This document shows positions 1 through 64,000 of a stretch of DNA of 64,000 nucleotides, in pieces. This DNA comes from a virus. Location of the stretch: IMG/VR virus record IMGVR_UViG_3300045921_000267, positions 1 to 64,000 of that record. One strand, written 5' to 3'. A model generated the notes under the pieces. It made no database searches. It was not told where the DNA came from and saw only the letters and a program-made list of their open reading frames with translations. The translations under genes and the position numbers were made by a program. Positions within the stretch are counted from its first letter, which is position 1. Each line of letters starts with the position of its first letter.

Positions 1-651
1 CTTGCGTGGTGTGCGCATGCTCGTGGTCGAGGTCGGCATCGGAGGCACGACAGGCGAACCCGCCAGCGTGTCGAGCGCGGCGGCTGCGCGCTCGGAGAGA
101 TCCTCGCTCATCCAGTCGCTCTCACGTTCTCCCGCGCTCGCACGATCCTCGACCCGCTTCGCACGGAAGTCGCCCGCAAGCATGCGCGATTGCGCGTCCA
201 CCATCTTCGCCTTCAACTGGAAGGCGTTCATGGCATCCTCGAACAGATCGGAGAGCGTCTTGTAGTACGCGCTCACCGCGGCGCGCCGCTCGTAGTCGGG
301 ATGCGTGCGATACGCCTCCGCGGCTTCATCGTTCGTGAGCTTCTTGTCGCTCTTTCTCCGAGCTTCGGCGGAGACCTCCGCCTTCCACCTCACGAAGTCA
401 CGTTCCGCGTGCGCACTCGCGCGCTCGCATGCACGGCGGGCACGAGCCATCTCCATGTACATCGCCGCCAGCCACTGCGAGTCGAGCACGAGGTTCGGCG
501 TGTCGATCACGAGCATGCCCAGTAAATTCTCGCGCTCGATCCTCACCTCGTTTCCGGTGATGGGATCGTGGATCGTGCAAACCACCGGCATGTTCAGCCG
601 GAGCCTCTTCACGACCTCACCCATCGACGCGTAGACGGCACCCATGCTCAT
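1..651 (-). CDS. Hypothetical protein downstream of DNA polymerase (C-terminus cut by window edge)
   Basis: The gene reads leftward and stays open to the window edge, so only the first 217 residues are visible. The ATG at 651 has a GGGAGGG ribosome binding site about 7 bases upstream, and its ATGA overlaps the stop of a 26-codon micro-ORF, which suggests translational coupling. The N-terminus (MSMGAVYASMGEVVKRL) is followed by a long charged, probably helical part (YYKTLSDLFEDAMNAF, AKMVDAQSRML) and a Pro/Ser/Thr-rich end. I do not recognise a family. It follows the DNA polymerase gene but is separated from it by its own promoter-like block at 741-753, so it may be transcribed independently. 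A role in DNA metabolism would be only a guess from position. Confidence 0.75.
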   Translation of the reverse strand, partial: MSMGAVYASMGEVVKRLRLNMPVVCTIHDPITGNEVRIERENLLGMLVIDTPNLVLDSQWLAAMYMEMARARRACERASAHAERDFVRWKAEVSAEARRKSDKKLTNDEAAEAYRTHPDYERRAAVSAYYKTLSDLFEDAMNAFQLKAKMVDAQSRMLAGDFRAKRVEDRASAGERESDWMSEDLSERAAAALDTLAGSPVVPPMPTSTTSMRTPRK

Positions 652-728
652 CGCCGCACCCTCCCATCCGATCGCGCGCACGTGAGAGCGCGCCTCAAAA
701 GATCGATCATCCGCTCATGCGTGTTCAT
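648..728 (-). CDS. Micro-ORF, 26 residues, just after a conserved promoter
   Basis: This is a 26-codon frame, MNTHERMIDLLRRALTCA followed by SDGRVRR. Its ATG at 728 lies 12 bases after the promoter hexamer TATAGA and has an AAGGA ribosome binding site. The stop codon overlaps the next start as ATGA. The tight fit between promoter, binding site and overlap argues that it is translated, either as a small protein or as a leader peptide that couples translation to the next gene. It has no similarity I recognise. It could be a chance frame, since 26 codons is short. Confidence 0.45.
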   Translation of the reverse strand: MNTHERMIDLLRRALTCARSDGRVRR

Positions 729-740
729 GCGTCCTTACCC

Positions 741-753
741 TCTATACCCGATG
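741..753 (-). promoter_or_regulatory. Phage promoter-like block P1 (CATCGGGTATAGA)
   Basis: This 13-bp block is one of six near-identical copies in the left 18 kb. The hexamer TATAGA directly follows CATCGGG. The next start codon (728) is 12 bases beyond the hexamer, giving a predicted leader of only a few bases. It lies in the 27-base gap between the polymerase stop and the micro-ORF. No convincing -35 box is visible. Confidence 0.6.
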
Positions 754-755
754 CG

Positions 756-2954
756 TCACGCGTAACGCCACGACGTAGGCTCAAGGATGGCTTCCCTCTT
801 GGCTTCCCACGTCGTCGTCGTGATCGCGCAATTCGCGCGCACGGGCACACCACCACGCTCGAACATCGGCCAGTTCGTCGTGATCTGCATGATGCCGTGC
901 AGGAGAACGGCAGCATGCCGCTCCGGCACCTCGTACACGATCTCATCGTGGATTGTCTGAATGACGAGCGCTTCAGGGCACGCGGCGCGAAGCCACATCT
1001 TCGCGCGGATCAAGACCTCCTTCATGAGGTCAGCCGCAGTACCAGAAACGATCGAACTCATCATCATGCGTTCACCGCGCGCGCGGATCCACTTCTCCTT
1101 CGCGCCAATCTCGACGATCCGGCGCGGTCGGCCGAACGGCGACACGAACATGATCTCGGGGTGCGCAAGCATCTGGCGCGCGAGATCATCGCGAAAGCGC
1201 TGGATGCCGTGATACTTCTTGAAGAACGCATCGAGATAGACCTTCGCGCGCTTCTTCGTACCCTCGGGATCCTTCGCGTAACCCTTCATCCGCTTCGCGA
1301 GCCCATGCTCGGTCATGCCGTACGAGTTCCCGAAGTTCACCTGCTTCGCGACATCACGATCACCGCCGGTTACCTCATCACTCGTGATCTTGTGTACATC
1401 GAGATCATTCGCGTAGCAGTAGAGCAGCGTCGGATCGCGTGAAAGCCACGCGAGGATGCGCAACTCGATCTGCGAAAAGTCGATGTACGCGCGCACGTAG
1501 CCAGGGCGGACGGGAAAGTAGCGACGCACCGAGAGTGAGTGCTCAGGCCCAGCACTCACACCAGAATCGAAGATGTCACCTTCCGCGCGCGCTTGAATGC
1601 ACTTCTTGCATCCGCACGTGTGCAGATGGACGGGCTTCTTCGCGATGTTTTGAATATTCGGATCAGCAGACGAAAGGCGCCCCGTCACAGGCACGCCACC
1701 TTCCTCGCGTTGCTCTAACTGGTTGTAGACTGGATGCAGACATCCAGTCTCGGGCGAGTAGTAGCGGAGAAACGCGCTCGTGTACGTCGTCGCGATCTTC
1801 CTCGCACGAGCTTCGCCGGAGAGCGCGAGAATGAGCGGACGGTGCTGGGGGTACTTCGCCGCCAGGATCTCTCGCACCTCCTTGTCCACGGCGCAGTGCT
1901 TCAGATCAGGCCGATAGTCGTTGCCGCCATCACGCGCGTCGCGCTGCGCACGCTCGCCGCTCTTCGTGAGCTTCGGTGGCTCCATCTTCAGATGGTTGAA
2001 GAAGAGATCGCGCAGCGTGTTGTCATTGATCTCGAACTCGCAGCCGAGCATACGCCTGACCTGCGCGCGGTAGTATTCGACCTCCGCACTCGCGACGTGC
2101 TGCGCACGTCGCACCTCGTCGGTGTCGAGCGGGAGCCCGTACCACTCCATGTCGTGCAGCGCATCACTCACGCTCTCTTCCCGTGCCGTCAGTTCCGGGA
2201 AGGCGCGGCGCGTCCACGCATAGAAGTCGAGCAGCATCGCCGTGTAGAGCACGTCACGGCACGCGTAGCGACCTTCGAGCATGATGGGTACACGCGAATG
2301 CCCGAAGCGCTCCAAGTATGTCGGCTCGCCATCACTGTCATCATCTCGGCGTCGATCACGGAACGGGATGCCGAGCCTCGCCGCGTCGCGGCGCATGAAG
2401 TCATCGACTTCTTTCTGCTCGGTCTTTGCGCCGTCGATCAGATAACGATCAGCGAGGTTCTTCAACGCAAAGCTCCGCTCGTTCTCATTCGCAGCATTCG
2501 CAAGGCGCGCGGTATCCACGATGCGACGCAGGAGACGGATCCCTTCTTTTCGTAAGAACCACTTCTCGAACTTGTCGTTGTGCATCCCGCACTCGCCATC
2601 GCGCGAGAAGATGTCCTGCACTGCACGCGCTGCGACCTCGGGAGGCAACTGCTTGATCGTGTGATCGTTGGTGTGGCGGATGGGCACGTACCAGCACGCC
2701 ACGTAGTCGGGTGCCGGACGCACGGCAAACGCGTGCCCGATGATTCTCGCTCCGAGATGCGGGTTCACGCCGCTCGTCTCGGAGTCATAGACGATTCTCG
2801 GCGACGCGCAGAGCACGCTCGCCATCGCCTCTAACTGCGCAGTCGTAGTGACGAGCGTGTTCCGCACCGTCATCACGCCGAGCTTTGTCGAGAGGCGCTC
2901 CTGCGCGTTCCATGCCGAGTGAAACGCGACGCCTGGAAGCGTGAGTGTCTCCAT
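756..2954 (-). CDS. Family A DNA polymerase with 3'-5' exonuclease domain
   Basis: This 732-residue enzyme copies the phage genome. The N-terminal third carries a DEDD-type proofreading exonuclease beginning with YDSETSG near residue 57. The polymerase domain has motif A (DFSQIELRI, about residue 491), motif B (KQVNFGNSYG, about 535) and motif C (HDE, about 669), the standard set of the Pol I family, so the protein looks complete and active. A TTG directly before the ATG also opens the frame, but the ATG at 2954 is preferred because it forms a TGATG overlap with the stop of the upstream 88-residue gene, implying coupling. The polymerase is therefore probably transcribed from the promoter at 3226-3238. 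The helicase and primase genes lie further upstream. Confidence 0.95.
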   Translation of the reverse strand: METLTLPGVAFHSAWNAQERLSTKLGVMTVRNTLVTTTAQLEAMASVLCASPRIVYDSETSGVNPHLGARIIGHAFAVRPAPDYVACWYVPIRHTNDHTIKQLPPEVAARAVQDIFSRDGECGMHNDKFEKWFLRKEGIRLLRRIVDTARLANAANENERSFALKNLADRYLIDGAKTEQKEVDDFMRRDAARLGIPFRDRRRDDDSDGEPTYLERFGHSRVPIMLEGRYACRDVLYTAMLLDFYAWTRRAFPELTAREESVSDALHDMEWYGLPLDTDEVRRAQHVASAEVEYYRAQVRRMLGCEFEINDNTLRDLFFNHLKMEPPKLTKSGERAQRDARDGGNDYRPDLKHCAVDKEVREILAAKYPQHRPLILALSGEARARKIATTYTSAFLRYYSPETGCLHPVYNQLEQREEGGVPVTGRLSSADPNIQNIAKKPVHLHTCGCKKCIQARAEGDIFDSGVSAGPEHSLSVRRYFPVRPGYVRAYIDFSQIELRILAWLSRDPTLLYCYANDLDVHKITSDEVTGGDRDVAKQVNFGNSYGMTEHGLAKRMKGYAKDPEGTKKRAKVYLDAFFKKYHGIQRFRDDLARQMLAHPEIMFVSPFGRPRRIVEIGAKEKWIRARGERMMMSSIVSGTAADLMKEVLIRAKMWLRAACPEALVIQTIHDEIVYEVPERHAAVLLHGIMQITTNWPMFERGGVPVRANCAITTTTWEAKREAILEPTSWRYA

Positions 2955-3220
2955 CAACTAGCTCGTCTCTGCACGCCCTCAAGACGCGTGCGCAGCACTT
3001 CTGGCGCATCGTCGGGATGGAAGTAGATCACGCCACTGGCGATCATGAATGCGTCGTGTGGACCGCGCGTGAGCACGAAGTAACGGCGCGTGCCCGCGTG
3101 CCAGTACCACACCTCGAACACCGGCTCGCCTGCGTCGGTCACGCAGACGGGCTCATGATCACGCTCGACCTCGCGTGTGCAGTCGTCGCGCGATAGGTTG
3201 ACGATCCAACCTCGGGTCAT
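2954..3220 (-). CDS. Hypothetical 88-residue protein, leaderless start, coupled to DNA polymerase
   Basis: This is a small soluble protein (MTRGWIVNLSRDDCTREVER onward) rich in aromatic residues in the middle (VFEVWYWHAG, RRYFVL). No family is recognised. The ATG at 3220 lies five bases after the promoter hexamer TAGATT and has no ribosome binding site, so the mRNA is predicted to start at or next to the ATG. Its stop overlaps the polymerase start (TGATG). The arrangement makes it the first cistron of a two-gene polymerase operon and a candidate polymerase accessory protein; that role is inference from position only. Confidence 0.8.
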   Translation of the reverse strand: MTRGWIVNLSRDDCTREVERDHEPVCVTDAGEPVFEVWYWHAGTRRYFVLTRGPHDAFMIASGVIYFHPDDAPEVLRTRLEGVQRRAS

Positions 3221-3225
3221 GCTCG

Positions 3226-3238
3226 AATCTACCCGATG
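3226..3238 (-). promoter_or_regulatory. Phage promoter-like block P2 (CATCGGGTAGATT)
   Basis: This copy of the six-member promoter family stands between the terminator hairpin at 3259-3288 and the 88-residue gene. The hexamer TAGATT ends five bases before the ATG at 3220, so a leaderless transcript is predicted. It would drive the polymerase operon. Confidence 0.6.
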
Positions 3239-3258
3239 CGCGCACGATCGAAACGACA

Positions 3259-3288
3259 AAGCCCGCCCGACGGGTGTCGGGCGGGCTT
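3259..3288 (-). terminator. Strong hairpin terminator after the acidic/basic protein gene
   Basis: A perfect 13-bp stem (AAGCCCGCCCGAC pairing with its complement at 3276-3288) closes a 4-base loop. Reading leftward it is followed by TTTGTCGTTT. It begins 12 bases after the stop codon of the 3301-5292 frame and stands just before promoter block P2, separating two transcription units. Confidence 0.85.
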
Positions 3289-3300
3289 GATCGTGGCCGT

Positions 3301-4671
3301 TCAGGCGGCCTTCTTCGCCGGCTTCTTCTTCGCGGCCTTCTTCGCCGGCTTCTTCGTGGCCTTCTTCGCGGCCTTCTTCGCCGGCTTCTTCGTGGCCTTC
3401 TTCGTGGGAGGCGGCGGGGGCGCCTTCTTCGCCGCCTTCTTCGCCGCCTTCTTCGCGACCTTCTTCGGCTTCTCCACGGGCTTCGCGCTCTTGCCGTGCG
3501 CGCCGACGACTGCCGGCTGGCCTTCGCCCTGCTGCGAGTAGACGCCGCCGGGCACACCCCGACCACGGATCTCGGTGCACGAATACGACTGGACGTTGAA
3601 GTAGTCGTTGCCGGAGACAGCGCGCTTGCTCGCCCACTGCCCCGCAGCGGAGAGCGACGGGTACGTCACGCCATCCATCACGAAGCCATCCTTCGCGATC
3701 TTCACGACGACCTCATCGCCATCACGCTTCTTCCGCACGATTTCCATCCCGATGGCGAGATCGAACGGCTGCCCGAGCTTGATGCGCCCGAGCGCGGCGG
3801 CCATCTGCTCACTGTCGAGCGTGCGCGGCTGCGGCAAGAAGCGGTGGTGCCCCTCGGAGTAGATCGCGACGCGCTTCTCCGCGGGGATACGCGTGCGCGA
3901 CTTCTTCTCGCCCCTCTCCTTCGGCGCCTTCTTCGCGGCCTTCTTCGCGGCCTTCTTCGCCGGCTTCTTCGCGGTCTTCTTCGACTTCTCCTCGTCGCTC
4001 ATGTTCTCCTCCGTGGAGTTCTCCTCCGCGGTCTCGTCGTCGATCATGTTCTCCTCCTCGTCGTCCTCGTCGTCCTCGTCCTCGCCCTCCTCCTCGTCGC
4101 CCTCGTCCTCGGCGTCCTCGGCGTCCTCGTCCTCGGCGTCCTCGTCGTCGTCCTCGTCGTCTTCGTCGTCCTCGTCCTCGGCGTCCTCGCCCTCCTCCTC
4201 GTCGTCTTCGTCGTCTTCGTCGGTCTCGTCCTCGCCCTCCTCGATCTCGTCCTCGTCCTCCTCGATCTCGTCCTCGTCCTCCTCGATCTCGTCCTCGTCC
4301 TCCTCGATCTCGTCCTCGCCCTCCTCCTCGTCGTCTTCGTAGGGCTGCGTGGTCGAGAGCGAAGCGGGGATCTTCCCGCCGCTTTGCATGAGCGCCGAGC
4401 GCTTCTTCATACGCTCGATCGCATCGTCGAAGCTGAGCACGCCCGCCAACACCGCCTTGACTTCGGTGTCCGCGTCGAGCGTGAGCCCGTTCGAGTTCTT
4501 CACGCGATCGTTCACCAGGTCACGCAAGCAGGTGAACTTGTCCTGGCACTGATCGCGGCATCCGACGTCGTTCGGGTCGTAGCCGGGACCAGCAGGGAGC
4601 GATGCGTGGCACTCGGCCAGTTCTTCCGTCTTCACCACGGGGAGCTTCACGTTCTTCGTCGTCTTCGCCAT
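3301..4671 (-). CDS. Acidic/basic protein with histone H1-like tails (internal start of the sigma frame)
   Basis: This 456-residue product starts at an internal ATG (MAKTTKNVKLPVVK) preceded by a very strong GAGGAGGAT site and by promoter block P3, so it is probably made separately. Order of parts: a Cys-containing N-terminal segment (DVGCRDQCQDKFTC), roughly 110 residues of almost pure Asp/Glu, a first Lys/Ala run (KKTAKKPAKKAAKK), a compact domain with VMDGVTYPSLSAAG that resembles RAMA/DUF4357-type domains, then a C-terminal Lys/Ala/Pro tail like bacterial H1 homologues. Such Lys/Ala tails bind DNA non-specifically. Two more internal ATGs at 4047 and 4002 each follow GGAGGAGAAC and could yield the basic half alone, but Glu codons produce such sites by chance. 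A DNA-compaction or nucleoid-remodelling role is inference. Confidence 0.8.
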   Translation of the reverse strand: MAKTTKNVKLPVVKTEELAECHASLPAGPGYDPNDVGCRDQCQDKFTCLRDLVNDRVKNSNGLTLDADTEVKAVLAGVLSFDDAIERMKKRSALMQSGGKIPASLSTTQPYEDDEEEGEDEIEEDEDEIEEDEDEIEEDEDEIEEGEDETDEDDEDDEEEGEDAEDEDDEDDEDDDEDAEDEDAEDAEDEGDEEEGEDEDDEDDEEENMIDDETAEENSTEENMSDEEKSKKTAKKPAKKAAKKAAKKAPKERGEKKSRTRIPAEKRVAIYSEGHHRFLPQPRTLDSEQMAAALGRIKLGQPFDLAIGMEIVRKKRDGDEVVVKIAKDGFVMDGVTYPSLSAAGQWASKRAVSGNDYFNVQSYSCTEIRGRGVPGGVYSQQGEGQPAVVGAHGKSAKPVEKPKKVAKKAAKKAAKKAPPPPPTKKATKKPAKKAAKKATKKPAKKAAKKKPAKKAA

Positions 4672-5292
4672 CTGATCCTCCTCCAGTCGTCTATCTACAC
4701 GATGAGTTGCCGTCGTCAACATCCGTTGACCGAGCAGCCGAAGTAGCACATCCCGAGCCGTCGAACGCACGCGCTCGACCTCTCCTGCGCTCACGCGCTC
4801 GCCACGGGCTCGCGCGGCGCCGATCTTCGCACCGTCAACGAACGCCGCGACGAGCAGCGCCATCTCATTCTTCGAGAGCCGTTCGTCAAGCGCGCGGATG
4901 AGTTCGCGCGCCGACGCCGACTCCTCCGGCGGGAGGGTCGGAGCCGCAGTCAAGTCCACGAGCGACAACGACTCTGCATCGTTGCTCACGGGAGCGTCGG
5001 CCGATCGCACGGTCATGCGACGCCCCCAGTGGTCGAGCGGGACACGACCTGCCGTGGTCGCATCCCGCTTCAAGTTGACGAGCTTGTTCCTCACCGCGAC
5101 GGTCACGAAAGCGCGCCCGGTGTTCCGAGTAGCGTCGTGTTTCGTGAGAGCGAGTGAGACCGCGAGACGCGCCTCTTGCGAGAGATCATCGCGATCGTAG
5201 CCGGGCACGTAGCCGATGCGACTCACCTCGCGTCGAACGATGTCCTCGAACGACGCGAGACGTGCGCTGGTTGCGGTCAGAGCGAGACGCAT
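3301..5292 (-). CDS. Sigma-70-like factor running in frame into an acidic/basic tail (663 residues)
   Basis: The first 207 residues resemble a small sigma-70 family protein. A region 2-like part (YDRDDLSQEARLAVSLALTK, then GRAFVTVAVRNKLVNLKRD) would bind core RNA polymerase and the -10 box, and a region 4-like helical part (SKNEMALLVAAFVDG to STARDVLLRLLG) would follow. The ATG at 5292 has a GGAAG site and overlaps the VWA gene by 16 bases. There is no stop codon after the sigma part. The frame continues through a promoter block and a ribosome binding site into the 456-residue acidic/basic protein. The product is therefore either a true fusion, or the sigma part carries the tail while a second shorter protein starts at 4671. 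A missed frameshift or lost stop codon is the alternative explanation. The sigma assignment is moderately firm; the fusion is seen directly in the sequence. Confidence 0.75.
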   Translation of the reverse strand: MRLALTATSARLASFEDIVRREVSRIGYVPGYDRDDLSQEARLAVSLALTKHDATRNTGRAFVTVAVRNKLVNLKRDATTAGRVPLDHWGRRMTVRSADAPVSNDAESLSLVDLTAAPTLPPEESASARELIRALDERLSKNEMALLVAAFVDGAKIGAARARGERVSAGEVERVRSTARDVLLRLLGQRMLTTATHRVDRRLEEDQMAKTTKNVKLPVVKTEELAECHASLPAGPGYDPNDVGCRDQCQDKFTCLRDLVNDRVKNSNGLTLDADTEVKAVLAGVLSFDDAIERMKKRSALMQSGGKIPASLSTTQPYEDDEEEGEDEIEEDEDEIEEDEDEIEEDEDEIEEGEDETDEDDEDDEEEGEDAEDEDDEDDEDDDEDAEDEDAEDAEDEGDEEEGEDEDDEDDEEENMIDDETAEENSTEENMSDEEKSKKTAKKPAKKAAKKAAKKAPKERGEKKSRTRIPAEKRVAIYSEGHHRFLPQPRTLDSEQMAAALGRIKLGQPFDLAIGMEIVRKKRDGDEVVVKIAKDGFVMDGVTYPSLSAAGQWASKRAVSGNDYFNVQSYSCTEIRGRGVPGGVYSQQGEGQPAVVGAHGKSAKPVEKPKKVAKKAAKKAAKKAPPPPPTKKATKKPAKKAAKKATKKPAKKAAKKKPAKKAA
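4692..4704 (-). promoter_or_regulatory. Phage promoter-like block P3 (CATCGTGTAGATA) inside the sigma frame
   Basis: This copy lies inside the continuous coding frame, 20 bases before the internal ATG at 4671. That start has a conventional ribosome binding site (GGAGGAGGAT). A TTGACG sits 16 bases upstream of the hexamer TAGATA, the only copy with a plausible -35 box. Confidence 0.55.
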
Positions 5293-7547
5293 TCGACTTC
5301 CGTCCGTCCTTCCGTGATCACCGACGCGAAGCTCTCGAACGCGACTTCCATCAGATGCTCGACGGAGTTCGCAACCCAAAACCTCGGGTAGAAGTGCTTC
5401 ACGGCGTCCGTTTCGATACCAATGCCGTAGACCTCGATCCCAGATGCGATCACGCGCTGCACGCACTCGGTCAAGAACTGCATTCCAACGCGGTCGCTAC
5501 GCGCACCGACAGGCATGCCGTCGGAGAGCACGAACATCACGCGTCGCTTCTCAGGCCGAAGGGTGAGCCGGCGAGCCTGCCACAACACGGCTTCGCCATC
5601 CAAGTTTTCATGGATGCCGTACGCGTACCGAAGGCCGCGCGCGTCATTCACGCCGTAGGGCTTGAAGATGGCATGCACGGGCACGAGCAGCGGCCACTCA
5701 CGCAACGCATCTTCGGTGGTGGACGCGTGCGCACGACGCGCCGAGAAGCCGCGCGGCGCGTGCACTGCACCTTTCTCCCATCGCCACAACTCGCGAGCAA
5801 AGAGATCGGGATCACTGCCGTGTGCGTGAGCCTCGCGCAGCGCTTCGCGCATGCGCGCGAAGTGCGCGTCGAGGTTCTTCATGTCGGCCGTCCACGGATG
5901 GAATCTATGATCCGCGCTCGATGCGGTAGTGAAGCCGGTGATCTCATGCTCGATCGAGCACGAAGAGAGCGCGATGTGCAGCGCGTAGGCGACTCGACGC
6001 GCGAGGTAGTCGCGCGAGCGCACGCCGCCACGGCGCTCGCTACCCATCGAGCCCGAACAGTCGAGCATGATCGCAACTGTCACGTCGCGATCATCCTCAG
6101 CGATCCACTGACGGAAGATAGTATCGACGGGCGCAGCCCCGACGGAGAACTCGCCAAGCAAGTCGAGATCGACCTCGCCTTCGTCGTTGCCCGAGACGGG
6201 ACGGCGCTCGCGGCGCGCCTTCAGCGCGACCTCGAACGCTTGCGTGAGCGCCGAGCTAGCGATGCGAGCATCCCGCTCGATCACTTCAGGCTCGTCATCG
6301 AAGTGTCTGTTCGCTTCGTGTGGCGGCTCATCGTAGAAGTCGCGCACGATGTCAAACTCATGCGAGAAGACACGGTAGACGTCCGAGCCTTCGTAGTGGC
6401 GCTCCATGAGTCGCGAGATCGCCTCTTCGGGGTTCACGACGTCGGAGCCCCTCTTCCATGCATCGAGACGAAGCTCGCGCACGGCGCGATACGGATCAAC
6501 CGTACCACCAGCGGGACCCGTGTCCGCGTCCTCGCCCCTTGCAGACTTGCTGGAGCCCTCGTCGCCCTCGGAGCCGTCCTCGCCCCTTGCAGACTTGCTG
6601 GAGCCCTCGTCGCCCTCGGAGCCGTCCTCGGAGCCGTCCTCGCCCCTTGCAGACTTGCTGGAGCCCTCGTCGCCCTCGGAGCCGTCCTCGCCCCTTGCAG
6701 ACTTGCTGGAGCCCTCGTCGCCCTCGGAGCCGTCCTCGCCCCTTGCAGACTTGCTGGAGCCCTCGTCGCCCTCGGAGCCGTCCTCGGAGCCGTCCTCGCC
6801 CCTTGCAGACTTGCTGGAGCCCTCGTCGCCCTCGGAGCCGTCCTCGGAGCCGTCCTCGCCCCTTGCAGACTTGCTGGAGCCCTCGTCGCCCTCGGAGCCG
6901 TCCTCGGGCGGCGGGGGCGGCGGCGGGGGCGGCGGCGGCGGGGGCGGCGGCTCACGGAAGCGCGACCACAAAGCAACCGAGAGCCTGTAGACCGCCTCGC
7001 TAGTCGCAAGCGTGTCGAGCGTGTCGAGCCCGTGATGAATCGCCGCACGCAGAAGGTCAGCGACCTCCGGGCGCACGGCCCCAATTTCGGGCAGCGTCAC
7101 GCTCTTGCGCACGTAGAGCGTCGCCGCGATGCAGAACGCCGACCACACGTCAGCGTGAGCGAAGTTCTGCTGCCACGCCGAATCCTCCCAGAACCATCGA
7201 TTCTTACGGTGCAGATTCTGCCTGCACCCGATGTACTCTTCGCCCAGAAGCCGTTCGACTCGCCCATCTTCGAGAGCGTTGAAGAGCGCGGCGAGCGCCT
7301 CACCGCCCTTCTTCTTCGCGCGCTCCATGATCGAGTGATCGGTGTGGCGCGCATGCCCGCACTCATGATCGAGCAACCCGTGAAGCATCCGCTCCGCGTT
7401 CGGCCCGAGATGCGTGTATGTCTCCGCGTTCGGGATCACGACCCGGCCGGGCACGCTGTACGCGCGCGTACCCCGCACCTCGACCTTCAGATCGCGGTCG
7501 TACGCGAGAATGCGTCCGAGCCGCTCCATCTCATGCTGCAACGTCAT
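5277..7547 (-). CDS. CobT-like von Willebrand A protein with HExxH motif
   Basis: This 756-residue protein pairs with the AAA+ ATPase two genes upstream, as CobT pairs with CobS in cobalt chelatase and as VWA proteins pair with MoxR ATPases. An HECGHARHTD zincin-like motif stands at residues 61-70. A linker follows, made of a proline run and seven tandem copies of EDGSEGDEGSSKSARG, three of them with four extra residues. The VWA domain carries the metal-ion site DCSGSMGS near residue 492. The start at 7547 has a textbook AAAGGAGGT site and overlaps the upstream gene as ATGA. AAA-VWA pairs act as chaperones that remodel or insert metal into large targets. The target here is unknown; the HExxH could make it a protease or be structural. 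Confidence 0.85.
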   Translation of the reverse strand: MTLQHEMERLGRILAYDRDLKVEVRGTRAYSVPGRVVIPNAETYTHLGPNAERMLHGLLDHECGHARHTDHSIMERAKKKGGEALAALFNALEDGRVERLLGEEYIGCRQNLHRKNRWFWEDSAWQQNFAHADVWSAFCIAATLYVRKSVTLPEIGAVRPEVADLLRAAIHHGLDTLDTLATSEAVYRLSVALWSRFREPPPPPPPPPPPPPPPEDGSEGDEGSSKSARGEDGSEDGSEGDEGSSKSARGEDGSEDGSEGDEGSSKSARGEDGSEGDEGSSKSARGEDGSEGDEGSSKSARGEDGSEDGSEGDEGSSKSARGEDGSEGDEGSSKSARGEDADTGPAGGTVDPYRAVRELRLDAWKRGSDVVNPEEAISRLMERHYEGSDVYRVFSHEFDIVRDFYDEPPHEANRHFDDEPEVIERDARIASSALTQAFEVALKARRERRPVSGNDEGEVDLDLLGEFSVGAAPVDTIFRQWIAEDDRDVTVAIMLDCSGSMGSERRGGVRSRDYLARRVAYALHIALSSCSIEHEITGFTTASSADHRFHPWTADMKNLDAHFARMREALREAHAHGSDPDLFARELWRWEKGAVHAPRGFSARRAHASTTEDALREWPLLVPVHAIFKPYGVNDARGLRYAYGIHENLDGEAVLWQARRLTLRPEKRRVMFVLSDGMPVGARSDRVGMQFLTECVQRVIASGIEVYGIGIETDAVKHFYPRFWVANSVEHLMEVAFESFASVITEGRTEVECVSL
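6529..6906 (-). repeat. Seven in-frame tandem repeats (48 or 60 bp) in the VWA linker
   Basis: Seven copies of a 48-bp unit encode a 16-residue Glu/Asp/Gly/Ser block, with three copies extended by 12 bp. Next to them, at about 6907-6951, a GGC/GGG-rich stretch encodes a run of prolines. Copies are almost identical at the DNA level, which suggests recent expansion and probable length variation between relatives. Confidence 0.95.
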
Positions 7548-8392
7548 GATGCACCTCCTTTCGCGCGCTTGGCGCGCAACTTCGCAGCGAGCGCGTTGTC
7601 GTCGAGCACAGACACATCGCCCGACGCAATTCGTCGGCGCCGCTCTTCTTCTTCGAGCCGTTCGCGCTCGCGCTGCTCTTCGAGCGCGCGAGCCGCCGCT
7701 TCAGCCGCCTTGCGCTCTTCCTCGCGCTTGCGCTCTTCCGCGGCGTGTTTCTCCATCCAGTGCAGCGCGAGACCATGCGCGATGCGCGCGTTCGTCACCG
7801 TGCCGAACGCATCGGCCTGCGCCGTCGGCGGATAGGCGACGAGTCGCTCATCGCCTTGCTCGACCTGCGTGTACCACTGCGTGAACGCTTTGCGCGCCGC
7901 AGACTCGACGGAAAAGACCGACGCCTGCACGCCACCATCGATCAATCCGTCGATCGCGATGCGACCGCGGATCGGTTCGATCGTGCCACGCTCGACGACG
8001 AACCACGAATGCGAGCCGAGCGTGAAGCGCGTGAGCGTGATGAGGTGCATCGGTTGCTCCGCCACGAGAGGCTCCCACGAACGAGCCTCGCCACGTGCCC
8101 CGACAACCGCATTCGCCATGTCTTTGGCGTAGGTCATGTAGAAGCGCTCGACGCGCGAAACACCAGCATCGAGCTGGCCGAAGCTCTCGACGGGCAGATC
8201 AACGAAAAGCCCGCGCTGAACCTGGCCCACGAGCGACGCAACCGAAGGCGCACCGTTCTTCGCGAAGTCGCGCCATCGCCCGAACGCGAAGCGCTGCGCC
8301 GGCGCGATCGGCTCCGCCAGCGTATCGAAACGATAGACTTCGATGGGATCGGCATCGGGCTTCGATCTCTTACCGACAATCCTGATCGCCAT
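7544..8392 (-). CDS. Hypothetical protein between AAA+ ATPase and VWA protein
   Basis: The 282-residue product (start ATG 8392, GGAGAAGTGACG site) has a globular N-terminal two thirds of unknown fold (GRWRDFAKNG, RVERFYMTYAKDM) and a long charged coiled coil at the end (roughly residues 215-282, rich in EERKREEERKAAE-type sequence). It is coupled on both sides: two bases separate it from the ATPase stop, and its own stop overlaps the VWA start. The layout suggests a third subunit or adaptor of the AAA-VWA machine. No family is recognised. Confidence 0.85.
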   Translation of the reverse strand: MAIRIVGKRSKPDADPIEVYRFDTLAEPIAPAQRFAFGRWRDFAKNGAPSVASLVGQVQRGLFVDLPVESFGQLDAGVSRVERFYMTYAKDMANAVVGARGEARSWEPLVAEQPMHLITLTRFTLGSHSWFVVERGTIEPIRGRIAIDGLIDGGVQASVFSVESAARKAFTQWYTQVEQGDERLVAYPPTAQADAFGTVTNARIAHGLALHWMEKHAAEERKREEERKAAEAAARALEEQRERERLEEEERRRRIASGDVSVLDDNALAAKLRAKRAKGGAS

Positions 8393-8394
8393 CG

Positions 8395-9354
8395 TCACTT
8401 CTCCTCTTCGTAGCCGAAGATGCGACGAATCACGCTCCGCGCGACCGACGCATCCGTCGGCGACTCCAACTTGCGCAGCACCGCGAGATCCGCGGCGCGC
8501 AACACGTCGTTGTCGAGATCGTGAATCAGACGCGCCCACTGCACGCACCGTCGCGTGCTGAAATCGGCTTTGAACTTCTGATCCTTGCGCAACGCATCGG
8601 CGACACGAGCGATGCCCTCAGCGAAGTCGAAGTCGAGTTCGGGCACATTCACACGAATGCGCTCGCGCTCGACATCTTTGCTCGGGTAGTCACACGCGAT
8701 CACGACGCCGAAGCGATCGACGAACGCCGCGTTCATCGGATTCGTACCGGCGTGCCGAGCACGCGCGCTCGCACGAAAGCCGATCGTGTTGCCCGTCGCG
8801 AAGATGCGGAAGTCGGGATGCGCCGTGATCGTCTTCTTCAGTTCGGGAACGTGAAGCTCACGTCGGTCTTCTTCGAAAACGGGCTGAAGAACGAAGAGCA
8901 CACTCGGCAGCGCCGCATCGATCTCGTCCAGCAACACCCACCAGCCCTGCTCCATCGCTACGGCAAGATCACCGGGCGAGAAGATGAGCGAGAGCACCCC
9001 GTCCTGCGACGTCGGCTTCATCATGCCTCGCAAATTCGAAACGCGTGTCTCGCCGTCGCAATTGAACCGCACGAGAGGCATGTTCGTCATCGCCGCGAGC
9101 GCACCGATCACGCTCGTCTTGCCGCACCCCGTCGGACCGGTGAGAAGCACGTTCATGTTGCGTCGCACCGCGATCGCGATCTCCTCGCACTGCGCGGAGT
9201 CGAAGACGTACGGGCGTGGCTTCGGCACACCCGCTTGCTCATGCGCCGTGACACGCGCGCGAAACGTCGCGCCTCCGATGATGCGATCCTCGTAGCTGAT
9301 CGACTGCGCGGCATCTTGTAGACCGCGCGGCTTCCTCTTCATGCTCTTGTCCAT
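8395..9354 (-). CDS. MoxR/CobS-like AAA+ ATPase
   Basis: This 319-residue ATPase has Walker A GPTGCGKTS at about residues 73-81, Walker B WWVLLDEIDA, and a sensor-1 region IFATGNTIG, the pattern of the MoxR/CobS clade. Such ATPases form rings that work with a VWA-domain partner to remodel a target protein, and the partner is encoded two genes downstream. The start at 9354 (MDKSMKRKPRG) has an AAGGA site that forms part of a leader sequence also found upstream of the gene starting at 10398. Related pairs are known from large phages, where their targets are mostly undefined. Confidence 0.9.
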   Translation of the reverse strand: MDKSMKRKPRGLQDAAQSISYEDRIIGGATFRARVTAHEQAGVPKPRPYVFDSAQCEEIAIAVRRNMNVLLTGPTGCGKTSVIGALAAMTNMPLVRFNCDGETRVSNLRGMMKPTSQDGVLSLIFSPGDLAVAMEQGWWVLLDEIDAALPSVLFVLQPVFEEDRRELHVPELKKTITAHPDFRIFATGNTIGFRASARARHAGTNPMNAAFVDRFGVVIACDYPSKDVERERIRVNVPELDFDFAEGIARVADALRKDQKFKADFSTRRCVQWARLIHDLDNDVLRAADLAVLRKLESPTDASVARSVIRRIFGYEEEK

Positions 9355-9382
9355 CGTCTCGTCCTTGAGCTAGGTACTGTTC
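9345..9382 (-). repeat. Duplicated leader/ribosome-binding cassette, copy 1
   Basis: Reading leftward, CTGAACAGTACCTAGCTC is followed by an AAGGACGAGACG site and ATGGACAAGA. A closely similar stretch precedes the gene starting at 10398. The repeat covers the intergenic leader, the ribosome binding site and the first three codons. Confidence 0.6.
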
Positions 9383-9390
9383 AGGTTCGT

Positions 9391-10398
9391 TCATGGCATC
9401 GGGCGCGGCGCGCGCCGCGCCTTCAGCGCAGCCAGCTTCGCTTCACGTGCCGCGCGCGCTTTCGCGAGGAACTCTTCGCGTTCACGCCACGGCAGATCGA
9501 TCGCCGCATCGAGCGTCGAAGTCAGCCACCGGAGCGAAAGAAGCAGCAACTTCGTCTGCCGCCACACCTCGCTCTTCTGCGCAGTGAGATAGTCGGCGCG
9601 ACGGTAGAAGCGCAGTGCGTTGCGCATCGGCCTCACGAGCCTCGCGATGCGCGAGTAGACGTCGTGCTGCGTCTGCCCGAGCAGCATGATCTCGTGCTCG
9701 CGCCGACCGTAGCGACCGTAGTAGCGGAACTCATGCGCGAGGCTTTCGAGTCCCGCGTAGTGCTTCTCCATCTCGACGTGATCGGGATGCTCGTTGCGCC
9801 ACGCTTCCTTCTTCCACAGAGACATGCACTCGCGCAGGTTGCGTTCGAGGATCGCTCTCGCTTCCTCGCTCGTCTCCGCGCCCCGCACCTTCAGCCCAAA
9901 GTTGATGATGCAGTTGCTGCCGACCCACAAATCACCCCCACCAGCGATGTTCTGAAGTCGGAAGTCATACTGCAACTTGTCGCGGTTCGATCCGTCGTCT
10001 TTCGAATCGCCTTTGCCGCAGAGGGCACACGACGCGATGCACGCGCCGTGGTTTCGAATGCTCGTGAGCGTCGGCACGAACTCGAATTCGCGCCGCACAC
10101 GTGCCATAACCTCATCGTCGAGTTTCGCGAAGACGTGTTCGAGATCGCTATCGTTCGCAGCAGAGAGATCGAAGTTGCACTTCTCGATCTCACGAAACGC
10201 TCGCTGCTCAGCCAGCGAGAACTCGCGGAAGACCGTCGAGTGCATCAGCAGCACGACAGTCGTGCGGACGTGCTTGTAGTGCAAGCCCGGCCCCTCATGG
10301 CCGAACATGCGTGTCTTCGTCGCGCTGCGCGTCTTGCGCTTCGCGATCTCGGGGTTCGCAATCGGCTCGCTCGTCTCGGTCACACTGTTCTTGTCCAT
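9391..10398 (-). CDS. Hypothetical protein with possible zinc site
   Basis: This 335-residue protein begins MDKNSVTETSEPIANPEIAK at 10398. A Cys cluster (CIASCALCGKG, about residues 125-135) could bind metal. The region after it (DFRLQNIAGGGDLWVGSNC) suggests a small beta domain. The C-terminal half is helical and very rich in Arg (REFRYYGRYGRREHE-like, ending KARRAPRPMP). The family is not recognised. The start shares its leader and first codons with the AAA+ gene downstream. Nucleic-acid binding is plausible from the charge but is inference. Confidence 0.8.
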   Translation of the reverse strand: MDKNSVTETSEPIANPEIAKRKTRSATKTRMFGHEGPGLHYKHVRTTVVLLMHSTVFREFSLAEQRAFREIEKCNFDLSAANDSDLEHVFAKLDDEVMARVRREFEFVPTLTSIRNHGACIASCALCGKGDSKDDGSNRDKLQYDFRLQNIAGGGDLWVGSNCIINFGLKVRGAETSEEARAILERNLRECMSLWKKEAWRNEHPDHVEMEKHYAGLESLAHEFRYYGRYGRREHEIMLLGQTQHDVYSRIARLVRPMRNALRFYRRADYLTAQKSEVWRQTKLLLLSLRWLTSTLDAAIDLPWREREEFLAKARAAREAKLAALKARRAPRPMP

Positions 10399-10428
10399 CG
10401 TCTCATCCTTTCGAGCTACTGTTGTCAG
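10389..10428 (-). repeat. Duplicated leader/ribosome-binding cassette, copy 2
   Basis: Reading leftward, CTGACAACAGTAGCTC is followed by AAAGGATGAGACG and ATGGACAAGA, matching the leader at 9345-9382 apart from small insertions and substitutions. It overlaps the stop codon of the 82-residue gene. Confidence 0.6.
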
Positions 10429-10673
10429 TCGAGAATGAAGACCTCGGCGCTCGCGGCGTGCCCCCACGTCGCACGCTCGTTGCGCGCAACGTCGAACGCG
10501 ACCGCATGAATCGCTTCCGCCAACGGAAGCTCGACGATGAACGTGCCTCGCTGATCGAAAAGCGCCACCATCACGCTCTTCAGCGGCGCGTTCGGGCGAC
10601 TCACGTGCAGCGCGAGAAGCCCTTTCGCGATCGACTCAGTGAGCAGCCCACGATGCCGAAGCTTCGTGCTCAT
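10425..10673 (-). CDS. Hypothetical 82-residue protein
   Basis: This small protein (MSTKLRHRGLLTESIAKG onward) has an alternating hydrophobic pattern in the middle (VMVALFDQRGTFIVELPLAE) that looks like a small beta-sheet domain. The ATG at 10673 follows GGAGGACGAGTG. A nine-codon frame with its own GGAGG site (MIEMQMEDE) ends directly on this start as TGATG, so the gene may be translationally coupled to a mini-cistron. No family is recognised. Confidence 0.7.
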   Translation of the reverse strand: MSTKLRHRGLLTESIAKGLLALHVSRPNAPLKSVMVALFDQRGTFIVELPLAEAIHAVAFDVARNERATWGHAASAEVFILD

Positions 10674-10731
10674 CACTCGTCCTCCATCTGCATCTCGATC
10701 ATGTTCAGCCTCCGATGACGCACGGCCCCAT

Positions 10732-10778
10732 GCCGCACTGACAGTGCTCGATGCGAGATCGATCACTGTCAGTGCGGC
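10732..10778 (-). other. Perfect 15-bp hairpin between two genes
   Basis: GCCGCACTGACAGTG at 10732-10746 pairs perfectly with 10764-10778 across a 17-base loop that itself contains CGATCTCGCATCG. It lies in the gap between the genes ending at 10805 and starting at 10673. There is no T-tract, so it is not a classical terminator. RNA processing, attenuation or a protein-binding site are all possible. Confidence 0.7.
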
Positions 10779-10804
10779 GCGAGCCGAAGCTCACGCCGCG
10801 CGCG

Positions 10805-11464
10805 TCAAAGCACTCCGGGAATGGAGAACTTCACGCGTCCTGCCCTCGTCAAGACGAACACGCCGCGGTTCCGCAAGGACTGCCACACGGCATCGGCATC
10901 GCCATTCATATGCGACGTGCTCATGCACGCCCGCACGATGCGGTCTGCTTCATTCGCAGTCTCGTGTTCGCCATCTTGCAGATCGGTGAAACTGCGCGCG
11001 AGCATCGCCTCGATCTGCTTCTTGGAGCGCTTCGTCTCGATGCGAACGAAGCCGCGAGCTTGCAACGAGCGAATGAGCATGAAGTGCTCGTCGTCGCCCA
11101 TGTCGACGAGCGAGAGCTTCACGCGGTACTCGACGGGCGCCGAGAACGTGCCGCAGATGTACTCGCTCGGATTGTACAGACGGTTACCGATCTCGAAAGT
11201 CGTCTTCTCATACGGCACGCGCGGGTCGCGCACGCGCACGTCGAGACCGATCACACGCTCGAACGCGCGCTCGCTCAGCACGATCGGTTCGCGCGTGTGA
11301 GTGTCCGCCGCGAAGCGGACGATGTAACTACGCTCCAACGTTTCAGCGTCAAAACGCTCGGGGTAGCGATCAACGATCGCGAGCTTGTTGTCCCACGCGC
11401 CCCAACGCAGCCCGCCGCGCGCACTCGTGTGCGGCGGGAGTTCAGCGAGCCGTACCGTCTGCAT
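10805..11464 (-). CDS. Hypothetical 219-residue protein
   Basis: The protein starts MQTVRLAELPPHTSARG at 11464, the first ATG after the stop of the upstream gene. The ribosome binding site is weak (GGGCGGCAG), so the start is less sure. The sequence is mixed alpha/beta (EYRVKLSLVDMGDDEHFMLI, FVRIETKRSKKQIEAMLA) and ends in a basic segment. No family or motif is recognised. It sits in a run of small unknown genes between the primase and the AAA-VWA genes, typical of phage takeover or accessory functions. Confidence 0.75.
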   Translation of the reverse strand: MQTVRLAELPPHTSARGGLRWGAWDNKLAIVDRYPERFDAETLERSYIVRFAADTHTREPIVLSERAFERVIGLDVRVRDPRVPYEKTTFEIGNRLYNPSEYICGTFSAPVEYRVKLSLVDMGDDEHFMLIRSLQARGFVRIETKRSKKQIEAMLARSFTDLQDGEHETANEADRIVRACMSTSHMNGDADAVWQSLRNRGVFVLTRAGRVKFSIPGVL

Positions 11465-11486
11465 CACTGCCGCCCACTGAACGTTT

Positions 11487-11500
11487 CGGGCTCGGGTCAG
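11487..11500 (-). repeat. Truncated copy of the gene-end repeat
   Basis: The first bases of the 79-bp element (CTGACCCGAGCCCGAAACG reading leftward) recur here directly on the stop codon of the gene at 11497-12015, but the hairpin part is absent. Confidence 0.6.
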
Positions 11501-12015
11501 CTCGCATGATTGACGATCAGACTCAGCGTCGCAGTCGCGACCGCGACCCACAACGTGAGGCTCTCGGGAGCATCGGCCGCTTCCGCGGCCATGATCTCCC
11601 GCGCCACGGCGGCAGCATCAAGGTGCGACGCTCCGCCGCCCACGGCGGCAAGCACCGCATCAACAAGACGCCAGGCGCAACCGACCCCGCACTCATCGAA
11701 GAGTTCGACGAGCACGTCCCGGACTTCACCACGCTCCAAAGATGCAGCAACCAATCGGTCCACCCACTGCTGAGGCCAACGTGGGTGGCAGGCGTCTCTG
11801 CCGGGTCCCGCGCACACCGGGGGCGGCGAGAGCGGGATGTCAAGCGTGTAGCCACGCTTGACGAGCGAGGCCGCGACGTCTGACGCCACGTGGTGCGCAA
11901 GCCACGCGTCTCGCGTACGCGAGAACTCCGCGCGGAGCTGTGCGCGGAGATCGGCGCGGTGGTCGCGACCATCTTCGGGGGCCTGCGGCAAAGTGAGAAC
12001 TTGTCCTCGCTTCAT
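11497..12015 (-). CDS. Hypothetical 172-residue protein
   Basis: This product begins MKRGQVLTLPQAPEDGRDH at 12015 with a good AAAGGAGAAG site. The middle contains several Cys (CAGPGRDACHPRW, DECGVGCAW). The C-terminal part is Ala-rich and ends in a hydrophobic stretch (LTLWVAVATATLSLIV) that could be a membrane segment or a buried helix. No family is recognised. Its stop codon lies inside a truncated copy of the 79-bp element that follows two neighbouring genes. Confidence 0.75.
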   Translation of the reverse strand: MKRGQVLTLPQAPEDGRDHRADLRAQLRAEFSRTRDAWLAHHVASDVAASLVKRGYTLDIPLSPPPVCAGPGRDACHPRWPQQWVDRLVAASLERGEVRDVLVELFDECGVGCAWRLVDAVLAAVGGGASHLDAAAVAREIMAAEAADAPESLTLWVAVATATLSLIVNHAS

Positions 12016-12040
12016 TTTCTTCTCCTTTCATCCAAAAGTC

Positions 12041-12119
12041 ACTGACACCCATCGTCAGGTCGCGCCTCACGCGACGACGGGCACCGCTCACGCGGTGCCC
12101 GTTTCGGGCTCGGGTCAGT
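12041..12119 (-). repeat. 79-bp gene-end element, copy 1 (two hairpins)
   Basis: This element is identical to 12420-12498 except at one base. Its ends are the inverted hexamers ACTGAC/GTCAGT. Inside are a perfect 9-bp stem GGGCACCGC closing a GTGA loop (GNRA type) and a second 6-bp stem (GTCGCG-TGAGG-CGCGAC). It starts 18 bases after the stop of the 12137-12400 gene. There is no U-tract; it may be a processing or stabilising 3' structure. Confidence 0.9.
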
Positions 12120-12136
12120 TCCGGGTGCGGCGCATC

Positions 12137-12400
12137 TCAGGCTCTCTGCGCGCCTGCATTCAGTTCGGCGGCCAGAGCCTTGGCCTCCGCCGTCGCGCGC
12201 GCGAAAGCGCACCGATCCGTGAGCCCATCGAAGCACCGCTCCCACGTGCGGATGATCTTCACGACCCCGCGGGCACGCTGTGAGATCATCGCTGGCCGTG
12301 CACCACGCTCGACTTCGATCACTGCTACACGACCATAACGGCCCCAGCAGTTCGATGGCATCTTCGCACAAGCCGTCATGACGATGTACTCCGTTTCCAT
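12137..12400 (-). CDS. Hypothetical 87-residue protein
   Basis: The start METEYIVMTACAKMPSNCWG at 12400 has a GAAGGAGGCGAAG site. The N-terminal half looks like a compact beta structure (RYGRVAVIEVERG) and the C-terminal half is helical with many Ala, including CFDGLTDRCAFARATAEAKAL. No family is recognised. It is framed by the two full copies of the 79-bp element, which suggests that this small gene and its flanks form a cassette or that the element arose by local duplication. Confidence 0.75.
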   Translation of the reverse strand: METEYIVMTACAKMPSNCWGRYGRVAVIEVERGARPAMISQRARGVVKIIRTWERCFDGLTDRCAFARATAEAKALAAELNAGAQRA

Positions 12401-12419
12401 CTTCGCCTCCTTCAATACT

Positions 12420-12498
12420 ACTGACGCCCATCGTCAGGTCGCGCCTCACGCGACGACGGGCACCGCTCACGCGGTGCCCGTTTCGGGCTCGGGTCAGT
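12420..12498 (-). repeat. 79-bp gene-end element, copy 2
   Basis: This is the second near-identical copy, beginning on the stop codon (TAC TGA CCC) of the 12494-12757 gene and ending 20 bases before the next ATG. Same two hairpins as copy 1. Confidence 0.9.
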
Positions 12499-12757
12499 AA
12501 CGACCGCCCACGTCGCAGCATCCGCAGCACGGCGCATCTTCGCAGATGCCGCGCGGCACGCTCATGTAGCGGTAGCTGCGGCGGTTGTACTGCAACGAGA
12601 CGATCGAGATGCCGTTACCACGGAAGAGGACTTTCGAAACAACCTCTTCCTTCGTCTCGCCGCTCCGCTTCAGCACGATGATCTTGTCACCAGGATTCAC
12701 ATCTTGCGTGACCTTCGCCCCCCAAGTGTTGTTGCGAAGCTTGATGTAGGTCGCCAT
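12494..12757 (-). CDS. Hypothetical 87-residue protein with C-terminal Cys cluster
   Basis: This small protein (MATYIKLRNNTWGAKVTQDV onward) has a beta-rich body that could be an SH3-like or KOW-like fold (NPGDKIIVLKRSG, GISIVSLQYN) and ends in a dense cysteine cluster (CEDAPCCGCCDVGGRY), a likely metal-binding site. The start at 12757 has a GGAGGACCC site. It is the first gene after the origin-like gap, so its promoter should lie in that gap. The function is unknown. Confidence 0.8.
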   Translation of the reverse strand: MATYIKLRNNTWGAKVTQDVNPGDKIIVLKRSGETKEEVVSKVLFRGNGISIVSLQYNRRSYRYMSVPRGICEDAPCCGCCDVGGRY

Positions 12758-12859
12758 GGGTCCTCCGTCGTCCGGCCGAGCCGGCTAGGTAGGAGCGGCA
12801 CCGCGCCGCTCATGACCATCTAGTAGGTCCGGTCAGGGGGTCGGTTCGCAGGATTCGAG

Positions 12860-12893
12860 AAAAAAAGATGCGAACCCCAGTTTTCGTGGGGTT
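12860..12893 (-). terminator. Rho-independent terminator after primase
   Basis: Reading leftward, AACCCCA pairs with TGGGGTT across CGAAAAC, followed by CGCATC and seven T. This should end the helicase-primase transcript. The same stem followed by TTTTG on the other strand might also stop rightward transcription. Confidence 0.75.
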
Positions 12894-12932
12894 TTGCCAT
12901 CTCTTTTCTTCTCCCCCACCCCATCCCCACCC

Positions 12933-12941
12933 TGTGGATAA
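12933..12941 (+). other. Perfect DnaA box (TGTGGATAA)
   Basis: The 9-mer is the exact complement of the consensus DnaA box TTATCCACA. It lies 27 bases from the primase stop in the non-coding gap. Confidence 0.5.
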
Positions 12942-12967
12942 CCACCTGCACCTACATGTAGTACATG

Positions 12968-13999
12968 CTACAGGCGCGGGACCCACGTCACCGCGCGGGT
13001 GACGATGCTCGCGTTCTGCTCGCGAGTGAGTGAGCCCGCGTCATAGCCTGGTGGCGGAGCGCAGATCCTCACTTCCGCGTGCGCTGAAAGCTCACGCGCG
13101 ATCGCTTCAGCGCTCGCCGCTTCGTCCGCCCCGTGATCGAGATAGATGGTGAATCGCTGCGCACGCATTCTCTTCAGTCGTTCGAGCTTCACGGGTCCAG
13201 CGACTTTGCCGAGCAGCGCGACCGCGTGCACGCCAACTTTGATCGCGTCGATGGGCCCCTCGCAGATCACGACATGAGGCTCGACACTCGCGCGCTCGTA
13301 GTTGAAAAGCACCTCGTGTGCCTGCACATCGTCACTCGATCGGATCAACGGATTGATGCTCTTCACGTAACCAGTACGTGCACGCCACTCGCGCTCTTGC
13401 TCTTTCGTGAGACCCGATGGAGGGTCCCACGTCGCACGCGCTTGCCAGTAGACAAGCGTGCCATCCATCCGACACAGAAAGACGATGCGATCTTTCGTTC
13501 GACCGGAGCGCCCGAACGCGAGGCCGAACTCGCGCACCATCGGCTCATCGATGCCGCGGCGCGCGAGGTATTCCCACGCGCGAGCGTGAGGCGCGCACGG
13601 CACGGTGAGGATCTCGGCACCATCTGGCCATGGCGACTGCGGCAAGCGGCGCACCGCAGGCTTCGGCGGCTCCATCGGCATAAGCGCCGACGAGAGCGCA
13701 GCCGCGTTTGAATCGCCGCCGATGTAACGCGAGATGAACCACTGCACCGCGCCAAGCTCATCGAGCTTCAGCACGTCGCGCACGAGCGCGAACGTGTCGA
13801 ACCCTCGCTTGCACCCCCAGCAGATCCCCGCGCGCTTCTGCGCGTTGAACCGCAGGCGCGATGACGAACAGTGCGGACACGTGAAGAGCCACTCGTGCGA
13901 CATGGCGGAAAGGCTCTCCTTCCGGCCACCAACGGCGCGCGCAAATGGTGCGATCTGGAACGCCGCGACGGCGCGTTCAAGTCGATCATTCGTCGTCAT
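12968..13999 (-). CDS. Bacterial-type DNA primase (zinc finger + Toprim)
   Basis: This 343-residue primase makes RNA primers for replication. A CHC2-like zinc finger is visible at residues 41-63 (CPHC, then CWGC). The Toprim domain carries the conserved glutamate in VVICEGPIDA (about residue 240) and the acidic pair region FTIYLDHGADEA (about 285). It is shorter than cellular DnaG and lacks the C-terminal helicase-binding domain of that protein. The ATG at 13999 overlaps the helicase end by 14 bases, so the two are co-translated, as expected for partners at the fork. A terminator and an origin-like region follow. Confidence 0.9.
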   Translation of the reverse strand: MTTNDRLERAVAAFQIAPFARAVGGRKESLSAMSHEWLFTCPHCSSSRLRFNAQKRAGICWGCKRGFDTFALVRDVLKLDELGAVQWFISRYIGGDSNAAALSSALMPMEPPKPAVRRLPQSPWPDGAEILTVPCAPHARAWEYLARRGIDEPMVREFGLAFGRSGRTKDRIVFLCRMDGTLVYWQARATWDPPSGLTKEQEREWRARTGYVKSINPLIRSSDDVQAHEVLFNYERASVEPHVVICEGPIDAIKVGVHAVALLGKVAGPVKLERLKRMRAQRFTIYLDHGADEAASAEAIARELSAHAEVRICAPPPGYDAGSLTREQNASIVTRAVTWVPRL

Positions 14000-15365
14000 C
14001 ACCGTTGCCCTTCTTCCTCTTCCTCCGACCCTCTTCCTTGAACTCGATCTGCTCCGCCGTGACACCGAGCTTCATGCGCTCGATGTCGTTCGTGAGTCGC
14101 CAAAGAAAGCCCATCGGGTTGTCGCGATGCATCTCCGCATAGAAGCGTGAGATGCCCTTCTCACGTTCGGCGCGCGTCGAGTTCAGCGAGCCCACGAAGT
14201 CCACGATGCGGATCTTCGCGTACGCGTCAGCGATCTTCGCCGCGCGGATCACGTGCTCATGCTCATCCGCATCTTCCTTCGGACGCTGCGTCTGCGAGAC
14301 CGTATGCGTGACAAGCGACCAGTTCAGCGTGAGTCGCTTCAAATCCCGCGTCGCATCAAGTTGATGCTGCGTCTCGCTATCTACGCGCTTGTTGCGTGAG
14401 CGCATGAGATCCACGTAGTCACAGATCAACATCTTCGGCTTGAATCCGCGCGCCGCGAGCGTCTTCAGCTCGCTCTCGATGTCGAGAGCCGTGACGTCCC
14501 AATCTGTCATCGCGCGGATCACGAGCAAGCCGCGCAGCCTCCGGTATTCATCGATCATGTCGCGGTAGAGCGACGGCGTGATCGAGCCTTTGCGCACTTC
14601 CGTATAGAACTCGCCGGAGAAGCGGGTGTCGTAGCGCGCCTCCGTCTGCTCGCGCTTGCCTTCGAGCTGGATGTGCAGAACGGGCTCGCGGTGCATGCGC
14701 AAGCATCGGAATCCCTCGTTGATGAGCCACGTGCTCTTGCCCGCCTTCGCGTAGCCCTGCACGAGCCACACTTCGCCCTCGACGGCACCCCCACCACACG
14801 CATCATCAAGCGGTCCGATCCCCGTCGAATAGACGTGTTGAAAGCCCGTCGCGTTCTTGATGATGCGTTGCTTGTGGCGAGTCTCGAACTCCTCGAAGAA
14901 GAACGATCGGTTCTCGTCCTCGAACGTCACCTCGCGGATCCGATCGAGCGCGCGCTGCGTCACATCGTACGCCTCGATCGGCTTGCCCGCGTTGTACAGA
15001 TCCTGCGCCTGCTTGTGTGCCTGCGCGAAGACCGATCGCTTGCAAAAGTCGGCGAGCGCTTCGCGGATGTACGCGTGCTCCGTCACGTAGGTGATCGACG
15101 TGATGGCGTCGATCTCATTCGAGTAGCTCGTGACGTTCTCAGGCTCGACGAAACGCAGCGCATCGCGCAACGGCACGTCGGTCATGCGCACCATGTACTT
15201 CTGCCAATACGCGTTCATCGTCGTCCAGACCCAGCCAAGCGGACGAGTCGTGAAGTACGACGCATCGACGTGCTTGAACGCACGTACTGCGAAGCCTTCG
15301 TCTAACATCGCGAGACGTGCGATCGATCGCTGGAACGCGACGTCGAAAGGGAAAGCTGCCGACAC
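13986..15365 (-). CDS. DnaB-like replicative helicase
   Basis: This 459-residue RecA-fold helicase unwinds DNA ahead of the fork. The N-terminal helical domain (first 150 residues) resembles DnaB-N in layout. The motor has Walker A GYAKAGKST (about residue 203) and Walker B MLICDYVDLM, followed by an Arg/Gln-rich motif (LVTHTVSQTQRPKEDADEH). The C-terminus is very basic and then acidic (EEGRRKRKKGNGDDDE). The GTG at 15365 lies six bases after the promoter hexamer TATAGA and has no ribosome binding site, so the mRNA is predicted to be leaderless. It overlaps the primase start. Confidence 0.9.
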   Translation of the reverse strand: MSAAFPFDVAFQRSIARLAMLDEGFAVRAFKHVDASYFTTRPLGWVWTTMNAYWQKYMVRMTDVPLRDALRFVEPENVTSYSNEIDAITSITYVTEHAYIREALADFCKRSVFAQAHKQAQDLYNAGKPIEAYDVTQRALDRIREVTFEDENRSFFFEEFETRHKQRIIKNATGFQHVYSTGIGPLDDACGGGAVEGEVWLVQGYAKAGKSTWLINEGFRCLRMHREPVLHIQLEGKREQTEARYDTRFSGEFYTEVRKGSITPSLYRDMIDEYRRLRGLLVIRAMTDWDVTALDIESELKTLAARGFKPKMLICDYVDLMRSRNKRVDSETQHQLDATRDLKRLTLNWSLVTHTVSQTQRPKEDADEHEHVIRAAKIADAYAKIRIVDFVGSLNSTRAEREKGISRFYAEMHRDNPMGFLWRLTNDIERMKLGVTAEQIEFKEEGRRKRKKGNGDDDE

Positions 15366-15371
15366 GAGCGG

Positions 15372-15384
15372 TCTATACCCGATG
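15372..15384 (-). promoter_or_regulatory. Phage promoter-like block P4 (CATCGGGTATAGA)
   Basis: The same 13-mer as P1. Six bases separate the hexamer from the GTG start of the helicase, so transcription should begin at the start codon. The block lies in the 27-base gap before the helicase-primase operon. Confidence 0.6.
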
Positions 15385-15392
15385 GTACTTCT

Positions 15393-15983
15393 TCAGCGAG
15401 ACCGAGCACGCCTCACGTGCTCGGGAGCCTGCGCGATCTTGCCAAGGCGCAGCGCGATCACATCGAAGCCCTCACGCTCGTTCAGACGCTTCGCGCACGA
15501 AGCCGCACGCGGGCAAGCAGGACACCACTTCGAGAACGGATGATAGCCGCCAGAAAGGTTGATCTGCGCTTCACAGAGATCGGTGCGCCCATTCACGAGG
15601 TAGTCGCGCCGCACCGCCTCGTTGCCACTGTTGACGGAGATGAGTTCACGCTCGAACTGAGTGTCCATGAGCTTCTTCTGCGCGCTCTCCCACGACATGC
15701 GCTGGACCATCGTATGGTAGCGTGTGAGCAGCGCTTCGCTCGCCATCGACTGCAAGCTCGGGCGCGCACGAGACCCACGACCTACGCGCACGACACGGAA
15801 GCGGAGCCACATGAAGAGCTTCGGCTGCTCGACATGGTGCTCTCGACACCACCGGAGGAACGAGGATGCAGCGTTCCACGCGCCGCGTGACCGCGTGTAG
15901 CCGCCGAGACCTCCTGCAAGGCGATCAAACTCATCGAGTACTTCTTGCACCGTGGTCTCCTTCTCGTTCATCTCCGCGTGCAT
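15393..15983 (-). CDS. Hypothetical protein with Cys motif between two helicase genes
   Basis: This 196-residue protein (MHAEMNEKETTVQEVLDEFD onward) starts at 15983 after GAGGAGGAAGC. The first half is helical and basic (SSFLRWCREHHVEQPKLFMWL). Near the end stands KWCPACPRAASCAKR, a C-x2-C-x5-C pattern that could hold zinc or an iron-sulfur cluster. The family is not recognised. It lies 9 bases after the SF2 helicase stop and just upstream of promoter block P4, so it belongs to the helicase P5 operon. A replication or recombination accessory role is inferred from position. Confidence 0.8.
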   Translation of the reverse strand: MHAEMNEKETTVQEVLDEFDRLAGGLGGYTRSRGAWNAASSFLRWCREHHVEQPKLFMWLRFRVVRVGRGSRARPSLQSMASEALLTRYHTMVQRMSWESAQKKLMDTQFERELISVNSGNEAVRRDYLVNGRTDLCEAQINLSGGYHPFSKWCPACPRAASCAKRLNEREGFDVIALRLGKIAQAPEHVRRARSR

Positions 15984-15992
15984 GCTTCCTCC

Positions 15993-17390
15993 TCAGAGAC
16001 TGACAACCTGCGTGCCGATGCGTGTCTCGGCGAAGATCCGACGCCCCGCGGCGTGACGCTTCAGCGTCTCGGTGCCGTGGTTGTCGTGGAAGTCATAGAT
16101 GAGCCCGACGCTCTTGCCTTCGCACGCAGTGAGCGGGCGGAAGTACGACTGCATCATCTGCACGCTGGCGTCGCCGCCCGCGGCGTAGATGAGCGCGCTC
16201 GCCCGCGGAAGATCGACGCCTTCACCGATCACGCTCGTGCCGATTAGCACGTAGCCCTCGCCATCTGCGAAGCGCTTCACGGCTGCACTTGTGAGAGCAC
16301 CTTCGCCTCCCTTCACGACGACGCTCTCAGGGATCATCTGCCCGAGCAAGTCGGCGTGCGCGCGACGCTTCACGAGCACGATCGTCGGGATTCCGTTCTG
16401 ATTTCCGATCGCGTGCGCGATCTGCGCAACGCGTGCGTTGCGACCCTCGTGCTTCACGATGCCGTCCTCGTAGGCTTCATCCCACGAGGTACCAGGCATC
16501 AACCGCGCGCCTGGTACTGGAGCGAACACGATGCGCGGAGGTGCGAGGTAGCCTCCGCTAACGAGTTCTTTGATCTCGATCTTGCGCAGCACCTGCGAGC
16601 ACACTGCGGCCATCGCGAGATCGTCTCCCGCAGTGCGAAAGTGCGTACCCGTGAACATGAGCCGGTAGTACGCCTCGGACGCAAGTTCGGAGATGCGATG
16701 ATATGTCTCTGCCGCAGCGTGATGGAACTCGTCGATCACAAGCACGAGGCGCGTCTTCCACCACGCATCAGGTTGCTTCGCCGCACTCGATGCCGTCGCG
16801 ACGACAATCGGCTTCGTGATGTCCTTCTCGCTCGGCTTCGCGTCACCATCAAGCCTCGCCACAAAGTCAGGGCTCCACATCTTGCAAAAGACCTCGTAGG
16901 TCTGCCTCACGATCTGCAAGCTAGGCGCGACATAGACAGTTGGCAGTGCGATCGTGTCGATGGCGCGCGCAGCCATGAGCGTTTTGCCGGAGCGAGGTGG
17001 AGCGTCGATCACACCTGTGCCGTACGTGATGATGCGCTTGTGCACTTCGTCTTGGTACGGACGCCACGCCGCACGCACGCTCCACCACGGGATGTTGTCT
17101 TCAGGACGGACGCGAATGTCGTGAAGCTCGCACGGCACGCCGTGATGCTTCGCGAGTGCGAGCACGTACGGCGTCAAGCCGGCAGGTACACGGTTGTCAG
17201 AACGCACGAGCGAGCCCCACGGCATCCCCTCGTGGATGAAGACTTCGCCGAAGCGAGTCTCACGAGCGCGACGTTCCGCTGCGTCGTTCGTCGGCGCGAG
17301 TGGGATCGCTAGCTGCCGGCGGATCGCCGCGATGAAGCTCAACGGCGCACCGTGGATCTCGCTAAACGCGTTGCCTCGCCAGACTTGCAC
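15993..17390 (-). CDS. Superfamily 2 DNA helicase (UvsW/DEAD-like)
   Basis: This 465-residue helicase has motif I VIDAPPRSGKTLMAA (about residue 130), motif II LVLVIDEFHHAA (about 218), motif III MFTGTHFRT, motif V LIGTSVIGEGVDLPRA (about 391) and a motif VI region QMMQSYFRP. Phage enzymes of this type (for example T4 UvsW) remodel branched DNA in recombination and fork restart. The frame is open further upstream to 17429, but that part is the promoter. The chosen GTG at 17390 lies seven bases after the hexamer TAGATC, with no ribosome binding site, so a leaderless mRNA is predicted. Sequence fit and promoter position support this start. Confidence 0.9.
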   Translation of the reverse strand: MQVWRGNAFSEIHGAPLSFIAAIRRQLAIPLAPTNDAAERRARETRFGEVFIHEGMPWGSLVRSDNRVPAGLTPYVLALAKHHGVPCELHDIRVRPEDNIPWWSVRAAWRPYQDEVHKRIITYGTGVIDAPPRSGKTLMAARAIDTIALPTVYVAPSLQIVRQTYEVFCKMWSPDFVARLDGDAKPSEKDITKPIVVATASSAAKQPDAWWKTRLVLVIDEFHHAAAETYHRISELASEAYYRLMFTGTHFRTAGDDLAMAAVCSQVLRKIEIKELVSGGYLAPPRIVFAPVPGARLMPGTSWDEAYEDGIVKHEGRNARVAQIAHAIGNQNGIPTIVLVKRRAHADLLGQMIPESVVVKGGEGALTSAAVKRFADGEGYVLIGTSVIGEGVDLPRASALIYAAGGDASVQMMQSYFRPLTACEGKSVGLIYDFHDNHGTETLKRHAAGRRIFAETRIGTQVVSL

Positions 17391-17397
17391 GATCGTC

Positions 17398-17410
17398 GAT
17401 CTACCCGATG
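17398..17410 (-). promoter_or_regulatory. Phage promoter-like block P5 (CATCGGGTAGATC)
   Basis: The hexamer TAGATC ends seven bases before the GTG start of the SF2 helicase. The block lies in the 35-base gap after the winged-helix gene. Confidence 0.6.
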
Positions 17411-17425
17411 CTCGTGACGAGCCGA

Positions 17426-18064
17426 TCAACTTCGCGCAGAATGCACCTTGCCCCGCACGTTCGGTTCGTCGTCGCCCTGCGCCTCGTCGTCGTTGGGTAT
17501 CGCATCCTCCCCGGACGTGCGGGGCTTCTTCATCATGGAGACCTCCGCCTCAGCCCACGCCTTCACGAAAGCGATCCGATCCTTCGTCGGGAGGTCGCGG
17601 TAGCTCGCGTCTGGATCCTTCAACATCTTGCGCGTGTGCTTCGTGAGTGCGCGCTTCGCGCGCTGAAGCCACTCGTCCGCGAAGAACGACTCCGTGGATC
17701 CTTCGCCGCGCTCCGGGTGAGTGCTCACGAGCCCGCCGAGCTTGTAGACTGGGATGGACGAGCGCCACGAGATCATCCCGTGGACTTCGATCCAACCATG
17801 GTCGCGTAGCTGCGCGATATGCCGTCGGATGCTGCGGTCGCTGTAGTCGAGGAAGTCGGCGATCTCCGCTTGCGAGAGTGAGCACACGAGATGTCCGCTT
17901 GCGTAGAGTTCGGCGAGCCGTCCTCCACGAAGGCCACGATCATCACGACATACGTGCCGACGCAACACGTCGTAGACCGCGAGCGCCTCCGCGCCGATGA
18001 TGCGAGGAACGCCCATGTCTACCGAAAGAAAGAAGTGGGGCACGTAGAACCCGAGGTCGGCCAT
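17426..18064 (-). CDS. Winged-helix DNA-binding protein (regulator or replication initiator type)
   Basis: The 212-residue protein starts at ATG 18064 (MADLGFYVPHFFLSVDMG). Residues 62-94 form a clear helix-turn-helix and wing: CSLSQAEIADFLDYSDRSIR, then RHIAQLRDHGWIEV. The rest is charged, and the C-terminal part (KHTRKMLKDPDASYRDLPTK) is helical. The overall layout recalls phage DnaD/RepA-like initiators as well as simple transcription regulators, and I cannot choose between them. The start is seven bases from the promoter hexamer TATAGA without a ribosome binding site, so it is predicted leaderless. Two perfect palindromes lie about 130 bases upstream and are its most obvious candidate target. 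Confidence 0.85.
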   Translation of the reverse strand: MADLGFYVPHFFLSVDMGVPRIIGAEALAVYDVLRRHVCRDDRGLRGGRLAELYASGHLVCSLSQAEIADFLDYSDRSIRRHIAQLRDHGWIEVHGMISWRSSIPVYKLGGLVSTHPERGEGSTESFFADEWLQRAKRALTKHTRKMLKDPDASYRDLPTKDRIAFVKAWAEAEVSMMKKPRTSGEDAIPNDDEAQGDDEPNVRGKVHSARS

Positions 18065-18071
18065 GTCGTGC

Positions 18072-18084
18072 TCTATACACGATG
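18072..18084 (-). promoter_or_regulatory. Phage promoter-like block P6 (CATCGTGTATAGA)
   Basis: The rightmost copy of the family. The hexamer TATAGA ends seven bases before the ATG of the winged-helix gene. Everything to the right (structural genes) lacks this motif in the gaps I inspected. Confidence 0.6.
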
Positions 18085-18148
18085 AAAAGTCGGTCGTGCT
18101 GGTCCGGTCGCAAGGGCGGGGCCCTTCGATCTCGGTTTCCTTTCTTTG

Positions 18149-18187
18149 GGAAGAGAAGATCCGAACGTAGTGAGGATCTTCTCTTCT
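18149..18187 (-). terminator. Long hairpin between lysis cassette and regulator gene
   Basis: AAGAGAAGATCC (18151-18162) pairs perfectly with 18174-18185, extended by one more pair and a wobble, around an 11-base loop. The tail in the leftward direction (CCCAAAGAAAGG) is not T-rich, so terminator function is likely but not classical. It would isolate the late genes from the winged-helix transcript. Confidence 0.55.
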
Positions 18188-18194
18188 TTCCGTA

Positions 18195-18231
18195 GGACAA
18201 ATTTGTCCGGGGGGTGCGGACAAATTTGTCC
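18195..18231. promoter_or_regulatory. Twin perfect palindromes GGACAAATTTGTCC (candidate operators)
   Basis: Two identical 14-bp perfect palindromes occupy 18195-18208 and 18218-18231. Their centres are 23 bp apart, about two helical turns, which would place both on one face of the DNA. They lie upstream of the winged-helix gene and just after the late lysis genes. The AT-rich core stands out in this GC-rich sequence. This is a typical operator arrangement for a dimeric protein, or iteron-like sites for an initiator. Confidence 0.75.
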
Positions 18232-18249
18232 GGGGGTCAGGATGCACGC

Positions 18250-18605
18250 TCAATTTGCGAACGCGACTGCGAGAGCCACGGCTGCCCCGGTCGCCACGAG
18301 CGCGCCGACCGCGAACCACAACGGCGGGCTTTCGTACCATTCGCGCGTTGCGCTCCTCCGGCTGCGCTCGATCTCCGCGACGAGTTCGGAGATGCGGTCG
18401 CGCAAGAGCCCCTCGCGCAGTGTGAGTCTTCGTGCGCCATCAATTGCCCGGTGAACGGCGCACGGTCTCCCTGCCGGAGCAGGATGGGCTCAGGCAGTTG
18501 CACTGACGGAATTGCGTCTTGCGCGTAAGCGGCCCTAGCAGGCGCTAGGACGGCCGCGAGCACGAGGAGCATGGGGGTAGCCACTGCTTCACGGAACGCC
18601 TCCAC
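18250..18605 (-). pseudogene. Exported spanin-like protein interrupted by a -1 frameshift
   Basis: Translation from GTG 18605 (GGAGAGG site) gives a signal peptide (PMLLVLAAVLAPARAAYA, cleavage before Q) and then PEPILLRQGDRAPFTGQL, a motif I know from exported phage lysis-cassette proteins. After about residue 60 this frame turns into an unlikely Ser/Arg-rich sequence ending at 18237. The -1 frame, entered near 18426, continues sensibly with a helical stretch (LTLREGLLRDRISELVAEIE) and a C-terminal membrane segment (PPLWFAVGALVATGAAVALA), ending at 18250. The combined product would be about 118 residues. Either programmed frameshifting, a real inactivating mutation or a sequencing error explains this. 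A lysis (spanin-like) role is suggested by its i-spanin-like neighbour. Confidence 0.65.
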
Positions 18606-18642
18606 GGGGCCTCTCCGTGGCGGGAATCGGCCCTTCTGAACC

Positions 18643-19017
18643 CTAGCGCCGCCCCGCGTCTCTTAGCCGGCGGTTGAAGTCGCGGATGAACGCATCCGCG
18701 GCTTCGGGACCTCCCTCGCGCGCGGCTTCGTACTTCAGCCGTTGCGCTGCATCGAACGCCGCGATCTCCGCGGCGTGCTCGCGCTCAATCCGAGCGAGTT
18801 CTGCTCGTGCGTGTTGCGTTGCCGCGTCGAGACGATCCGCGATCGCGCGCTCTCCAGGACCAGCGTCGATGTCGGTCACGATTGGTAACGGACTCGGAGG
18901 CGTGCAGCCGCGCCCGATGAAGAACGCGATCACGACCGCGAGCACGAGCACCGCGACACCGCCGACGACGGCGAGCGCCACGGTGAAGCCTTCACGTGTT
19001 GGAGTCTTGTAACCCAT
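18643..19017 (-). CDS. i-spanin-like (Rz-like) membrane protein
   Basis: This 124-residue protein has a single N-terminal membrane segment (VALAVVGGVAVLVLAVVIAFFIG, about residues 13-35) followed by a periplasmic helical coil (ATQHARAELARIEREHAAEI, FDAAQRLKYEAA) and the end FIRDFNRRLRDAGRR. This is the layout of inner-membrane spanins, which link to an outer-membrane partner and fuse the membranes at lysis. It sits between the membrane zincin candidate and the exported frameshifted protein. The ATG at 19017 has only a distant GGAG, so an upstream TTG or GTG start is possible. Classification is by layout, not by a clear family match. Confidence 0.65.
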   Translation of the reverse strand: MGYKTPTREGFTVALAVVGGVAVLVLAVVIAFFIGRGCTPPSPLPIVTDIDAGPGERAIADRLDAATQHARAELARIEREHAAEIAAFDAAQRLKYEAAREGGPEAADAFIRDFNRRLRDAGRR

Positions 19018-19137
19018 CACGTCACCAGTTCTCCGCAACACACGAGGTGTCCGCGCTCGCCATCAATGGCGCGCCGCGGTGCCGTCGTAGGCGGCCTCTT
19101 CAAGGTGGTTGCCCCGGTACGGATTCTCGCCGCGAAG

Positions 19138-19548
19138 TCACGCGACGAGCATGCCTGCGCCGTAGATGGCCCACGGCAGCAGAATCCACACGAGCAGCGC
19201 TGCGATCCACGTCCACGCGAGCAGCACGAGCGCGAGCATGAACGCCGCGAGGCAGTTCGCCTCGAACTGCTCGACGTGGATTCGTTCGTGGAAGAGCGTG
19301 CGCGCGATCGACGCTTCAGAGTGAGCACCGTTCAACAAGATCCCGTGCCCGATGCACGTGCCTCCCCACTTCACGTACCACGTGCGCACGGGCCACGAGC
19401 CCGGTGCGAAGCGAGTCGTGAGCGAGCCATCGATCCATTCGAGATGCGAGCCCCACACGACGCGCACGAAGAGCACCACGAGCCAGCCGACGAGATCATT
19501 CGGCAACGTGGCGACGTAGAGGCAGTAGCGGGTCCAGGGCTTCAGCAC
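19138..19548 (-). CDS. Membrane protein with HExxH motif
   Basis: This 136-residue protein has two hydrophobic regions: one near the N-terminus (LVGWLVVLFVRVVW) and a long one at the C-terminus (AFMLALVLLAWTWIAALLVWILLPWAI). Between them stands HERIHVEQFE at residues 87-96, an HExxH motif with a following Glu as in small zincin metallopeptidases. It overlaps the start of the cassette's first gene product by 7 bases and lies in the lysis region, where no endolysin is visible. Whether it cleaves peptides is unknown; a purely structural role is possible. Confidence 0.7.
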   Translation of the reverse strand: MLKPWTRYCLYVATLPNDLVGWLVVLFVRVVWGSHLEWIDGSLTTRFAPGSWPVRTWYVKWGGTCIGHGILLNGAHSEASIARTLFHERIHVEQFEANCLAAFMLALVLLAWTWIAALLVWILLPWAIYGAGMLVA

Positions 19549-19994
19549 GATCCCTCCTCCAGGTCACCGTCTCGCGTTTCCACATTCGAGCGTCGCGTCG
19601 GCGTGTTGCTCGACCCTCCGAGACGATGCGCCCAATCGGCGAAGAATCCACCCATGCGGTCACCGAACGTGATGATGAACTTACGGATCGTCTTCACGGT
19701 GAGTTCGTACGCAACCATCGTGAGCGCGCCGAGCCCCGCGCCGGAGATCACGCGATTCGTGATCGTACTACTGACGCCATCGAAGAGCGGCACGTCCACG
19801 ACGATGGCGAACACCGCTGCGCACACGAAGATCGGATGGTACGCCTTCGTGACGTAGTAGACGCCTCGCCAGCCTTGATCGCCGCCCTTCGCTGCGATCA
19901 GTTTCTGCACCATCTCGCCGATCGCGCCCACGACGAGCATGATCGCGAGGTACGAGATGATGACGAGCGTGTTGTGGTCGAGCGCGAGCGACAT
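19542..19994 (-). CDS. Holin-like membrane protein
   Basis: This 150-residue protein has a first membrane segment at the N-terminus (TLVIISYLAIMLVVGAIGEM), a second in the middle (PIFVCAAVFAIVVDVPLF), possibly a third (ISGAGLGALTMVAYELTV), and a charged C-terminal tail (RRSNVETRDGDLEEGSC). Small size, two or three membrane segments and a hydrophilic tail fit holins, which open the inner membrane at lysis. Its ribosome binding site GGAGG is buried in a stable hairpin (19998-20044). It is the first gene of the lysis cassette after the tailspike gene. Holin identity is inferred from topology and context. Confidence 0.6.
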   Translation of the reverse strand: MSLALDHNTLVIISYLAIMLVVGAIGEMVQKLIAAKGGDQGWRGVYYVTKAYHPIFVCAAVFAIVVDVPLFDGVSSTITNRVISGAGLGALTMVAYELTVKTIRKFIITFGDRMGGFFADWAHRLGGSSNTPTRRSNVETRDGDLEEGSC

Positions 19995-19997
19995 GAC

Positions 19998-20044
19998 GAG
20001 ACCTCCGAGATACCTGCGATCGTAGCAGGCACTTCGGAGGTCTC
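19998..20044 (-). promoter_or_regulatory. Hairpin that hides the ribosome binding site of the holin-like gene
   Basis: An 11-bp perfect stem (19998-20008 with 20034-20044) carries an inner 5-bp stem (CCTGC/GCAGG). The stem arm nearest the gene contains GGAGG, the ribosome binding site of the ATG at 19994. Folding would block translation initiation or act as a stop for the upstream transcript; no T-tract follows. Confidence 0.65.
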
Positions 20045-20058
20045 CGAAAGCGCGATGA

Positions 20059-22731
20059 TCAGGTGTAGGCGTTCACAAAGTTCAGGTTTTGGCTCAATCC
20101 GTCGAGATCATCGTCCGGCTTGTAGCCACGAATCGCCGTCGCACCAGTCTTGCGAATGTCCGCGTTGCTCCGGTTCCCGGAGCAGACACCGCCGCCCATG
20201 TTGCTGAAGAAGATGAAGTCGAACCCAGCGCCAGAGTTGTGCAGGAACGAGTTGTTCGACACGACCCATCTGAGACCTGCGTTGACGAGCGTCATGCCGA
20301 GGTTGTTGTTGCTCGGGCCGCCGCGCATCTGGTTACCGTTGATGATCGGTCCTTGGTTCGGAGCAGAGCCGAGGAAGTGGATCGCGTAGTTGCCGTTCCC
20401 CTCGAACGAGTTCGACTCGATCATCATCCGCTCGCACACGGAGCCGCTCGGGACGTAGATGCACGCGCTCGTCGTCTGCGCGTAGTTCCATCGCGCGAAG
20501 TGGTTGCGCGTGATCCTCACGTCATCGCAGTTGTTGATCCACACCGCAGCATCAGTCGTCGAGCGGCCAGAGATGTTGGTGCCGTCGAACTCGTCACCAC
20601 GCATCGTACAGCCGTCGATCGTGACGTCGTTCACGTTCACGAGGCGCACGCCGCGCGTGCGCGAGCCGCCGACCCACTTGTGGATGAGGCAGTCGCTGAT
20701 GCGCACGTGCGCACCCCAGCCGCCTGACGTCGCACTGACCTGGATCGCGGTGAAGGTTTCGGATCCTCCACCGTGCGCCGAGAAGACGTTCTCGCAGTCG
20801 CGCACGAACGCACCTGAGATGTTGTGCAACCGTACGCCGCCCGCATCGACCGACTGCGATCCCCATCGACAGTTCTCGATCACGTGGCTCTGCGTGCCGG
20901 TCGTCGTGCTCTCGATGTTGATGGCCCAGCCGGTGCCCGACGTGCCGCCTTGCCCGCCGTTCACCGGGTGTGTGCCGTTGTTGACGCCGCTGAAGAACTG
21001 GCAGTCGCGCACGCGCCAGCCGAACGCTTCCCCCGAGAGGTGCGTGCGTGCGTCGATCGCGTTTTCGTTGATGCCGTAGCTGAACTGGCAGCCTTCGATC
21101 GTGATGTACTGCGAGCTTCGCCCGTCGATCAACGAAACCGACAAGTTGTAGGGGCTACCCTCGCGTCCGACGAACGTGCAGTCACGGATCGTGAAGCCAA
21201 CCGCGACGTTTCGCGTCGTCGGCGTACCATCTTGCGTGAGCCTCACGTGCGCGGCTTCGACGCGGCAGTTCTCCAATACGCCGCCCGTGTAGCGAGGCGC
21301 AGCGATGCCGCCGAGATCGCCCACGTCGTAGAACTGCAAGCGTCCGCGGATGACACAGTTGCGCACGACGCTGCGGCGCGCGAAGCCCGTCGAGAGCACG
21401 TAGCCGGCATCGAGAGCTGGTGAGGCAGGCGCCGTGCTCATGCGCAGGTCGCAGTCGTGCGCTTCGATGAAGCCGGTCGCTGCGAACATGCCACGCCCAT
21501 TCGCCGTCGTGCCGGTCCAGGCGACATCGAGCCCACGAAGCACGAGGTTGCCCCCGCCGGAGCCCGCCACGCTCAGTCCGTACTCGTTCGCGTTGAGGCC
21601 CGCGCCGTTGATCGTGATGCGCGGCCGACCGAAGACGCCGTTGTTCGCCGTCGTCAGCGTCTGTCCGCTGCGAATCGTGATCGTGCACGGCTGTAGGCCC
21701 GACTGCACGTTCTTCATCGACGTGATCGTGTAGCCGTTGCCGGAGAGCCCGCCGTGCACGACGATCTCGATCCGCTCAGGCTTCGTCGTCATCGCTGCGA
21801 TGTGATCGAGTGCCGCTTCGAGTCCGCTTGTTCCGTTGAAGTCGCCGAACGTCGTGACGCCATCTCCGACGGTGTACGTCACGACGTCGATCGAGCGCAG
21901 CGTCTTCGTCTGCTCGGATGGGAGCGATCCCATCGGATCGAATGGCTTGTAGATGCGTGAGAACCAGTCGAACACGCCCGAGTCATTCGGGCCCTTCAGG
22001 TCTTGGATCTGGCGCATGAGCGCGCGTATCGCGCTGCGCAGTCCGAAGCGCCCCACGTTCGAGGCACTGCGCGACGCCGAACGGTCGAAGTCTTCGACGC
22101 CGCCCGCGCTCGACTGCGTTGCACGCGAGTAGGGCGCCGAGCCCTCGAAGAGGAAACGGCGCAGGTCGGTGATGTTGCCTGCGGTCACCGTGCCGCCGGC
22201 CCATGTCACCGTTGCGAGCGGAATCCATTCGCCGCCGCTCGGCGCACCTGAGACAAATTGGATCTGCCATCCGCTCACGTGGCGCGTGTCCGTGATCGCG
22301 ACGTACTCGCTTGCGGTGCCGTTGTCCCAGAACGCACGGTTGTCGCTCACGCCGTCGGTGTACCTGAAGCGCATCTCGACGGTGTACGAGCCGTTCGGCT
22401 GCCCAGCGAAGTCGAGGATCTGTTGCGTTGGCCCTTCGTTCAGGAACGACGAATCGCGATCACCGATCAGTTGCCCGTGGTCGAGCCCTGCGATCGTCTG
22501 CTCGCCACCAATCGCCGCGCCGCGCGCTTGCCCAGGAGGCTGGAGACGCACTCGCACGCGAGTGGTAGCGGGCGATTCAGGCTCGACTGCAAAGCCGCGC
22601 ACGATGTAGCTCTCTTCGCCAGAGAGCAGCGTGCGCAGTGTCCGCCTGAACTCCCCGAGCGTCAGGAAGGACACGGCGGTGATGTCGGGAATGTCTACGC
22701 GCTCACTCGGCGCCCATCGTACGAGTCGCAT
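20059..22731 (-). CDS. Tailspike with right-handed beta-helix
   Basis: This 890-residue protein probably binds or cuts host surface sugar. Residues 1-320 hold an N-terminal virion-attachment part. From about residue 330 the sequence is built of short beta-helix rungs, with many repeats of the I-x-x-C/N-x-F/I type (VIENCRWGSQ, VRDCQFFSGV, IDGCTMRGDE, ITRNHFARWN), as in pectate-lyase-like tailspikes. The start at 22731 has a GAGGAGAACAAG site. It ends the tail operon, and the hairpin before the holin-like gene follows. Specific enzyme residues cannot be assigned by eye. Confidence 0.85.
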   Translation of the reverse strand: MRLVRWAPSERVDIPDITAVSFLTLGEFRRTLRTLLSGEESYIVRGFAVEPESPATTRVRVRLQPPGQARGAAIGGEQTIAGLDHGQLIGDRDSSFLNEGPTQQILDFAGQPNGSYTVEMRFRYTDGVSDNRAFWDNGTASEYVAITDTRHVSGWQIQFVSGAPSGGEWIPLATVTWAGGTVTAGNITDLRRFLFEGSAPYSRATQSSAGGVEDFDRSASRSASNVGRFGLRSAIRALMRQIQDLKGPNDSGVFDWFSRIYKPFDPMGSLPSEQTKTLRSIDVVTYTVGDGVTTFGDFNGTSGLEAALDHIAAMTTKPERIEIVVHGGLSGNGYTITSMKNVQSGLQPCTITIRSGQTLTTANNGVFGRPRITINGAGLNANEYGLSVAGSGGGNLVLRGLDVAWTGTTANGRGMFAATGFIEAHDCDLRMSTAPASPALDAGYVLSTGFARRSVVRNCVIRGRLQFYDVGDLGGIAAPRYTGGVLENCRVEAAHVRLTQDGTPTTRNVAVGFTIRDCTFVGREGSPYNLSVSLIDGRSSQYITIEGCQFSYGINENAIDARTHLSGEAFGWRVRDCQFFSGVNNGTHPVNGGQGGTSGTGWAINIESTTTGTQSHVIENCRWGSQSVDAGGVRLHNISGAFVRDCENVFSAHGGGSETFTAIQVSATSGGWGAHVRISDCLIHKWVGGSRTRGVRLVNVNDVTIDGCTMRGDEFDGTNISGRSTTDAAVWINNCDDVRITRNHFARWNYAQTTSACIYVPSGSVCERMMIESNSFEGNGNYAIHFLGSAPNQGPIINGNQMRGGPSNNNLGMTLVNAGLRWVVSNNSFLHNSGAGFDFIFFSNMGGGVCSGNRSNADIRKTGATAIRGYKPDDDLDGLSQNLNFVNAYT

Positions 22732-22741
22732 CTTGTTCTCC

Positions 22742-23980
22742 TCACACGAGCGTCGTGGTCACCACGACGCGCACGCCTGCGGCGCGCACTTGATCAAGAA
22801 GACACCGAACGATGGCGCTCGGGTCAGAGAAGTAGGGGAAGTAGTCGCCATCGGCAGGATAGCGATCCGTCTCGTCGGTTGCGAGGTAGTGAGCCGTGAA
22901 CTCGCCTGCATCGACGATCACGTCCTCGCCTCCCACGTAGACGCGTTGCACAGTGCCAGTACCTGCGGTGTACGCGTTGAGGATGGGCGTTGCGGGATCG
23001 ACGACGAGCTGCCCCGTGTCGTTGACGTAGAGCACGGTCACGATCTCGTTCGTCAGTCCATCGACTAGCTGCACGCTGTACGGACCAAGCAGCGGAAACG
23101 ACCCGCTCGTGACGGGGCTGATCGTCGGATCGCCGGGCAACACGTTCTGCGCGAGCAACTCCGCCGGAGCCGTGGCGAGAAGATCGAGTACGGGGCCAAC
23201 GCGCGTGCCAGCGTAGATGTTCGGCGCGATCACCGGGTCACGCTCGCCACGCAGCACGACGTCGTTCCGGTAGTAGATGCCGCGCACCTCGTTCGGCTGG
23301 AACGCAAGCGTGACAGTTGTACCTCCACCGTCGATCTGCGCAGGCCACGCGCCGTTCAGGAAGAAACGCCCACGCAGACTGCTCGCCGTTGGGATACGCA
23401 CTTCTACGAAGACTACGTTCGGATGCGTGATTGGCTCCTCGTAGACGATGTAGTCATTGACGCCGGGGAAGACATCGAGCACGCGCTTGAAAGCGTCGAT
23501 CGGTTGGTTCGGCAAGTACGCCATCACTTGGATGAGCGAGCGCCACGTCTCCTCGTCGAGGCCGGCGCACTTGTGCAGACCGAGGTTGCGTCCGATCACG
23601 TCGAGGTCTTCACCGCGAGCCGTGCCGACGAAGAGACCACGGCGTACGAGATCGACTGCCGTGCGGTTGCGGGTGAGGTCGTAGACCAGCGTACCGGGAG
23701 GATGGAGCGCAGGTGTCGTCGTGCGGACGCCACGCGAAAGCGTCGTGAAGCTCGTGAGTGTGCGCCCGGTCGCGAGGATGATCTCGCCGCCAACGAGCAC
23801 CAACGCGACGTTGGTGCCATCGACTTCTTCGCCGAAGCGGATCGTGCTCGCGACGTTCATGACGCCCGTTTCGTCGATCGCGAGAGGCGTCGTGAGTTCG
23901 GTGATGGCTTGGCCGGCGAGACGGTTCGCCTCGCCGATCATGGCGTCGAGCAACGCTTTCCAGAGTCCGCTCGGACGCAT
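22742..23980 (-). CDS. Putative baseplate/tail structural protein
   Basis: This 412-residue protein (MRPSGLWKALLDAMIGEANR onward) starts with a GGAGG site and a TGATG overlap. It has a long beta-rich body with several small repeats of hairpin type (NIYAGTRVGPVLDLLAT, GTVQRVYVGGEDVIVDAGEF). It lies after baseplate J, the repeat fibre and several small genes, and before the tailspike, which fits a baseplate wedge or fibre-adaptor protein. The region GEDLDVIGRNLGLHKCAGLDE resembles part of phage tail-fibre-connector proteins that follow gpJ. The exact role is not recognised. Confidence 0.75.
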   Translation of the reverse strand: MRPSGLWKALLDAMIGEANRLAGQAITELTTPLAIDETGVMNVASTIRFGEEVDGTNVALVLVGGEIILATGRTLTSFTTLSRGVRTTTPALHPPGTLVYDLTRNRTAVDLVRRGLFVGTARGEDLDVIGRNLGLHKCAGLDEETWRSLIQVMAYLPNQPIDAFKRVLDVFPGVNDYIVYEEPITHPNVVFVEVRIPTASSLRGRFFLNGAWPAQIDGGGTTVTLAFQPNEVRGIYYRNDVVLRGERDPVIAPNIYAGTRVGPVLDLLATAPAELLAQNVLPGDPTISPVTSGSFPLLGPYSVQLVDGLTNEIVTVLYVNDTGQLVVDPATPILNAYTAGTGTVQRVYVGGEDVIVDAGEFTAHYLATDETDRYPADGDYFPYFSDPSAIVRCLLDQVRAAGVRVVVTTTLV

Positions 23981-24471
23981 CACAAACCTCCAAGCAGCAT
24001 GCGGCGACCCGTCGCCCACACACGTGCAAAGCCAACGCGCACGCGATGAACTTTCAACTCCTCGGCGAACGGCTGAAAGTCGAGTGCATCTTCAAGAACG
24101 GCACTATTGACTGAGTTCGTCACGCGCACGTGGTAGATGCCCTGCGCGAGCGCAGGCGTGCCAACGAACGCACGCGTCGTCGTGAGGTCGTAGCGCGCAT
24201 CGAACATGTAGCAGGTACCCACGACGGTGTACGGACCGCCGCTCGGGCCGATGAGCACTTCGACGGTGAGCGGATCCTCGAACTCCGTGCCGATGATTTC
24301 GATCACGTCACCGCCGAGCACATCTACGAGTTGCCCACCGTTCGGTGAAGGGCCTTCGGGCGAGATCACGGCGTCGATCGTCGGCGCCGAGACGGCGGCA
24401 TCACCTACACCACCCCACGGGTTGCCGTCGATCCCGCCCCAATCTCCTACACCCCAACCGTAGATGGGCAT
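23980..24471 (-). CDS. Tail-associated protein with IPT/TIG-like Ig domain
   Basis: This 163-residue protein begins with a Gly/Trp-rich segment (MPIYGWGVGDWGGIDGNPWG), followed by an immunoglobulin-like fold that reads like IPT/TIG domains (ISPEGPSPNGGQLVDVLGGD, EIIGTEFEDPLTVEVLIG, YHVRVTNSVNSAVLE). Such domains decorate phage tails and capsids and can bind cell-surface sugars weakly. The start at 24471 follows a GAGGAGACGAG site. Its stop overlaps the next gene as TGATG. Assignment of the fold is moderate. Confidence 0.7.
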   Translation of the reverse strand: MPIYGWGVGDWGGIDGNPWGGVGDAAVSAPTIDAVISPEGPSPNGGQLVDVLGGDVIEIIGTEFEDPLTVEVLIGPSGGPYTVVGTCYMFDARYDLTTTRAFVGTPALAQGIYHVRVTNSVNSAVLEDALDFQPFAEELKVHRVRVGFARVWATGRRMLLGGL

Positions 24472-24490
24472 CTCGTCTCCTCTTCAGCGA

Positions 24491-24802
24491 TCAGCCTTTC
24501 GGACTTTCGCCGCCATCGCTCTCCGTTGCGCGCTGCTCGTGACACGTGCGCAACCTGCGTCGCACGATCCCCTTGCTCGCGTCGATCTCGATGACATCGA
24601 ACTTGCCGTTCTCCTCGTACATCGAGCGTACCTGCGCGAGCACGATCTGAAGTTCCGTATGCCGAAGCTGCGCCAGCGTCTGCGCGCTCGTCACGCGTTC
24701 GCTCGCAAGTGCGATCTGTTGCGTGATGCTACCGTCGAGCGGCACCTCCGAAGGCCCGCTCTCAGGTGCTTTCACGTGATTCTTCCGCAGCACTCGTCCC
24801 AT
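24491..24802 (-). CDS. Hypothetical 103-residue tail-region protein
   Basis: This small helical protein (MGRVLRKNHVKAPESGPSEV onward) has a central coil (LASERVTSAQTLAQLRHTEL) and a charged tail. The start at 24802 has a GGAGGAGAACACC site. It sits between fibre-associated genes, so it may be a fibre chaperone or small virion protein; nothing in the sequence decides this. Confidence 0.65.
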   Translation of the reverse strand: MGRVLRKNHVKAPESGPSEVPLDGSITQQIALASERVTSAQTLAQLRHTELQIVLAQVRSMYEENGKFDVIEIDASKGIVRRRLRTCHEQRATESDGGESPKG

Positions 24803-24832
24803 GGTGTTCTCCTCCGTCGTCGTTCTGCTCCG

Positions 24833-25027
24833 TCAGTCGGGAGCGATGAAGCCGAAGTGTACCGCGAGCGCGCGAAGAAGCTGCTCCTTCTCAGGAGGCG
24901 TGAGTTCGTCCCACCTCTTGTGGGCGAAGCGTGAGCGGATGTTTTCCGCGCTCTTCACGACCGCGCGCGCAGTGCGAGCCTGCTGCTGCGCCGCGGAGAG
25001 AGCTTCATCCTTCGATCGGATCACCAT
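24833..25027 (-). CDS. Hypothetical 64-residue protein
   Basis: This short, mostly helical protein (MVIRSKDEALSAAQQQARTA onward) with the stretch WDELTPPEKEQLLRALAVHFG overlaps no neighbour and starts 4 bases after the previous stop, with an AAGGAG site. It is probably co-translated with the tail protein upstream. The family is not recognised. Confidence 0.6.
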   Translation of the reverse strand: MVIRSKDEALSAAQQQARTARAVVKSAENIRSRFAHKRWDELTPPEKEQLLRALAVHFGFIAPD

Positions 25028-25030
25028 CGC

Positions 25031-25420
25031 TCACTGCTCCTTCGGAATGATGCGCCAACGATCGTAGGGGAGCGCACGCAGATCATTCGTGCCGGCAGGC
25101 ACGGTCACGCGGAAGAGGTACGCAAAGAGCACGTACGGTCCATCGCGCGTGAACTCATAGCTCATGTCCACGCCATCTTGGATGTGCTCGTCCACGAAGA
25201 GCGCAAGCTCGCCGTCCTTCTTCACGAACACGAGGAAGCCGAAGATGAGCGTGGGGTACTCGCGCACGGGGATCGGCACCGTTTCGTCGGGCATGTCGTA
25301 GACGGTGCCATCGTACGTGACTTCGCCACCGTGCACGAAGATGGCTCCGTTGAGCATCTCGACCGCCAGATCCATGTAGTGCACGCGAGGATTCGCGAAC
25401 GTCGTCAGAGTCTGTTCCAT
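25031..25420 (-). CDS. Hypothetical 129-residue protein after the fibre gene
   Basis: The ATG at 25420 (MEQTLTTFANPRVHYMDLAV) lies four bases after the fibre stop; there is little ribosome binding site, so coupling is likely. The sequence is beta-rich (IPVREYPTLIFGFLVFVKKD, PYVLFAYLFRVTVPAGTND) with no membrane segment. Its position directly behind the fibre gene suggests a fibre-tip or assembly protein. This is inference. No family is recognised. Confidence 0.65.
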   Translation of the reverse strand: MEQTLTTFANPRVHYMDLAVEMLNGAIFVHGGEVTYDGTVYDMPDETVPIPVREYPTLIFGFLVFVKKDGELALFVDEHIQDGVDMSYEFTRDGPYVLFAYLFRVTVPAGTNDLRALPYDRWRIIPKEQ

Positions 25421-25424
25421 CGGA

Positions 25425-28400
25425 TTAGCTCGTGTGGCTTGCGAAACGTTGCAGGCTCCAATCACCAGCGACTGCGACCTGCACGATCGCCGATCCGTTC
25501 CACTGGAAGTGGCGCACGCGGCACGAGTTCGCGCTGAACGTGTCCACGGTCGCCCATCGTGCCGTCGTGTTCGTCGTACCACCAGCCGTCGTGATGATGG
25601 CTTGTGTGAACGCAGACGTCGCCGCGTTGTGGAACGTGACGATCGCTGCCGCAGGCGTACCTCCATCGGACGCCACCGAGGCGATGCCGAAGCGGTCGTC
25701 GATGCCGAATGCGAACGCCTTCAGCCACGCCGACGGGACGTTCTTCGCGTAGAGCGCATTCGTTTCTGGCGCAGACGTACCAGCGATCTGTCCGTTCCAG
25801 AACTTCAGATGCGCAGTAGTGCTGCTCGACCCGGTGAAGTGCGCGACGAGCGTGCCCGTGCTGGAGACAGCCATCTGACCAGCGCTCAAGCGGTAGATGC
25901 CGGTGTCCGTGTCGCCAGTGAACGAGTAGGTCGGCGCAGTGACCGATCCGACTGGACCGATGAACGGCAGCGTGCTCGTGACTTGTGTCGTGCTGATCGA
26001 GAAACGCAGCGTGCTCGACGTCGAAAAGCCGAGCGTGTTCGCTGCGCTGCGGTACATGCCCGACGTGACTTCGCCGTTGAACGAGTAGGTCGGAGCACTC
26101 GCAGTGCCGAAGCCTTGAAGGAACGGTACCGCTCCGATGATAGACGCATCCGTGACGGTGATCCTCGTAACCCCGTTTGTTGCGATGGCGACTTGGTTCT
26201 TCACCGGATTGAACATGCCGTCCGTCGAGTCTTCGATGAACGAGTAGGTCGGAGCGGTAGCGCTGCCGCTCATCGCTCGCATCTGACCGGTGCCGGACGC
26301 CACGGAGAGGCGAGTCGTGTTTGCATCCTTCAGCACGAAGAGGCGCTTCGCACCGGTGCCGCTCGCAAGCGGCTGTATGACGTTGACGATGAACGCATCG
26401 AAGCCCGCAGTGCCGGTGTTCGAGAGCGAGGGGAAGAACTGGATCCCCTCCATGATGCCGGAGCCTGCGCTTTGCACACCAGCGAAGCGCGCGAACTCCG
26501 TACCTCCGTGCGCGAGCGCGGTCGCGGTGTTGTAGAAGATGCCCGTGCCGGTGTCCGACGCGAACGTGAGTGACGGCGCTGCGGCAGATCCGTTCGCCGC
26601 GATCAAGCGATTGATGAACCCATCGCGCCATGCCGCGGTCGTCAAGCCGAGGTCGTGAGTGTTGTTGGTGGACGGAATCACGTCGGTCGCCGCAACCACC
26701 CGCCCGCTCGCTGTACCCTGCACCGCGAAGCGCAACGAGCCTCCTCGGCGCACATCGAGGAGATGCTTATTTCCCGAGCCAGTCGCGCTCTCGGAGATGT
26801 CGATCTCCAGACCCGCGTAGCCCGCAGTGCCGGACTGCTGGATGGTGCCTTCGACACGGACGAGCTTCTGTACGCCGGAAGCTGCGGCGAGGTTGTGCTG
26901 GTTGTTGAGCGTGACACCGATGGAGTCGACGCCGTTCGTCACCTTTCCACGCAGCAGCAGCGCTTGGTTGTCCACTCCAGACTGAATCGCTGCATCACTA
27001 GACGTGGCAGTGAAGGCGCCGTTGTTCAGCCGCCAACGCTCTTGCGCGCCAGCGACGAAGCCGACGATGCCTGCGGTTGGCATGTAGAAGCCTGCCGTGG
27101 AGAAGCCATCGTCGAACGCGATCGAAGGCTTCGCCGCCGTGCCGGTGTGGAAGATCGATTGATGATTGGTTCCATCGAAGAGGAAGCGCACGATGAGCGA
27201 ACCGCCAGCACCGACTGCGATCGTGTCCGCGGCGGGGCGCCAGAATCCCGTGTCCTCGTCGCCGATGAAGCCGATACTCGGATGGGTGAGAGAGCCGCTT
27301 GGCAAGAGGGTCTTCGGGTTCGTGCCGGTGACGTTGCGCCACCGCATCACCTCTACGCCGTCTACGCTCACACCCATGCGATCGGCGCCCGCGTTGAAGA
27401 AGCCGTTGTCGCCGAAGACACCCCACCGGATCGACGGTGCCCCTGCGGAGCCATCGGTCATCACCTCAACAACGTCAGCGCGCAGCGTCGTTGCCTCGAA
27501 GATGTTCGCGTAGGCGATGTTCCATCGTTGCGTCGGAGCGCCAAGGTTGCGCGTGTTCGTCGCGTCGGGAAGCCAGTGCGTCGAGAGGATGCTATTCGTC
27601 GCCGAGAAACGCGCACGTTCGGCGCCGTTCGTGGAGAGCGCGATCACGCCTGCGCTCGGACGGAAGATGCCCGTCGTCTGATCGCCCTCGAATGAGAGCG
27701 AGGGGTTCCCTGCGGTGCCGGGTTGGATGATCGCGCGAGGTACGCCTGCGACACCCGTGAGCAGCAACGGGCGTACGCCCTCCGCGTAGAAGGCGAGCCC
27801 ACCATCCAACGTCATGCCCGTCGTCGTCGCGCTCGCGAACGAGTAGTGCGGCGCAGCGTCGGGGGCTGTACCAGTCTGCATCCGAATCTGCGGTCGATTG
27901 GTACCCGAGGTCGTGAAGCGTGCGACCTCGTTACCATCACTAGCGATCGCGATCGCACCTCCGACGGGATGGAAGACGCCCGTGTCGGGGTCGTTCTGGA
28001 AGACGAGCGAAGGTGAGGCGGCGGAGCCATCAGGCAGTTCGGGTTTTGCCGTCGCGCCGTTGAACCGGAAGATGGTTGTGCCACCTTGCTGAACGGCGAA
28101 CACGCCGCCCCCAAGCTCGATCGTTGGCACGCGATCGAATGCGGTCTGAAGCCCGCCGATCATGTAGCCGTGGGTGTCGATGCTCTCGACCTCGCGAGCC
28201 GTCGCCCATCCGCGTACGGGATCGACCTCCGTCGTCTCGCCCGCCGCCGGTTGCCTCCACGCGAACGGCGCCGCTCGCAGGATGAACGCGATCTGAATGT
28301 CGGACGCGTCGAGAATCGTGCGCGCCGCATCGACGTACGTCCGCAGACGCACACGGTAGCTGCCTGGCACGTCCGCCGTGAAGCTCGGCGCCGGCGCGAA

Positions 28401-28556
28401 CGGAGCAGCGATCACTGCTGCACTCCCGATGGGACGGTCGAGCAGCTCCCAATGCCAACCGAGCACTCCCGTGTTGTTGAAGTTCGAGAGCGCGACGGTG
28501 CCCGCCGTGATCTGAAGCGGACCGGGGAGAGAGTTGAAGCGGATCGATGCTGCCAC
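25425..28556 (-). CDS. Long tail fibre built of repeated motifs
   Basis: The 1043-residue protein begins with a globular attachment domain (about 1-150). It continues with many divergent copies of a unit of about 40 residues, of the form 'P-x-x-S-F-x-x-D-x-x-T-G-x-F/Y-R-x-x-A/G' plus a hairpin (for instance SFEGDQTTGIFRPSAGVIAL and SFTGDTDTGIYRLSAGQMAV). Such repeats form the triple-beta shafts of phage fibres. The last 110 residues (NALYAKNVPSAWLKAFAFGI to the end) look like a distinct tip. The GTG at 28556 has a TGAGGT site. It lies directly after baseplate J, as expected for a receptor-binding fibre. Confidence 0.85.
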   Translation of the reverse strand: MAASIRFNSLPGPLQITAGTVALSNFNNTGVLGWHWELLDRPIGSAAVIAAPFAPAPSFTADVPGSYRVRLRTYVDAARTILDASDIQIAFILRAAPFAWRQPAAGETTEVDPVRGWATAREVESIDTHGYMIGGLQTAFDRVPTIELGGGVFAVQQGGTTIFRFNGATAKPELPDGSAASPSLVFQNDPDTGVFHPVGGAIAIASDGNEVARFTTSGTNRPQIRMQTGTAPDAAPHYSFASATTTGMTLDGGLAFYAEGVRPLLLTGVAGVPRAIIQPGTAGNPSLSFEGDQTTGIFRPSAGVIALSTNGAERARFSATNSILSTHWLPDATNTRNLGAPTQRWNIAYANIFEATTLRADVVEVMTDGSAGAPSIRWGVFGDNGFFNAGADRMGVSVDGVEVMRWRNVTGTNPKTLLPSGSLTHPSIGFIGDEDTGFWRPAADTIAVGAGGSLIVRFLFDGTNHQSIFHTGTAAKPSIAFDDGFSTAGFYMPTAGIVGFVAGAQERWRLNNGAFTATSSDAAIQSGVDNQALLLRGKVTNGVDSIGVTLNNQHNLAAASGVQKLVRVEGTIQQSGTAGYAGLEIDISESATGSGNKHLLDVRRGGSLRFAVQGTASGRVVAATDVIPSTNNTHDLGLTTAAWRDGFINRLIAANGSAAAPSLTFASDTGTGIFYNTATALAHGGTEFARFAGVQSAGSGIMEGIQFFPSLSNTGTAGFDAFIVNVIQPLASGTGAKRLFVLKDANTTRLSVASGTGQMRAMSGSATAPTYSFIEDSTDGMFNPVKNQVAIATNGVTRITVTDASIIGAVPFLQGFGTASAPTYSFNGEVTSGMYRSAANTLGFSTSSTLRFSISTTQVTSTLPFIGPVGSVTAPTYSFTGDTDTGIYRLSAGQMAVSSTGTLVAHFTGSSSTTAHLKFWNGQIAGTSAPETNALYAKNVPSAWLKAFAFGIDDRFGIASVASDGGTPAAAIVTFHNAATSAFTQAIITTAGGTTNTTARWATVDTFSANSCRVRHFQWNGSAIVQVAVAGDWSLQRFASHTS

Positions 28557-28563
28557 GTGGACC

Positions 28564-29967
28564 TCAGATCAGCGAGATGTCGTTCGCGGCGATTCGCGCT
28601 ACTTGGTTTTCGAGCAGCACTTGATTGACGGGCGGCGACGAGCCCGTGAGGCTCGTGATCTGGAAGTCGCGCATACCGGTCACGTTCATCGCGACTTCGA
28701 CGATCTGCGCAACGATCACGTCCTCGCCGATGTTCAGCCCGTTGATGTAGTTCTGGATCGCCGTCGAGACCTGCGCTGCAACCGTGATCGTGTTGAAGCC
28801 GTCATCGACCGCGATGCCGGCATTCAGCGTCTGCGGCACTGTCTGCGGCGGAAGCACCTGCACCATCACACCGGCTGCGCGGATGCCGGGGTACGTGAGA
28901 GGGACGTTCGGATCGCCATCCATGATCCGCTGCACCTCGCGCACGAGGCGCGTGTAGAATCGATACTTCGCGCGCACTTCATCTCCAGGCGCGAGCCCGG
29001 TTGGGTAGCTCGCCGTCGTGAACGTGATCTGCCCAGTCGCGGGGTTCAGCACGTAGTCGATGCCACGCACCTGCGCGACGGTGTTCACTTCCAAGACGAA
29101 CGAGCCATCGTCTCGGATCGGCTTCTCCGTCGTGAAGACGCGTCGCTCGCCACCGAGCGCCGAAGCCACGATCACGTCGTAGTTCAAGATGTACGTCGAG
29201 CCGTCGAACGTGTCCGTGTTACCAGTACCATCGTCGATGTAAAGTTGAACGTAGCCGTTCTGAAACGGATTCTCAAACACCTTCGCGAAAAGCACGCGCG
29301 CACCATCGGTGAGCCGTGCATTCTTCGCCGTCGCTTCGAGCGCTGCGACGGTGCCTCGCGAGAGCGAGCGCACGAACGCTTTGATGCGCGCGCGAAAGTC
29401 CGCGTCGCTTTCACGGTCCTGCCCGTTCGTCACCGCGGTCGGGTTCGTCACCGCGGTCACACCAGCGATGCGCGAGAGTAGCCGCACGATCATGTTCGCA
29501 TCCACGTTGCCGCGCGTACCGGCTTCGACAGCGGTCACGGGAATCGGCGCGCTTTGCGTGTTGCCAGCGAGGATGGAGCCGGGCGCCGTGGTGCGGTAGC
29601 GAATCACACCCGCTGCATCGGCAGCGCCGACGATCGTTCCAGATGGAATCGGGATCGTGCCTACGATGCCGGGGCGCGAGAAGACCACGGTCGTGCTCGC
29701 GTAGAGCGCTTGGCGTCGAGTGACGGTGCCTGGCTGAATCTCGCGAGCGCGTGCATCGAGGTCTGAGCCCGTCGCGCGATCGACCGAGAAGAGTTCGCGA
29801 AGGCGCGCAAGCTGGAAGTACGCCTCCGCGATCTCGTCTGCCGTCGCGGCGAGCACGTGGTAGACGGCAGAGTTCCTCGTGAGCCCGGCGAGCGACGAGC
29901 GCGCCACAACACGAGCGACCATGTCGCGAAGGATCTCGACGCGGTTACGAGTGCGAAAGACGGGCAT
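28564..29967 (-). CDS. Baseplate J-like wedge protein
   Basis: The 467-residue protein matches the gpJ family of contractile-tail baseplates. It has an N-terminal helical part (FQLARLRELFSVDRATGSDL), a central beta domain (TVVFSRPGIVGTIPIPSGTI, followed by PVTAVEAGTRGNVDANMI) and the typical region GQDRESDADFRARIKAFV. Baseplate J subunits form the wedge ring around the hub. The ATG at 29967 overlaps the stop of the LysM protein as TGATG after GGAGGATCC. It is flanked by hub and fibre genes, consistent with this role. Confidence 0.9.
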   Translation of the reverse strand: MPVFRTRNRVEILRDMVARVVARSSLAGLTRNSAVYHVLAATADEIAEAYFQLARLRELFSVDRATGSDLDARAREIQPGTVTRRQALYASTTVVFSRPGIVGTIPIPSGTIVGAADAAGVIRYRTTAPGSILAGNTQSAPIPVTAVEAGTRGNVDANMIVRLLSRIAGVTAVTNPTAVTNGQDRESDADFRARIKAFVRSLSRGTVAALEATAKNARLTDGARVLFAKVFENPFQNGYVQLYIDDGTGNTDTFDGSTYILNYDVIVASALGGERRVFTTEKPIRDDGSFVLEVNTVAQVRGIDYVLNPATGQITFTTASYPTGLAPGDEVRAKYRFYTRLVREVQRIMDGDPNVPLTYPGIRAAGVMVQVLPPQTVPQTLNAGIAVDDGFNTITVAAQVSTAIQNYINGLNIGEDVIVAQIVEVAMNVTGMRDFQITSLTGSSPPVNQVLLENQVARIAANDISLI

Positions 29968-31751
29968 CAGGATCCTCCTGAGACGCGCCCAATCGGACGC
30001 ACGAGCGAGACGGCGGTGCGACGCGACACGAGACGTGCGGTCATGTTTTGCGAGAGCACGTCGCCATCAAGCAAGACCTCCGACGATTCGATCGCTTCGA
30101 TGCGCGGGTCGGAGAGGATGGCTTCACGGAAGTTGAGAGCTGCGAGAATCACGTGGTTCAGCGTTCCCTTCGTCCCGACGCTGCGACGCACACCGATGTC
30201 AGGCAAGTAGACCGTCGAGCCGCGCTCCGTTTCGACGGTGATGAGCGTACCCTGCACCACGTTCGGGATGCCTCCGACAGTCTCGGCGTCGAGCGCACCA
30301 TGCGCAACATCCACCTTCAGGTCGAAGATGCCCGTGCGGTCGTAGAGGTCCATGTCGATCGCGAGGTCACGACCGTAGAGCAACACGTCGGCGGGCAAGT
30401 AGCCGGAGCCGACGACGGCGCCCGTGTCGCGGTCACCTGCGTCAGCGACAGGGATCAACACCTCGTCGCCCGGTCCAAGCGTTCCTGCGCCGCCTGCCTC
30501 GGTGAAGTAGGGCGGCGCGAGGTCGTTGATCACGATGATCAGTTCGGGTGGCACTCCATAGCGTTCGGCGAGGCTGCGCAGCGAGTCGGTGCGCGTGACG
30601 GTCACGCTGATCACTGCGCTGTAGTTGCCGAGGCTCAGGCCAGCATCACCTTCGCTCCCGTACGCGACGCGCGTACGTGTTCCGGCAGTCGCACCAGCAG
30701 TACCATCGAGCACGTCACGCTGCGTGATGCGTCGTTCGCCAGCGAACGCGCTCTCGATCGTGCGCACGCGGTTGTTCCAGTTCTGCTCGAAGCGATCGTG
30801 CCACGCGCAGATGCGCTCGAAGCTCGATTCGAGCTTGCGCATGTTGCGCGCCGCGTTCGCCGTTTCGTCAAGCGGTGCGAGAAGTGCAGCTTGCTCGAAG
30901 TCATCGGCGAGTTGTTCGAGCTGCGCGCAGACGTTCACTGCGAACTGGAACGGGATGTTGATGAAGCCTGCGCCCGTGCGGAGGAAGTTCGAGACTGCAT
31001 TGATCACGCTGCCTGCGTTCAGCATCACTGCTTGCAGGTTGCCGAACACGCCGCGTTGCACGTCATTCGTGAGGAAGACGTTCAAGTCGGCGAAGAAGCC
31101 GCGCGCATCGTTCAGTGCCTTGCTGATGTCACGCAACGCATCCTTGAATGCGTTTGTCTCGCTCGACACGGTACGAGGTGCAAGCACGTCATCGACGACG
31201 CCGACCGCCGCGAGCGAGATGCGGTAGTCGTAGTGCACGCGCGTACTCTTCGCGTCGCGCGGCGTGGAGAACGAGCGTGGTACGACGATCCAGTGATCAT
31301 CTTCACGCAGCGAGTGAAAGCGCATCTGCGTACGAGGTCCCTGGATGGGATCCTGCTTCAGCGCGTAGTAGCGACGGAAGAGGTTGCGAAGCAAGCGGAA
31401 GTGCTCGTTACCGGAGATGGGGTTGCCGCCCGCCTGCGCGCCCTGGTAGCTGCTCGCGCGCTTCTTCGTGAGGCCGAACGTGCCCTCGATCGTGATCTCG
31501 CGGATGATGGAACCGAACTCCTCGGTCACGACGGAGTTGCCCTGCGTCGGCGTGATCGTGAGCGCATGCGGCTCGTCGAGCGTGTAGAGGCGCGGCGCGA
31601 TGGGAAAGACGAACGTCTCGATCGCGCGCTGAGGTTCGGAGAGTTCGACCAGCTCGAAGACGTAGCCCTGCCTGAACCCGAACTCGACGTCAGAAAGCGA
31701 TGTCGGAGTCGCGCTCGGATCAACACGACCTATGGTGAATGTCTCGGCCAT
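29967..31751 (-). CDS. LysM-containing baseplate protein
   Basis: This 594-residue protein carries a LysM domain at about residues 395-445 (TRTDSLRSLAERYGVPPELI, then LGPGDEVLIPV). A beta-rich N-terminal half (SVVTEEFGSIIREITIEGTF) resembles phage tail proteins that hold the tube to the baseplate, as in T4 gp53- or P2-type systems. The C-terminal part (TERGSTVYLPDIGVRR) is again beta-rich, close to W-like baseplate components (gp25-like). LysM may fix the hub to the tube or bind peptidoglycan. The ATG at 31751 has no ribosome binding site, but a TATACT box ends eight bases upstream, so it could be nearly leaderless. Confidence 0.75.
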   Translation of the reverse strand: MAETFTIGRVDPSATPTSLSDVEFGFRQGYVFELVELSEPQRAIETFVFPIAPRLYTLDEPHALTITPTQGNSVVTEEFGSIIREITIEGTFGLTKKRASSYQGAQAGGNPISGNEHFRLLRNLFRRYYALKQDPIQGPRTQMRFHSLREDDHWIVVPRSFSTPRDAKSTRVHYDYRISLAAVGVVDDVLAPRTVSSETNAFKDALRDISKALNDARGFFADLNVFLTNDVQRGVFGNLQAVMLNAGSVINAVSNFLRTGAGFINIPFQFAVNVCAQLEQLADDFEQAALLAPLDETANAARNMRKLESSFERICAWHDRFEQNWNNRVRTIESAFAGERRITQRDVLDGTAGATAGTRTRVAYGSEGDAGLSLGNYSAVISVTVTRTDSLRSLAERYGVPPELIIVINDLAPPYFTEAGGAGTLGPGDEVLIPVADAGDRDTGAVVGSGYLPADVLLYGRDLAIDMDLYDRTGIFDLKVDVAHGALDAETVGGIPNVVQGTLITVETERGSTVYLPDIGVRRSVGTKGTLNHVILAALNFREAILSDPRIEAIESSEVLLDGDVLSQNMTARLVSRRTAVSLVRPIGRVSGGS

Positions 31752-31757
31752 CGCTGG

Positions 31758-31789
31758 CGAGTATAGCCCGCCGCGTACGAGCGCCCCAA
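31758..31789 (-). promoter_or_regulatory. Sigma-70-like promoter before the LysM baseplate gene
   Basis: TTGGGG, an 18-base spacer and TATACT are visible in the 46-base gap (31752-31797) reading leftward. The TATACT box ends eight bases before the ATG at 31751. It lacks the CATCG part of the left-arm promoter family. This is the only such pair I noticed in the tail genes. Confidence 0.4.
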
Positions 31790-31797
31790 GGTACCGA

Positions 31798-32832
31798 TCA
31801 CGACTTCTTCGTGCGCGCGAGATCCGAAAGCGCGGCGTCGAGATCGGTCTTCGCTTGCATCAACTTGCCCTGAAGTCCGGTGCCGGGTGTCTGGTACGCC
31901 GCGAGAACAGATGCGACTGTGAGTGCTCCGTTCGGAGGTGCCGGAGTCGCCGTGGCGAGCGCACTCGCGAATGCATCGATCGCGTCGATCGCACCCTTCA
32001 GTGCTGCGACTTGATCGTCGCCGAGCGGGATGCGCTGATCTGCGTTCTCGCCGAGATCGACCTTCACCTGCGAGCCGTCCTTCCACACTTCGAGCACGTC
32101 GGCACCGTCCATCTCCACCGTGAAGCGCTTTGAGTTCTTCACGCGGAAGCGAATCTGTCCGACGCTGGCGTTCGCGGTTTCGTCCACCGGGTCGTCGGTC
32201 GCGCCGACGGTCGAGATGAGCACATCGCCCTGCCCGTTGATCCGAAGCTCACTGCCCGCGTGCGAGATGAAGTATTCGTTCCGCCGTGGCGAGCCTTGCC
32301 GGTAGTCGCCTTCTTTCCACCCGAGCGATGCATCGGTGTCGTTCACGGAACCGATCACGCGCCGTCGGTTCTGGTCGTGCGAGAGCGCGCCGGTGATGAG
32401 CGGGCGATCGGGATCGCGCTCCATGAACTCGACCACGACGAGATCGCCATCGAGGTCGGAGTAGAGCGGTGCTTCGCCTTGCGAGGTGCCGCGCGATGAG
32501 CGCGTCGTGAAGTTCACCTCCGCACCCGTCGAGATCACGCGAGTGCTCGGACGCGGAATCCACGGCGCCCACGCGTTGTTGAGCCCGTGATTCATCTGCT
32601 TCACCGGCACACGCGCGAGGCGGAAGTTCGCACGTACGAGCAGTACATCACATTCGACTGCGACACCACTGCGGTTCTCATCCTCGTCGGTGACGTAGGT
32701 GTTCAGCACGATCGCGCGGTACGGCACGTCGGTCGCCATCTGCATCGGCGTCACGAACGCGCTTGGCCTCGCATCGAGGCCAGACTGGATCACCGCGCCT
32801 GAGCGCGTGCGCACTGGTCGGTTGCGTTTCAC
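31798..32832 (-). CDS. Baseplate spike protein (gpV/gp45-like)
   Basis: The 344-residue protein contains the OB-fold signature of tail spikes that puncture the outer membrane (YSDLDGDLVVVEFMERDPDR, then PLITGALSH). A beta-helix-like part follows (SHAGSELRINGQGDVLISTV, FTVEMDGADVLEVWKDG). The C-terminal 80 residues are helical. It is translated in overlap (ATGA) with the hub gene, which supports a hub-spike complex. Metal-binding tip residues are not obvious. Confidence 0.85.
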   Translation of the reverse strand: MKRNRPVRTRSGAVIQSGLDARPSAFVTPMQMATDVPYRAIVLNTYVTDEDENRSGVAVECDVLLVRANFRLARVPVKQMNHGLNNAWAPWIPRPSTRVISTGAEVNFTTRSSRGTSQGEAPLYSDLDGDLVVVEFMERDPDRPLITGALSHDQNRRRVIGSVNDTDASLGWKEGDYRQGSPRRNEYFISHAGSELRINGQGDVLISTVGATDDPVDETANASVGQIRFRVKNSKRFTVEMDGADVLEVWKDGSQVKVDLGENADQRIPLGDDQVAALKGAIDAIDAFASALATATPAPPNGALTVASVLAAYQTPGTGLQGKLMQAKTDLDAALSDLARTKKS

Positions 32833-34772
32833 GGTCGCCTTCCTCCCCGCGTCGTCGGCGGCAGTGGTTCCTCGGCACCGGGGCCCACGAGCGACGTTAG
32901 ATCGACCGTGGGATTGTCGCCGGTCGTCGGACGGTCGGGAGACGTGAGTCGGTTGCGCGGATCAAGCATGAGCGCATCCACGAGGATCTCGTTCTTCACC
33001 GCGCCACGGATCTCGTCGATCGTCACGTCGGTGTCTTCTGCGTCTTCGGGGGGCGAGACCATGCCTATGTCGCTCGCGCCGCCCGTGCGATCGACCGCGT
33101 GGACACCCGCACGGGCGGCGCCCGTGTCGGTCTCGACCACAACGGCGTCCCGCTGGACCACGTTCCCGCCCTCCGAAGGGGCCTCCAAGGCGTCTTCGGG
33201 CGGGATCGGTACGTCAGGGTCCCCCGCAGGCTGCGGAGCCGTGTCGGGGCTGCTGGAGCCCTCCGCGCCGGTATTCGGCACCGTGCCTGCGACCTCGACG
33301 TCAGAAAGGGTCGAAAGGTCCACGCCCCGGTAGTACGCGTAGACGCGATCGAGGAAGTTGTCGGCCTCGCGTTGCCCGCGCGTGACGGTGAGCGTCGTTT
33401 CGCCTTCCTGCGGGTATTGGTAGCCGTGCTCGACGCCTTCGATGTAGTAGCTCCACACCGAGCCGTCGGCACGTGTTTCGCGGAGCCTCATGCCGATGCG
33501 TGCATCGGGACGCATGCGAGAAAGCGTGATGGTTCCGCTGAACTGGTATGGTGCGACCGCATACCAATCGTGCACGAGCCTACACCAGCGGATCGCGTAC
33601 TGGATGAAACTTGGGTCGCCCTTCTTGCCCGCAGGTAGTTCGAGGTACTTCGACTGCTGCGCGTAACGTCGCACGCCATGCTTGCGCATCGAGTCGAGGT
33701 TGTAGATCGGGATACCGCCGGGTAGGCCGTTGCCCTGCTGCATGAGCGCTTGTGTCTCGGTCGGCCCAGTGCTTACGCCGTTCGGCACGACCTCCCACCA
33801 GTTGAAGCGTGATGCGCCGCCGTCGCCTTGCACGATGCGACGGCGCTTCACGTCGCCTGGTCCGATCTCGATGGTGCGCAGCGCGTTCCATCGGCGCGTA
33901 CTCTTGATCGTCGGAAACGGTCGCTCGCGCAAGTAGAACGTCGGGCGCAGCGCGTCGAGACGATCAGCGCCATCTTCGAGGTCAGGGTCGATTCCGAGAT
34001 CAACCCACATCTCGTTCAGCAAGTTGTGGCTGTATTCTTGAAGTACATCCCACAACGATCGACCCATGAGCGGATCTGGCGAGAGCAGCGTTGGATCGTT
34101 CGCGAGCCTTCCCCGCAGTCCGTCGGAGATGTTACCGAAGTTGATCCAGTCGAAGAGGTAGCGCGCGCCCGTAGGTCCGCCACGCAGCGACGAAGGAAGC
34201 ATCCATTGCTTTTCGGCCGTGCCACTGTTGCCGAGCCACATCTGCACGAGCCCACGCACGACTTCGTTCGGCGAGCCGAGCGGGAGCGAAAGATCCGCTG
34301 CCATCGCCGAATAGCTGACGTACTGCGGAATCGGAGGCCCATTCGCGGGCCAGAAGTTCACGAAGAGTTCGAGATGGTCAAAGCACTTGCCAAAGTCGCG
34401 CCCACTGACCGTGTAGGTCACGACCTGCGCACCATCGGGTCCGCGCGAGACCTCTTCCGTGATCGAGTCCACGAGCCCGATCATCAGGTCGTAAACCGAC
34501 CCATTGATGCGCACCTGCACGCGGACCCACACGTCTTCGGGATCGGCATACTGCGAGAGCAGCGGCGGCTGACCAGGCGGCACCTTGATCGAAAGCGACC
34601 AGGTACCCGCGGCATCGCCGAACTGCTTGTGCGTGCTCGCGGCAACGATGTAACCGAAACCACGTCGTCCTTCACCGACGACGCCATCGAAGCCTTCGTC
34701 GGAATGGAACGACGCGAGCACACGCGTGTGCTCAGCGAACGGTCCTGCACCAGTGAGCGGGCGAAGCCCCAT
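32829..34772 (-). CDS. Tail hub-like protein with acidic C-terminal extension
   Basis: The 647-residue protein lies where contractile phages encode the hub (gp27/gpD/gp44 type) and its beta-rich N-terminal half fits (WVRVQVRINGSVYDLMIGLV followed by DSITEEVSRGPDGAQVVTYT). The segment FSGTITLSRMRPDARIGMRL and YPQEGETTLTVTRGQREADN is typical of hub domains. From about residue 480 on it is a long disordered tail rich in Pro, Gly, Asp and Glu. The start at 34772 lies three bases after the tape measure stop with a weak site, so it is probably coupled. Confidence 0.75.
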   Translation of the reverse strand: MGLRPLTGAGPFAEHTRVLASFHSDEGFDGVVGEGRRGFGYIVAASTHKQFGDAAGTWSLSIKVPPGQPPLLSQYADPEDVWVRVQVRINGSVYDLMIGLVDSITEEVSRGPDGAQVVTYTVSGRDFGKCFDHLELFVNFWPANGPPIPQYVSYSAMAADLSLPLGSPNEVVRGLVQMWLGNSGTAEKQWMLPSSLRGGPTGARYLFDWINFGNISDGLRGRLANDPTLLSPDPLMGRSLWDVLQEYSHNLLNEMWVDLGIDPDLEDGADRLDALRPTFYLRERPFPTIKSTRRWNALRTIEIGPGDVKRRRIVQGDGGASRFNWWEVVPNGVSTGPTETQALMQQGNGLPGGIPIYNLDSMRKHGVRRYAQQSKYLELPAGKKGDPSFIQYAIRWCRLVHDWYAVAPYQFSGTITLSRMRPDARIGMRLRETRADGSVWSYYIEGVEHGYQYPQEGETTLTVTRGQREADNFLDRVYAYYRGVDLSTLSDVEVAGTVPNTGAEGSSSPDTAPQPAGDPDVPIPPEDALEAPSEGGNVVQRDAVVVETDTGAARAGVHAVDRTGGASDIGMVSPPEDAEDTDVTIDEIRGAVKNEILVDALMLDPRNRLTSPDRPTTGDNPTVDLTSLVGPGAEEPLPPTTRGGRRP

Positions 34773-34775
34773 ACG

Positions 34776-36722
34776 TCACCGCCCAGCCGTGATGTTGACC
34801 TCATCGAGCACAATCACGCGCGTCGTCGTCTCGACACGCGCAGCACCTCCACCTGGAAGCGGAATGTCGGCTGCGTCGGTCGATTCGGCGCCTGCGAACC
34901 CTCGACGTGCGGCCCCTCGATCGATCGCACGAGCGGCCTCTTGCCGGAGAGAGCGCACCGTCTCGCCCTCAGGATCGGCGCCTGCGAACTCCAGCACGGA
35001 TGCCGCCGACTCGTTTAGCGCCCACGAGGCAGCGTCAAGTGCATCCATCGCAAGATCACCAGCGCTCATCGGAGCGCCGTTCTCGCCCGTCGGCAGTCCG
35101 ACTGCATCCGAGATGGCGCGCCGTAGTTGATCGGGTAGGCCCGAGATCACTTCGGAGAGTCGCGACATGGCGTGTTCGAGCATGCCCATCACGCCACCCT
35201 CCTGGAATGCGTTGAAGAGCCCTCGCACCTCTCGCATGACGCCCTGCGCGAAGCCCTGCACCATCGGTTGGAAGAAGCGGATCATCTGAAGTTCGAGACC
35301 GCGATACTGCGCGACCGTGCCCGCCATGCCGGCGCCGATGCCCGCGCGGTTCGCTTCGTAGCCTGCTTCCATCTGCGCGGTGCCGAGTGGGCCGCTGATC
35401 TGCGAGCGCTGGCGCGCAAGGAAGTCTTGCACGAGCGCGTCACCGTCGCCCGTCGCGCCGGTCATGTTCGCGAGGTCGTCGTCGCTCATGTTCGCAAGTT
35501 GGTGCGCTTGCTCGCGCGAGATGTTGATCCCCAAGCGCTGGAACTGCGTGCGCAGCATGGTCTCGAAGCCACGCGTGCCGCGGAAGCGCGAGAGCGATCC
35601 CATCACCGCGCGAAACGCCTCGACGGGGTTGCTTTCGATCGCGCGCGCCGCGGTCTCGTAGTCCTCGCCGTGCGTCGTCATGCGATGTCGAATCGCGAGC
35701 GCGGACATGGCACTCTCGCGGTCGGCTGCGCCCGCAAAGCCGCTCGTGATCGACTGCGCCGCCTGCACGCCGGCTTCGCCGGCGAAAGCCCCTCCCATCA
35801 GTCCGAGTCCGCGCATGAGCGAAAGCGTCTCGCTCACGTTCAGCATGATGCCTTGTGAACGCATCTGCGTGACGCTTGCGCCGATCTGCTGGAGCGCCTC
35901 ACCGATCCGCGCCTCACGGAGACCTGCCGAGATCCCGGCCGCGACACCTTCGGTGATGATCGTGCTCGCCTGCTCTTCCGCGTCGAGATCCACACCTCCC
36001 GTACCTGCGAGCACAGAGTTCACGAGCGCCCCGGAGGCTCCGAGGTCGATGCCTCCGAACGTCTGCATGCGCAGCGCGTCCGGTGCGATGCTGCGCAGCA
36101 AGTGCCCACGGACACCACCACTCTGCGCAAGCTGCGCCAGCATACCAGGCAGCTCGGTCGGGCCGATACCAAGGCGCACGCCCGTACCTGCGAGCCCGCT
36201 GTAGTCCCCGATGCCAGTCGCGCCGAACGCGCGCGTGCGAGCGATCTGCTGCGCGGCGAACGACTGGTAGAAGTTCATCGCGCCGCCGACCGCACCAGCG
36301 AAGGCGGGACCGATGACCGGGATCGCGGAGAGCATCTGCGGCAGGAAGCCCTCGCGGTACGGCATCTGCCCCGCGAGTTGGTTGCCACGCATCATGACGT
36401 GCGCGCCGAGTGTGCCTGCGAACGAGCCCTGCGCGCTGCCTGCGCGCGTCTGGTCGCGCATGCGTCGCTCTTCCTCGCGGCGCCTTCGGTCGTCCTCACG
36501 AGCGCGCGTCGAAGCTCGACGAGCTTGCTCGTCGAGCAGCTTGCCGAGCTTCGTCTGCTGTTCGACCATCTTCATGAGCGCAGCGGTCGAACGCTCCATG
36601 CTTTTCTCGAAGGCTTCGGCGACCTTCGGGTTGAGCGCTCGCTCCATCGTCGGAGCGAGCTGCCGGAGACCGCGATCGTCTACGCCGATCTCCAGTACGG
36701 TGCGATGTCGCGTCTCCGGCAT
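34776..36722 (-). CDS. Tail tape measure protein
   Basis: This 648-residue protein stands between the tail chaperones and the hub, the canonical site of the tape measure. It has an N-terminal coiled coil (ERALNPKVAEAFEKSMERST and a run of Arg/Glu), a Gly/Ala-rich hydrophobic middle (SAIPVIGPAFAGAVGGAMNF), long helical repeats and a C-terminal helix. Tape measure length sets tail length; at about 1.5 Angstrom per residue this would predict a tail near 100 nm, if the whole protein is extended. The start MPETRHRTVLEIGVDD has a weak site and follows the chaperone stop by four bases. Confidence 0.85.
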   Translation of the reverse strand: MPETRHRTVLEIGVDDRGLRQLAPTMERALNPKVAEAFEKSMERSTAALMKMVEQQTKLGKLLDEQARRASTRAREDDRRRREEERRMRDQTRAGSAQGSFAGTLGAHVMMRGNQLAGQMPYREGFLPQMLSAIPVIGPAFAGAVGGAMNFYQSFAAQQIARTRAFGATGIGDYSGLAGTGVRLGIGPTELPGMLAQLAQSGGVRGHLLRSIAPDALRMQTFGGIDLGASGALVNSVLAGTGGVDLDAEEQASTIITEGVAAGISAGLREARIGEALQQIGASVTQMRSQGIMLNVSETLSLMRGLGLMGGAFAGEAGVQAAQSITSGFAGAADRESAMSALAIRHRMTTHGEDYETAARAIESNPVEAFRAVMGSLSRFRGTRGFETMLRTQFQRLGINISREQAHQLANMSDDDLANMTGATGDGDALVQDFLARQRSQISGPLGTAQMEAGYEANRAGIGAGMAGTVAQYRGLELQMIRFFQPMVQGFAQGVMREVRGLFNAFQEGGVMGMLEHAMSRLSEVISGLPDQLRRAISDAVGLPTGENGAPMSAGDLAMDALDAASWALNESAASVLEFAGADPEGETVRSLRQEAARAIDRGAARRGFAGAESTDAADIPLPGGGAARVETTTRVIVLDEVNITAGR

Positions 36723-36725
36723 GCT

Positions 36726-37506
36726 TCAGCCTCGCTTCACGGTCACGGGTCGTCTTGGTAGATCGCGAAGAGGGTCCGTCTCCATCAACTCGATCGCGTC
36801 GAACTCGGGGTCGCCCGTGAGGTGCGGGCCTGCGAGAGCTTCTGCTTCTTCGCCACGGATCTCCTTCACCTCAGGAGGTCGCTCGATGCCTGCACGGTCC
36901 TCCGCTGCGCGTTTGATGCGTTCAGCCTTCTCCGCCCTGAGCGCCTCGACGAGCAGCACTTGCCGAAGCGCTTCGTGCAGAGTCAGTCCGGTGAACCGTT
37001 CGTCGCTCGACGGGAGCCTGAAGGTCTCCATCCACATCGCTTCGATCAGGAGCGGAGTGCTCGTCCGAAGCCTCTCGCGCATCTGCTGAAGCGTTGGAAT
37101 CCGGCTCGCCGCGAAATCGACGGGCGTACGCCGTCGCCTCCGAGTAAAGCGCCACGATGGGCGTCACGTCGTAGAACTCCAGCGGCTTCCACCACTTCGG
37201 AAGCCGCTCGCCCTTGTCGCCCTTCTGGATCGTGACGTCGAGGTACGCGATCATCTCGGCCAGCATGATCGCGTTCGTGTCGTTCACGACCGAAACCGGA
37301 AGGAGCAGCGACTTGCGACGCCCGATTTCGATCTCGTCCTTCATCGTGGGCACCTTGAAGACGAAGGCGCCCTGGTAGTGGATGCCGCGCTTGTCGGTGC
37401 AGTCGATCTTCAGTGTCGTGATCGGCGGAAGCTCTTCACCCGTAGGCTCGGAAGCTTCGCGCTCGTCTTCGAAAAGCTCGTGATCGTCAGCCAGCTTGTT
37501 TCGCAT
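36726..37506 (-). CDS. Long tail assembly chaperone made by +1 (or -2) frameshift
   Basis: The short product's frame (from ATG 37506) reads sensibly to about 37130 (YDVTPIVALYSEATAYA). After that only the +1 frame is protein-like (TPVDFAASRIPTLQQMRERL, then MWMETFRLPSSDERFTGL) and stays open to 36726, giving a fused product of about 259 residues. The +1 frame has a stop at about 37160, so the shift must happen between there and about 37110. This is the gpG/gpGT type of overlap seen before tape measure genes, although many phages use a -1 shift. The downstream frame has no ribosome binding site of its own, which supports the shift. The exact slippery site cannot be fixed by eye. Confidence 0.65.
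36922..37506 (-). CDS. Short tail assembly chaperone (unshifted product)
   Basis: The unshifted frame gives 194 residues starting MRNKLADDHELFEDEREASE. The first 125 residues form a compact domain with a beta part (THYQG-like GIHYQGAFVFKVPTMKDEIE) and the helical part (NAIMLAEMIAYLDVTIQKGD). The remainder after the shift window is an Arg/Ser-rich run that is probably the normal short end of the gpG-type chaperone or simply out-of-frame sequence. Such chaperones bind the tape measure during tube assembly. GAGGAGGCAAG precedes the ATG. Confidence 0.75.
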   Translation of the reverse strand: MRNKLADDHELFEDEREASEPTGEELPPITTLKIDCTDKRGIHYQGAFVFKVPTMKDEIEIGRRKSLLLPVSVVNDTNAIMLAEMIAYLDVTIQKGDKGERLPKWWKPLEFYDVTPIVALYSEATAYARRFRGEPDSNASADAREASDEHSAPDRSDVDGDLQAPVERRTVHRTDSARSASASAARRGAQGGEG

Positions 37507-37551
37507 CTTGCCTCCTCTCGTCGTCAGGCATGACCATCATAGCGCAAAAGC

Positions 37552-37584
37552 AGAGAGCCCGACACCGCGAGGATGCCGGGCTCT
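37552..37584 (-). terminator. Terminator after tail tube gene
   Basis: GAGAGCCCG (37552-37560) pairs perfectly with CGGGCTCTC (37576-37584), and reading leftward the stem is followed by TGCTTTTGCGC. It lies between the tube gene and the chaperones and would lower chaperone expression relative to tube and sheath. A TATGAT box just beyond it (37536-37541) may restart transcription for the chaperone-tape measure genes. Confidence 0.75.
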
Positions 37585-37634
37585 CGGTCGCGTATGCGGC
37601 GCAGCGCGTGATCGCTCGTTCGAGCGCACGCCGT

Positions 37635-38069
37635 TCAGGCGATCTCGCTCTCGTCGCGGACGCGGATGCACACGAAGTCCACGTCGGTCATGACGATCCC
37701 GCGCGCGGGGACCGCCTTGCTGTAGCGCTGCGCCTTCACGCGTTCGACGTTCGCGAGCACAGTGCCAGTCGCGCGGTCAAGCAGAGTCGCTGTCATCTCG
37801 GGCGCGTCGAGGATGTCTTCAAGACGCGGGAAGATCCTCACACCGTCGCGCAGCTTGATCGGGTTCGTGATGACCCGAACGAACTGCGCCGAAAGCGAGC
37901 AGCGGTAGCCCGTCGGCACGAACTCGGCGGTTTCGAACTGATCCAGCGGATCGACGGGATCCTGCTGGATCTCTTCCGAGAGCGAGACGTTGGTCGCGTA
38001 CATCACCTTGACGCCTTCGATCAGGAAGATCGCTCGGGCGCCGCTCAGAACCAATCCTCTTCCAGCCAT
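37635..38069 (-). CDS. Tail tube protein
   Basis: The 144-residue protein lies right after the sheath gene and has the size and beta-rich character of contractile-tail tube proteins (NVSLSEEIQQDPVDPLDQFE, GYRCSLSAQFVRVITNPIKL, RATGTVLANVERVKAQRYSK). Subunits stack in rings to form the inner tube through which DNA is injected. The ATG at 38069 follows GGAGGCAACG. It is followed by a terminator, so sheath and tube form the end of one transcript. Confidence 0.85.
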   Translation of the reverse strand: MAGRGLVLSGARAIFLIEGVKVMYATNVSLSEEIQQDPVDPLDQFETAEFVPTGYRCSLSAQFVRVITNPIKLRDGVRIFPRLEDILDAPEMTATLLDRATGTVLANVERVKAQRYSKAVPARGIVMTDVDFVCIRVRDESEIA

Positions 38070-38094
38070 CGTTGCCTCCTACGCCACTTCTCGC

Positions 38095-40371
38095 TCACGC
38101 CGCCGCGCGGAAGCGCGTGAGGTGGATCGTGATGGGGATGAAGTTCGTCGGTTCGACCGGGGCGATCTCGATCGAGACGGGGAACGTGTCGCCGATCTGA
38201 TCGACTTGGAGAGCACGGAACGCGACGATCACCTCATCATCGACCAGACGCGAAGCGACGTCGTTCGCAAGCCCTTTGATCGCGCCTGCGCTGCCGGCGA
38301 GCGAACGCCGCCCGATGCGTTGTTCGAGCGCACTGCGGAACTGGTAGGCGAACTGATCGGCCGACTCGTTCGCGCTCATCTCCGTGTAGATCGGGTTGTT
38401 GTCCGCGATGTGCGTCGTGATCGAGCGGACCCACCGGATCCCCTCGCCCTCGCGCTTCTCCGCGAACATGAGCCCTGCATCGATCATCTCCTCCGCATCA
38501 TCCACGACCGACCACGATGGGTCGTTGCGGATGTCGAGCACGAATGGTTTCTTGTGCGTGAGCGGCTCGCCGATCGGCGAGCCCGCCTGCGCGCCCGCGC
38601 AGATCGCAGCGTGGTAGATGGGTGAGAACCACTTGCGCTCACCAGTGTCGGGATCGAAGCGCTGTACCTCTTGTGCGACCGCGCTGATCGAGCGCGACTG
38701 GATCGCGACGATCTGCGACTTCAAATTCGCGCGCGTCTCGCCCGAGCCATCGGCCTTCGCGAGCCCGATGTAGCCGTTCGCTTCGCTGCGCAGCGTGCCC
38801 GCGCGCAGACGCAAGTGCTGGTTCAGCAACGCGTGCACCGCTGGGTCTCGCGTGAGCGGTACGATGATATTCACGCGCCGCTCACGCAGCAGGCGGAACG
38901 CCTGCTGCCACTCGTTGATCGTCGGCGTGCCTTCGCTACCCCCGGTGAGGTAGACCGGAGCGGTGAGGTTCGCTGGCACGAGGCGCCCATTCGGCGCCGC
39001 GACGCGCTCCGCGCTCACGAGCAGCGAGCCGGTGTTCAGCGCGACGATGAACTCGTAGAGGTCGGCGAAGAACTCGCCAGCGATCGCCTGGATGCTCACC
39101 GCGGTTGCGCGATCCATGTCACGCGAGAGGAACGTCGTCGGGTTCGACGCGAGCGGCGTCGCCAGAAGGCCGGGCAGCACGTTCACTGCATCGACGATGC
39201 GCTGCACCGTCGAGAAGGTCGCGTAGAGCAGCGTGAAGAGGCGCACCGCGAGCGTCACGGTGCGTGCTGCTGGTACGTCGCCGAGCACGAGGTACTTCAA
39301 CCGCGTGCCTGCGCCCGTGAGCGTGATCGGCGTCGCGGAGGAGAGATCGACGCGTTGCATCAACTCGGCACCACTCGCCGCCGTCGTCACCACGATTGCG
39401 TTCGCACCCGGGCTGCCGACATCGATGGCGATCGTGCTCGCGCTCGGCACGATCGGTGCGTTCGTCATCACCACCATGCCGCGCGTGAGCACGGCGGGTG
39501 GGAGGGTGAAGAGCGTCACCGGGACCGTGCTGCGCACCGTGATGGTGCCAGCCGTCGCTGCGCTCTTCACGCAGCCAAGCACCGACGCGAACGTCGCGGA
39601 ACCGGCAACGGGCGTGGTGCCGTTCAGCGTACGCGTCTCGACGATGGGGTTGTTCGAACTGTCGAGCCCGTAGACCGTCACCTGCTGCGTCGTGTCACCC
39701 GCTGCACTGGAGAGATACTCCACGATGCCAGGCGGGGTGATGTCGGCGCTTCGCTGCGAGTCGAGACCTGGACTCGCCTTCGTGCCGTTCGCGCGGAAGT
39801 CGGTCGTGCCGAAGAGCGCAGTCACGCCCGTGTAGCCCTCGGCTCCCGGCGTGTACTGGACGGTGAGCTTCGCGTCTCCGCCCACGTCATCGAAGCTCTC
39901 GGTCTGATCCTCGAACACGAGCGTGATGAGCTTGCCGGTGTTCGTGCCCGGCTGGACGTCCACGTTGATCTGCGTGGTGAAGAGCCCGTAGTCGCGCGAC
40001 GTGAGCACGACGGCTGGGTCATTGTTCGCATCGTTGAGCGTCACTTGCGACTGCGTGGCTGGGTTCACCTTCACCGCGACGATCCGCTGCGCGCCTCCTG
40101 GGATGGCGTCATCGTTCGCAGGCTCGAACGCAAAGAAGCCCGCCGTGCGCAGCGGCGAACCCGGACGGTAGCGCGTGATGAGCGAGTCACTCCGCGTGTG
40201 GTCACTGTCCTCGGGAGCGATGGAGAGCGGCTTGCCGCCTTCCGCCGTGCCGATCAGCGCGACGATGCCGACTGCGGCCGGCGAGACGGTCGAGAGACCG
40301 CTCACATCGAGTCGCGAGTAGGCGCCGGGGATGTTGATTCGACGCCCGCCGAAGAAGATCGAGGTTGCCAT
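38095..40371 (-). CDS. Tail sheath protein
   Basis: This 758-residue protein polymerises round the tube and contracts at injection. Its N-terminus (MATSIFFGGRRINIPGAYSR) and C-terminal domain (AFRALQVDQIGDTFPVSIEI, then PTNFIPITIHLTRF) match the pattern of sheath proteins, whose conserved C-terminal part contacts the tube. The middle (residues about 90-420) is a large beta-rich insertion typical of big phages, facing outward. The start at 40371 has a GGAGGACTGACCCG site. The neighbouring tube gene confirms the role. Confidence 0.9.
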   Translation of the reverse strand: MATSIFFGGRRINIPGAYSRLDVSGLSTVSPAAVGIVALIGTAEGGKPLSIAPEDSDHTRSDSLITRYRPGSPLRTAGFFAFEPANDDAIPGGAQRIVAVKVNPATQSQVTLNDANNDPAVVLTSRDYGLFTTQINVDVQPGTNTGKLITLVFEDQTESFDDVGGDAKLTVQYTPGAEGYTGVTALFGTTDFRANGTKASPGLDSQRSADITPPGIVEYLSSAAGDTTQQVTVYGLDSSNNPIVETRTLNGTTPVAGSATFASVLGCVKSAATAGTITVRSTVPVTLFTLPPAVLTRGMVVMTNAPIVPSASTIAIDVGSPGANAIVVTTAASGAELMQRVDLSSATPITLTGAGTRLKYLVLGDVPAARTVTLAVRLFTLLYATFSTVQRIVDAVNVLPGLLATPLASNPTTFLSRDMDRATAVSIQAIAGEFFADLYEFIVALNTGSLLVSAERVAAPNGRLVPANLTAPVYLTGGSEGTPTINEWQQAFRLLRERRVNIIVPLTRDPAVHALLNQHLRLRAGTLRSEANGYIGLAKADGSGETRANLKSQIVAIQSRSISAVAQEVQRFDPDTGERKWFSPIYHAAICAGAQAGSPIGEPLTHKKPFVLDIRNDPSWSVVDDAEEMIDAGLMFAEKREGEGIRWVRSITTHIADNNPIYTEMSANESADQFAYQFRSALEQRIGRRSLAGSAGAIKGLANDVASRLVDDEVIVAFRALQVDQIGDTFPVSIEIAPVEPTNFIPITIHLTRFRAAA

Positions 40372-40386
40372 CGGGTCAGTCCTCCA

Positions 40387-40629
40387 TCACCCGCGCGGCG
40401 CCGTGAGCCACGCGTTGTACTCGTTCTGCCAGTCCTCTTGCGTCATGCGCCGCATGGGGCGGAGCTTCTCGCATGAGAGGAACACCTCACCGAGTTCGTG
40501 ATCCTTCACGGAACGCACGAAGCGCTCCACGGTGATCAGCGGAGCTTCGTCACGCTTCCGCGCCGCAGTGGAGTCACTGTCGCTCTGCGACGGGGCCTCT
40601 TGGAGTGTCTCACGGTTCTTCTTGTTCAT
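40387..40629 (-). CDS. Hypothetical 80-residue protein before the sheath gene
   Basis: The ATG at 40629 (MNKKNRETLQEAPSQSDSDS) has a GAGGTTCAACG site and overlaps the tail completion gene by 20 bases. The C-terminal half reads like a small helical domain (RSVKDHELGEVFLSCEKLRP followed by MTQEDWQNEYNAWLTAPRG). The family is not recognised. It may be a small regulator or chaperone of the tail genes. Confidence 0.65.
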   Translation of the reverse strand: MNKKNRETLQEAPSQSDSDSTAARKRDEAPLITVERFVRSVKDHELGEVFLSCEKLRPMRRMTQEDWQNEYNAWLTAPRG

Positions 40630-41389
40630 CGTTGAACCTCGTCGGCGTGATGCCGCCGCGCACCCCATCTACTACCACGTCGTCTCTGTAGAGCCCAAGT
40701 ACACGGAGACGACGGCGATCGACGAGCGCGAACTGCGGCACGGTGAACATCGAGTGCCCGCTCACAGTGAGCGTGCGGAGGAACATGTTGTCGGGCAGGT
40801 ACTGCTCATCAGGAGCGACTTCGCCGCCACTGATCGACACGTCGGTCATGCCGTTCGCGAGAAAGAGCGGCTTCGCACCGAACACAAGCATCTTCGCAAA
40901 GTAGTAGAGGTAGAGGCATACATCGGGATGCTGCGCGTAGACGTAGATGCCGTAGCTAGCGGTGCAGAGCACACCCGCGTATTCCATGTAGTCGTCGGAG
41001 TCTTCATCGTCTTCGGTCTCACCCACGAAGTCGCCGACGAAGTTCTGATCCTCCGAGTCCTCTTGCAGGATGACGGCAAAGCACGGGAACTGCGTGCTCG
41101 TGCGCGGGTAGCCGAGCACCGTCTCCGGCGGTTGTCGCACGAAGTTCGAGACGAACTCCTCGCGCTCTTCTGCGCCAACAAGCGGATCGAACATATGCGC
41201 GAAGAACTTGCGCAACAGATCGGGGTTCTCGCGGAAGCGATCGACTTCTGCGCGGAAAAGCGCAACGATCAGGCGCTCGATGTTGATGACGTTCGTGCGC
41301 GCCGCTGAGAGCGCCGGCACGTTGCGATCGATGCCGATCGTGCCGCCGAGGTTCTTCGCGTCGCGACGCCTGCGAGTCTGATCACTCAT
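40610..41389 (-). CDS. Tail terminator/completion candidate
   Basis: This 259-residue protein lies between the gp10-like connector gene and the sheath, where contractile phages encode tail terminator or completion proteins. It has a helical N-terminal segment (RTNVINIERLIVALFRAEVD), a beta part (TQFPCFAVILQEDSEDQNFV), an acidic loop (TEDDEDSDDYME) and a second beta part (YGIYVYAQHPDVCLYLYYFA). The start at 41389 overlaps the previous stop as ATGA. The assignment is by position and size; no family match is certain. Confidence 0.65.
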   Translation of the reverse strand: MSDQTRRRRDAKNLGGTIGIDRNVPALSAARTNVINIERLIVALFRAEVDRFRENPDLLRKFFAHMFDPLVGAEEREEFVSNFVRQPPETVLGYPRTSTQFPCFAVILQEDSEDQNFVGDFVGETEDDEDSDDYMEYAGVLCTASYGIYVYAQHPDVCLYLYYFAKMLVFGAKPLFLANGMTDVSISGGEVAPDEQYLPDNMFLRTLTVSGHSMFTVPQFALVDRRRLRVLGLYRDDVVVDGVRGGITPTRFNDEQEEP

Positions 41390-42168
41390 CGCGTCTTCGA
41401 TCCCTTCGGTGCCGTCGTCGTCGCGAGAAGCGCCTTCACGATCGGTTCGACTTCACGTTGTACGCGTTGTGCGAAGTTGCGCGCACGGATGCCAGGATGA
41501 AGCCAGTGCTCCTTCGCACGACGCACGTTCGAGGAGATGCGGCGGAACGTCGTGTACTTGTTCTGTGTCGCCTTCGCGTACGTCTTCTGCTGGCGCACCA
41601 TTCCGAGGTAGGTCGAGCCCCAATGCCAGGGTTTCTCCTTCGTGCTCAGGATGGCGCGCGCTGCACTCGACATCCGCATGCCGGGGTGGATGCGTCCTCC
41701 CCACTGCGTGCCGCCTTCGGGCTTCGAGAGCGTCGGCGCGAGCTTCTTCGCGATCGTGTGGATCGCTTGGGGCATCGGACGCCCGACGTTGCGACCTCCA
41801 CTGCCTGGCGTGCCGTGCCCGAAGGGGATCGTGTTGTATCGGCTGCCATCCTTTGCGGTCCTCGCGTTTCGAGCGCCCAGACCGAGCAGCGTCGTGCGAA
41901 GGTCGAATGCGCTCATGCCGTTCTCGACGAGGTTCGGCACCACGCCAACGAGCACGACACGCGCGACACGATTCTTCACCTCGACGGGTTGGATGCCTGC
42001 CACGTAGTCGCGTGCCGTCGTGCGCAGGTTTTGCTGCGCGAGCGAGACCCATCGCTGGTGCACGACTGCGCTGACTCCGCGAAGGAGCCGATCGACATCG
42101 TTCGGTCCTGCCGCGATCGCGATCATCGCGCCTTTCATCTTCGAGAGATCGATCTTGATGAGCGGCAT
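41386..42168 (-). CDS. Minor tail/neck component (HK97 gp10-like candidate)
   Basis: The 260-residue protein starts at 42168 (MPLIKIDLSKMKGAMIAIAA) in a TGATG overlap after GGGAGAG. An N-terminal helical part (RLLRGVSAVVHQRWVSLAQQ) and a basic Gly/Arg-rich middle (FGHGTPGSGGRNVGRPMPQA) resemble gp10-type tail-completion proteins that sit at the head-tail joint. The C-terminus is basic. The order connector, gp10-like, terminator, sheath is what is expected. The family match is tentative. Confidence 0.6.
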   Translation of the reverse strand: MPLIKIDLSKMKGAMIAIAAGPNDVDRLLRGVSAVVHQRWVSLAQQNLRTTARDYVAGIQPVEVKNRVARVVLVGVVPNLVENGMSAFDLRTTLLGLGARNARTAKDGSRYNTIPFGHGTPGSGGRNVGRPMPQAIHTIAKKLAPTLSKPEGGTQWGGRIHPGMRMSSAARAILSTKEKPWHWGSTYLGMVRQQKTYAKATQNKYTTFRRISSNVRRAKEHWLHPGIRARNFAQRVQREVEPIVKALLATTTAPKGSKTR

Positions 42169-43094
42169 CAGGTCTCTCCCATGCGCCGGCGCAGCGTGGA
42201 CGGACACATGCTCGGAAGCGGCGTGTTGATGTCCGAGAGGTAGTCGAGTTGCACGAGCATCTGTACGGGGAGCGCGAAGACCGTCTGCTGCGGCACCTTC
42301 GTTTCGAGCGTCGCCTCACGCGTTGCGTGCGGGTGAGAGATCACGAGGTAGATGGGGTGGTATTCGTAGATCGCGGAAAGGTACTCTTCATCTTCAACCA
42401 ACTCAGCACCGCGCGCGAGCCATTCGATCCATCCGTTCTCGTTCACCTTGAAGTGGTAGCCCTCTTCGAGCTTCGTCGCAGGCACGTCTGGTGCGGGCTT
42501 CCAGACCAGTGCAGTCATGCGCGAGATGCGGTAGCGCAACGAGTCGCAGTTCGCGGGGAGCTTTGATCGAAGACCTCGACGATCACCCTTCTGGAACAGC
42601 TCCGAGTGCACCATCACCGAGTCACGCATCTCGACACGATCGCGGTGCCCCATGCGATACTGCGGCTCGACGGTGAGCGTCGATGAGCCTTCGATCCACG
42701 CGCCCGTTCGATCGAACGGGCGCGCGTTGCGCTCCATGTTCGTCATGATGCCACGGATCTCGATCGGGTCATCGTAGTAGAAGCCTGAGCCGTCGCAGTC
42801 GCCGCAGTTGATGCGCGCTTGGTTCGTCATCGAGTTCACGCACGGGCAGAGTAGTGCCTTCGTCCAGATGAGGTAGTAGCCGTGCTGCAAGATGGCACGT
42901 TGGAACTCGATCTGCCTGAACTGCGCGCGCGTCTTGCGCGTGTTCACGTCTTGCCCTTGGCGCTGCGCAACGCCACGCGCATCGGGCGCATATGGATCCG
43001 GTCCCGTGCTCGTCGCGGGCACGTCTACCCACCGACGGTACGGACCATCGTTCTTCAGCACGATCGGTGTCGGCCCTTTCGGCTTCGTGCTCAC
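42168..43094 (-). CDS. Neck/head-closure protein with four-cysteine site
   Basis: This 308-residue protein contains C83-x-C85 and C97-x2-C100 (LLCPCVNSMT, INCGDCDGSG), a rubredoxin-like zinc site close to those in some phage neck proteins. The remainder is beta-rich (STLTVEPQYRMGHRDRVEMR, GYHFKVNENGWIEWLARGAE). It overlaps both neighbours (ATGA, TGATG), so it is co-translated with the connector. A head-closure role between portal adaptor and tail completion is inferred from position. Confidence 0.65.
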   Translation of the reverse strand: MSTKPKGPTPIVLKNDGPYRRWVDVPATSTGPDPYAPDARGVAQRQGQDVNTRKTRAQFRQIEFQRAILQHGYYLIWTKALLCPCVNSMTNQARINCGDCDGSGFYYDDPIEIRGIMTNMERNARPFDRTGAWIEGSSTLTVEPQYRMGHRDRVEMRDSVMVHSELFQKGDRRGLRSKLPANCDSLRYRISRMTALVWKPAPDVPATKLEEGYHFKVNENGWIEWLARGAELVEDEEYLSAIYEYHPIYLVISHPHATREATLETKVPQQTVFALPVQMLVQLDYLSDINTPLPSMCPSTLRRRMGET

Positions 43095-44167
43095 GCGACG
43101 ACTCCTCGGATGCCCTTGTAGTAGCGCCGCAAGAGCGGGATCTGATCCTTGATCTCCTTCGTGTACTGGATGATCCGCGCACCGTAGCCGGCGTTCGTCG
43201 CACTGCTCGTCGTGCCGATGTTCTGCGAGAGCCCATCAATCGAGAGGGAGACCGTTGCGATGCCTGCGCCTGCGATCAAGTCACCGAAGATGTTGAACGG
43301 CCCGAGCGACGCAGCCTTGCCGATCAGATCAAGGATGTTCGCTGGCACGCGGCAATCCTCGAAGCCTGCCGTGTAGCGCACCTCGAAGAGATGCGGGAGC
43401 GTGTACAAGCCGTTGTAGATCGCGGGTAGGTACGAGCCTCCCTGCCCGATGAGAATCTCGGAAAGCGTGCCCGCGGTCGGCACGATGCGCAGTTGCCCGT
43501 GCTCGCGATCGATTCGGAGCCACTCCTCCGGGAACTGCACGACCGTCTGTCCGGTCGGGTACTGCACGTTGAACTCCTCCACGCTGATCAGCGGGTAGTT
43601 GTCCAACTGGATGTAGTTGTAAGCCTGGTAGTCGTTGATGTAGTAGTCGTGCTTCTCGACGAACGTCGTTTCGAGAAGCTTGATGTCCAACTGGTGCTCG
43701 AACCACTCAATCGCCGAGAGGATGTAGAACTGCAACGTGCGATCATCGATCGGTTCGCCCTGATCGTTGCGCAGGTCCACACCGAAGAGGTAGCGGTTCT
43801 TCAATTGCGGCACGGTGAGGATGCACGACGTCGCGAGCCCGAGCCCTTCGATCGGATCGCTCGGCTCACTCGACGCTTCATCGAAGCTCTCGCCGTTCGC
43901 AAGGCGCTTCGTGTCGAGATAGCGCGTGCGGTAGATGAAGAGAGGTGCACCGGAGCGGTCGATCCACGAGTAGCTGATCTTGCCCTTCTCCAGCACGGGC
44001 CGATCGGCAGGTAGCGTGACCTCACTCCACGTGATGCCCTGGTTCACCGAGCGCTCGATCACGAGGCGGTCGAACCCCATCTCGATCACGGAGTCGATGT
44101 CGTCGTCCGTGACGCTGATGCGGATCACCCGCCCAAGTGCCTTGCTGCCAAGATCGACCAGAGTCAT
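43091..44167 (-). CDS. Head-tail connector/adaptor protein
   Basis: The 358-residue protein combines an N-terminal beta domain (DRLVIERSVNQGITWSEVTL, which looks like a small Fn3-type fold) with a helical/beta C-terminal half typical of gp6/gp15-type adaptors (LQFYILSAIEWFEHQLDIKL, YYINDYQAYNYIQLDNYPLI, PANILDLIGKAASLG). Adaptors sit below the portal and recruit the tail. The stop overlaps the next start as ATGA. The gp6-like pattern 'AIEWFEHQL' followed by aromatic-rich strands gives moderate confidence. Confidence 0.7.
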   Translation of the reverse strand: MTLVDLGSKALGRVIRISVTDDDIDSVIEMGFDRLVIERSVNQGITWSEVTLPADRPVLEKGKISYSWIDRSGAPLFIYRTRYLDTKRLANGESFDEASSEPSDPIEGLGLATSCILTVPQLKNRYLFGVDLRNDQGEPIDDRTLQFYILSAIEWFEHQLDIKLLETTFVEKHDYYINDYQAYNYIQLDNYPLISVEEFNVQYPTGQTVVQFPEEWLRIDREHGQLRIVPTAGTLSEILIGQGGSYLPAIYNGLYTLPHLFEVRYTAGFEDCRVPANILDLIGKAASLGPFNIFGDLIAGAGIATVSLSIDGLSQNIGTTSSATNAGYGARIIQYTKEIKDQIPLLRRYYKGIRGVVA

Positions 44168-44174
44168 CGCGCGT

Positions 44175-44774
44175 TCACTTCTTCTTCGGCGGGACTTTCG
44201 GCGCCGGCATGACCGGGAGCGGAGGTGCCGAGCGCTTCAAGCCCATCTCTTTGTAGAGCGCCGTGAGTTCGTCGGCGAGCGCACGGTTCTGCTTGTACAG
44301 CGTGCCGTTTTCCATGCGCACGCGTTCGATCTCCTCGCGCAGCGCATCGTTCTCTTCGCGCAGGTCTTCTTGATCACGCAGAAGAACGCGATGCTGATCG
44401 AGGAGGACCGCGTAGTTCCGCTGGCACTCGTCGGCTTCGCCTTCGACCTTCTCGATCCGAATGCGCAACGTTTCCTCGCGCTTTTGCATCTGTTCACGTT
44501 CTGACTTCTCGCGCTCTTCGAGCGCAGCGATGCGCGCAAGCATGCGCTCCGCGAAGTCTTTCGTGATGTCGATCTTCTTCTCCTCGACCTTGCCGCTCTG
44601 TTCTTGCTCCTTCAGCTTCCTCTTGTGATGGTGCTTCCACGCCTCGCGTCCCCACGAGATGAGCGCGAGTAGCAGCCCGAAGAATCCGGCAACCCATCCC
44701 GCGATTGCCGACGAATGCTCGTCGTCATCCATGCCGCTCACTGCTCCGTGCGAAGGTAGAGTCGCCTCGATCAT
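44175..44774 (-). CDS. Membrane-anchored coiled-coil protein
   Basis: This 199-residue protein has one membrane segment near the N-terminus (AIAGWVAGFFGLLLALISW, about residues 24-42), a basic stretch (KHHHKRKLKEQ) and then a long heptad-like coiled coil to about residue 175, ending PPLPVMPAPKVPPKKK. The layout is unusual inside a connector region. It could be an inner-membrane injection factor, a spanin-like protein or a superinfection exclusion protein; nothing in the sequence decides. The ATG at 44774 has a GAGAGGCGTGAC site. Confidence 0.7.
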   Translation of the reverse strand: MIEATLPSHGAVSGMDDDEHSSAIAGWVAGFFGLLLALISWGREAWKHHHKRKLKEQEQSGKVEEKKIDITKDFAERMLARIAALEEREKSEREQMQKREETLRIRIEKVEGEADECQRNYAVLLDQHRVLLRDQEDLREENDALREEIERVRMENGTLYKQNRALADELTALYKEMGLKRSAPPLPVMPAPKVPPKKK

Positions 44775-44848
44775 GTCACGCCTCTCACGTTTCAGAGAGC
44801 GACGACGCGCAACATGGCTCCCCTCATGAAGCGCATCGCCGGTTATCC

Positions 44849-45241
44849 TCACGCAGGCGGGAGCTTCCTCGGAACACGGCTGACCTGAGTGACGTAGACT
44901 GTTGCGGTGCCGCCCGTGGTACGCGCAACGATGCGATCGTTGTGATCCTTCCTCACGTGGATCTCGACCCACCCTCGGATGAGCGGAGTCGCAGGCGGCG
45001 CAGCAGGCTTCGCGGCCCACGAAGCGGTCTCGTTCTTCACGAACGGCACCGCGTCGATGAACACGAGGTCCGTGCCTCCGGGGCTCGTGGCCTGCACAAG
45101 GTACTTGCCCGGAGGCAAGGGTCCGTTCGCGTCGTTGGTACCGCCGCTGGACACGACGGAGGCCGCGACCGCAGCGAGCGCCACCGTGCGCCCGAGGTCG
45201 TGTCCGTAGAAGTCCTGAAGGTCGTCGGGATTCGCTGCCAC
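44849..45241 (-). CDS. Hypothetical 130-residue virion-region protein
   Basis: This small beta-rich protein (LPPGKYLVQATSPGGTDLVF, LIRGWVEIHVRKDHNDRIVA, TATVYVTQVSRVP) has an Ala/Ser-rich N-terminal part. The GTG at 45241 has a GAGGTGAAGAG site. It is encoded between capsid and connector genes, so a capsid decoration or head-fibre role is possible. No family is recognised. Confidence 0.65.
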   Translation of the reverse strand: MAANPDDLQDFYGHDLGRTVALAAVAASVVSSGGTNDANGPLPPGKYLVQATSPGGTDLVFIDAVPFVKNETASWAAKPAAPPATPLIRGWVEIHVRKDHNDRIVARTTGGTATVYVTQVSRVPRKLPPA

Positions 45242-45278
45242 CTCTTCACCTCACGTGCGCCGTGGGAGCGCGTTCAGG

Positions 45279-45767
45279 TCACTCGGGCTTGGGCGCCTTC
45301 AGGCGTCGCCCGCTGGCGGCTTTGGGCGCCCCGCTGGCGCCCTCGGACACCTCGGAGGTGCTCTCGACCGTCTCGACCGTCTCCGGGCCGCTGGCGAGCG
45401 CCTGCGAGCCGAGGCGGGCCTTCAGGTCGGCGACCTCGGCTTCCAGCTTCGCGATCTTCGCGTCGCGCACCTGGATGTCGTTTTGCGCGTCGTGCAGCGC
45501 ATCCTGCATCTCGTTCGCGAAAAGGCGAAGATCCTCGACGTCTTTCTTCGTCGGCCCACCAGGCCAAAGAGCGCCGTCGGGCGCACCCACGGCGGTGCCT
45601 GAAAGCGAACGCGGCGAGCGCGCGACCGCCTTGAACCCGTGCGTGAGCATGAACTGCGCGTCGGCTTCGTTCTCGACCTCGATGCAGCCCTCGTCATCGG
45701 CACGCACACGAGCACCGCTGCGAAGATTGATCTCCATGTTGCGGAAGTTCTCGTTCTTCAATCGCAT
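45279..45767 (-). CDS. Coiled-coil protein between capsid and connector genes
   Basis: This 162-residue protein begins MRLKNENFRNMEINLRSGAR with a small beta start, has a coiled coil (DALHDAQNDIQVRDAKIAKL, then EAEVADLKARLGSQ) and a flexible Ser/Glu/Ala tail with a basic end (SGRRLKAPKPE). A GGAGAAGAG site precedes the ATG at 45767. It may be a minor capsid or head-fibre protein; the first 60 residues (IEVENEADAQFMLTHGFKAV) resemble short domains seen in phage head-module proteins. The function is unknown. Confidence 0.65.
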   Translation of the reverse strand: MRLKNENFRNMEINLRSGARVRADDEGCIEVENEADAQFMLTHGFKAVARSPRSLSGTAVGAPDGALWPGGPTKKDVEDLRLFANEMQDALHDAQNDIQVRDAKIAKLEAEVADLKARLGSQALASGPETVETVESTSEVSEGASGAPKAASGRRLKAPKPE

Positions 45768-45794
45768 CCTCTTCTCCTTCCTTCAGAAACACGA

Positions 45795-45823
45795 ACGGGC
45801 GGACGGATCACCCGCCCGCCCGT
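45795..45823 (-). terminator. Terminator after the small capsid-associated gene
   Basis: ACGGGCGG (45795-45802) pairs with CCGCCCGT (45816-45823). Reading leftward it is followed by TCGTGTTTCTG. It lies in the 79-base gap after the gene ending at 45847. Confidence 0.65.
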
Positions 45824-45846
45824 CAGCGTACGCCATCGACGTGGCT

Positions 45847-46170
45847 TCAGGCCGCAGGACCGACGAGCGAGCACTGACCGGCGAGCCCGCCGATGAACAC
45901 GCCCTGGAGTCTGCGCGCCACGGTACCATCGACGATCGCCGCGAGTTCGGGCGCGCCGTACGTGGTGTCGAGCGTGCCGTAGCCCGCGACGGGGGCGGGG
46001 AAAGTCACGGTGATGTCCACCGTGCCGTTGTTGTTGACCTCGGCGATCAAGCCCGTGAAGGGCCCCTCGCCGTACACGTTCACCTCGTTCGCGGTCGGCA
46101 GGTACTGGACCCGCCGCCCCGGCCGAAGCCTCGCTCGCTGCCTGTTCTTCGTGTTCACGACGATCGCCAT
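45847..46170 (-). CDS. Small capsid-associated protein (decoration candidate)
   Basis: This 107-residue protein starts MAIVVNTKNRQRARLRPGRR with a basic arm and continues with a small beta domain (FTGLIAEVNNNGTVDITVTF). It lies right after the major capsid gene and is bracketed by hairpins on both sides, which fits a highly expressed decoration or cement protein. GAGGCGAAAG precedes the ATG. Similarity to a named family is not evident. Confidence 0.65.
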   Translation of the reverse strand: MAIVVNTKNRQRARLRPGRRVQYLPTANEVNVYGEGPFTGLIAEVNNNGTVDITVTFPAPVAGYGTLDTTYGAPELAAIVDGTVARRLQGVFIGGLAGQCSLVGPAA

Positions 46171-46209
46171 CTTTCGCCTCCGGCTCGTGGTCGTCAGGAA
46201 AGACCCTGC

Positions 46210-46249
46210 GAGCACGCGCGCGGAGGTTTGCCTCGACGCGCGCGTGCTC
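46210..46249 (-). terminator. Hairpin after the major capsid gene
   Basis: GAGCACGCGCG (46210-46220) pairs perfectly with CGCGCGTGCTC (46239-46249). In the leftward direction it is followed by GCAGGGTCTTTCC, a poor T-tract. Partial termination or mRNA protection is likely. Confidence 0.6.
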
Positions 46250-46256
46250 ACGAAGA

Positions 46257-47666
46257 TCAGATCGAGTTCGGCAGGCGACCGATGTTCTTCACCACGACGT
46301 TCTTGGCCGGGGTGTACATCTTGATCGCGCCGTAGATCACCTGCGCCCAGCGGATCGAGGTGTCGATCACTGCGAGCGGGATCCGCGTCATCGGCAGAAG
46401 CTGCGACCACGCGAACGACCGCTGGTTCTGCATGAGCACGAAGCCCTTGCTCGTGCCAGGGATGTCGGCGTTGCGATCGACGATCACCTGCGTGGCGCCC
46501 GTCCGGGGCACCTTGAACGCGAGCTTCGCATCGCTCACCGGCTGCCCCGGACGCGTACGGTAGACCTCGTAGTACGAGGTGCCCTGCCCGCCGTCCGTCA
46601 CGGTGATGCTCACCGCGTCGCCCGCCGCGACCGCCACGCCCGCACTCGTCACGGGCGTGCTGCGCCCGTAGCGACCACCTGCGACGATCTGGTAGATGTA
46701 CGTGCCCGCGTCGGCCGCGACGAACTGCGACAACGCATCCGGTGCCGCCGTCGGACCTGCGCTGATCGCCGGAGCGAGTGGGCGCTTGCTCGGCGAGCCG
46801 AGACCCGCCGCGATGGGAGGACCACCTGGGAGGATGAACACGGAGTCGTGCAGATTCACGCGCCCGTGCTGGCCCTGGAATGCCTTCACCGTCGCGCCGA
46901 GCACGCCAGGCTCGGGGCTCACGCTGAAACGCTGCCGGTCGTAGACCTGCTTCGCCACGTCCGCGAACGGACCCGTGTTGAAGTACGCGTCCGTGGCAAC
47001 GCCGAAGTTGTCGCGGACACGCAGCAGCATGTCGTTCAGGAGTTCCTCCGTGAGCGCGCCGCCGCGAAGGTCGATCACGTTGTCCGGCGCGCCGTCGGAG
47101 ATGAGCTTGTAGAGCCCGTCGAACTGCTCGGGCAGCAGCGAAGAGTCGCCGAAGAAGAGCGCGTTCTCCAGTTGCTGGAGCAGCATCATCGTCTTGTTCA
47201 TGGTCTCCATCGCGATCACGTTGCCGTGAGCGGGACGGATCACCGACGCGACGTGCGTGACGCGCCCGACGATGCCGAGGAACTTGATCAACACGGTGAC
47301 ACGCTGGTAGGTCGAGTCCTCCTCCTCGGGGAGATCACCCTCGGTCATCCATCCGAGGTCGAACTGCCGAGCACCGCCGCGCGAGTACGCGAGCAACCGG
47401 TTGAACTCCTCGACCGTGTTCGAGGCGGGGACCTTCGGGATGCTCTTGAAGAGCTTCACCTCGTCCATCTCGAACGTGAGATTCTTCAGGGTCGCTTCGA
47501 GCGACTCCGTGCGCAAGGGGAATCCCTGGCCAGGCGTGACGCCCGGATCGTTCACATCCTGCCCGGCGAAGAGTGCCTTGCGGAGGTTGGCGATCTCCTC
47601 CGGGCTGGCGATGCCGTGCCCGTTGAATTCGCGGTAGTCCCGCGCGCCGACGAAGGGGCTGATCAT
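46257..47666 (-). CDS. Major capsid protein (HK97 fold) with inserted Ig-like domain
   Basis: The 469-residue protein stands after protease and scaffold genes. The N-terminal arm and E-loop region (TLKNLTFEMDEVKLFKSIPK, EEFNRLLAYSRGGARQFDLG), then the body (GVATDAYFNTGPFADVAKQV, LHDSVFILPGG) and the C-terminal end (TPAKNVVVKNIGRLPNSI) fit HK97-fold capsids of large phages. A segment at about residues 300-405 (AGTYIYQIVAGGRYGRSTPV followed by VSITVTDGGQGTSYYEVYRT) reads as an inserted Fn3/Ig-like domain that would project from the capsid. The ATG at 47666 has a GAGGAGAAGCAG site. Confidence 0.85.
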   Translation of the reverse strand: MISPFVGARDYREFNGHGIASPEEIANLRKALFAGQDVNDPGVTPGQGFPLRTESLEATLKNLTFEMDEVKLFKSIPKVPASNTVEEFNRLLAYSRGGARQFDLGWMTEGDLPEEEDSTYQRVTVLIKFLGIVGRVTHVASVIRPAHGNVIAMETMNKTMMLLQQLENALFFGDSSLLPEQFDGLYKLISDGAPDNVIDLRGGALTEELLNDMLLRVRDNFGVATDAYFNTGPFADVAKQVYDRQRFSVSPEPGVLGATVKAFQGQHGRVNLHDSVFILPGGPPIAAGLGSPSKRPLAPAISAGPTAAPDALSQFVAADAGTYIYQIVAGGRYGRSTPVTSAGVAVAAGDAVSITVTDGGQGTSYYEVYRTRPGQPVSDAKLAFKVPRTGATQVIVDRNADIPGTSKGFVLMQNQRSFAWSQLLPMTRIPLAVIDTSIRWAQVIYGAIKMYTPAKNVVVKNIGRLPNSI

Positions 47667-47716
47667 GGTCTGCTTCTCCTCTTCTCTCGTTGGTTCACAC
47701 CATCACGCGCGGGCGA

Positions 47717-48745
47717 TCAGGCGTAGCTCTTGGCGAGGCCCGCCTCGCCGGGGTGGCGACGGAGGAAGTTCTGGACCTCTCCGAGGATGTTGCTCGGGAC
47801 CTCCGCACTGCTCTCGACGAGCGGCACGAGGTCGGTGGCGATCTTGCGACCGCCGATCTCCTTCACGCCCTTCTCCAGGTGCATGTAGGTCAGCACGCTC
47901 GCGATCTCGCTCTTCTTCAGCGAGCCCAGGCCCCCGGCCTCGTTCGGCATGCTCTTCTGCATCGGCTGCGCGCCCGAGAGCGACGTGACGCCCTTCGGCG
48001 CTGCGACCGGCTGCCTCTCGACGACGCCGAGCCGCTTGCCGAGTTCGTTGATGACGTGCTGCTGACTCTTCACGAGCGCGCCGAGCGCGTGCACGGTTTT
48101 CGCCATCGCGACGAACTGCTCGTCGCTGCGTCGCAGCGACTTGCGCATCCGACGATCGAGCGTGTCGAGCGCTTCCGTGGTGCGCGAAGTGAGCGTCTCC
48201 AGGAATGGCGAGACGTCCACGACCTCGCCGATGTCGGGGTCCCGGCGAAACTGCGAATCGAACGACGCGCTCTTGCCCATCCGGCGCTTGCCGCGCATGC
48301 CGACGGGCTGCTCCTCGTCCTCGTCTTCGTCCTCGTCTTCGTCCTCGAAGTCGTCCTCGTCGTCGAGGTCGTCCTCGGCCGCACCTGCGAAGGGAGGCAT
48401 CTTCGGGCCGCGCGCCTTGCCGCTCATGCTCGGGCTCGGACGCTGATGCTGGAAGAACGAGTCGCCGCCGACGTCCTTCATCATGCCCACGATCGTCGCC
48501 GCTTGCCCGGCGTTGAAGCCGGCCGCGGTGAGCTTGCCGATCATGAGGTTCTCGATCGAGCCGGCGTCGGACATGCTGCCCTGCCCGCCGCCCTGCATGC
48601 CGTCGCTGCCATGCGTACCACTGTTGTCGATGTTCACGCCGTCGCCCTTCACGAGCGGCTCGCCCGTGACTCGCGACGCAGCCTTCAGCAGGTCGTTCAA
48701 GCTCGCGTCGAGAGCGTCGAGCGTCGTGGTCTGCTCGTTCTCCAT
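47717..48745 (-). CDS. Scaffold or capsid assembly protein candidate
   Basis: The 342-residue protein has the placing and composition of a scaffold: acidic middle (EDDLDDEDDFEDEDEDEDED), a helical coiled part (EALDTLDRRMRKSLRRSDEQ, AKTVHALGALVKSQQHVINE) and a C-terminal helical segment (SEIASVLTYMHLEKGVKEIG), between prohead protease and major capsid genes. Scaffolds fill the prohead and are removed by the protease. It could alternatively be an internal virion protein. A good site precedes the ATG at 48745. Confidence 0.7.
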   Translation of the reverse strand: MENEQTTTLDALDASLNDLLKAASRVTGEPLVKGDGVNIDNSGTHGSDGMQGGGQGSMSDAGSIENLMIGKLTAAGFNAGQAATIVGMMKDVGGDSFFQHQRPSPSMSGKARGPKMPPFAGAAEDDLDDEDDFEDEDEDEDEDEEQPVGMRGKRRMGKSASFDSQFRRDPDIGEVVDVSPFLETLTSRTTEALDTLDRRMRKSLRRSDEQFVAMAKTVHALGALVKSQQHVINELGKRLGVVERQPVAAPKGVTSLSGAQPMQKSMPNEAGGLGSLKKSEIASVLTYMHLEKGVKEIGGRKIATDLVPLVESSAEVPSNILGEVQNFLRRHPGEAGLAKSYA

Positions 48746-48758
48746 CTTCTCTTCTCCT

Positions 48759-49619
48759 TCACTTCTTCGCGGCGCCCTTGAAGTGGAAGTCCGCGATTGC
48801 CTCCGCCTGCTTCAGCGAAAGGCCGGGCGCCATCGTCTGAAGCAGAACCGCCGTTTCGAGTCGCGTGATGGGCTCGCCAGCGAGCGCCTTGTCGAGCACG
48901 CGTTGCTCGATCTCCGAGAGCTTCTTCTTTCGCTTCTTGATGCGTTCGATCGTGGGGCTCGTGCTACCCTGTGCCGCGGCTTCGACGCTGCGGCGCGCCA
49001 TCACACGAGCACCGCCGTCGCCTGTTGCACTTGCCGGAGCGATTGCGACGGGAGCGCTGCCAGCCGAGAGCGACTTCGCGAGCACGTGCAGCGCCGTGTT
49101 CGTATTCACTGGGCATCGGGTGATCGCGACCTCGCGCACGACCGCCTTGCGGATGACCGAGGGGTTCTTCGCGTCGCGCGCAGTGACACTGCCCTCGACG
49201 CTGAAACCGAGTCGGCGATCGGTCTTCTGGAGCGCGTTCGCCAGCATCCACAGAGCGTCGGCCCGCGGGTGCCCGTCGAGCAGATAGCCCTCGACGTACC
49301 ATCCCTTGCGCATGCCCATCGTGCGGAACTCGGCGCGCGTCGGGTAGCCGACGACTGCATCCGTTGCGGGATCGTGGTTGTCGTTGAACCAACCATCCTT
49401 GAGGAACGGCGCGAAGTCCATCCCGTCTTGCAGGATCTTCTCGGCTTGGCGATCGAGGTCGTCGGTCGAGCAGATCCCACCGATGCGGCGATTCGTCGGA
49501 GCGCTCGTGTCGCTCTTCGTGAAGACCTCGGCATCACACTCGAAGCGCCACGCGTTGCCACGCCCGATGGGCGAGAGCGGCGTTGGGAAGACCTCGATCT
49601 GTGCTGCATCGAGAAACAT
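48759..49619 (-). CDS. Prohead serine protease
   Basis: This 286-residue protein is of the herpesvirus-assemblin/HK97 prohead protease kind. The histidine of the catalytic site is in WFNDNHDP (residue about 82) and the nucleophile region is GFSVEGSV (Ser about 140), followed by REVAITRCPVNTNT, a typical conserved strand. It cleaves scaffold and capsid precursors during maturation. The last 90 residues form a Lys-rich helical tail. GTG just before ATG also exists, but ATG 49619 has GGAGACGTG at good spacing. It is followed by scaffold and capsid genes. Confidence 0.85.
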   Translation of the reverse strand: MFLDAAQIEVFPTPLSPIGRGNAWRFECDAEVFTKSDTSAPTNRRIGGICSTDDLDRQAEKILQDGMDFAPFLKDGWFNDNHDPATDAVVGYPTRAEFRTMGMRKGWYVEGYLLDGHPRADALWMLANALQKTDRRLGFSVEGSVTARDAKNPSVIRKAVVREVAITRCPVNTNTALHVLAKSLSAGSAPVAIAPASATGDGGARVMARRSVEAAAQGSTSPTIERIKKRKKKLSEIEQRVLDKALAGEPITRLETAVLLQTMAPGLSLKQAEAIADFHFKGAAKK

Positions 49620-49639
49620 CACGTCTCCAGAACGACGAA

Positions 49640-49670
49640 AGGCGCGGAGCCCGACTCAGGTTCCGCGCCT
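49640..49670 (-). terminator. Terminator before the prohead protease gene
   Basis: AGGCGCGGA (49640-49648) pairs with TCCGCGCCT (49662-49670). Leftward it is followed by TTTCGTCGTTC. It divides the portal/injection-protein genes from the capsid operon. The 49671-49739 stretch before it contains GGAGTATCAGTCATAACTCC, a small imperfect hairpin; no clear promoter is seen. Confidence 0.7.
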
Positions 49671-49739
49671 CTTCTGCCCTTCTCCGCAGAGATCGGGCTA
49701 GGCCACGCGTGGAGTTATGACTGATACTCCATCCGCTCG

Positions 49740-49985
49740 TCAAGTACGACGCACGACGAGCTTCGGCTGCGACGCATCTTGGGCCTTGCGCAGCACGATC
49801 GGACCGGGCGCGAGGACGAGCGGGATCAGCACGCCGCGCGAGCATGATGGGCAATTGATCTCAACCTCGCCGCTCTTGTACAGAACGAGGATGCTCGTCC
49901 GCGCTTTCACACGCGTACCATCGTGTGAAGCGCGGAAAAGCTGCGCCGCGCAGTGCGGGCAGCCGAGGTCGGGGTTCTTGTTCAC
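49740..49985 (-). CDS. Com-like zinc ribbon protein
   Basis: This 81-residue protein has two CxxC pairs, C9-x2-C12 (CPHC) and C45-x2-C48 (CPSC), in a small zinc ribbon. Phage Mu Com has a similar design and activates translation of the mom gene; other small zinc ribbons in phages are of unknown use. It overlaps the 97-residue gene by 4 bases. Whether it controls translation here is only a suggestion. Confidence 0.65.
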   Translation of the reverse strand: MNKNPDLGCPHCAAQLFRASHDGTRVKARTSILVLYKSGEVEINCPSCSRGVLIPLVLAPGPIVLRKAQDASQPKLVVRRT

Positions 49986-50275
49986 GTCGGGACCACCACG
50001 CCGAGCATGCGCGCTTGCACGACGGCACGCGAAGGCAACGGCACGCCGTGCGAGATGCAGGCGCGGAAGACGGCACGCTTCATCCGGTTGATCTCATCTT
50101 CAGTGTGCACCTTGCCAAGCGTGAGGATCGCGGCTGGGTTCATGATGAGGTCGAGCGCTTCGATCGCAGCGCTCGCGTTCGGGAGGTTCATGAAGTAGTC
50201 GAGCTTCACCCCGTTCTCGATCGAAAGGTCGTCGATCCCGGCACCTCGGAACACATCGGTATAGCGGTTGCCCAT
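49982..50275 (-). CDS. Hypothetical 97-residue protein
   Basis: This is a small, mainly helical protein (MGNRYTDVFRGAGIDDLSIE, NASAAIEALDLIMNPAAILT, EDEINRMKRAVFRACISHGV). The ATG at 50275 forms a TGATG overlap with the giant helicase gene and has a GGAGATGC site; a GTG one codon upstream is possible. No family is recognised. The tight coupling suggests a partner or chaperone for the preceding virion protein. Confidence 0.65.
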   Translation of the reverse strand: MGNRYTDVFRGAGIDDLSIENGVKLDYFMNLPNASAAIEALDLIMNPAAILTLGKVHTEDEINRMKRAVFRACISHGVPLPSRAVVQARMLGVVVPT

Positions 50276-53200
50276 CACGCATCTCCTTTGAACTTCGAGA
50301 ACGGGATGAAGAAGCGCGAGAAGCTCTTCTGCGTCATCGCGGCCTTCTTCGCGGCACGCGTAGCGGCAGCCTTCTTCGCCGCCTCCTTCCGCTTCTTCGC
50401 ATCCCTCTTCGCCTTCTGCGCCTCGAACTTCACCTTCATAGCGGCCATCTTCGCGGCCAGCTTCTCCCGCTTCGCCTTCCAGCGAGCAAGCATCTCCGCT
50501 TGCTTTTGCTGCCTCTTCGAGAGCGGAACTGCCTCGACGATCTCGCTCTTTGCGGTTGGCACCGCCGGAGGCTGGGGTGCTTCCGCTGCGGGCTTGCGCT
50601 CGCGCGGCGGCGCGCTCGGAAGCTGCGACATCGCGGCGAGCGAATGGCCCGTCGTCGGCAGGAAGTCGTACTGCGTCTCCACGGGCACGCCATCCTGCAC
50701 CGTCTTCATGAAGAACTCGAAGGGCACCTGCTTTGCGCGACCCTGCGTGAGCTGCGAGAGTTCCGCTTTGCTGGGTACCTCAGGCACGACATCGCCAGTC
50801 GGCACGCGGATCTTCTTCTTCTCGCCCGTGTTGGGGTCGGTGATCTGCACCGTCCTGAAGACGGGCATGTTCACCGACGTGGTGAGCCGCTTCACGTTCA
50901 CGAGGTACTTCCTCGACTTCAGGATCTCTCGCTCGAACGGTGAGAGATGCTTTTCGAGGATCTCATTCATGATGTCAGCGTTCGTGATCTCCGCAGGCTT
51001 GATCTGCCGTTCGATGACGCGCACAGCGCCAGTGACCGGATCGACGCGCTCGACGGGTTCGAGCTTGCGCCCGTACTGACGCAGTTGATCGCGCACCTTC
51101 GGACGCATCTCCGCGATCTTCGAGAACGCGCGATGCGCGAAGAATGCCTCGGCTGCGACCACGGGGTTGAAGCCCATGCTCATCGCCTGCGACTTCTCCG
51201 CTTCGTCGAGCGCCTCCCACGCTTCGTGAATGATGCTCATCGCGCTTTCCATGCCGGAGTACTCGGCGAGCCCGTTCTTCGCTTCGATCTCGCGCACGAT
51301 CTCGCCGAGGCGATCGAAGACGGGCTTCGCCTTGTCCGGGATGATGGCGTCGAGCATGCGCGCGGCGCGCGTGATCCGCTGCCACTCTTGCATGGGCGAG
51401 TGCAGCGAGTCGTACATCACGAGTTCACTTGCGTTGCCCCAGTTGAGCCCGACCTGCGCAGCATCCGACGCGATCATCATCTTGCAGTTGTTGAAGACGT
51501 CGATCTGGTGCGTCGAGAGCGGCGCACGATCGGTCACGTACTTCTGGAAGATGGCGTTCAGTTGCTTCGTGAATACATCCTTCTTCTCCAGTGGGGCGGC
51601 GTTGCGGCGCTGCTCCAGTTCCTGGATGAGCTTCCGATCCTTCGCGCTGATCTCGCTCTCGTAGACGTAGCCAAGGCGCGTCTCGTCACCGACGACGCGC
51701 GTGGTGACGCGCATGGGCACCTCGATGCCTCCCGTGCCGTCCGGGCCGGCGAAGAGACGACTGATGCGCTGGCGCTCCGCGCGAGACCAGCCCTCGAAGA
51801 ACTCGCCAATCTTCGGCGGCTTGCCAACGCTACCGGTGAGCGTGCGGTGCACGAACATCGACGTCTCCGTGTCCTTCCCCATGTCGTCCTTGACCTTGCG
51901 GAAGATTTCGGAGTTCACATCGCGGTCACCAAGCGTCGCACCCTTGCCGAAGTAGGTGACGAAGTAGCCCATCTTCGGACGACGCTTCTTGTCCTCGTCG
52001 GACGAGTAGCCAGTATCCTCGTGCCCGAGCGCTTCGTTCACGTCCATGTAGCCCATCGATCGGAGCTTCGATTCCATCGTGCGGCACGACGAACCGATCC
52101 GGTTACCGAAGAGGATGAACTGCGCGTCGGGGTTGCCTCCCGTCGCGGTGTTCGTGCGCTCGCGGATGTAGCGTTCGAGTTCGTCGGCCTTCGCGTTGTT
52201 CGCAGTCATCGCCACGTCGAACATGGCGCGCTCGCGACGACGCAGCGGCGAGAGCTGAATGGAGAGCTTCGGATCCTTCGCCTTCTGCTGCTGGAGACCG
52301 GCCTTCTTCTTCTTGTCGCCTTCCGCTTCTTCGACGCTCTCATCGTCTTCTTCGTCGTCACCGCCCTCCGCATCGTCGGTGAACGTGCCGTTGAAGTCCC
52401 AATCGTCCTGGTGGTAGTAGAGACCCGCTGCCTTCTTCGACGGATCGCGGATGAACTTCGTGCCGATCGGTACTTCGATGCGCTCGCCGTTCCACTCCGC
52501 GACGAGAGGCTTCAGGTTGCCATCGGCGTCGAGGTACCCGCGCGCGATGCCGCCCTCAGGACCGTAGTCCGGGTTCGGGATCTTGCCCCACGACGTACCG
52601 TTGACGAAGCCCTTCTTGATGTCAGCGAGCAGCGCCTTGTCGATCTCGGTGCCTGCGAGCTTGTAGTAGTCGATGCCGAGGATCTGCGTAACGTAGAACG
52701 AGAGCACCTCGAACTCACCCTCCGAGATGCGACCCTTCTCGACGTCCTTCGCGCTCGGCCACTTGCCGCCGAAGCCGTGCGGTGGCTTGCCCGTACATCG
52801 CTTGAAGTCGGGCAACATGAAAACACGCTCGACTTCCTTGATCTCCGTCTTGCCGGTCTTGCCCTTCTTCTCGGCGATCTTCTCGATGTACGTGACGAAC
52901 TCGCGCTGATCGGGGGGCTTGTAGCCCGGCGAGTTTGCGAATGCGCGTGCGACGTTGACCTTGCGACGCATGCCGCCAGAGAACGCAGCGGCTTCATCGG
53001 TGCCGAGCGCGCCCGCCTCTTCGAGCTTGATCATCTCTTGCTCGGTCATGGCGGCCATCGCCAGACGGTAGACTTTCTCCTGCATGCCCGTCATGTGAGC
53101 AGGCTGGTTCTCGTCGAGCAACACCGCAGGCATCGTCTTACCCTTCACGTCTTCCGTGAGAGCGACGTGCATGCGCGTCGCAAGGTACGACGCGAGTTCG

Positions 53201-56200
53201 GAGGCACGCTGCGGATTCAAATCCGTGCGCGGCGGATTCTTCGAGCCGTTCGCCACCATGACGGCACTCGGCGCGAGGTAGCGCTGCGAGAACTGCTTCT
53301 CGGTGCCGAACGGGCTCTTGCCGTTCGTGAGGAGATCGAAGTACCGCGGGATGGTGTTCAGGCGATTCGTGATCGGCGTCCCCGTGAGCAGCAGGAAGAG
53401 GTTCATGCTCGGGTTCCAACGCTCGACTGCGCGCGAGAGTTCGTTCTCGCGCGCGATCGCATGCGCCTCGTCCACGATGATCCCATCGAAGCCGCCATGC
53501 ATGCGCAGGTCAGCCTCGTTGTCGCGAAAGTACTCGAACGGGATGATCACGACGTCGTTCTCTTTGTCGGCCTCGGGATCCCATCCGCTGGGGTTCTTCT
53601 TCAACCACTCGGCGCGGGCCTCAGCGACGCGTCGTGCATAGGCTTCCTCGCTCTCGCCATCCTTCTTCGGCGGCCAGTTCTTTGGCGAGAACGCCTGCAC
53701 GGCTCCGGCAAGCGTGTTCGCGCCGATGAGCGTCGCGCCCTTTTCCGTGAAGTCGATCGCGGCGCGCTGCCACTGCACCGCCGTGTTGAGCGGCACGACG
53801 ATCGCAACGCGCTTGCGCGGTGAGCCCTCGATGGGAGTGCCGTCGGGCTTCTTCGCGTTCTTCATCAGACGGATCGCGGCGAGTGCTGCGATCGTCTTGC
53901 CAGTGCCCATGAAGTGGGCCGCCATGCAGCGCCCCTCGGCACGTGCGCAAAGGCGGAGGAACTCCTCCTGATGCGAGCCGAGCTTGAAGCGCGATCCATT
54001 CGCGAGGGTCGGCTTCAGTCCCTTCAGTAGCCCACCGTTCTCCTCGTCGGTGTTCACGCCGCCATCGGGGCTCGTGATCTGCGACGGCAGCACGACATCT
54101 CGCTGCTTCGCGCGTTCGACGTTGCGCTTCTCACTCCTCATGAGATCGTCGAGCAGTTGCTGCACGTACGAATCCATCACGAAGCCGCCGAACTCCTCAC
54201 GGAGCACGGAGATGTCGCGCAGGTCGATGAAGGGTCCCGTGTCGTCACTGCGCACCGCCGGGAAACGGCGGATCTCCTCAATCGAGATCGATCCATCGCT
54301 TGGGAGCTTCAGCCTCACGGTGCCGCCGCGGAGCTTGCCATCCGCGTCAAAGCGCAGATTGTCGCCGTAGAGCAGCAGGTGGTTCTTCATCGGCATGACG
54401 TCGCGTCGTTGGCGCGTCACGTCATTGCGATCGACCGCGGTCGTGACCTTCTCCGCATCCTTTTCGCTGATGCGTGCGATCTTCGCGAGTCCGGTACCCT
54501 GCCCTTTCAGCGGTTGCACCTTGAACGTGCTCTTGCCCGGAATCTTCTCATCGTTCTCGTCGAAGGCATCCTGCACCTCGACGATCTCGCCGTAGACGAT
54601 CCGCTCACTCGTCGGGTCGCGGTACTTGATGAGAGCGCCCTGTCCGAACTCGATCGTGCGCGGCGGGATCTCGCGCACACCCTCGACGTTGATCTTGTTC
54701 TTCGAGTCGAGCAGCGAATCCACTCGCGCTTGCTCAACGCCAAGGATGCGATTCCAGTATTCGCCTGCGAGCAGCGGGTTGCCGCCGCCGTCGAACGTGA
54801 TCTTGATGTGCGCGTAGCTCGGGTTCTTGTCGGTGCCCGTCTGCACGGTGACCCACGTACTCGCCTGCGCCTTCGCAGCATCGCGCATGAGCCTCACGAG
54901 GTCACCCTCGTTGCGGATGCGCTCACCAAGCGGGTTGATGAGCTTGGCGAGCAACGGATCGGTGATCTGCCCTGCCTCGATCTTGCCGTTCTTGTGCAGA
55001 AGCATCTCGGCGGTCGTGCCAAGATCACGTGCGAGCTTCGCTGGCTCCAGTCGATCCCATCGAAGCTCGGGCCATGTACCCGTCGCGACCTTGCGGAGCT
55101 TGCCGCTCTTCGTGCGCTTCCACGCGAAGGGCTTCTCCTCAGGCGTCAGGCGCCCGTCAGGCTGGATGCGGTACCTGATCCACCGCTGCTCCGTCACATC
55201 GACGCCAGATGACTCGCGACGCGTCACGGAGAGCGGCAACACGAACCTGCCGCCGGGCACGAAGGGCTCGCTCTCGTTGACGGTGATCTTCGTTTTCGTC
55301 CCGTCTGGATTCGGCATCTCGTAGACCGTCGCAGCACGCACGGGCTCGACCTTGCCGGTGATGGGGTCGTGCGCAGTGACGACGACGGGGCGCTTCAGCT
55401 TCTTGTCGTAGACGCGCTTCAGCAGCGGTTGCTTCTCCGCCTTGCGCAGTCCTTCGAACTTGAAGGTCGGCGTGAGAGCCTCGAACTCTTCGCGGCTCAT
55501 CTCCAGCGGAACCCACTCATGCCGGTCCTCGCGAAGCTCGGCGCTCGTCTTGCCCTTCTCGCGCAACTTGCGGACACGCTCGCGCTCTTTCTCTTGCGAT
55601 GCACGCGACTCACCGAGCTTCGCGAAGATGATACGACCAAGGTGCGACTGAAGTTCACCAGGCTCCCAGCCCACCACGTCGTCGCCGATCTTCTCGTTGA
55701 AGTCCTCGTCGTCTTGCCGGAGGTAGAGCAGCGCCTGATGCGGCGTCAGCGCGTTCCCGTTTTCATCGTATATCTCCTTGTAGACCTGCTGCGACTGGAA
55801 GCGCGCAGCGGTCGGCGAGTCGTAGACGGGAAGCTCGGTCTCGGGATCGATCGTCGGAGGCACCGGCTCCCATCCCGAAAGCTCTGCATCCTTGTCGGGC
55901 GGGCCGAGTCGGAAGAACACGGCGCGCCCCTTGTAGTGCACCGTGTAGAACTGATCCTTCTCGCTCCGGTAGGCGCCGACGTAGCTCGGTTGACCTTCGA
56001 TCTCGCGCTGCGCCGCGATGCGGCGCGCTGCTTTGCTCGCAGGCTTCAAGTCCCACCAGCGAAGCTCTTCATCCGGTACCTTCAGCATCTTGTCGAGCGA
56101 AGGGCCGGGGATGAGGCCGTGCTTGCGGAAGAACTCGTAGCGCGCGGGGCATTGACGAGCCATCTGCTTCGGTCGCGAGATCATGCACGCGACCGACTCC

Positions 56201-57075
56201 GCCCAGTCCTCCTTCTCGTTCGTGAACGCGTAGTCGGAGATGCGCTGCGGATCACGCAGCGAGAGTTCCTTCCACTCCTCCCATATCGCGCTCTTGCTGC
56301 TGATCAACGCGTCGTGCATCTGGTGCGCGAGTTCGTGCCACACGATCTCTTCCGCGATCGTGAAGCGCGATCCGAAGCGCGGACGCCCGACGGGCTCAGC
56401 CGTGAAGCCTGGCGGGCTACCGTGAGTGCCAGGAGTCCCATCGGCGAGTAGATGGACCTCGCCGGTCTGCCCATTCGACCATCCCGCGGGAGGCACCGTG
56501 CCGTGCTCGGCCCAAAGCGCCACTTCATCTGGATCGTTGCGCGTAGTGATGATGATCTTCTTCAGTTGATCGTCACCGATCAGCGCACGCATCGGCTCAG
56601 GCAGCATCTGGAACGCGCGGTAGACACGCGCGAGCGGGAAGCGCTCGATCTCCTCGTCCGGCTGCGCCTTCTCCTTCGCCGCGAACGAGGCGTGGAAGCG
56701 TCGCAAGAACTCGGGGTGCAGATGCACCTTCACGCCCTCGATTCCAAGAGCGCGCACGAGCGAGTCTTCCGTGACCTCGCTCGGCTTCACGCGATTCTTC
56801 GCGAGGTTCTTGAAGAGCTTGTGGATGTTCGAGGTCAGTTCGTGCTCGTGATGAGTTTCGATCGCCTCGGTACCCTCGACCTGCTTCTTCCCAGCCTCGC
56901 GCACCTTGTCGTCGGCGTAGTAGTAGCGGTAGACGATGCGCCCGTTACGGAAGCCGACGAACTCGCGCTTGATGTACTTGTGACCCGCCGACGGTCCTCG
57001 CGAGAAGCCGGTCGCAGTGGCCTTGACGAGTTCTTCGCTCACGCCGAGTCGGCGGATCGGGACCACGAACTTCAT
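50275..57075 (-). CDS. Giant zincin/SNF2 helicase protein, probably injected with the genome
   Basis: At 2266 residues this is by far the largest gene. Order of parts: an N-terminal segment (GHKYIKREFVGFRNGRIVYR) akin to those of other head-module proteins here; a metallopeptidase-like domain with WHELAHQMHD (HExxH at 247-251); a long linker; an SNF2-type helicase with motif I MGTGKTIAA (about 1056), motif II IVDEAHAIA (about 1201), motif III LLTGTPITN (about 1231) and C-terminal motifs ASDAAQVGLNW (about 1870) and QEWQRITRAARM; then a basic Lys/Ala tail. P1 DarB, a similarly large packaged helicase fusion, protects injected DNA from restriction, but it has a methyltransferase, not a zincin. 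A position between portal and protease makes packaging plausible. Start ATG 57075 has GGAGGAGTGACA. Confidence 0.85.
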   Translation of the reverse strand: MKFVVPIRRLGVSEELVKATATGFSRGPSAGHKYIKREFVGFRNGRIVYRYYYADDKVREAGKKQVEGTEAIETHHEHELTSNIHKLFKNLAKNRVKPSEVTEDSLVRALGIEGVKVHLHPEFLRRFHASFAAKEKAQPDEEIERFPLARVYRAFQMLPEPMRALIGDDQLKKIIITTRNDPDEVALWAEHGTVPPAGWSNGQTGEVHLLADGTPGTHGSPPGFTAEPVGRPRFGSRFTIAEEIVWHELAHQMHDALISSKSAIWEEWKELSLRDPQRISDYAFTNEKEDWAESVACMISRPKQMARQCPARYEFFRKHGLIPGPSLDKMLKVPDEELRWWDLKPASKAARRIAAQREIEGQPSYVGAYRSEKDQFYTVHYKGRAVFFRLGPPDKDAELSGWEPVPPTIDPETELPVYDSPTAARFQSQQVYKEIYDENGNALTPHQALLYLRQDDEDFNEKIGDDVVGWEPGELQSHLGRIIFAKLGESRASQEKERERVRKLREKGKTSAELREDRHEWVPLEMSREEFEALTPTFKFEGLRKAEKQPLLKRVYDKKLKRPVVVTAHDPITGKVEPVRAATVYEMPNPDGTKTKITVNESEPFVPGGRFVLPLSVTRRESSGVDVTEQRWIRYRIQPDGRLTPEEKPFAWKRTKSGKLRKVATGTWPELRWDRLEPAKLARDLGTTAEMLLHKNGKIEAGQITDPLLAKLINPLGERIRNEGDLVRLMRDAAKAQASTWVTVQTGTDKNPSYAHIKITFDGGGNPLLAGEYWNRILGVEQARVDSLLDSKNKINVEGVREIPPRTIEFGQGALIKYRDPTSERIVYGEIVEVQDAFDENDEKIPGKSTFKVQPLKGQGTGLAKIARISEKDAEKVTTAVDRNDVTRQRRDVMPMKNHLLLYGDNLRFDADGKLRGGTVRLKLPSDGSISIEEIRRFPAVRSDDTGPFIDLRDISVLREEFGGFVMDSYVQQLLDDLMRSEKRNVERAKQRDVVLPSQITSPDGGVNTDEENGGLLKGLKPTLANGSRFKLGSHQEEFLRLCARAEGRCMAAHFMGTGKTIAALAAIRLMKNAKKPDGTPIEGSPRKRVAIVVPLNTAVQWQRAAIDFTEKGATLIGANTLAGAVQAFSPKNWPPKKDGESEEAYARRVAEARAEWLKKNPSGWDPEADKENDVVIIPFEYFRDNEADLRMHGGFDGIIVDEAHAIARENELSRAVERWNPSMNLFLLLTGTPITNRLNTIPRYFDLLTNGKSPFGTEKQFSQRYLAPSAVMVANGSKNPPRTDLNPQRASELASYLATRMHVALTEDVKGKTMPAVLLDENQPAHMTGMQEKVYRLAMAAMTEQEMIKLEEAGALGTDEAAAFSGGMRRKVNVARAFANSPGYKPPDQREFVTYIEKIAEKKGKTGKTEIKEVERVFMLPDFKRCTGKPPHGFGGKWPSAKDVEKGRISEGEFEVLSFYVTQILGIDYYKLAGTEIDKALLADIKKGFVNGTSWGKIPNPDYGPEGGIARGYLDADGNLKPLVAEWNGERIEVPIGTKFIRDPSKKAAGLYYHQDDWDFNGTFTDDAEGGDDEEDDESVEEAEGDKKKKAGLQQQKAKDPKLSIQLSPLRRRERAMFDVAMTANNAKADELERYIRERTNTATGGNPDAQFILFGNRIGSSCRTMESKLRSMGYMDVNEALGHEDTGYSSDEDKKRRPKMGYFVTYFGKGATLGDRDVNSEIFRKVKDDMGKDTETSMFVHRTLTGSVGKPPKIGEFFEGWSRAERQRISRLFAGPDGTGGIEVPMRVTTRVVGDETRLGYVYESEISAKDRKLIQELEQRRNAAPLEKKDVFTKQLNAIFQKYVTDRAPLSTHQIDVFNNCKMMIASDAAQVGLNWGNASELVMYDSLHSPMQEWQRITRAARMLDAIIPDKAKPVFDRLGEIVREIEAKNGLAEYSGMESAMSIIHEAWEALDEAEKSQAMSMGFNPVVAAEAFFAHRAFSKIAEMRPKVRDQLRQYGRKLEPVERVDPVTGAVRVIERQIKPAEITNADIMNEILEKHLSPFEREILKSRKYLVNVKRLTTSVNMPVFRTVQITDPNTGEKKKIRVPTGDVVPEVPSKAELSQLTQGRAKQVPFEFFMKTVQDGVPVETQYDFLPTTGHSLAAMSQLPSAPPRERKPAAEAPQPPAVPTAKSEIVEAVPLSKRQQKQAEMLARWKAKREKLAAKMAAMKVKFEAQKAKRDAKKRKEAAKKAAATRAAKKAAMTQKSFSRFFIPFSKFKGDA

Positions 57076-57077
57076 TG

Positions 57078-57401
57078 TCACTCCTCCGAAGCGAGCAGAC
57101 AGAAGGGGTCGGGCAGCGAATGCACCGCAGCGACGAAGTGCTCCTCGGTGCCTGGCTCGTGCTCGACGAAGCCCTCCCATGTCTTGCCGTCGCGCGTGCC
57201 ACCGGTACGCGCAGTGATCTTGCGGCCGAAGTGAGCAAAGAGATGCGAGCGCTCCACGTCGGTGAGCGGCTGCTTCACGTTCGAGAGTCCGATGCCGCCG
57301 TCCTCACGGCGGCGGATGTTGAACGCGAACTTTGCATCATCGCCGTCGATCCGGCCAACGTGATAGACGCGCTTCGCAGCCTTCTTCAGGTATTCACTCA
57401 T
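57078..57401 (-). CDS. Hypothetical 107-residue head-module protein
   Basis: The protein (MSEYLKKAAKRVYHVGRIDG onward) has a small beta/helix layout (FAFNIRRREDGGIGLSNVKQ, FVAAVHSLPDPFCLLASEE). The ATG at 57401 is preferred over one at 57407 because of GGAGAATGAAG spacing, although the earlier ATG overlaps the previous stop as ATGA. It lies between two giant proteins that may be injected. It is possibly a small partner of one of them. Confidence 0.65.
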   Translation of the reverse strand: MSEYLKKAAKRVYHVGRIDGDDAKFAFNIRRREDGGIGLSNVKQPLTDVERSHLFAHFGRKITARTGGTRDGKTWEGFVEHEPGTEEHFVAAVHSLPDPFCLLASEE

Positions 57402-57403
57402 CT

Positions 57404-60271
57404 TCATTCTCCGAGACCCGAGAGAAGCTCCACCGTTCGACGTGCGATGGTCGGCGCGTCCGCGATCTGCTCTTCAGGAGCGACCAGCAACCGCATCGTA
57501 CGCGGGTAGTTGATGGCTTCTCGAAGCATGCCGCTCGTGAGCGTAGCATCGGCGCGCCGCTTTTCCGAAGCCCGCGACTTTTCCATCTCGCGGTCTTCGG
57601 CGCTACGTAGATCGCGCAGCGTGCGCACACGTACGTTGCGCTGCGCACCGGTCGCGAGATCGGTCATCGTCATCACCATCGAGCCGTATTCGAACCCGCG
57701 AGGCGGCGGCACGTCTACGGTGATCGTCTGCGTCATGAGCCTTCGCATCTCCGCAGTCTCAGGTGCGATGCGCGTCGCAATCTTCATGCGGATCTCGTCC
57801 TCGCTCATGCGATCGACGCGCCGATACGCTTCCTCCGCAGCGCGCAGTGCATGCTCGTGCTGAAGCGCATTCGGCCCGCTCGCCTGCGAAGCGCGATCAC
57901 GAGATCGCTCCACGAGACCGGCGAGACGTGCCTTCTCCTCGGCGCGGTACTCCGCGATTTGCTTCGGCGTGACGTCGGCAGCCCTCTTACGGATGATCTC
58001 GTGCCACGTCGGACCGGAAACGACGGGTACGGGCGGCGTGAGCTTCTCCGCGGCGCGCGTCATGAGCGTCTTCGCGTCGCGGTCCTGCACCTTCTCGCGT
58101 GCGACGTTGATCGCGCGCTCGATCATCTCGCTCACGATCTCTTCAGCGCGACGTTGTTCGAGCTTCTTCCCGTTCGCGTAGATGGGCACCTGCTTCGCGA
58201 TCTGCGAGGTGCTCATCTCGTCATCACCGTACAGTCCGAGGCGCAGCGCGAGCATCTCCCCCGCGTCGCCCTTGTACGTGATCTTCTTCCTCCCCTCGCT
58301 CGTGAACTCGAACTCCGAGAGGTCGCCAAGCGTGCGTTGCACTGCTTGGCGAATCGCGACGCGCTCCTCGGGTGAATAGCCGAGCCCCATCCCGAGGCCG
58401 GGTAGCGCGAACTTGTCCTCGTCGAAGAGGTCACGAGCGCTCGCCTGCCCCTTCAGGAACGAGTCGTAGAGATGCGCCCATTCGAGCTTGCCGGGATGCG
58501 TCACCGTATCGCGCTCGACGCTTGCTTCGGTCGCGCCGACCTTCTCGCCCGTGCCTCGCTGCACAACGCCCTGCGAGCCCTCACGCACTGCGACGATCGT
58601 GTAGCCGTGCACCGGCACCGGCTCGTTCGCCTGAGCACCGGTGAGGTGGGAGTGCAGATGCCTCTTCAGAAGCTTGAAGTACGGCATCACTTGCTCGGGC
58701 GTCGGGTCATCGACACCGAGCGCCTTCGCAGCTTGTGCGCGCGCAGCGACGTAGCGCGCGATGTTGCGCTGATGCCTCATGGGTAACGAGACGCCGCCAA
58801 GCCGTTCGCGTGCAGCAGCGATGCGCACGTGGTCGCGCACAAACTGCTGCGCATGCGGGGTGAACGCGTTCTTTGCATCGTAGCGCTCGATCGCGTCAAG
58901 CAACCCTTCGATGCCGGCTCGCTGAAGCTCGACGAGCGTGGTGTTCACGGCGCGTCCACCCCGCACACCCTTTTCGTACTGCATCTGGAGCGCGAACTGC
59001 TTCGCGATCTTCTTCGCCGTGCTCGCGATGAGCGGCTCGAACTCCTTCACGAGCAAGTTCTTGCCGTGGTCAGACACCGCGATCGCTTCCATCTTCGTTT
59101 TGCGCTTCGAGCCGTCCTCGTTGACCTCAAAGCGCTCGATGACGCGCATGGGATAGACGCCGTTCTCGATCGCGTAGAGACCCGGCTGCGTCTCCTTGTT
59201 CGCCGTCGAGCCCCCGAACACGGGAGCCGTCTTCCCGGCCGCTGGGCGCCCGCTGGAGGGCTTCTGGCGCGTTCCTCCCGTCGGAGTCCAGGCCGGCTTC
59301 GTCTCGGCCTCTGGCGCCTCCACGCGAGCCCTGCGCAGGGGGTCGTGATCGACGCTGAAGATTCGATTGTGCTGCATCATGATCTTCGCGCCGTCGTCCA
59401 CGGCGCGAAGGATCGCGAAGCCAGGGTTCGTAGGGTCTTCGGGAACCTCGATGGTGTAGAGCTTCGCGAAGCGTCCACCGACTTTCACCGGAGCGTGGGA
59501 GTGCGGATCGACACCACCTGCGATCCACGGCTTCATCTCACCGCCGCTCACGCGCCAGTGCCAGTGCGTCGGGTCCTTGTCGAAGTCCCCAGCACGGAAC
59601 TGCTCCTCACTGAAGCGCGTCGCCGTCTTCCACTCGTGCGCGACGTGCGATGCCTGCGGCTTCTCCTCTCCTGGATACCAGTACTCCCATCCCGATCCCT
59701 TGCGCCGGCGGAAGCCGTGCTTGTGTCCACCTGGGATGGGCATCCAGCCCGCGCCTTCTGGATGCGCGGCCTTCACGAGGTCGGCGAGCGTAAGGATGGA
59801 GCGCACGAGTTCGCCACGGTTTTCCTTCTTGAAGACCTTCGCCTTGAAGGCGTCGATGTGCATCTTCTTCATACCACCGAAGAAGCGCGCGTCGTCGTAG
59901 TGCGCGAGATACGCGGTTTTCGCCTTCTTCGCGCTCGTGAAGCCGAGCATGACCTTCTGCTCGTCCACCTCCGAGAAGTCAGGCTTCTTCATCTGCGTCA
60001 CGACGTAGACGCTCTCGCTCTCCGGGTGAGGCCCGATGTAGCAGTCCACGTGATCACCGTCGGTGCCTTCGGTGCCGCGGATGTAGCCGTAGTCGTAGAG
60101 CATGCGCGTCGAGCCGTTCTCCTTGGAGTGTGGGTCGTACCAGTGACGCACGGTACCTCGCGCGTTCTCGATGCTGATCTGCATCCCGTGCACTTCGGTG
60201 CGACCGTGGAGCTTGCGTGCCTTGCCGTAAAAGTCGGCGATGACGCTCGTCTTCGGGATCACGTACTTCAT
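57404..60271 (-). CDS. Head-module protein: pyrophosphatase-like domain fused to a sigma-70-like factor
   Basis: This 955-residue protein has an N-terminal domain (residues 30-150) that reads like the inorganic pyrophosphatase-like domain of phage head proteins (LYDYGYIRGTEGTDGDHVDC, then GP). Next comes WMPIPGGHKHGFRRRKGSGW (about 176-195), and after a Pro-rich linker three parts that fit sigma-70: region 2 (405-490; TLVELQRAGIEGLLDAIERY, DAKNAFTPHAQQFVRDHVRI), region 3 (495-530; SLPMRHQRNIARYVAARAQA, LGVDDPTPEQV) and region 4 (670-728; EMLALRLGLYGDDEMSTSQI, then a long RAEEIVSEMIERAINVARE helix). A helical end follows. The gene overlaps the MuF-zincin gene (ATGA). A packaged, injected sigma factor is inferred from context. 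The domain reading is by eye. Confidence 0.8.
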   Translation of the reverse strand: MKYVIPKTSVIADFYGKARKLHGRTEVHGMQISIENARGTVRHWYDPHSKENGSTRMLYDYGYIRGTEGTDGDHVDCYIGPHPESESVYVVTQMKKPDFSEVDEQKVMLGFTSAKKAKTAYLAHYDDARFFGGMKKMHIDAFKAKVFKKENRGELVRSILTLADLVKAAHPEGAGWMPIPGGHKHGFRRRKGSGWEYWYPGEEKPQASHVAHEWKTATRFSEEQFRAGDFDKDPTHWHWRVSGGEMKPWIAGGVDPHSHAPVKVGGRFAKLYTIEVPEDPTNPGFAILRAVDDGAKIMMQHNRIFSVDHDPLRRARVEAPEAETKPAWTPTGGTRQKPSSGRPAAGKTAPVFGGSTANKETQPGLYAIENGVYPMRVIERFEVNEDGSKRKTKMEAIAVSDHGKNLLVKEFEPLIASTAKKIAKQFALQMQYEKGVRGGRAVNTTLVELQRAGIEGLLDAIERYDAKNAFTPHAQQFVRDHVRIAAARERLGGVSLPMRHQRNIARYVAARAQAAKALGVDDPTPEQVMPYFKLLKRHLHSHLTGAQANEPVPVHGYTIVAVREGSQGVVQRGTGEKVGATEASVERDTVTHPGKLEWAHLYDSFLKGQASARDLFDEDKFALPGLGMGLGYSPEERVAIRQAVQRTLGDLSEFEFTSEGRKKITYKGDAGEMLALRLGLYGDDEMSTSQIAKQVPIYANGKKLEQRRAEEIVSEMIERAINVAREKVQDRDAKTLMTRAAEKLTPPVPVVSGPTWHEIIRKRAADVTPKQIAEYRAEEKARLAGLVERSRDRASQASGPNALQHEHALRAAEEAYRRVDRMSEDEIRMKIATRIAPETAEMRRLMTQTITVDVPPPRGFEYGSMVMTMTDLATGAQRNVRVRTLRDLRSAEDREMEKSRASEKRRADATLTSGMLREAINYPRTMRLLVAPEEQIADAPTIARRTVELLSGLGE

Positions 60272-62085
60272 CGGTCGAGCCTCACGTTCTGCGGCATGAA
60301 GCGCGTTGCTGCGGGGTCCGGGCGGCGCCGCTGCGACACCGGACGGATGAGCGAGCGGTAGTAGCGGTGCACGAACGTGAACTGTCGCGGGAAGTCACGC
60401 ATGAGCGTCATGCGATCGTAGAGATACATCCTCGTTACCTCCGCCGCGCACTCGATGGGGAGCTTGCTCGCGTACTCCGTGACGAAGCCCTCCTCTTTCG
60501 CGATCGCGAAGAGCTTCTCGTGCCATGCCTTCACCTTCTCGATGCTGCCAAGACGGTGCATCAGAAACACGTTCGGCACGTGCCCCATCTCGTGTTCGAG
60601 CACCGCGCGCAGCTTGTCGAGTGGTAGGTTCTGCATGATGCGGATCTCGTTGCCGGTCCAGTACGCGAGATCGTGATCGTCGAGGTGCGAGTTCTGCGTT
60701 GGATGATCGGTCGTGATCAGCGTGATGCCCGTGCGCTTCGTGAAGAGCGTCTTCGGCGTGCGCGCGATCACGTCGTCGATGATCGCAAGTCGTTCAGGGT
60801 CGCCGACGCGAACGACGACGCCATGCTCGGGCACCGAGTCGCCATAGGAGAGCGCCTTGCGCAGATCGTGTTCGAGCATCCACGCCTTGCGCGTGCGCTT
60901 CGGCACGAGATTGCCCGTCGTGTCGAAGCCCCATCCTTCCGGCACGTGGACGAGCGCGCATTCACACCACGGATGCGTCGGTCCGACGACGGCGCGCCAG
61001 TCACGAGCTTTGCGACCGACGTTCGTGCCATTCGCTTGCAAGTCCGCGAGCCGGAACACGCGAGGGCGTGAGCCCTGCCCTGCGGTGAGATGCAGACGCA
61101 CGCAGTGATCGCACGCCGCAGGCGTGGGCACCTTCGCAACGAGGATGTCGCGTGGGTTGCCCTCGCGCTTCATGAGTCCTTGCACTTGTCCTTCCTGCAT
61201 GGCGCGCATCTTCTCAGTTGCGGCGATGCGTCCGAAGTCACGCGACCAGTCCTTCGTCTTGTGCCCGAGGTCACTCTTCATCTTGCGCCACGTTTCACGG
61301 CGCTCGATGTTCTCATCGAGCGTCTCTCGGATCGCACGCTGCATGCGCTGCTGGAGAGCGCGGTCAGCCTCGATGGCAGTCGTCTCGAAGTCCTGCGCGA
61401 CACGGTTGCCGAGACCGCGCACGTGCGTCGCCGCGCTGCGGCGCGCCCACTCGCGGGCGAACTCCTCGTCACTCGTCATCGGAAGCGGTCGTGTGGCGAG
61501 TCTGTTCTTGATCCCCTTCAGCGTCATCGCCGGGATCTTCACGACACCATGCGCGACTTGCGCGTTCACCTCAGCGAGCAGTTGCCCGTACGCGTACGCG
61601 TCGTCGATGATCCCGAGCGCGCTCTTCGGAAGGATGCCCATCGCTACGATGCGCTTCACCTCCTCGGGCGCAACGCTCGACGCGCCAAAGAAGCCGATCG
61701 CGATCGCGGTGTGATGATCAAGGATGATCTGCACAAGCTCGCGTAGTTGCGCCGTCGTGAAGAGCGGACGCGGTCCTCGCGCCTTCATGAAGTCGGCGTG
61801 CTTCGCGATGTAGCGATCGATCGCACTGAGCATGCGATCGATCTGCGCGTCGTACTCTCGCATCGCAAGATCGTACATCTCCGCGAGCGGCTTGTGCGCC
61901 TGGAACGGATTCTCGTTCGCGCGTGGCTCCGCCTTCACGAGCCATCGCCCACCGACGACGGCTTGCGCGATCAGGAAGGGGTCAGCGTGTGCAGGTGCTT
62001 CAATGCGCACGCACGCATGGTGCTCATGATGCGCATGCCCACACCCAGGCCCAGTTCCGGGCTCGTGCTCGTCGCTCGTGCTCAC
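60268..62085 (-). CDS. MuF-type minor head protein fused to a zincin domain
   Basis: The 605-residue protein carries the MuF pattern in its middle: RIAATEKMRAMQEGQVQGL, then the cysteine/histidine pairs CDHCVRLH (about 325) and HPWCECALV (about 373). MuF proteins bind inside the portal region and often carry toxin or enzyme domains. Here the C-terminal third holds a metallopeptidase-like motif EHEMGHVPNV (HExxH about 497) with a further acidic zone (IECAAEVTRMYLYD). The His-rich N-terminus (GCGHAHHEHHACVRIEA) is unusual. The ATG at 62085 directly follows the previous gene's stop. The enzyme may act on the cell envelope or on other virion proteins during maturation. Confidence 0.8.
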   Translation of the reverse strand: MSTSDEHEPGTGPGCGHAHHEHHACVRIEAPAHADPFLIAQAVVGGRWLVKAEPRANENPFQAHKPLAEMYDLAMREYDAQIDRMLSAIDRYIAKHADFMKARGPRPLFTTAQLRELVQIILDHHTAIAIGFFGASSVAPEEVKRIVAMGILPKSALGIIDDAYAYGQLLAEVNAQVAHGVVKIPAMTLKGIKNRLATRPLPMTSDEEFAREWARRSAATHVRGLGNRVAQDFETTAIEADRALQQRMQRAIRETLDENIERRETWRKMKSDLGHKTKDWSRDFGRIAATEKMRAMQEGQVQGLMKREGNPRDILVAKVPTPAACDHCVRLHLTAGQGSRPRVFRLADLQANGTNVGRKARDWRAVVGPTHPWCECALVHVPEGWGFDTTGNLVPKRTRKAWMLEHDLRKALSYGDSVPEHGVVVRVGDPERLAIIDDVIARTPKTLFTKRTGITLITTDHPTQNSHLDDHDLAYWTGNEIRIMQNLPLDKLRAVLEHEMGHVPNVFLMHRLGSIEKVKAWHEKLFAIAKEEGFVTEYASKLPIECAAEVTRMYLYDRMTLMRDFPRQFTFVHRYYRSLIRPVSQRRRPDPAATRFMPQNVRLDR

Positions 62086-62088
62086 CGA

Positions 62089-62502
62089 TCACGTCGTGAG
62101 ATCGCCGACGATGCAGACCTTCAATCGCCGCACGTCGGTCGCACTCGGGTTGGAGACGAAGAGCGAGGTCATGACCTCGGTCATGAGCGCAAACGCCTTC
62201 AGGTTGGGTGCCTGCGTGTTCAACGGCGGCGCCATGCGCGAGAGCATGCGGGACTGCTGACCGATGCCGTTCACGCGGTAAGTGATCTCGCCATCGGCCT
62301 CGATGTAAGCGAGGCGCGCTTGCGTCACATCGCCGAACGAGACCGGCACGTCGGAGGCGTTTGGATCAAGCGCGATCGTCTGCGTCACGACATGCTCGCA
62401 CGTGTCGAGCAGCTCCGTCAGCGAGCGCTCGAACGCCGTGTCATCGAGGCGGTTGTCGAACCCGATCGCGACTTGGAAATCCACCTTTGTCCGCAAGCTC
62501 AT
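62089..62502 (-). CDS. Hypothetical 137-residue protein after portal
   Basis: This small protein (MSLRTKVDFQVAIGFDNRLD onward) has a central beta part (ADGEITYRVNGIGQQSRMLS) and a helical C-terminal half (LNTQAPNLKAFALMTEVMTS). It overlaps the portal stop as ATGA. Its location suggests a head or portal-associated protein. No family is recognised. Confidence 0.65.
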   Translation of the reverse strand: MSLRTKVDFQVAIGFDNRLDDTAFERSLTELLDTCEHVVTQTIALDPNASDVPVSFGDVTQARLAYIEADGEITYRVNGIGQQSRMLSRMAPPLNTQAPNLKAFALMTEVMTSLFVSNPSATDVRRLKVCIVGDLTT

Positions 62503-64000
62503 CGCGAATCTCCCTCTTCGAGATCCATCTCGATCACGAGCCTACCACGCTCCGTCTTGCGCCTCACGCTCTTCAGCAAGCGATCGACGCCACGCATGCT
62601 CCGTTCGAGTTCAGCCTCTTCGGGAAGCTCGTCCACTTCACCCGCCTGAAGCTCTTCTTCATCGGGCGGAGGCTCCGGTGCTCCGTCGTCGTCCTCTTCG
62701 CCACCGGGCGACGGAGCGCCTCCCGCAGCAGCTTGTGACTGCTGCTCTTGCATCATCTTCTCTTGCTGCTTCGCTTGCGCGAACTGGAGCCACGTCGGGT
62801 TGTTGATGCACTGCCCAAGGCCATCAGGCAACGGCGGCAGGTCGTCGTCTGCGCGCACCTCGTCAACCATGCGGTACGCGCCGACTTCCTTGATGCGTGC
62901 CTCACGCTCCTTCTCTTCATCGCCAGCGTCGAGCCCGACGAACGAGAACTCGAACTCAGGCTCGATATCCCACACGATGTGCCGATTCATGTTGTCGGCG
63001 ATGTGGTCCATGAGCGGGCGCAGTCCCTTGTCCTTCGACTCAGTGAGCTTCGCTTCCTGCTTGCCCTCGTTGAGCGAGTGCGACTGCCCCGTGTTGCCGA
63101 ACTGGAAGTTGATCTCGACGGGATCGGCTCCGTAGACCGCGCACGTAAGCTTCGTGAGCCAGTCCATCCACGCGCTGAACTCCATCTCGCGGTTCGTCGA
63201 GTGCAGCGACTGCCACTGAATGTCTTCCGAGTTCAGGATGGGCGTGCGCCATGCGTTCGTGACACCAGTGACCTGCGAGTACCACATACGTCGAAACGCA
63301 CGGAGTTGGCGATCTGGAATGGCGCCCTTGATGTTCAAGATGCCTTTGATCGCCGAGCCTTGTGAGAAGAAGCGCTGGTTGTACTCGAAGCCGAAGAGCC
63401 ACGCGGTCACAAGGTGCATCAACTGCTCGACGGGCGAATAGCCGAAGCCGTTCACGCGGAGATCGCTGCGTGGGTTCATGATGCACCACGCGAGATCATC
63501 CGACGAGAACTCAGCGATCACCGAGTCTTCGTAGACCTGCACGTAGGCGACGCGCGAGTGTTTCTCCTCGGGGTCAAGATGCTCTGCATCCGACACCGCA
63601 GGTCGGATCGTCTCGCTCGGAAGCGCGATGAAGCGCGAGACCTTCCCGCGCCGATCGCGAATCTTTTCGAAGCACCACTGGTCGTAAGTGAGGATGTCAC
63701 GCACGCCCTTCTTCACGAAGAGCGTGAACGAGTCTCGGTCGGCGGGCTTTTCGTCAGGCAGCAAGATGCCCGTCGTTTCGATCATCCGCTCGATCTCACT
63801 CGCCCGCTTCTGCTCGGCGGGTGTCATGCTCTTCCACCGATCGCGGCGATCACGCTTGATGATGCGGTAGCCGCGATCGTACTTGCCCTGCTGCGGACGC
63901 GAGAACTGCGCAACCTGGTTGCAACGCAGCGTGATCAACGCAGCGATCACCGTGTTGCGCGCAGTCATCTGGCGGAGCGTCTCGTAGGTCAGCGACGACG
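62499..64000 (-). CDS. Portal protein (N-terminus beyond window)
   Basis: The frame is open to the right edge (LTYETLRQMTARNTVIAALI is the first visible part), so the real start lies outside. The 500 visible residues fit a portal: wing and stem helices (DQWCFEKIRDRRGKVSRF, YSPVEQLMHLVTAWLFGFEY, AFSAWMDWLTKLTCAVYGAD-type segment), a typical NFQFGNTGQSHSLNEGKQEA stretch, and a Gln/Pro/Glu-rich C-terminal tail. The portal forms the 12-fold channel for DNA packaging. The terminase should lie just upstream, beyond this window. Confidence 0.85.
   Translation of the reverse strand, partial: SSLTYETLRQMTARNTVIAALITLRCNQVAQFSRPQQGKYDRGYRIIKRDRRDRWKSMTPAEQKRASEIERMIETTGILLPDEKPADRDSFTLFVKKGVRDILTYDQWCFEKIRDRRGKVSRFIALPSETIRPAVSDAEHLDPEEKHSRVAYVQVYEDSVIAEFSSDDLAWCIMNPRSDLRVNGFGYSPVEQLMHLVTAWLFGFEYNQRFFSQGSAIKGILNIKGAIPDRQLRAFRRMWYSQVTGVTNAWRTPILNSEDIQWQSLHSTNREMEFSAWMDWLTKLTCAVYGADPVEINFQFGNTGQSHSLNEGKQEAKLTESKDKGLRPLMDHIADNMNRHIVWDIEPEFEFSFVGLDAGDEEKEREARIKEVGAYRMVDEVRADDDLPPLPDGLGQCINNPTWLQFAQAKQQEKMMQEQQSQAAAGGAPSPGGEEDDDGAPEPPPDEEELQAGEVDELPEEAELERSMRGVDRLLKSVRRKTERGRLVIEMDLEEGDSR

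Follow-up and report, generated by a model that had tools for sequence, protein, structure and literature searches.

The 185-bp gap at positions 18065-18249 of the 64,000-nucleotide stretch analysed here (the window), part of a phage record of 69,099 bases, is probably an iteron-type replication origin built like oriλ. The gap lies between a late spanin-like gene and the winged-helix gene that opens the replication module, and it contains two perfect palindromes, a 13-bp hairpin and a promoter-like block. Along the direction of transcription, which is the minus strand for all genes called in the window, the palindromes come first (18231-18218 and 18208-18195), followed by the hairpin (18186-18150) and a TATAGA element (18077-18072). 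We recognise the layout of an iteron origin in the joint presence of candidate binding sites, a predicted unwinding element, a putative initiator gene and a replicative helicase gene. A sequence-only reading of this region had offered autoregulation by the winged-helix protein, a lytic switch or an initiation site, and the last of these is the best supported. Autoregulation is possible, although 137-160 bp separate the sites from the start codon, and a lytic switch finds no support, with no matches to the integrase family PF00589 or the HTH_3 repressor family PF01381 in the record, which may be incomplete. To our knowledge, the origins of uncultured tailed phages have rarely been located, and a search of the open literature (iteron and winged-helix origins, initiator co-evolution, SPP1 proteins, intergenic iterons) did not turn up any paper dealing with these phages. 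The region most likely represents a site of a known kind, met here in a little-known group of phages.

The gene order around the gap bears out the proposed boundary of late and early genes: replication genes occupy the left side, and structural genes, including those for baseplate, major head and portal proteins, the right, upstream side. Downstream of the winged-helix gene (17426-18064, minus strand, 212 aa) follow, on the same strand, genes for an SF2 helicase (15993-17429, with a true start near 17390 by homology), a conserved four-cysteine protein of unassigned function (15393-15983), a DnaB-like replicative helicase (13986-15365, profile match) and a primase (12968-14065, profile match), and then a DNA polymerase. 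The four cysteines are invariant across the four loci aligned. This protein, encoded between the SF2 helicase and DnaB genes, is a candidate helicase loader; no DnaB helicase loader, including one of the λP type, was identified. A change in GC skew at 16.9 kb is weak and coincides with the module boundary. The last late gene, which directly precedes the control region (18250-18605, minus strand), is one that we take to be spanin-like from its layout rather than from a profile match; relative to L125 and L127, two related loci described below, it is shortened, lacking its middle part, and is out of frame, and a contig identical to the window carries the same sequence of this gene. Elsewhere in the window we observed a 70-bp exact direct repeat at 12050-12119 and about 12429-12498, which gives a double match of one locus end, and a gene pair (5277-7547 and 8395-9354) matching a cobaltochelatase CobT-like family and a 'porphyrin biosynthesis' ATPase-type family, the first of which contains a 60-bp tandem repeat array at 6527-6906. 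The major head protein (46257-47666) is closest to those of Bacillus SPO1-type myoviruses, at about 31-34% identity.

The two palindromes, which we propose to be iterons, are exact copies of GGACAAATTTGTCC at 18195-18208 and 18218-18231, the second of which extends with its flanks to a 16-bp palindrome (18217-18232). They stand 23 bp apart from start to start, as the sequence-only reading had described, with 9 bp between them. Even at three mismatches they are the sole matches in the window, and they are also the only exact copies in the 69,099-base record. The palindromes are real, and they are unusual as a tandem pair rather than as single words: single 14-mers of this kind do not exceed chance, at least two near matches appearing in 22 of 100 shuffles, whereas the tandem pair is the only one in the record and any such pair arose in 3 of 20 record shuffles (identical arms of 5 or more, gap 0-8, spacing 19-26). 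The gap region had no match among plasmids and one weak match among phages. In a collection holding one genome per species for 84,980 species, the paired palindrome occurs in a single stretch, on a Hydrogenophaga contig, and three other viral contigs (L030, L063 and L068) also carry it. A regulator with many host copies, to which the palindromes might otherwise have been attributed, would not be expected to leave this pattern, and the one paired occurrence in the genome collection, together with the different palindrome found in each relative, makes a widespread host regulator unlikely. In L030, L063, L068 and L123 (other phages and the Hydrogenophaga contig), the pair is spaced 33-40 bp and the neighbouring genes are unrelated. 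Read from translations rather than profile matches, these neighbours include an XRE-type gene in L030 and L063 and a HicA-like gene in L068. A shared host or XRE-type operator was considered and dropped because the relatives of the window carry other palindromes.

The hairpin lies inside the least stable DNA of the record. Its arms (18150-18162 and 18174-18186) pair at all 13 positions around an 11-nt loop, as had been claimed from the sequence, and the RNA fold has a z of -3.7. By nearest-neighbour energy over the 69,099-base record, the least stable 100-bp stretch, our proposed unwinding element, falls at 18128-18227 and the best 60-bp window at 18144-18203; at lengths of 40, 60 and 100 bp alike, the minimum for the record lies in the gap, and no windows elsewhere reach it. 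The segment, at best only 57% A+T, therefore has the low predicted stability expected of the unwinding element of a λ-like origin. A stable fold directly after the last late gene could alternatively be read as a transcription terminator of the late operon, with the palindromes as an unrelated site for a host factor. We consider this quite improbable, since no U-run follows the hairpin on the minus strand, unlike the hairpin in the gap at 12758-12967, and since a shared host factor does not predict a palindrome that differs in each relative or a pair that is very rare in genomes. A search for an RNA family in the region returned nothing credible. A single perfect DnaA box, TTATCCACA, is present at 12933-12941, in a 210-bp intergenic region with a terminator-like hairpin; a DnaA-dependent origin was rejected, the window containing one such box against 0.42 expected.

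The proposed initiator is the winged-helix protein, to which we assign this role from profile and structure matches. Its best PHROG is 'replication initiation O-like' (phrog_391, E 3.1e-5), a match that covers the DNA-binding part only, and several winged-helix Pfam models match the protein below their cut-offs, so that the profile matches are weak. The structure model is poor (mean pLDDT 57) and shows helices and a wing at residues 49-109; its best matches among solved structures are MarR and ArsR regulators, none below E 0.001, and 11 viral predicted structures match at E 0.001 or better, including one whose name is putative replicon initiation protein. Searching with this protein alone recovered nothing but a contig with 100% identity to the window across the compared stretch (L003, L126 and L145 are one such contig), and the phage collection gave no match. 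An upstream extension of the protein beyond 18064 was rejected because GC by codon position indicates noncoding DNA (GC3 0.56 versus 0.78).

The promoter-like block (18071-18085, minus strand; P6 of the sequence-only reading) was found as described, with its -10-like TATAGA at 18072-18077 only 7 nt from the winged-helix start codon, a distance that makes a leaderless mRNA likely for this gene. The element belongs to a motif, CATCGNGTA, that stands upstream of six minus-strand genes. The copies of CATCGNGTA(TA)GA are at 752, 3237, 4703, 15383, 17409 and 18083 on the minus strand, most of them a few nucleotides before a start codon, so that leaderless mRNAs are possible there too, and the relative G001 also has six copies, apparently at matching places. 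There are no sigma-70 consensus sites in 12000-24000, and the P6 block is not one. The presence of a conserved promoter-like block after the palindromes would also suit a pair of operators through which the winged-helix protein would control its own replication operon, by repression or activation, or would silence read-through from the late genes, with no origin involved. MarR and ArsR dimers bind palindromes and, as the best structural matches, are winged-helix proteins of this kind; in addition, the sites lie only upstream of the winged-helix gene. We nevertheless regard an operator pair as rather unlikely, for unlike the sites of such repressors the palindromes are set among replication genes and far from the promoter, at 72-169 bp from the start codon in the window and its relatives, which is mostly too far for simple blocking of the -10 element, and the low stability of the DNA would be left unexplained.

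Further evidence for an iteron origin comes from relatives of the phage. Searches with the SF2 helicase and its alignment identified four diverged relatives, L125 (helicase 78% identical), L127 (67%), L128 (49%) and L130 (50%). The winged-helix gene is present in L125 and L127, where it is 47% and 31% identical to the protein of the window; the records of L128 and L130, possibly fragments, did not yield it. In L125 (G001), the gap after the spanin-like stop codon contains two copies of TACGCA-N6-TGCGTA at 22-bp spacing, followed by a hairpin (14-nt arms, 11-nt loop) and by the winged-helix gene; this motif has two copies in the G001 record and none in four other records. The gap of L127 (G003) contains imperfect repeats of the type ACTCA-N4-TGAGT at 23-bp spacing and a third copy, preceded by a hairpin whose fold (z -1.4) is no better than that of many shuffles. 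At two mismatches or fewer, the L127 motif has three copies in its own record, all in the gap, and 0 to 2 in the others, as did controls (0 to 2). Both relatives thus have palindromes 22-23 bp apart and a hairpin, with palindrome sequences entirely different from those of the window, and in an alignment of the window with L125 the palindromes differ, whereas the promoter block, AACCGAGATCG and a portion of the hairpin loop (CGTTCG) are retained. Measured upstream from the start codon, the site centres are at 137 and 160 bp in the window, at 125 and 147 bp in L125 and at 72, 146 and 169 bp in L127. Joint change of protein and site would predict divergent winged-helix proteins, and the identities of 47% and 31% fit this prediction. 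Gene, sites and promoter are adjacent in the window, L125 and L127, an arrangement that would also suit an origin whose initiator, like plasmid Rep proteins, uses the same sites to regulate its own gene; such a dual role appears very improbable here given the distance of the sites to the promoter. The least expected aspect of the proposed origin is this apparent turnover of site sequences inside a conserved framework.

At a greater distance, alignment of the DnaB-like helicase yielded 18 loci, of which eight (L146, L147 and L149-L154) have the spanin-like gene. In L154, tandem TGCACAGTTTCTGTGCA sites stand 19 bp apart directly after the spanin-like stop codon and no winged-helix gene was found in the slot; in L148, imperfect palindromic repeats 22 bp apart lie downstream of a different winged-helix gene and before the SF2 helicase gene. 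Neither arrangement is what an operator of the winged-helix gene would lead one to expect. The L148 winged-helix gene matches the PHROGs 'DnaD-like helicase loader' and 'replication initiation protein', and L155 encodes a 'replication initiation protein' (1.6e-17) just before the SF2 helicase, which suggests that the slot is occupied by different initiator families in different members. A strict scan for tandem palindrome pairs (identical arms of 5, gap 0-8, spacing 18-27) over 282,453 bases of 14 loci found three, all in the slot, against an average of 0.7 in 20 shuffles. In a looser scan the slot site ranked first in G000, L147 and L154, second in L148 and third in G001; L150, L155, L156 and L158 had weak slot candidates only (ranks 5, 3, 3 and 5), and L149, L151, L152 and L153 had no slot site among the top five. 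When both copies had to be near-perfect ungapped palindromes, which excludes gapped forms such as the L125 sites, only 2 of 13 loci had their top match in the slot (p = 0.11). In 8 of the 13 loci the least stable 100 bp of the locus lay in the slot, and in 5 outside it. For this count slots were assigned after the loci had been inspected, those of L150, L156 and L158 being wide; it does not include L159-L162, whose DnaB matches are weak, or L157, for which no slot was defined. The p-value of 4e-9 for these 8 loci assumes uniform placement and is too small, because intergenic DNA is generally less stable. We advance only tentatively the broader idea that in a large phage group the place of the origin is fixed, while the initiator may be replaced or rewritten together with its palindromic iterons and the neighbouring hairpin and promoter kept.

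In the mechanism that we envisage for the proposed origin, the winged-helix protein, presumably as a dimer, would bind the two palindromes as iterons, a pairing suggested by their private co-occurrence and by the parallel divergence of protein and site. Binding of the initiator might then strain and open the adjacent low-stability segment that contains the hairpin, after which the phage DnaB-like helicase and the primase, encoded just downstream, could be loaded. This scheme follows λ, for which the cited passages describe O dimers that bind inverted-repeat iterons of about 19 bp and open a neighbouring 40-bp A+T-rich region (PMC5043065), a minimal fragment for unwinding made up of two iterons and the AT-rich region (PMC7466680), and assembly of neighbouring O dimers into an O-some (PMC3985674). 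Like oriλ and O, the region combines inverted-repeat sites beside an easily opened segment, an O-like profile match and a DnaB-family helicase in the module. However, oriλ has four iterons of about 19 bp inside the O gene, whereas here two perfect 14-bp sites lie in noncoding DNA upstream; moreover, helicase and primase are phage-encoded here, no λP-like loader was found and the low-stability segment contains a hairpin. Placement of the sites within the initiator gene characterises λ and SPP1 oriL but is not general among iteron origins. In the parts of the SPP1 source that bear on oriL and gp38, an initiator gene, repeats and an AT-rich unwinding element likewise lie beside a DnaB-family helicase gene, but the repeats are direct and those of oriL are within gene 38, unlike the palindromes upstream of the gene here (PMC6316719). 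Similarly, the RepA origin of the PLE satellite, as far as the cited text describes it, has an initiator and iterons in a noncoding region, but that initiator belongs to the RepA_N family, for which there is no match here (PMC7145576).

Finally, if initiators and sites do change together in a fixed slot, each lineage of these phages would have a private origin code, which could limit cross-initiation by co-infecting phages or hijacking by satellites. If the origin reading is right, it would also provide a testable rule for finding origins across a phage group, namely tandem palindromes spaced by about 22 bp, together with the least stable DNA, in the gap that follows the spanin-like gene, and the group would offer a natural series of initiators and matching sites in which to study changes in recognition.

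Follow-up and report, generated by a model that had tools for sequence, protein, structure and literature searches.

A giant zincin-SNF2 protein, proposed to be of the polyvalent kind, encoded among the head genes of an uncultured contractile-tailed phage

In polyvalent proteins, the zincin MPTase and the SNF2 motor have been described as hub domains, and a processing role has been proposed (Iyer et al., 2017; PMC5512222). No other domains are shared so widely by the phage and plasmid types of these proteins as the zincin MPTase and the SNF2-methylase module, and two options have been published for such zincins, self-processing or attack on host proteins (PMC5512222). P1 DdrB is cut before packaging, with its MPTase suggested as the cause, and the N4 virion RNA polymerase, whose zincin is of the same type as the one described below and was recognised via a match to lethal factor, is packaged uncut (PMC5512222). 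In an Acetonema prophage, zincin and SNF2 domains occur in one protein, as part of a larger mosaic that includes a methylase (PMC5512222). P1 DarB is a packaged protein that protects DNA (PMC9024508, PMC5512222), and its packaging signal comprises 30 residues (PMC9024508).

The window analysed here, a stretch of 64,000 nucleotides, is part of a 69,099-base IMG/VR virus record from a contractile-tailed phage (sheath and baseplate genes) with a SPO1-like capsid protein (identity up to 34%). On its minus strand an intact open frame of 2266 codons runs from 57075 to 50275, opening with an ATG at 57075 that has CGGAGGAGTGACA upstream, a good Shine-Dalgarno sequence, and CGGAGGAG in front. The frame and a family of 12 N-terminally complete members define its product, of 2266 aa, as a zincin-SNF2 polyvalent protein (50275-57075). 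The earlier note had described a gene of this size with HELAH near the N-terminus, and the frame, the Shine-Dalgarno sequence and the fact that HELAH is the sole HExxH in the protein agree with it. Of shuffled copies of the protein, 5.6% contain an HExxH and 0.02% an HExxH with ExxAE at zincin spacing; the gene is real and its zincin and SNF2 content is not due to chance. The Lys/Ala-rich end that the note had also pointed out is real in the window protein (50332-50517) and is restricted to the nearest relatives, as in the alignments it is present in the window protein (P0001), L002, L003 and L004 and missing in L010/L011. To the reading of the whole as an injected polyvalent protein, in which the zincin would serve self-processing and the SNF2 motor would act on the entering DNA, we give about an even chance.

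The gene lies amid head genes, as had been noted, with portal, MuF and polyvalent genes upstream and prohead protease, scaffold and capsid genes downstream, all on the minus strand. The portal protein (62499-63968, from Pfam and PHROG searches), whose frame starts outside the window at record position 64229, is followed by a MuF-like head protein (60268-62085, from PHROG and zincin comparison) with a second zincin at its C-terminus (HEMGH at 60580-60594, ECAAE), by an InPase polyvalent protein (57404-60271; PF18823, 1.7e-37), and by a small conserved ORF of 109 aa (57078-57407, from the sequence and the loci compared). On the other side are the prohead (head maturation) protease (48759-49622; phrog_1028, 2.7e-46), the head scaffolding protein (47717-48745; phrog_15087, 2e-4) and the SPO1-like major capsid protein (46257-47666, from PHROG and capsid comparison). 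MuF's own zincin (HEMGH...ECAAE) and the InPase polyvalent gene in between had been overlooked before. The MuF and InPase genes overlap by 4 bases, as do the InPase gene and the small ORF, which in turn lies 2 bases from the giant gene, and these genes are therefore probably expressed together, in coupled late expression. Where the contigs reach these genes, MuF, the polyvalent gene, the small ORF, the giant gene, prohead protease, scaffold and capsid follow one another in this order (17 loci). The small ORF, a candidate chaperone or loading partner, stands directly ahead of the giant gene in most loci; among the 17 examined, it was not detected in L032 and L033, the two most distant members. 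Far from this operon, at 5277-7547 and 8395-9354, a CobT/CobS-like pair was found (phrog_1576, phrog_249; a MoxR-type ATPase and its partner), and such pairs occur in several large phages.

The polyvalent neighbour has a common C-terminal part, and its enzymatic domains are swapped between loci: InPase in the window, InPase with GNAT in L002, ART-PolyVal, an HEMTH motif and a membrane domain resembling TMEM65 (7e-15) in L010:3-4793, and InPase with an S-adenosylmethionine (SAM) lyase domain (PF23780, 1e-6) and a HEATH motif in L039:135-3998. SAM lyase is a known phage anti-restriction activity, and the TMEM65-like domain is unusual for a phage cargo protein. The MuF protein of L003 carries an additional AstE/AspA-like domain extension, and the MuF zincin of the window is related to that of the giant protein (hhalign, 4.6e-7). 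A purely morphogenetic protease/ATPase, working on MuF, portal or scaffold in the prohead and not as a host effector, would suit both the invariable position of the gene, between those of MuF and the prohead protease, and an architecture that stays nearly constant while the neighbour varies, but a prohead protease is already encoded separately, the neighbour bears effector domains, and an SNF2 dsDNA motor is not known to act in head maturation, so that we regard this explanation as quite improbable. An architecture that hardly changes, next to a neighbour that does, could nevertheless indicate a core assembly or entry function instead of arms-race cargo. The neighbour repertoire consists of effectors of the polyvalent kind (Iyer et al., 2017), and the operon position together with the effector-bearing neighbour is consistent with a packaged anti-host cargo.

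Relatives of the giant protein were collected from IMG/VR, where a first search gave four loci, alignment-based searches brought the total to eighteen, and an N-terminal search added one more (L039); among the fetched loci, the pairs L003/L005, L010/L030 and L011/L021 each stand for a single sequence. The 12 N-terminally complete members comprise the window's protein and eleven IMG/VR relatives, with 29-75% identity to the former. Two pattern-based scans of 84,980 bacterial and archaeal genomes gave no relatives, tblastn against phages gave nothing at 1e-3 and weak helicase matches only with E up to 10, and across 50,697 phage records the protein is unmatched apart from weak helicase matches. 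Among plasmids, weak SNF2 matches and small zincin-like cyanobacterial plasmid proteins were found, the latter matching the zincin at 3.2e-12; two of them (L013:4743-5459 and L014:4740-5459), of about 239 aa, contain a related zincin, end in a Cys-rich stretch and lie near a DUF692 gene. PADLOC matches (ZorD and others) were rejected, as they cover nothing but common SNF2 stretches. The best PHROG is phrog_62, annotated "DNA helicase", with phrog_16 also matched, and this annotation would agree with an ordinary intracellular helicase for replication or recombination that stands in a late operon by chance. Such an origin appears most improbable, since 13986-17429 holds a separate replication module, with a DnaB-like helicase and another helicase gene, and since the zincin fusion, the hairpin module and the head-operon position would be left unexplained.

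The zincin domain occupies aa 150-335 (56071-56628, minus strand, as are all features of the protein given below), as delimited by AlphaFold and Foldseek and by a profile compared with the PDB. The HELAH motif at aa 247-251 (56323-56337) is the predicted zinc-binding and catalytic motif, the EDWAES stretch at aa 289-294 (56194-56211) is the predicted third-ligand helix, and shortly before it stands a Tyr at aa 282; HExxH, the Tyr and E..AE (ExxAE) are invariant in the 12-sequence alignment. In the zincin region this alignment has nine invariant columns only (H, E, H, Y, E, A, E, P, A), most of which are the catalytic signature, against a mean identity of 28%. The 12-sequence profile matches lethal factor (2.3e-6), an ATLF-like protein (7.5e-4) and a Pro-Pro endopeptidase (2e-3) in the PDB. 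AlphaFold modelled aa 1-419 with low confidence as a whole (mean pLDDT 55) but better at the zincin core, where most ten-residue blocks in aa 240-330 are at 68-87; when this model was compared with the PDB by Foldseek, anthrax lethal factor (5d1t, 2.8e-4) and PPEP-3 (2.7e-3) came out on top, and among viral structures "minor capsid" proteins match it best. The HELAH domain is thus, by the two routes of profile and predicted fold, a lethal-factor/PPEP-type (M34-like) zincin. The earlier note had named the lack of a zincin fold round HELAH as the result that would speak against it, and since fold and profile both give a zincin there, its proposal escapes that objection. The likeness to anthrax lethal factor, Pro-Pro endopeptidase and Zmp1 lies in the fold and in the HExxH/Tyr/Glu-helix signature, whereas identity is low (10-16%), the context differs and the substrates may differ too.

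Behind the zincin, a linker at about aa 420-540 (55456-55818) is rich in indels in the alignment and has pLDDT below 50, and is a candidate self-cleavage region; a conserved cleavage site was not identified in the giant protein. It is followed by a beta-rich region (about aa 540-1000, 54076-55455), predicted with fair confidence. The second half, for which a full set of SNF2 helicase motifs had been claimed, bears this out: motifs I (MGTGKT), Ia, II (DEAH), III (TGTP), IV, V (SDAAQVGLN) and VI (QRITRAAR) are present and conserved in relatives, in all 12 N-terminally complete members, L039 having DEAQ in place of DEAH, and Pfam gives SNF2-rel_dom (PF00176, 1.3e-16) and Helicase_C (2.3e-6). From Pfam and motifs, lobe 1 with motifs I-III is placed at aa 1031-1385 (52921-53985) and lobe 2 with motifs IV-VI and a large insert at aa 1605-1915 (51331-52263); alignments show a conserved insert between the lobes (aa 1386-1604, 52264-52920). 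Judged by its motifs, the motor is a complete SNF2 ATPase. In RapA, Tudor-like domains precede the motor, and the beta-rich region gave weak Tudor/PWWP/SH3-like Foldseek matches. Its position ahead of the motor would accord with an injected SNF2 motor that serves not to evade defences but to drive the DNA in or to promote early transcription by recycling RNA polymerase as RapA does, and that the zincin merely releases; no Foldseek match of the middle region, however, has an E-value below 1e-3, and we consider this very unlikely.

The earlier note had proposed a protease in the place of the DarB methyltransferase. A zincin is present and a methyltransferase was not detected by Pfam in six family members, which is meaningful because P1 DarB and Bordetella phage PHB04, used as positive controls, do give N6_Mtase with the same library; that the one "replaces" the other would imply descent from DarB, however, and the giant protein stands outside the DarB families. 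DarB belongs to phrog_1685/11801 and the giant protein to phrog_62, on which ground membership was rejected; the two align round Walker A alone, and comparison of the DarB families with that of the giant protein gave a single weak helicase-patch match, in L010. A search with the methylase pattern [DNS]PP[YFWH] carries no weight, since it missed DarB as well. A methylase hidden in the giant protein was also considered and was rejected on the Pfam result with its positive control and on the prediction of a beta-rich middle. The 69,099-base record, which is partial, has no N6_Mtase or N6_N4_Mtase match, and a relative of 100 kb has a separate N6_N4_Mtase elsewhere in its genome.

Near the N-terminus, at aa 30-56 (56908-56988), is a short hairpin (HKYIKRE..GF.NGR..YRYYYADD) common to other head-operon proteins. 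In the form HKYxxR...GK..Y.Y.Y it is found in all 12 complete members, L020 and L029 reading VKY for HKY. As a module of 20-28 residues (GHKYxxR..GxWxYxY) it occurs in the record in four copies in four head-operon proteins, at 56908-56988, in the InPase protein at 59663-59731, and at record positions 65098-65175 and 66862-66927, all between 56.9 and 66.9 kb and nowhere else. The relative of 100 kb has seven copies, all between 55.2 and 67.6 kb, and the module also recurs at further loci. Because the hairpin model had several of these copies in its training set, what is telling here is that the copies are confined to the head region. The hairpin is absent from P1 and was not found in the loci of PHB04, RHph_TM3_14A, XcP1 or MA9V-3, and these four comparison loci speak against it as a general mark of phages with an InPase or a similar capsid protein. 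The giant protein (MKFVVP) and the InPase protein (MKYVIP) also start alike, as MK[FY]V[VI]P. DarB has a 30-residue signal, and on that analogy the hairpin may be a packaging tag; the shared hairpin and the neighbour with its swapping domains (InPase, GNAT, ART, SAM lyase) suggest that the phages of this family load cargo by a general system.

Taken together, these features can be arranged in a scheme in which the giant protein would be made together with the head genes, directed into the capsid by its N-terminal tag or hairpin region and delivered with the DNA. The M34-like zincin would then most likely cut the polypeptide in the flexible linker behind it, as precedents suggest, and free the remainder of the protein once packaged or injected. 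The freed beta-rich/SNF2 part would be an ATP-driven double-stranded DNA translocase, as its motifs predict, and on the entering phage DNA it might strip off or block host DNA-bound defence enzymes. Self-processing is favoured because the protease has the tag region on one side and a flexible linker on the other and because MuF carries a second zincin, and by analogy it has a better precedent than attack on a host protein (PMC5512222).

The version of the earlier note, in which the injected zincin attacks a defence protein of the host, for example a restriction factor or another factor bound to DNA, and SNF2 is its DNA-tracking partner, draws on the same domain, established by fold and profile and conserved in 12 of 12 members, on the fact that lethal factor, PPEP and their kin are substrate-specific proteases acting on other proteins, and on the SAM lyase, GNAT and ART effectors of the operon neighbour; it is one of the options allowed by Iyer et al. 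(PMC5512222). Packaged zincins of the same group, however, have a precedent for self-processing in the cut P1 DdrB (PMC5512222), and the second zincin of MuF suggests a general processing role, so that attack on a host protein seems to us rather unlikely. A related idea, that the zincin travels with the SNF2 motor along the phage genome during entry and cleaves the DNA-bound host defence proteins it encounters there, we rate as improbable; such a DNA-tracking protease could in principle be a phage counterpart of the SPRTN/Wss1-type DNA-dependent repair proteases and, if true, would be a new way to clear defence complexes off incoming DNA. Self-processing, attack on the host and DNA tracking all bear on an old question that this family makes testable, namely whether the targets of the zincins common in injected phage proteins are self or host.

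As in polyvalent proteins, several unrelated catalytic domains (zincin and SNF2) are found in one giant multi-domain protein, encoded in a head operon between MuF and the prohead protease with InPase, ART-PolyVal and GNAT neighbours, and the MPTase is lethal-factor-like; here, however, zincin and SNF2, usually separate modules among many, form a fixed pair lacking the adenine methylase that defines DarB, in a family of its own, carried by uncultured myoviruses whose capsid proteins are SPO1-like. As far as shown by the literature searched, such a pair without methylase is new as a conserved family. With the N4 virion RNA polymerase and P1 DdrB, compared through the literature alone, it has in common a zincin MPTase inside a packaged protein, the other domains there being RNA polymerase and ParB, respectively (PMC5512222). 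In Bordetella phage PHB04, too, a giant SNF2 protein near the portal is encoded directly behind an InPase gene, but it carries a methylase where that of the window carries a zincin. P1 DarB is alike in length (2255 aa), in its central SNF2 motor and in the place of its gene beside the portal, whereas it has an N6 methylase, belongs to other families and has common sequence limited to the Walker A stretch. The giant protein would work like a polyvalent protein and is DarB-like in motor and size, yet it is not a DarB.
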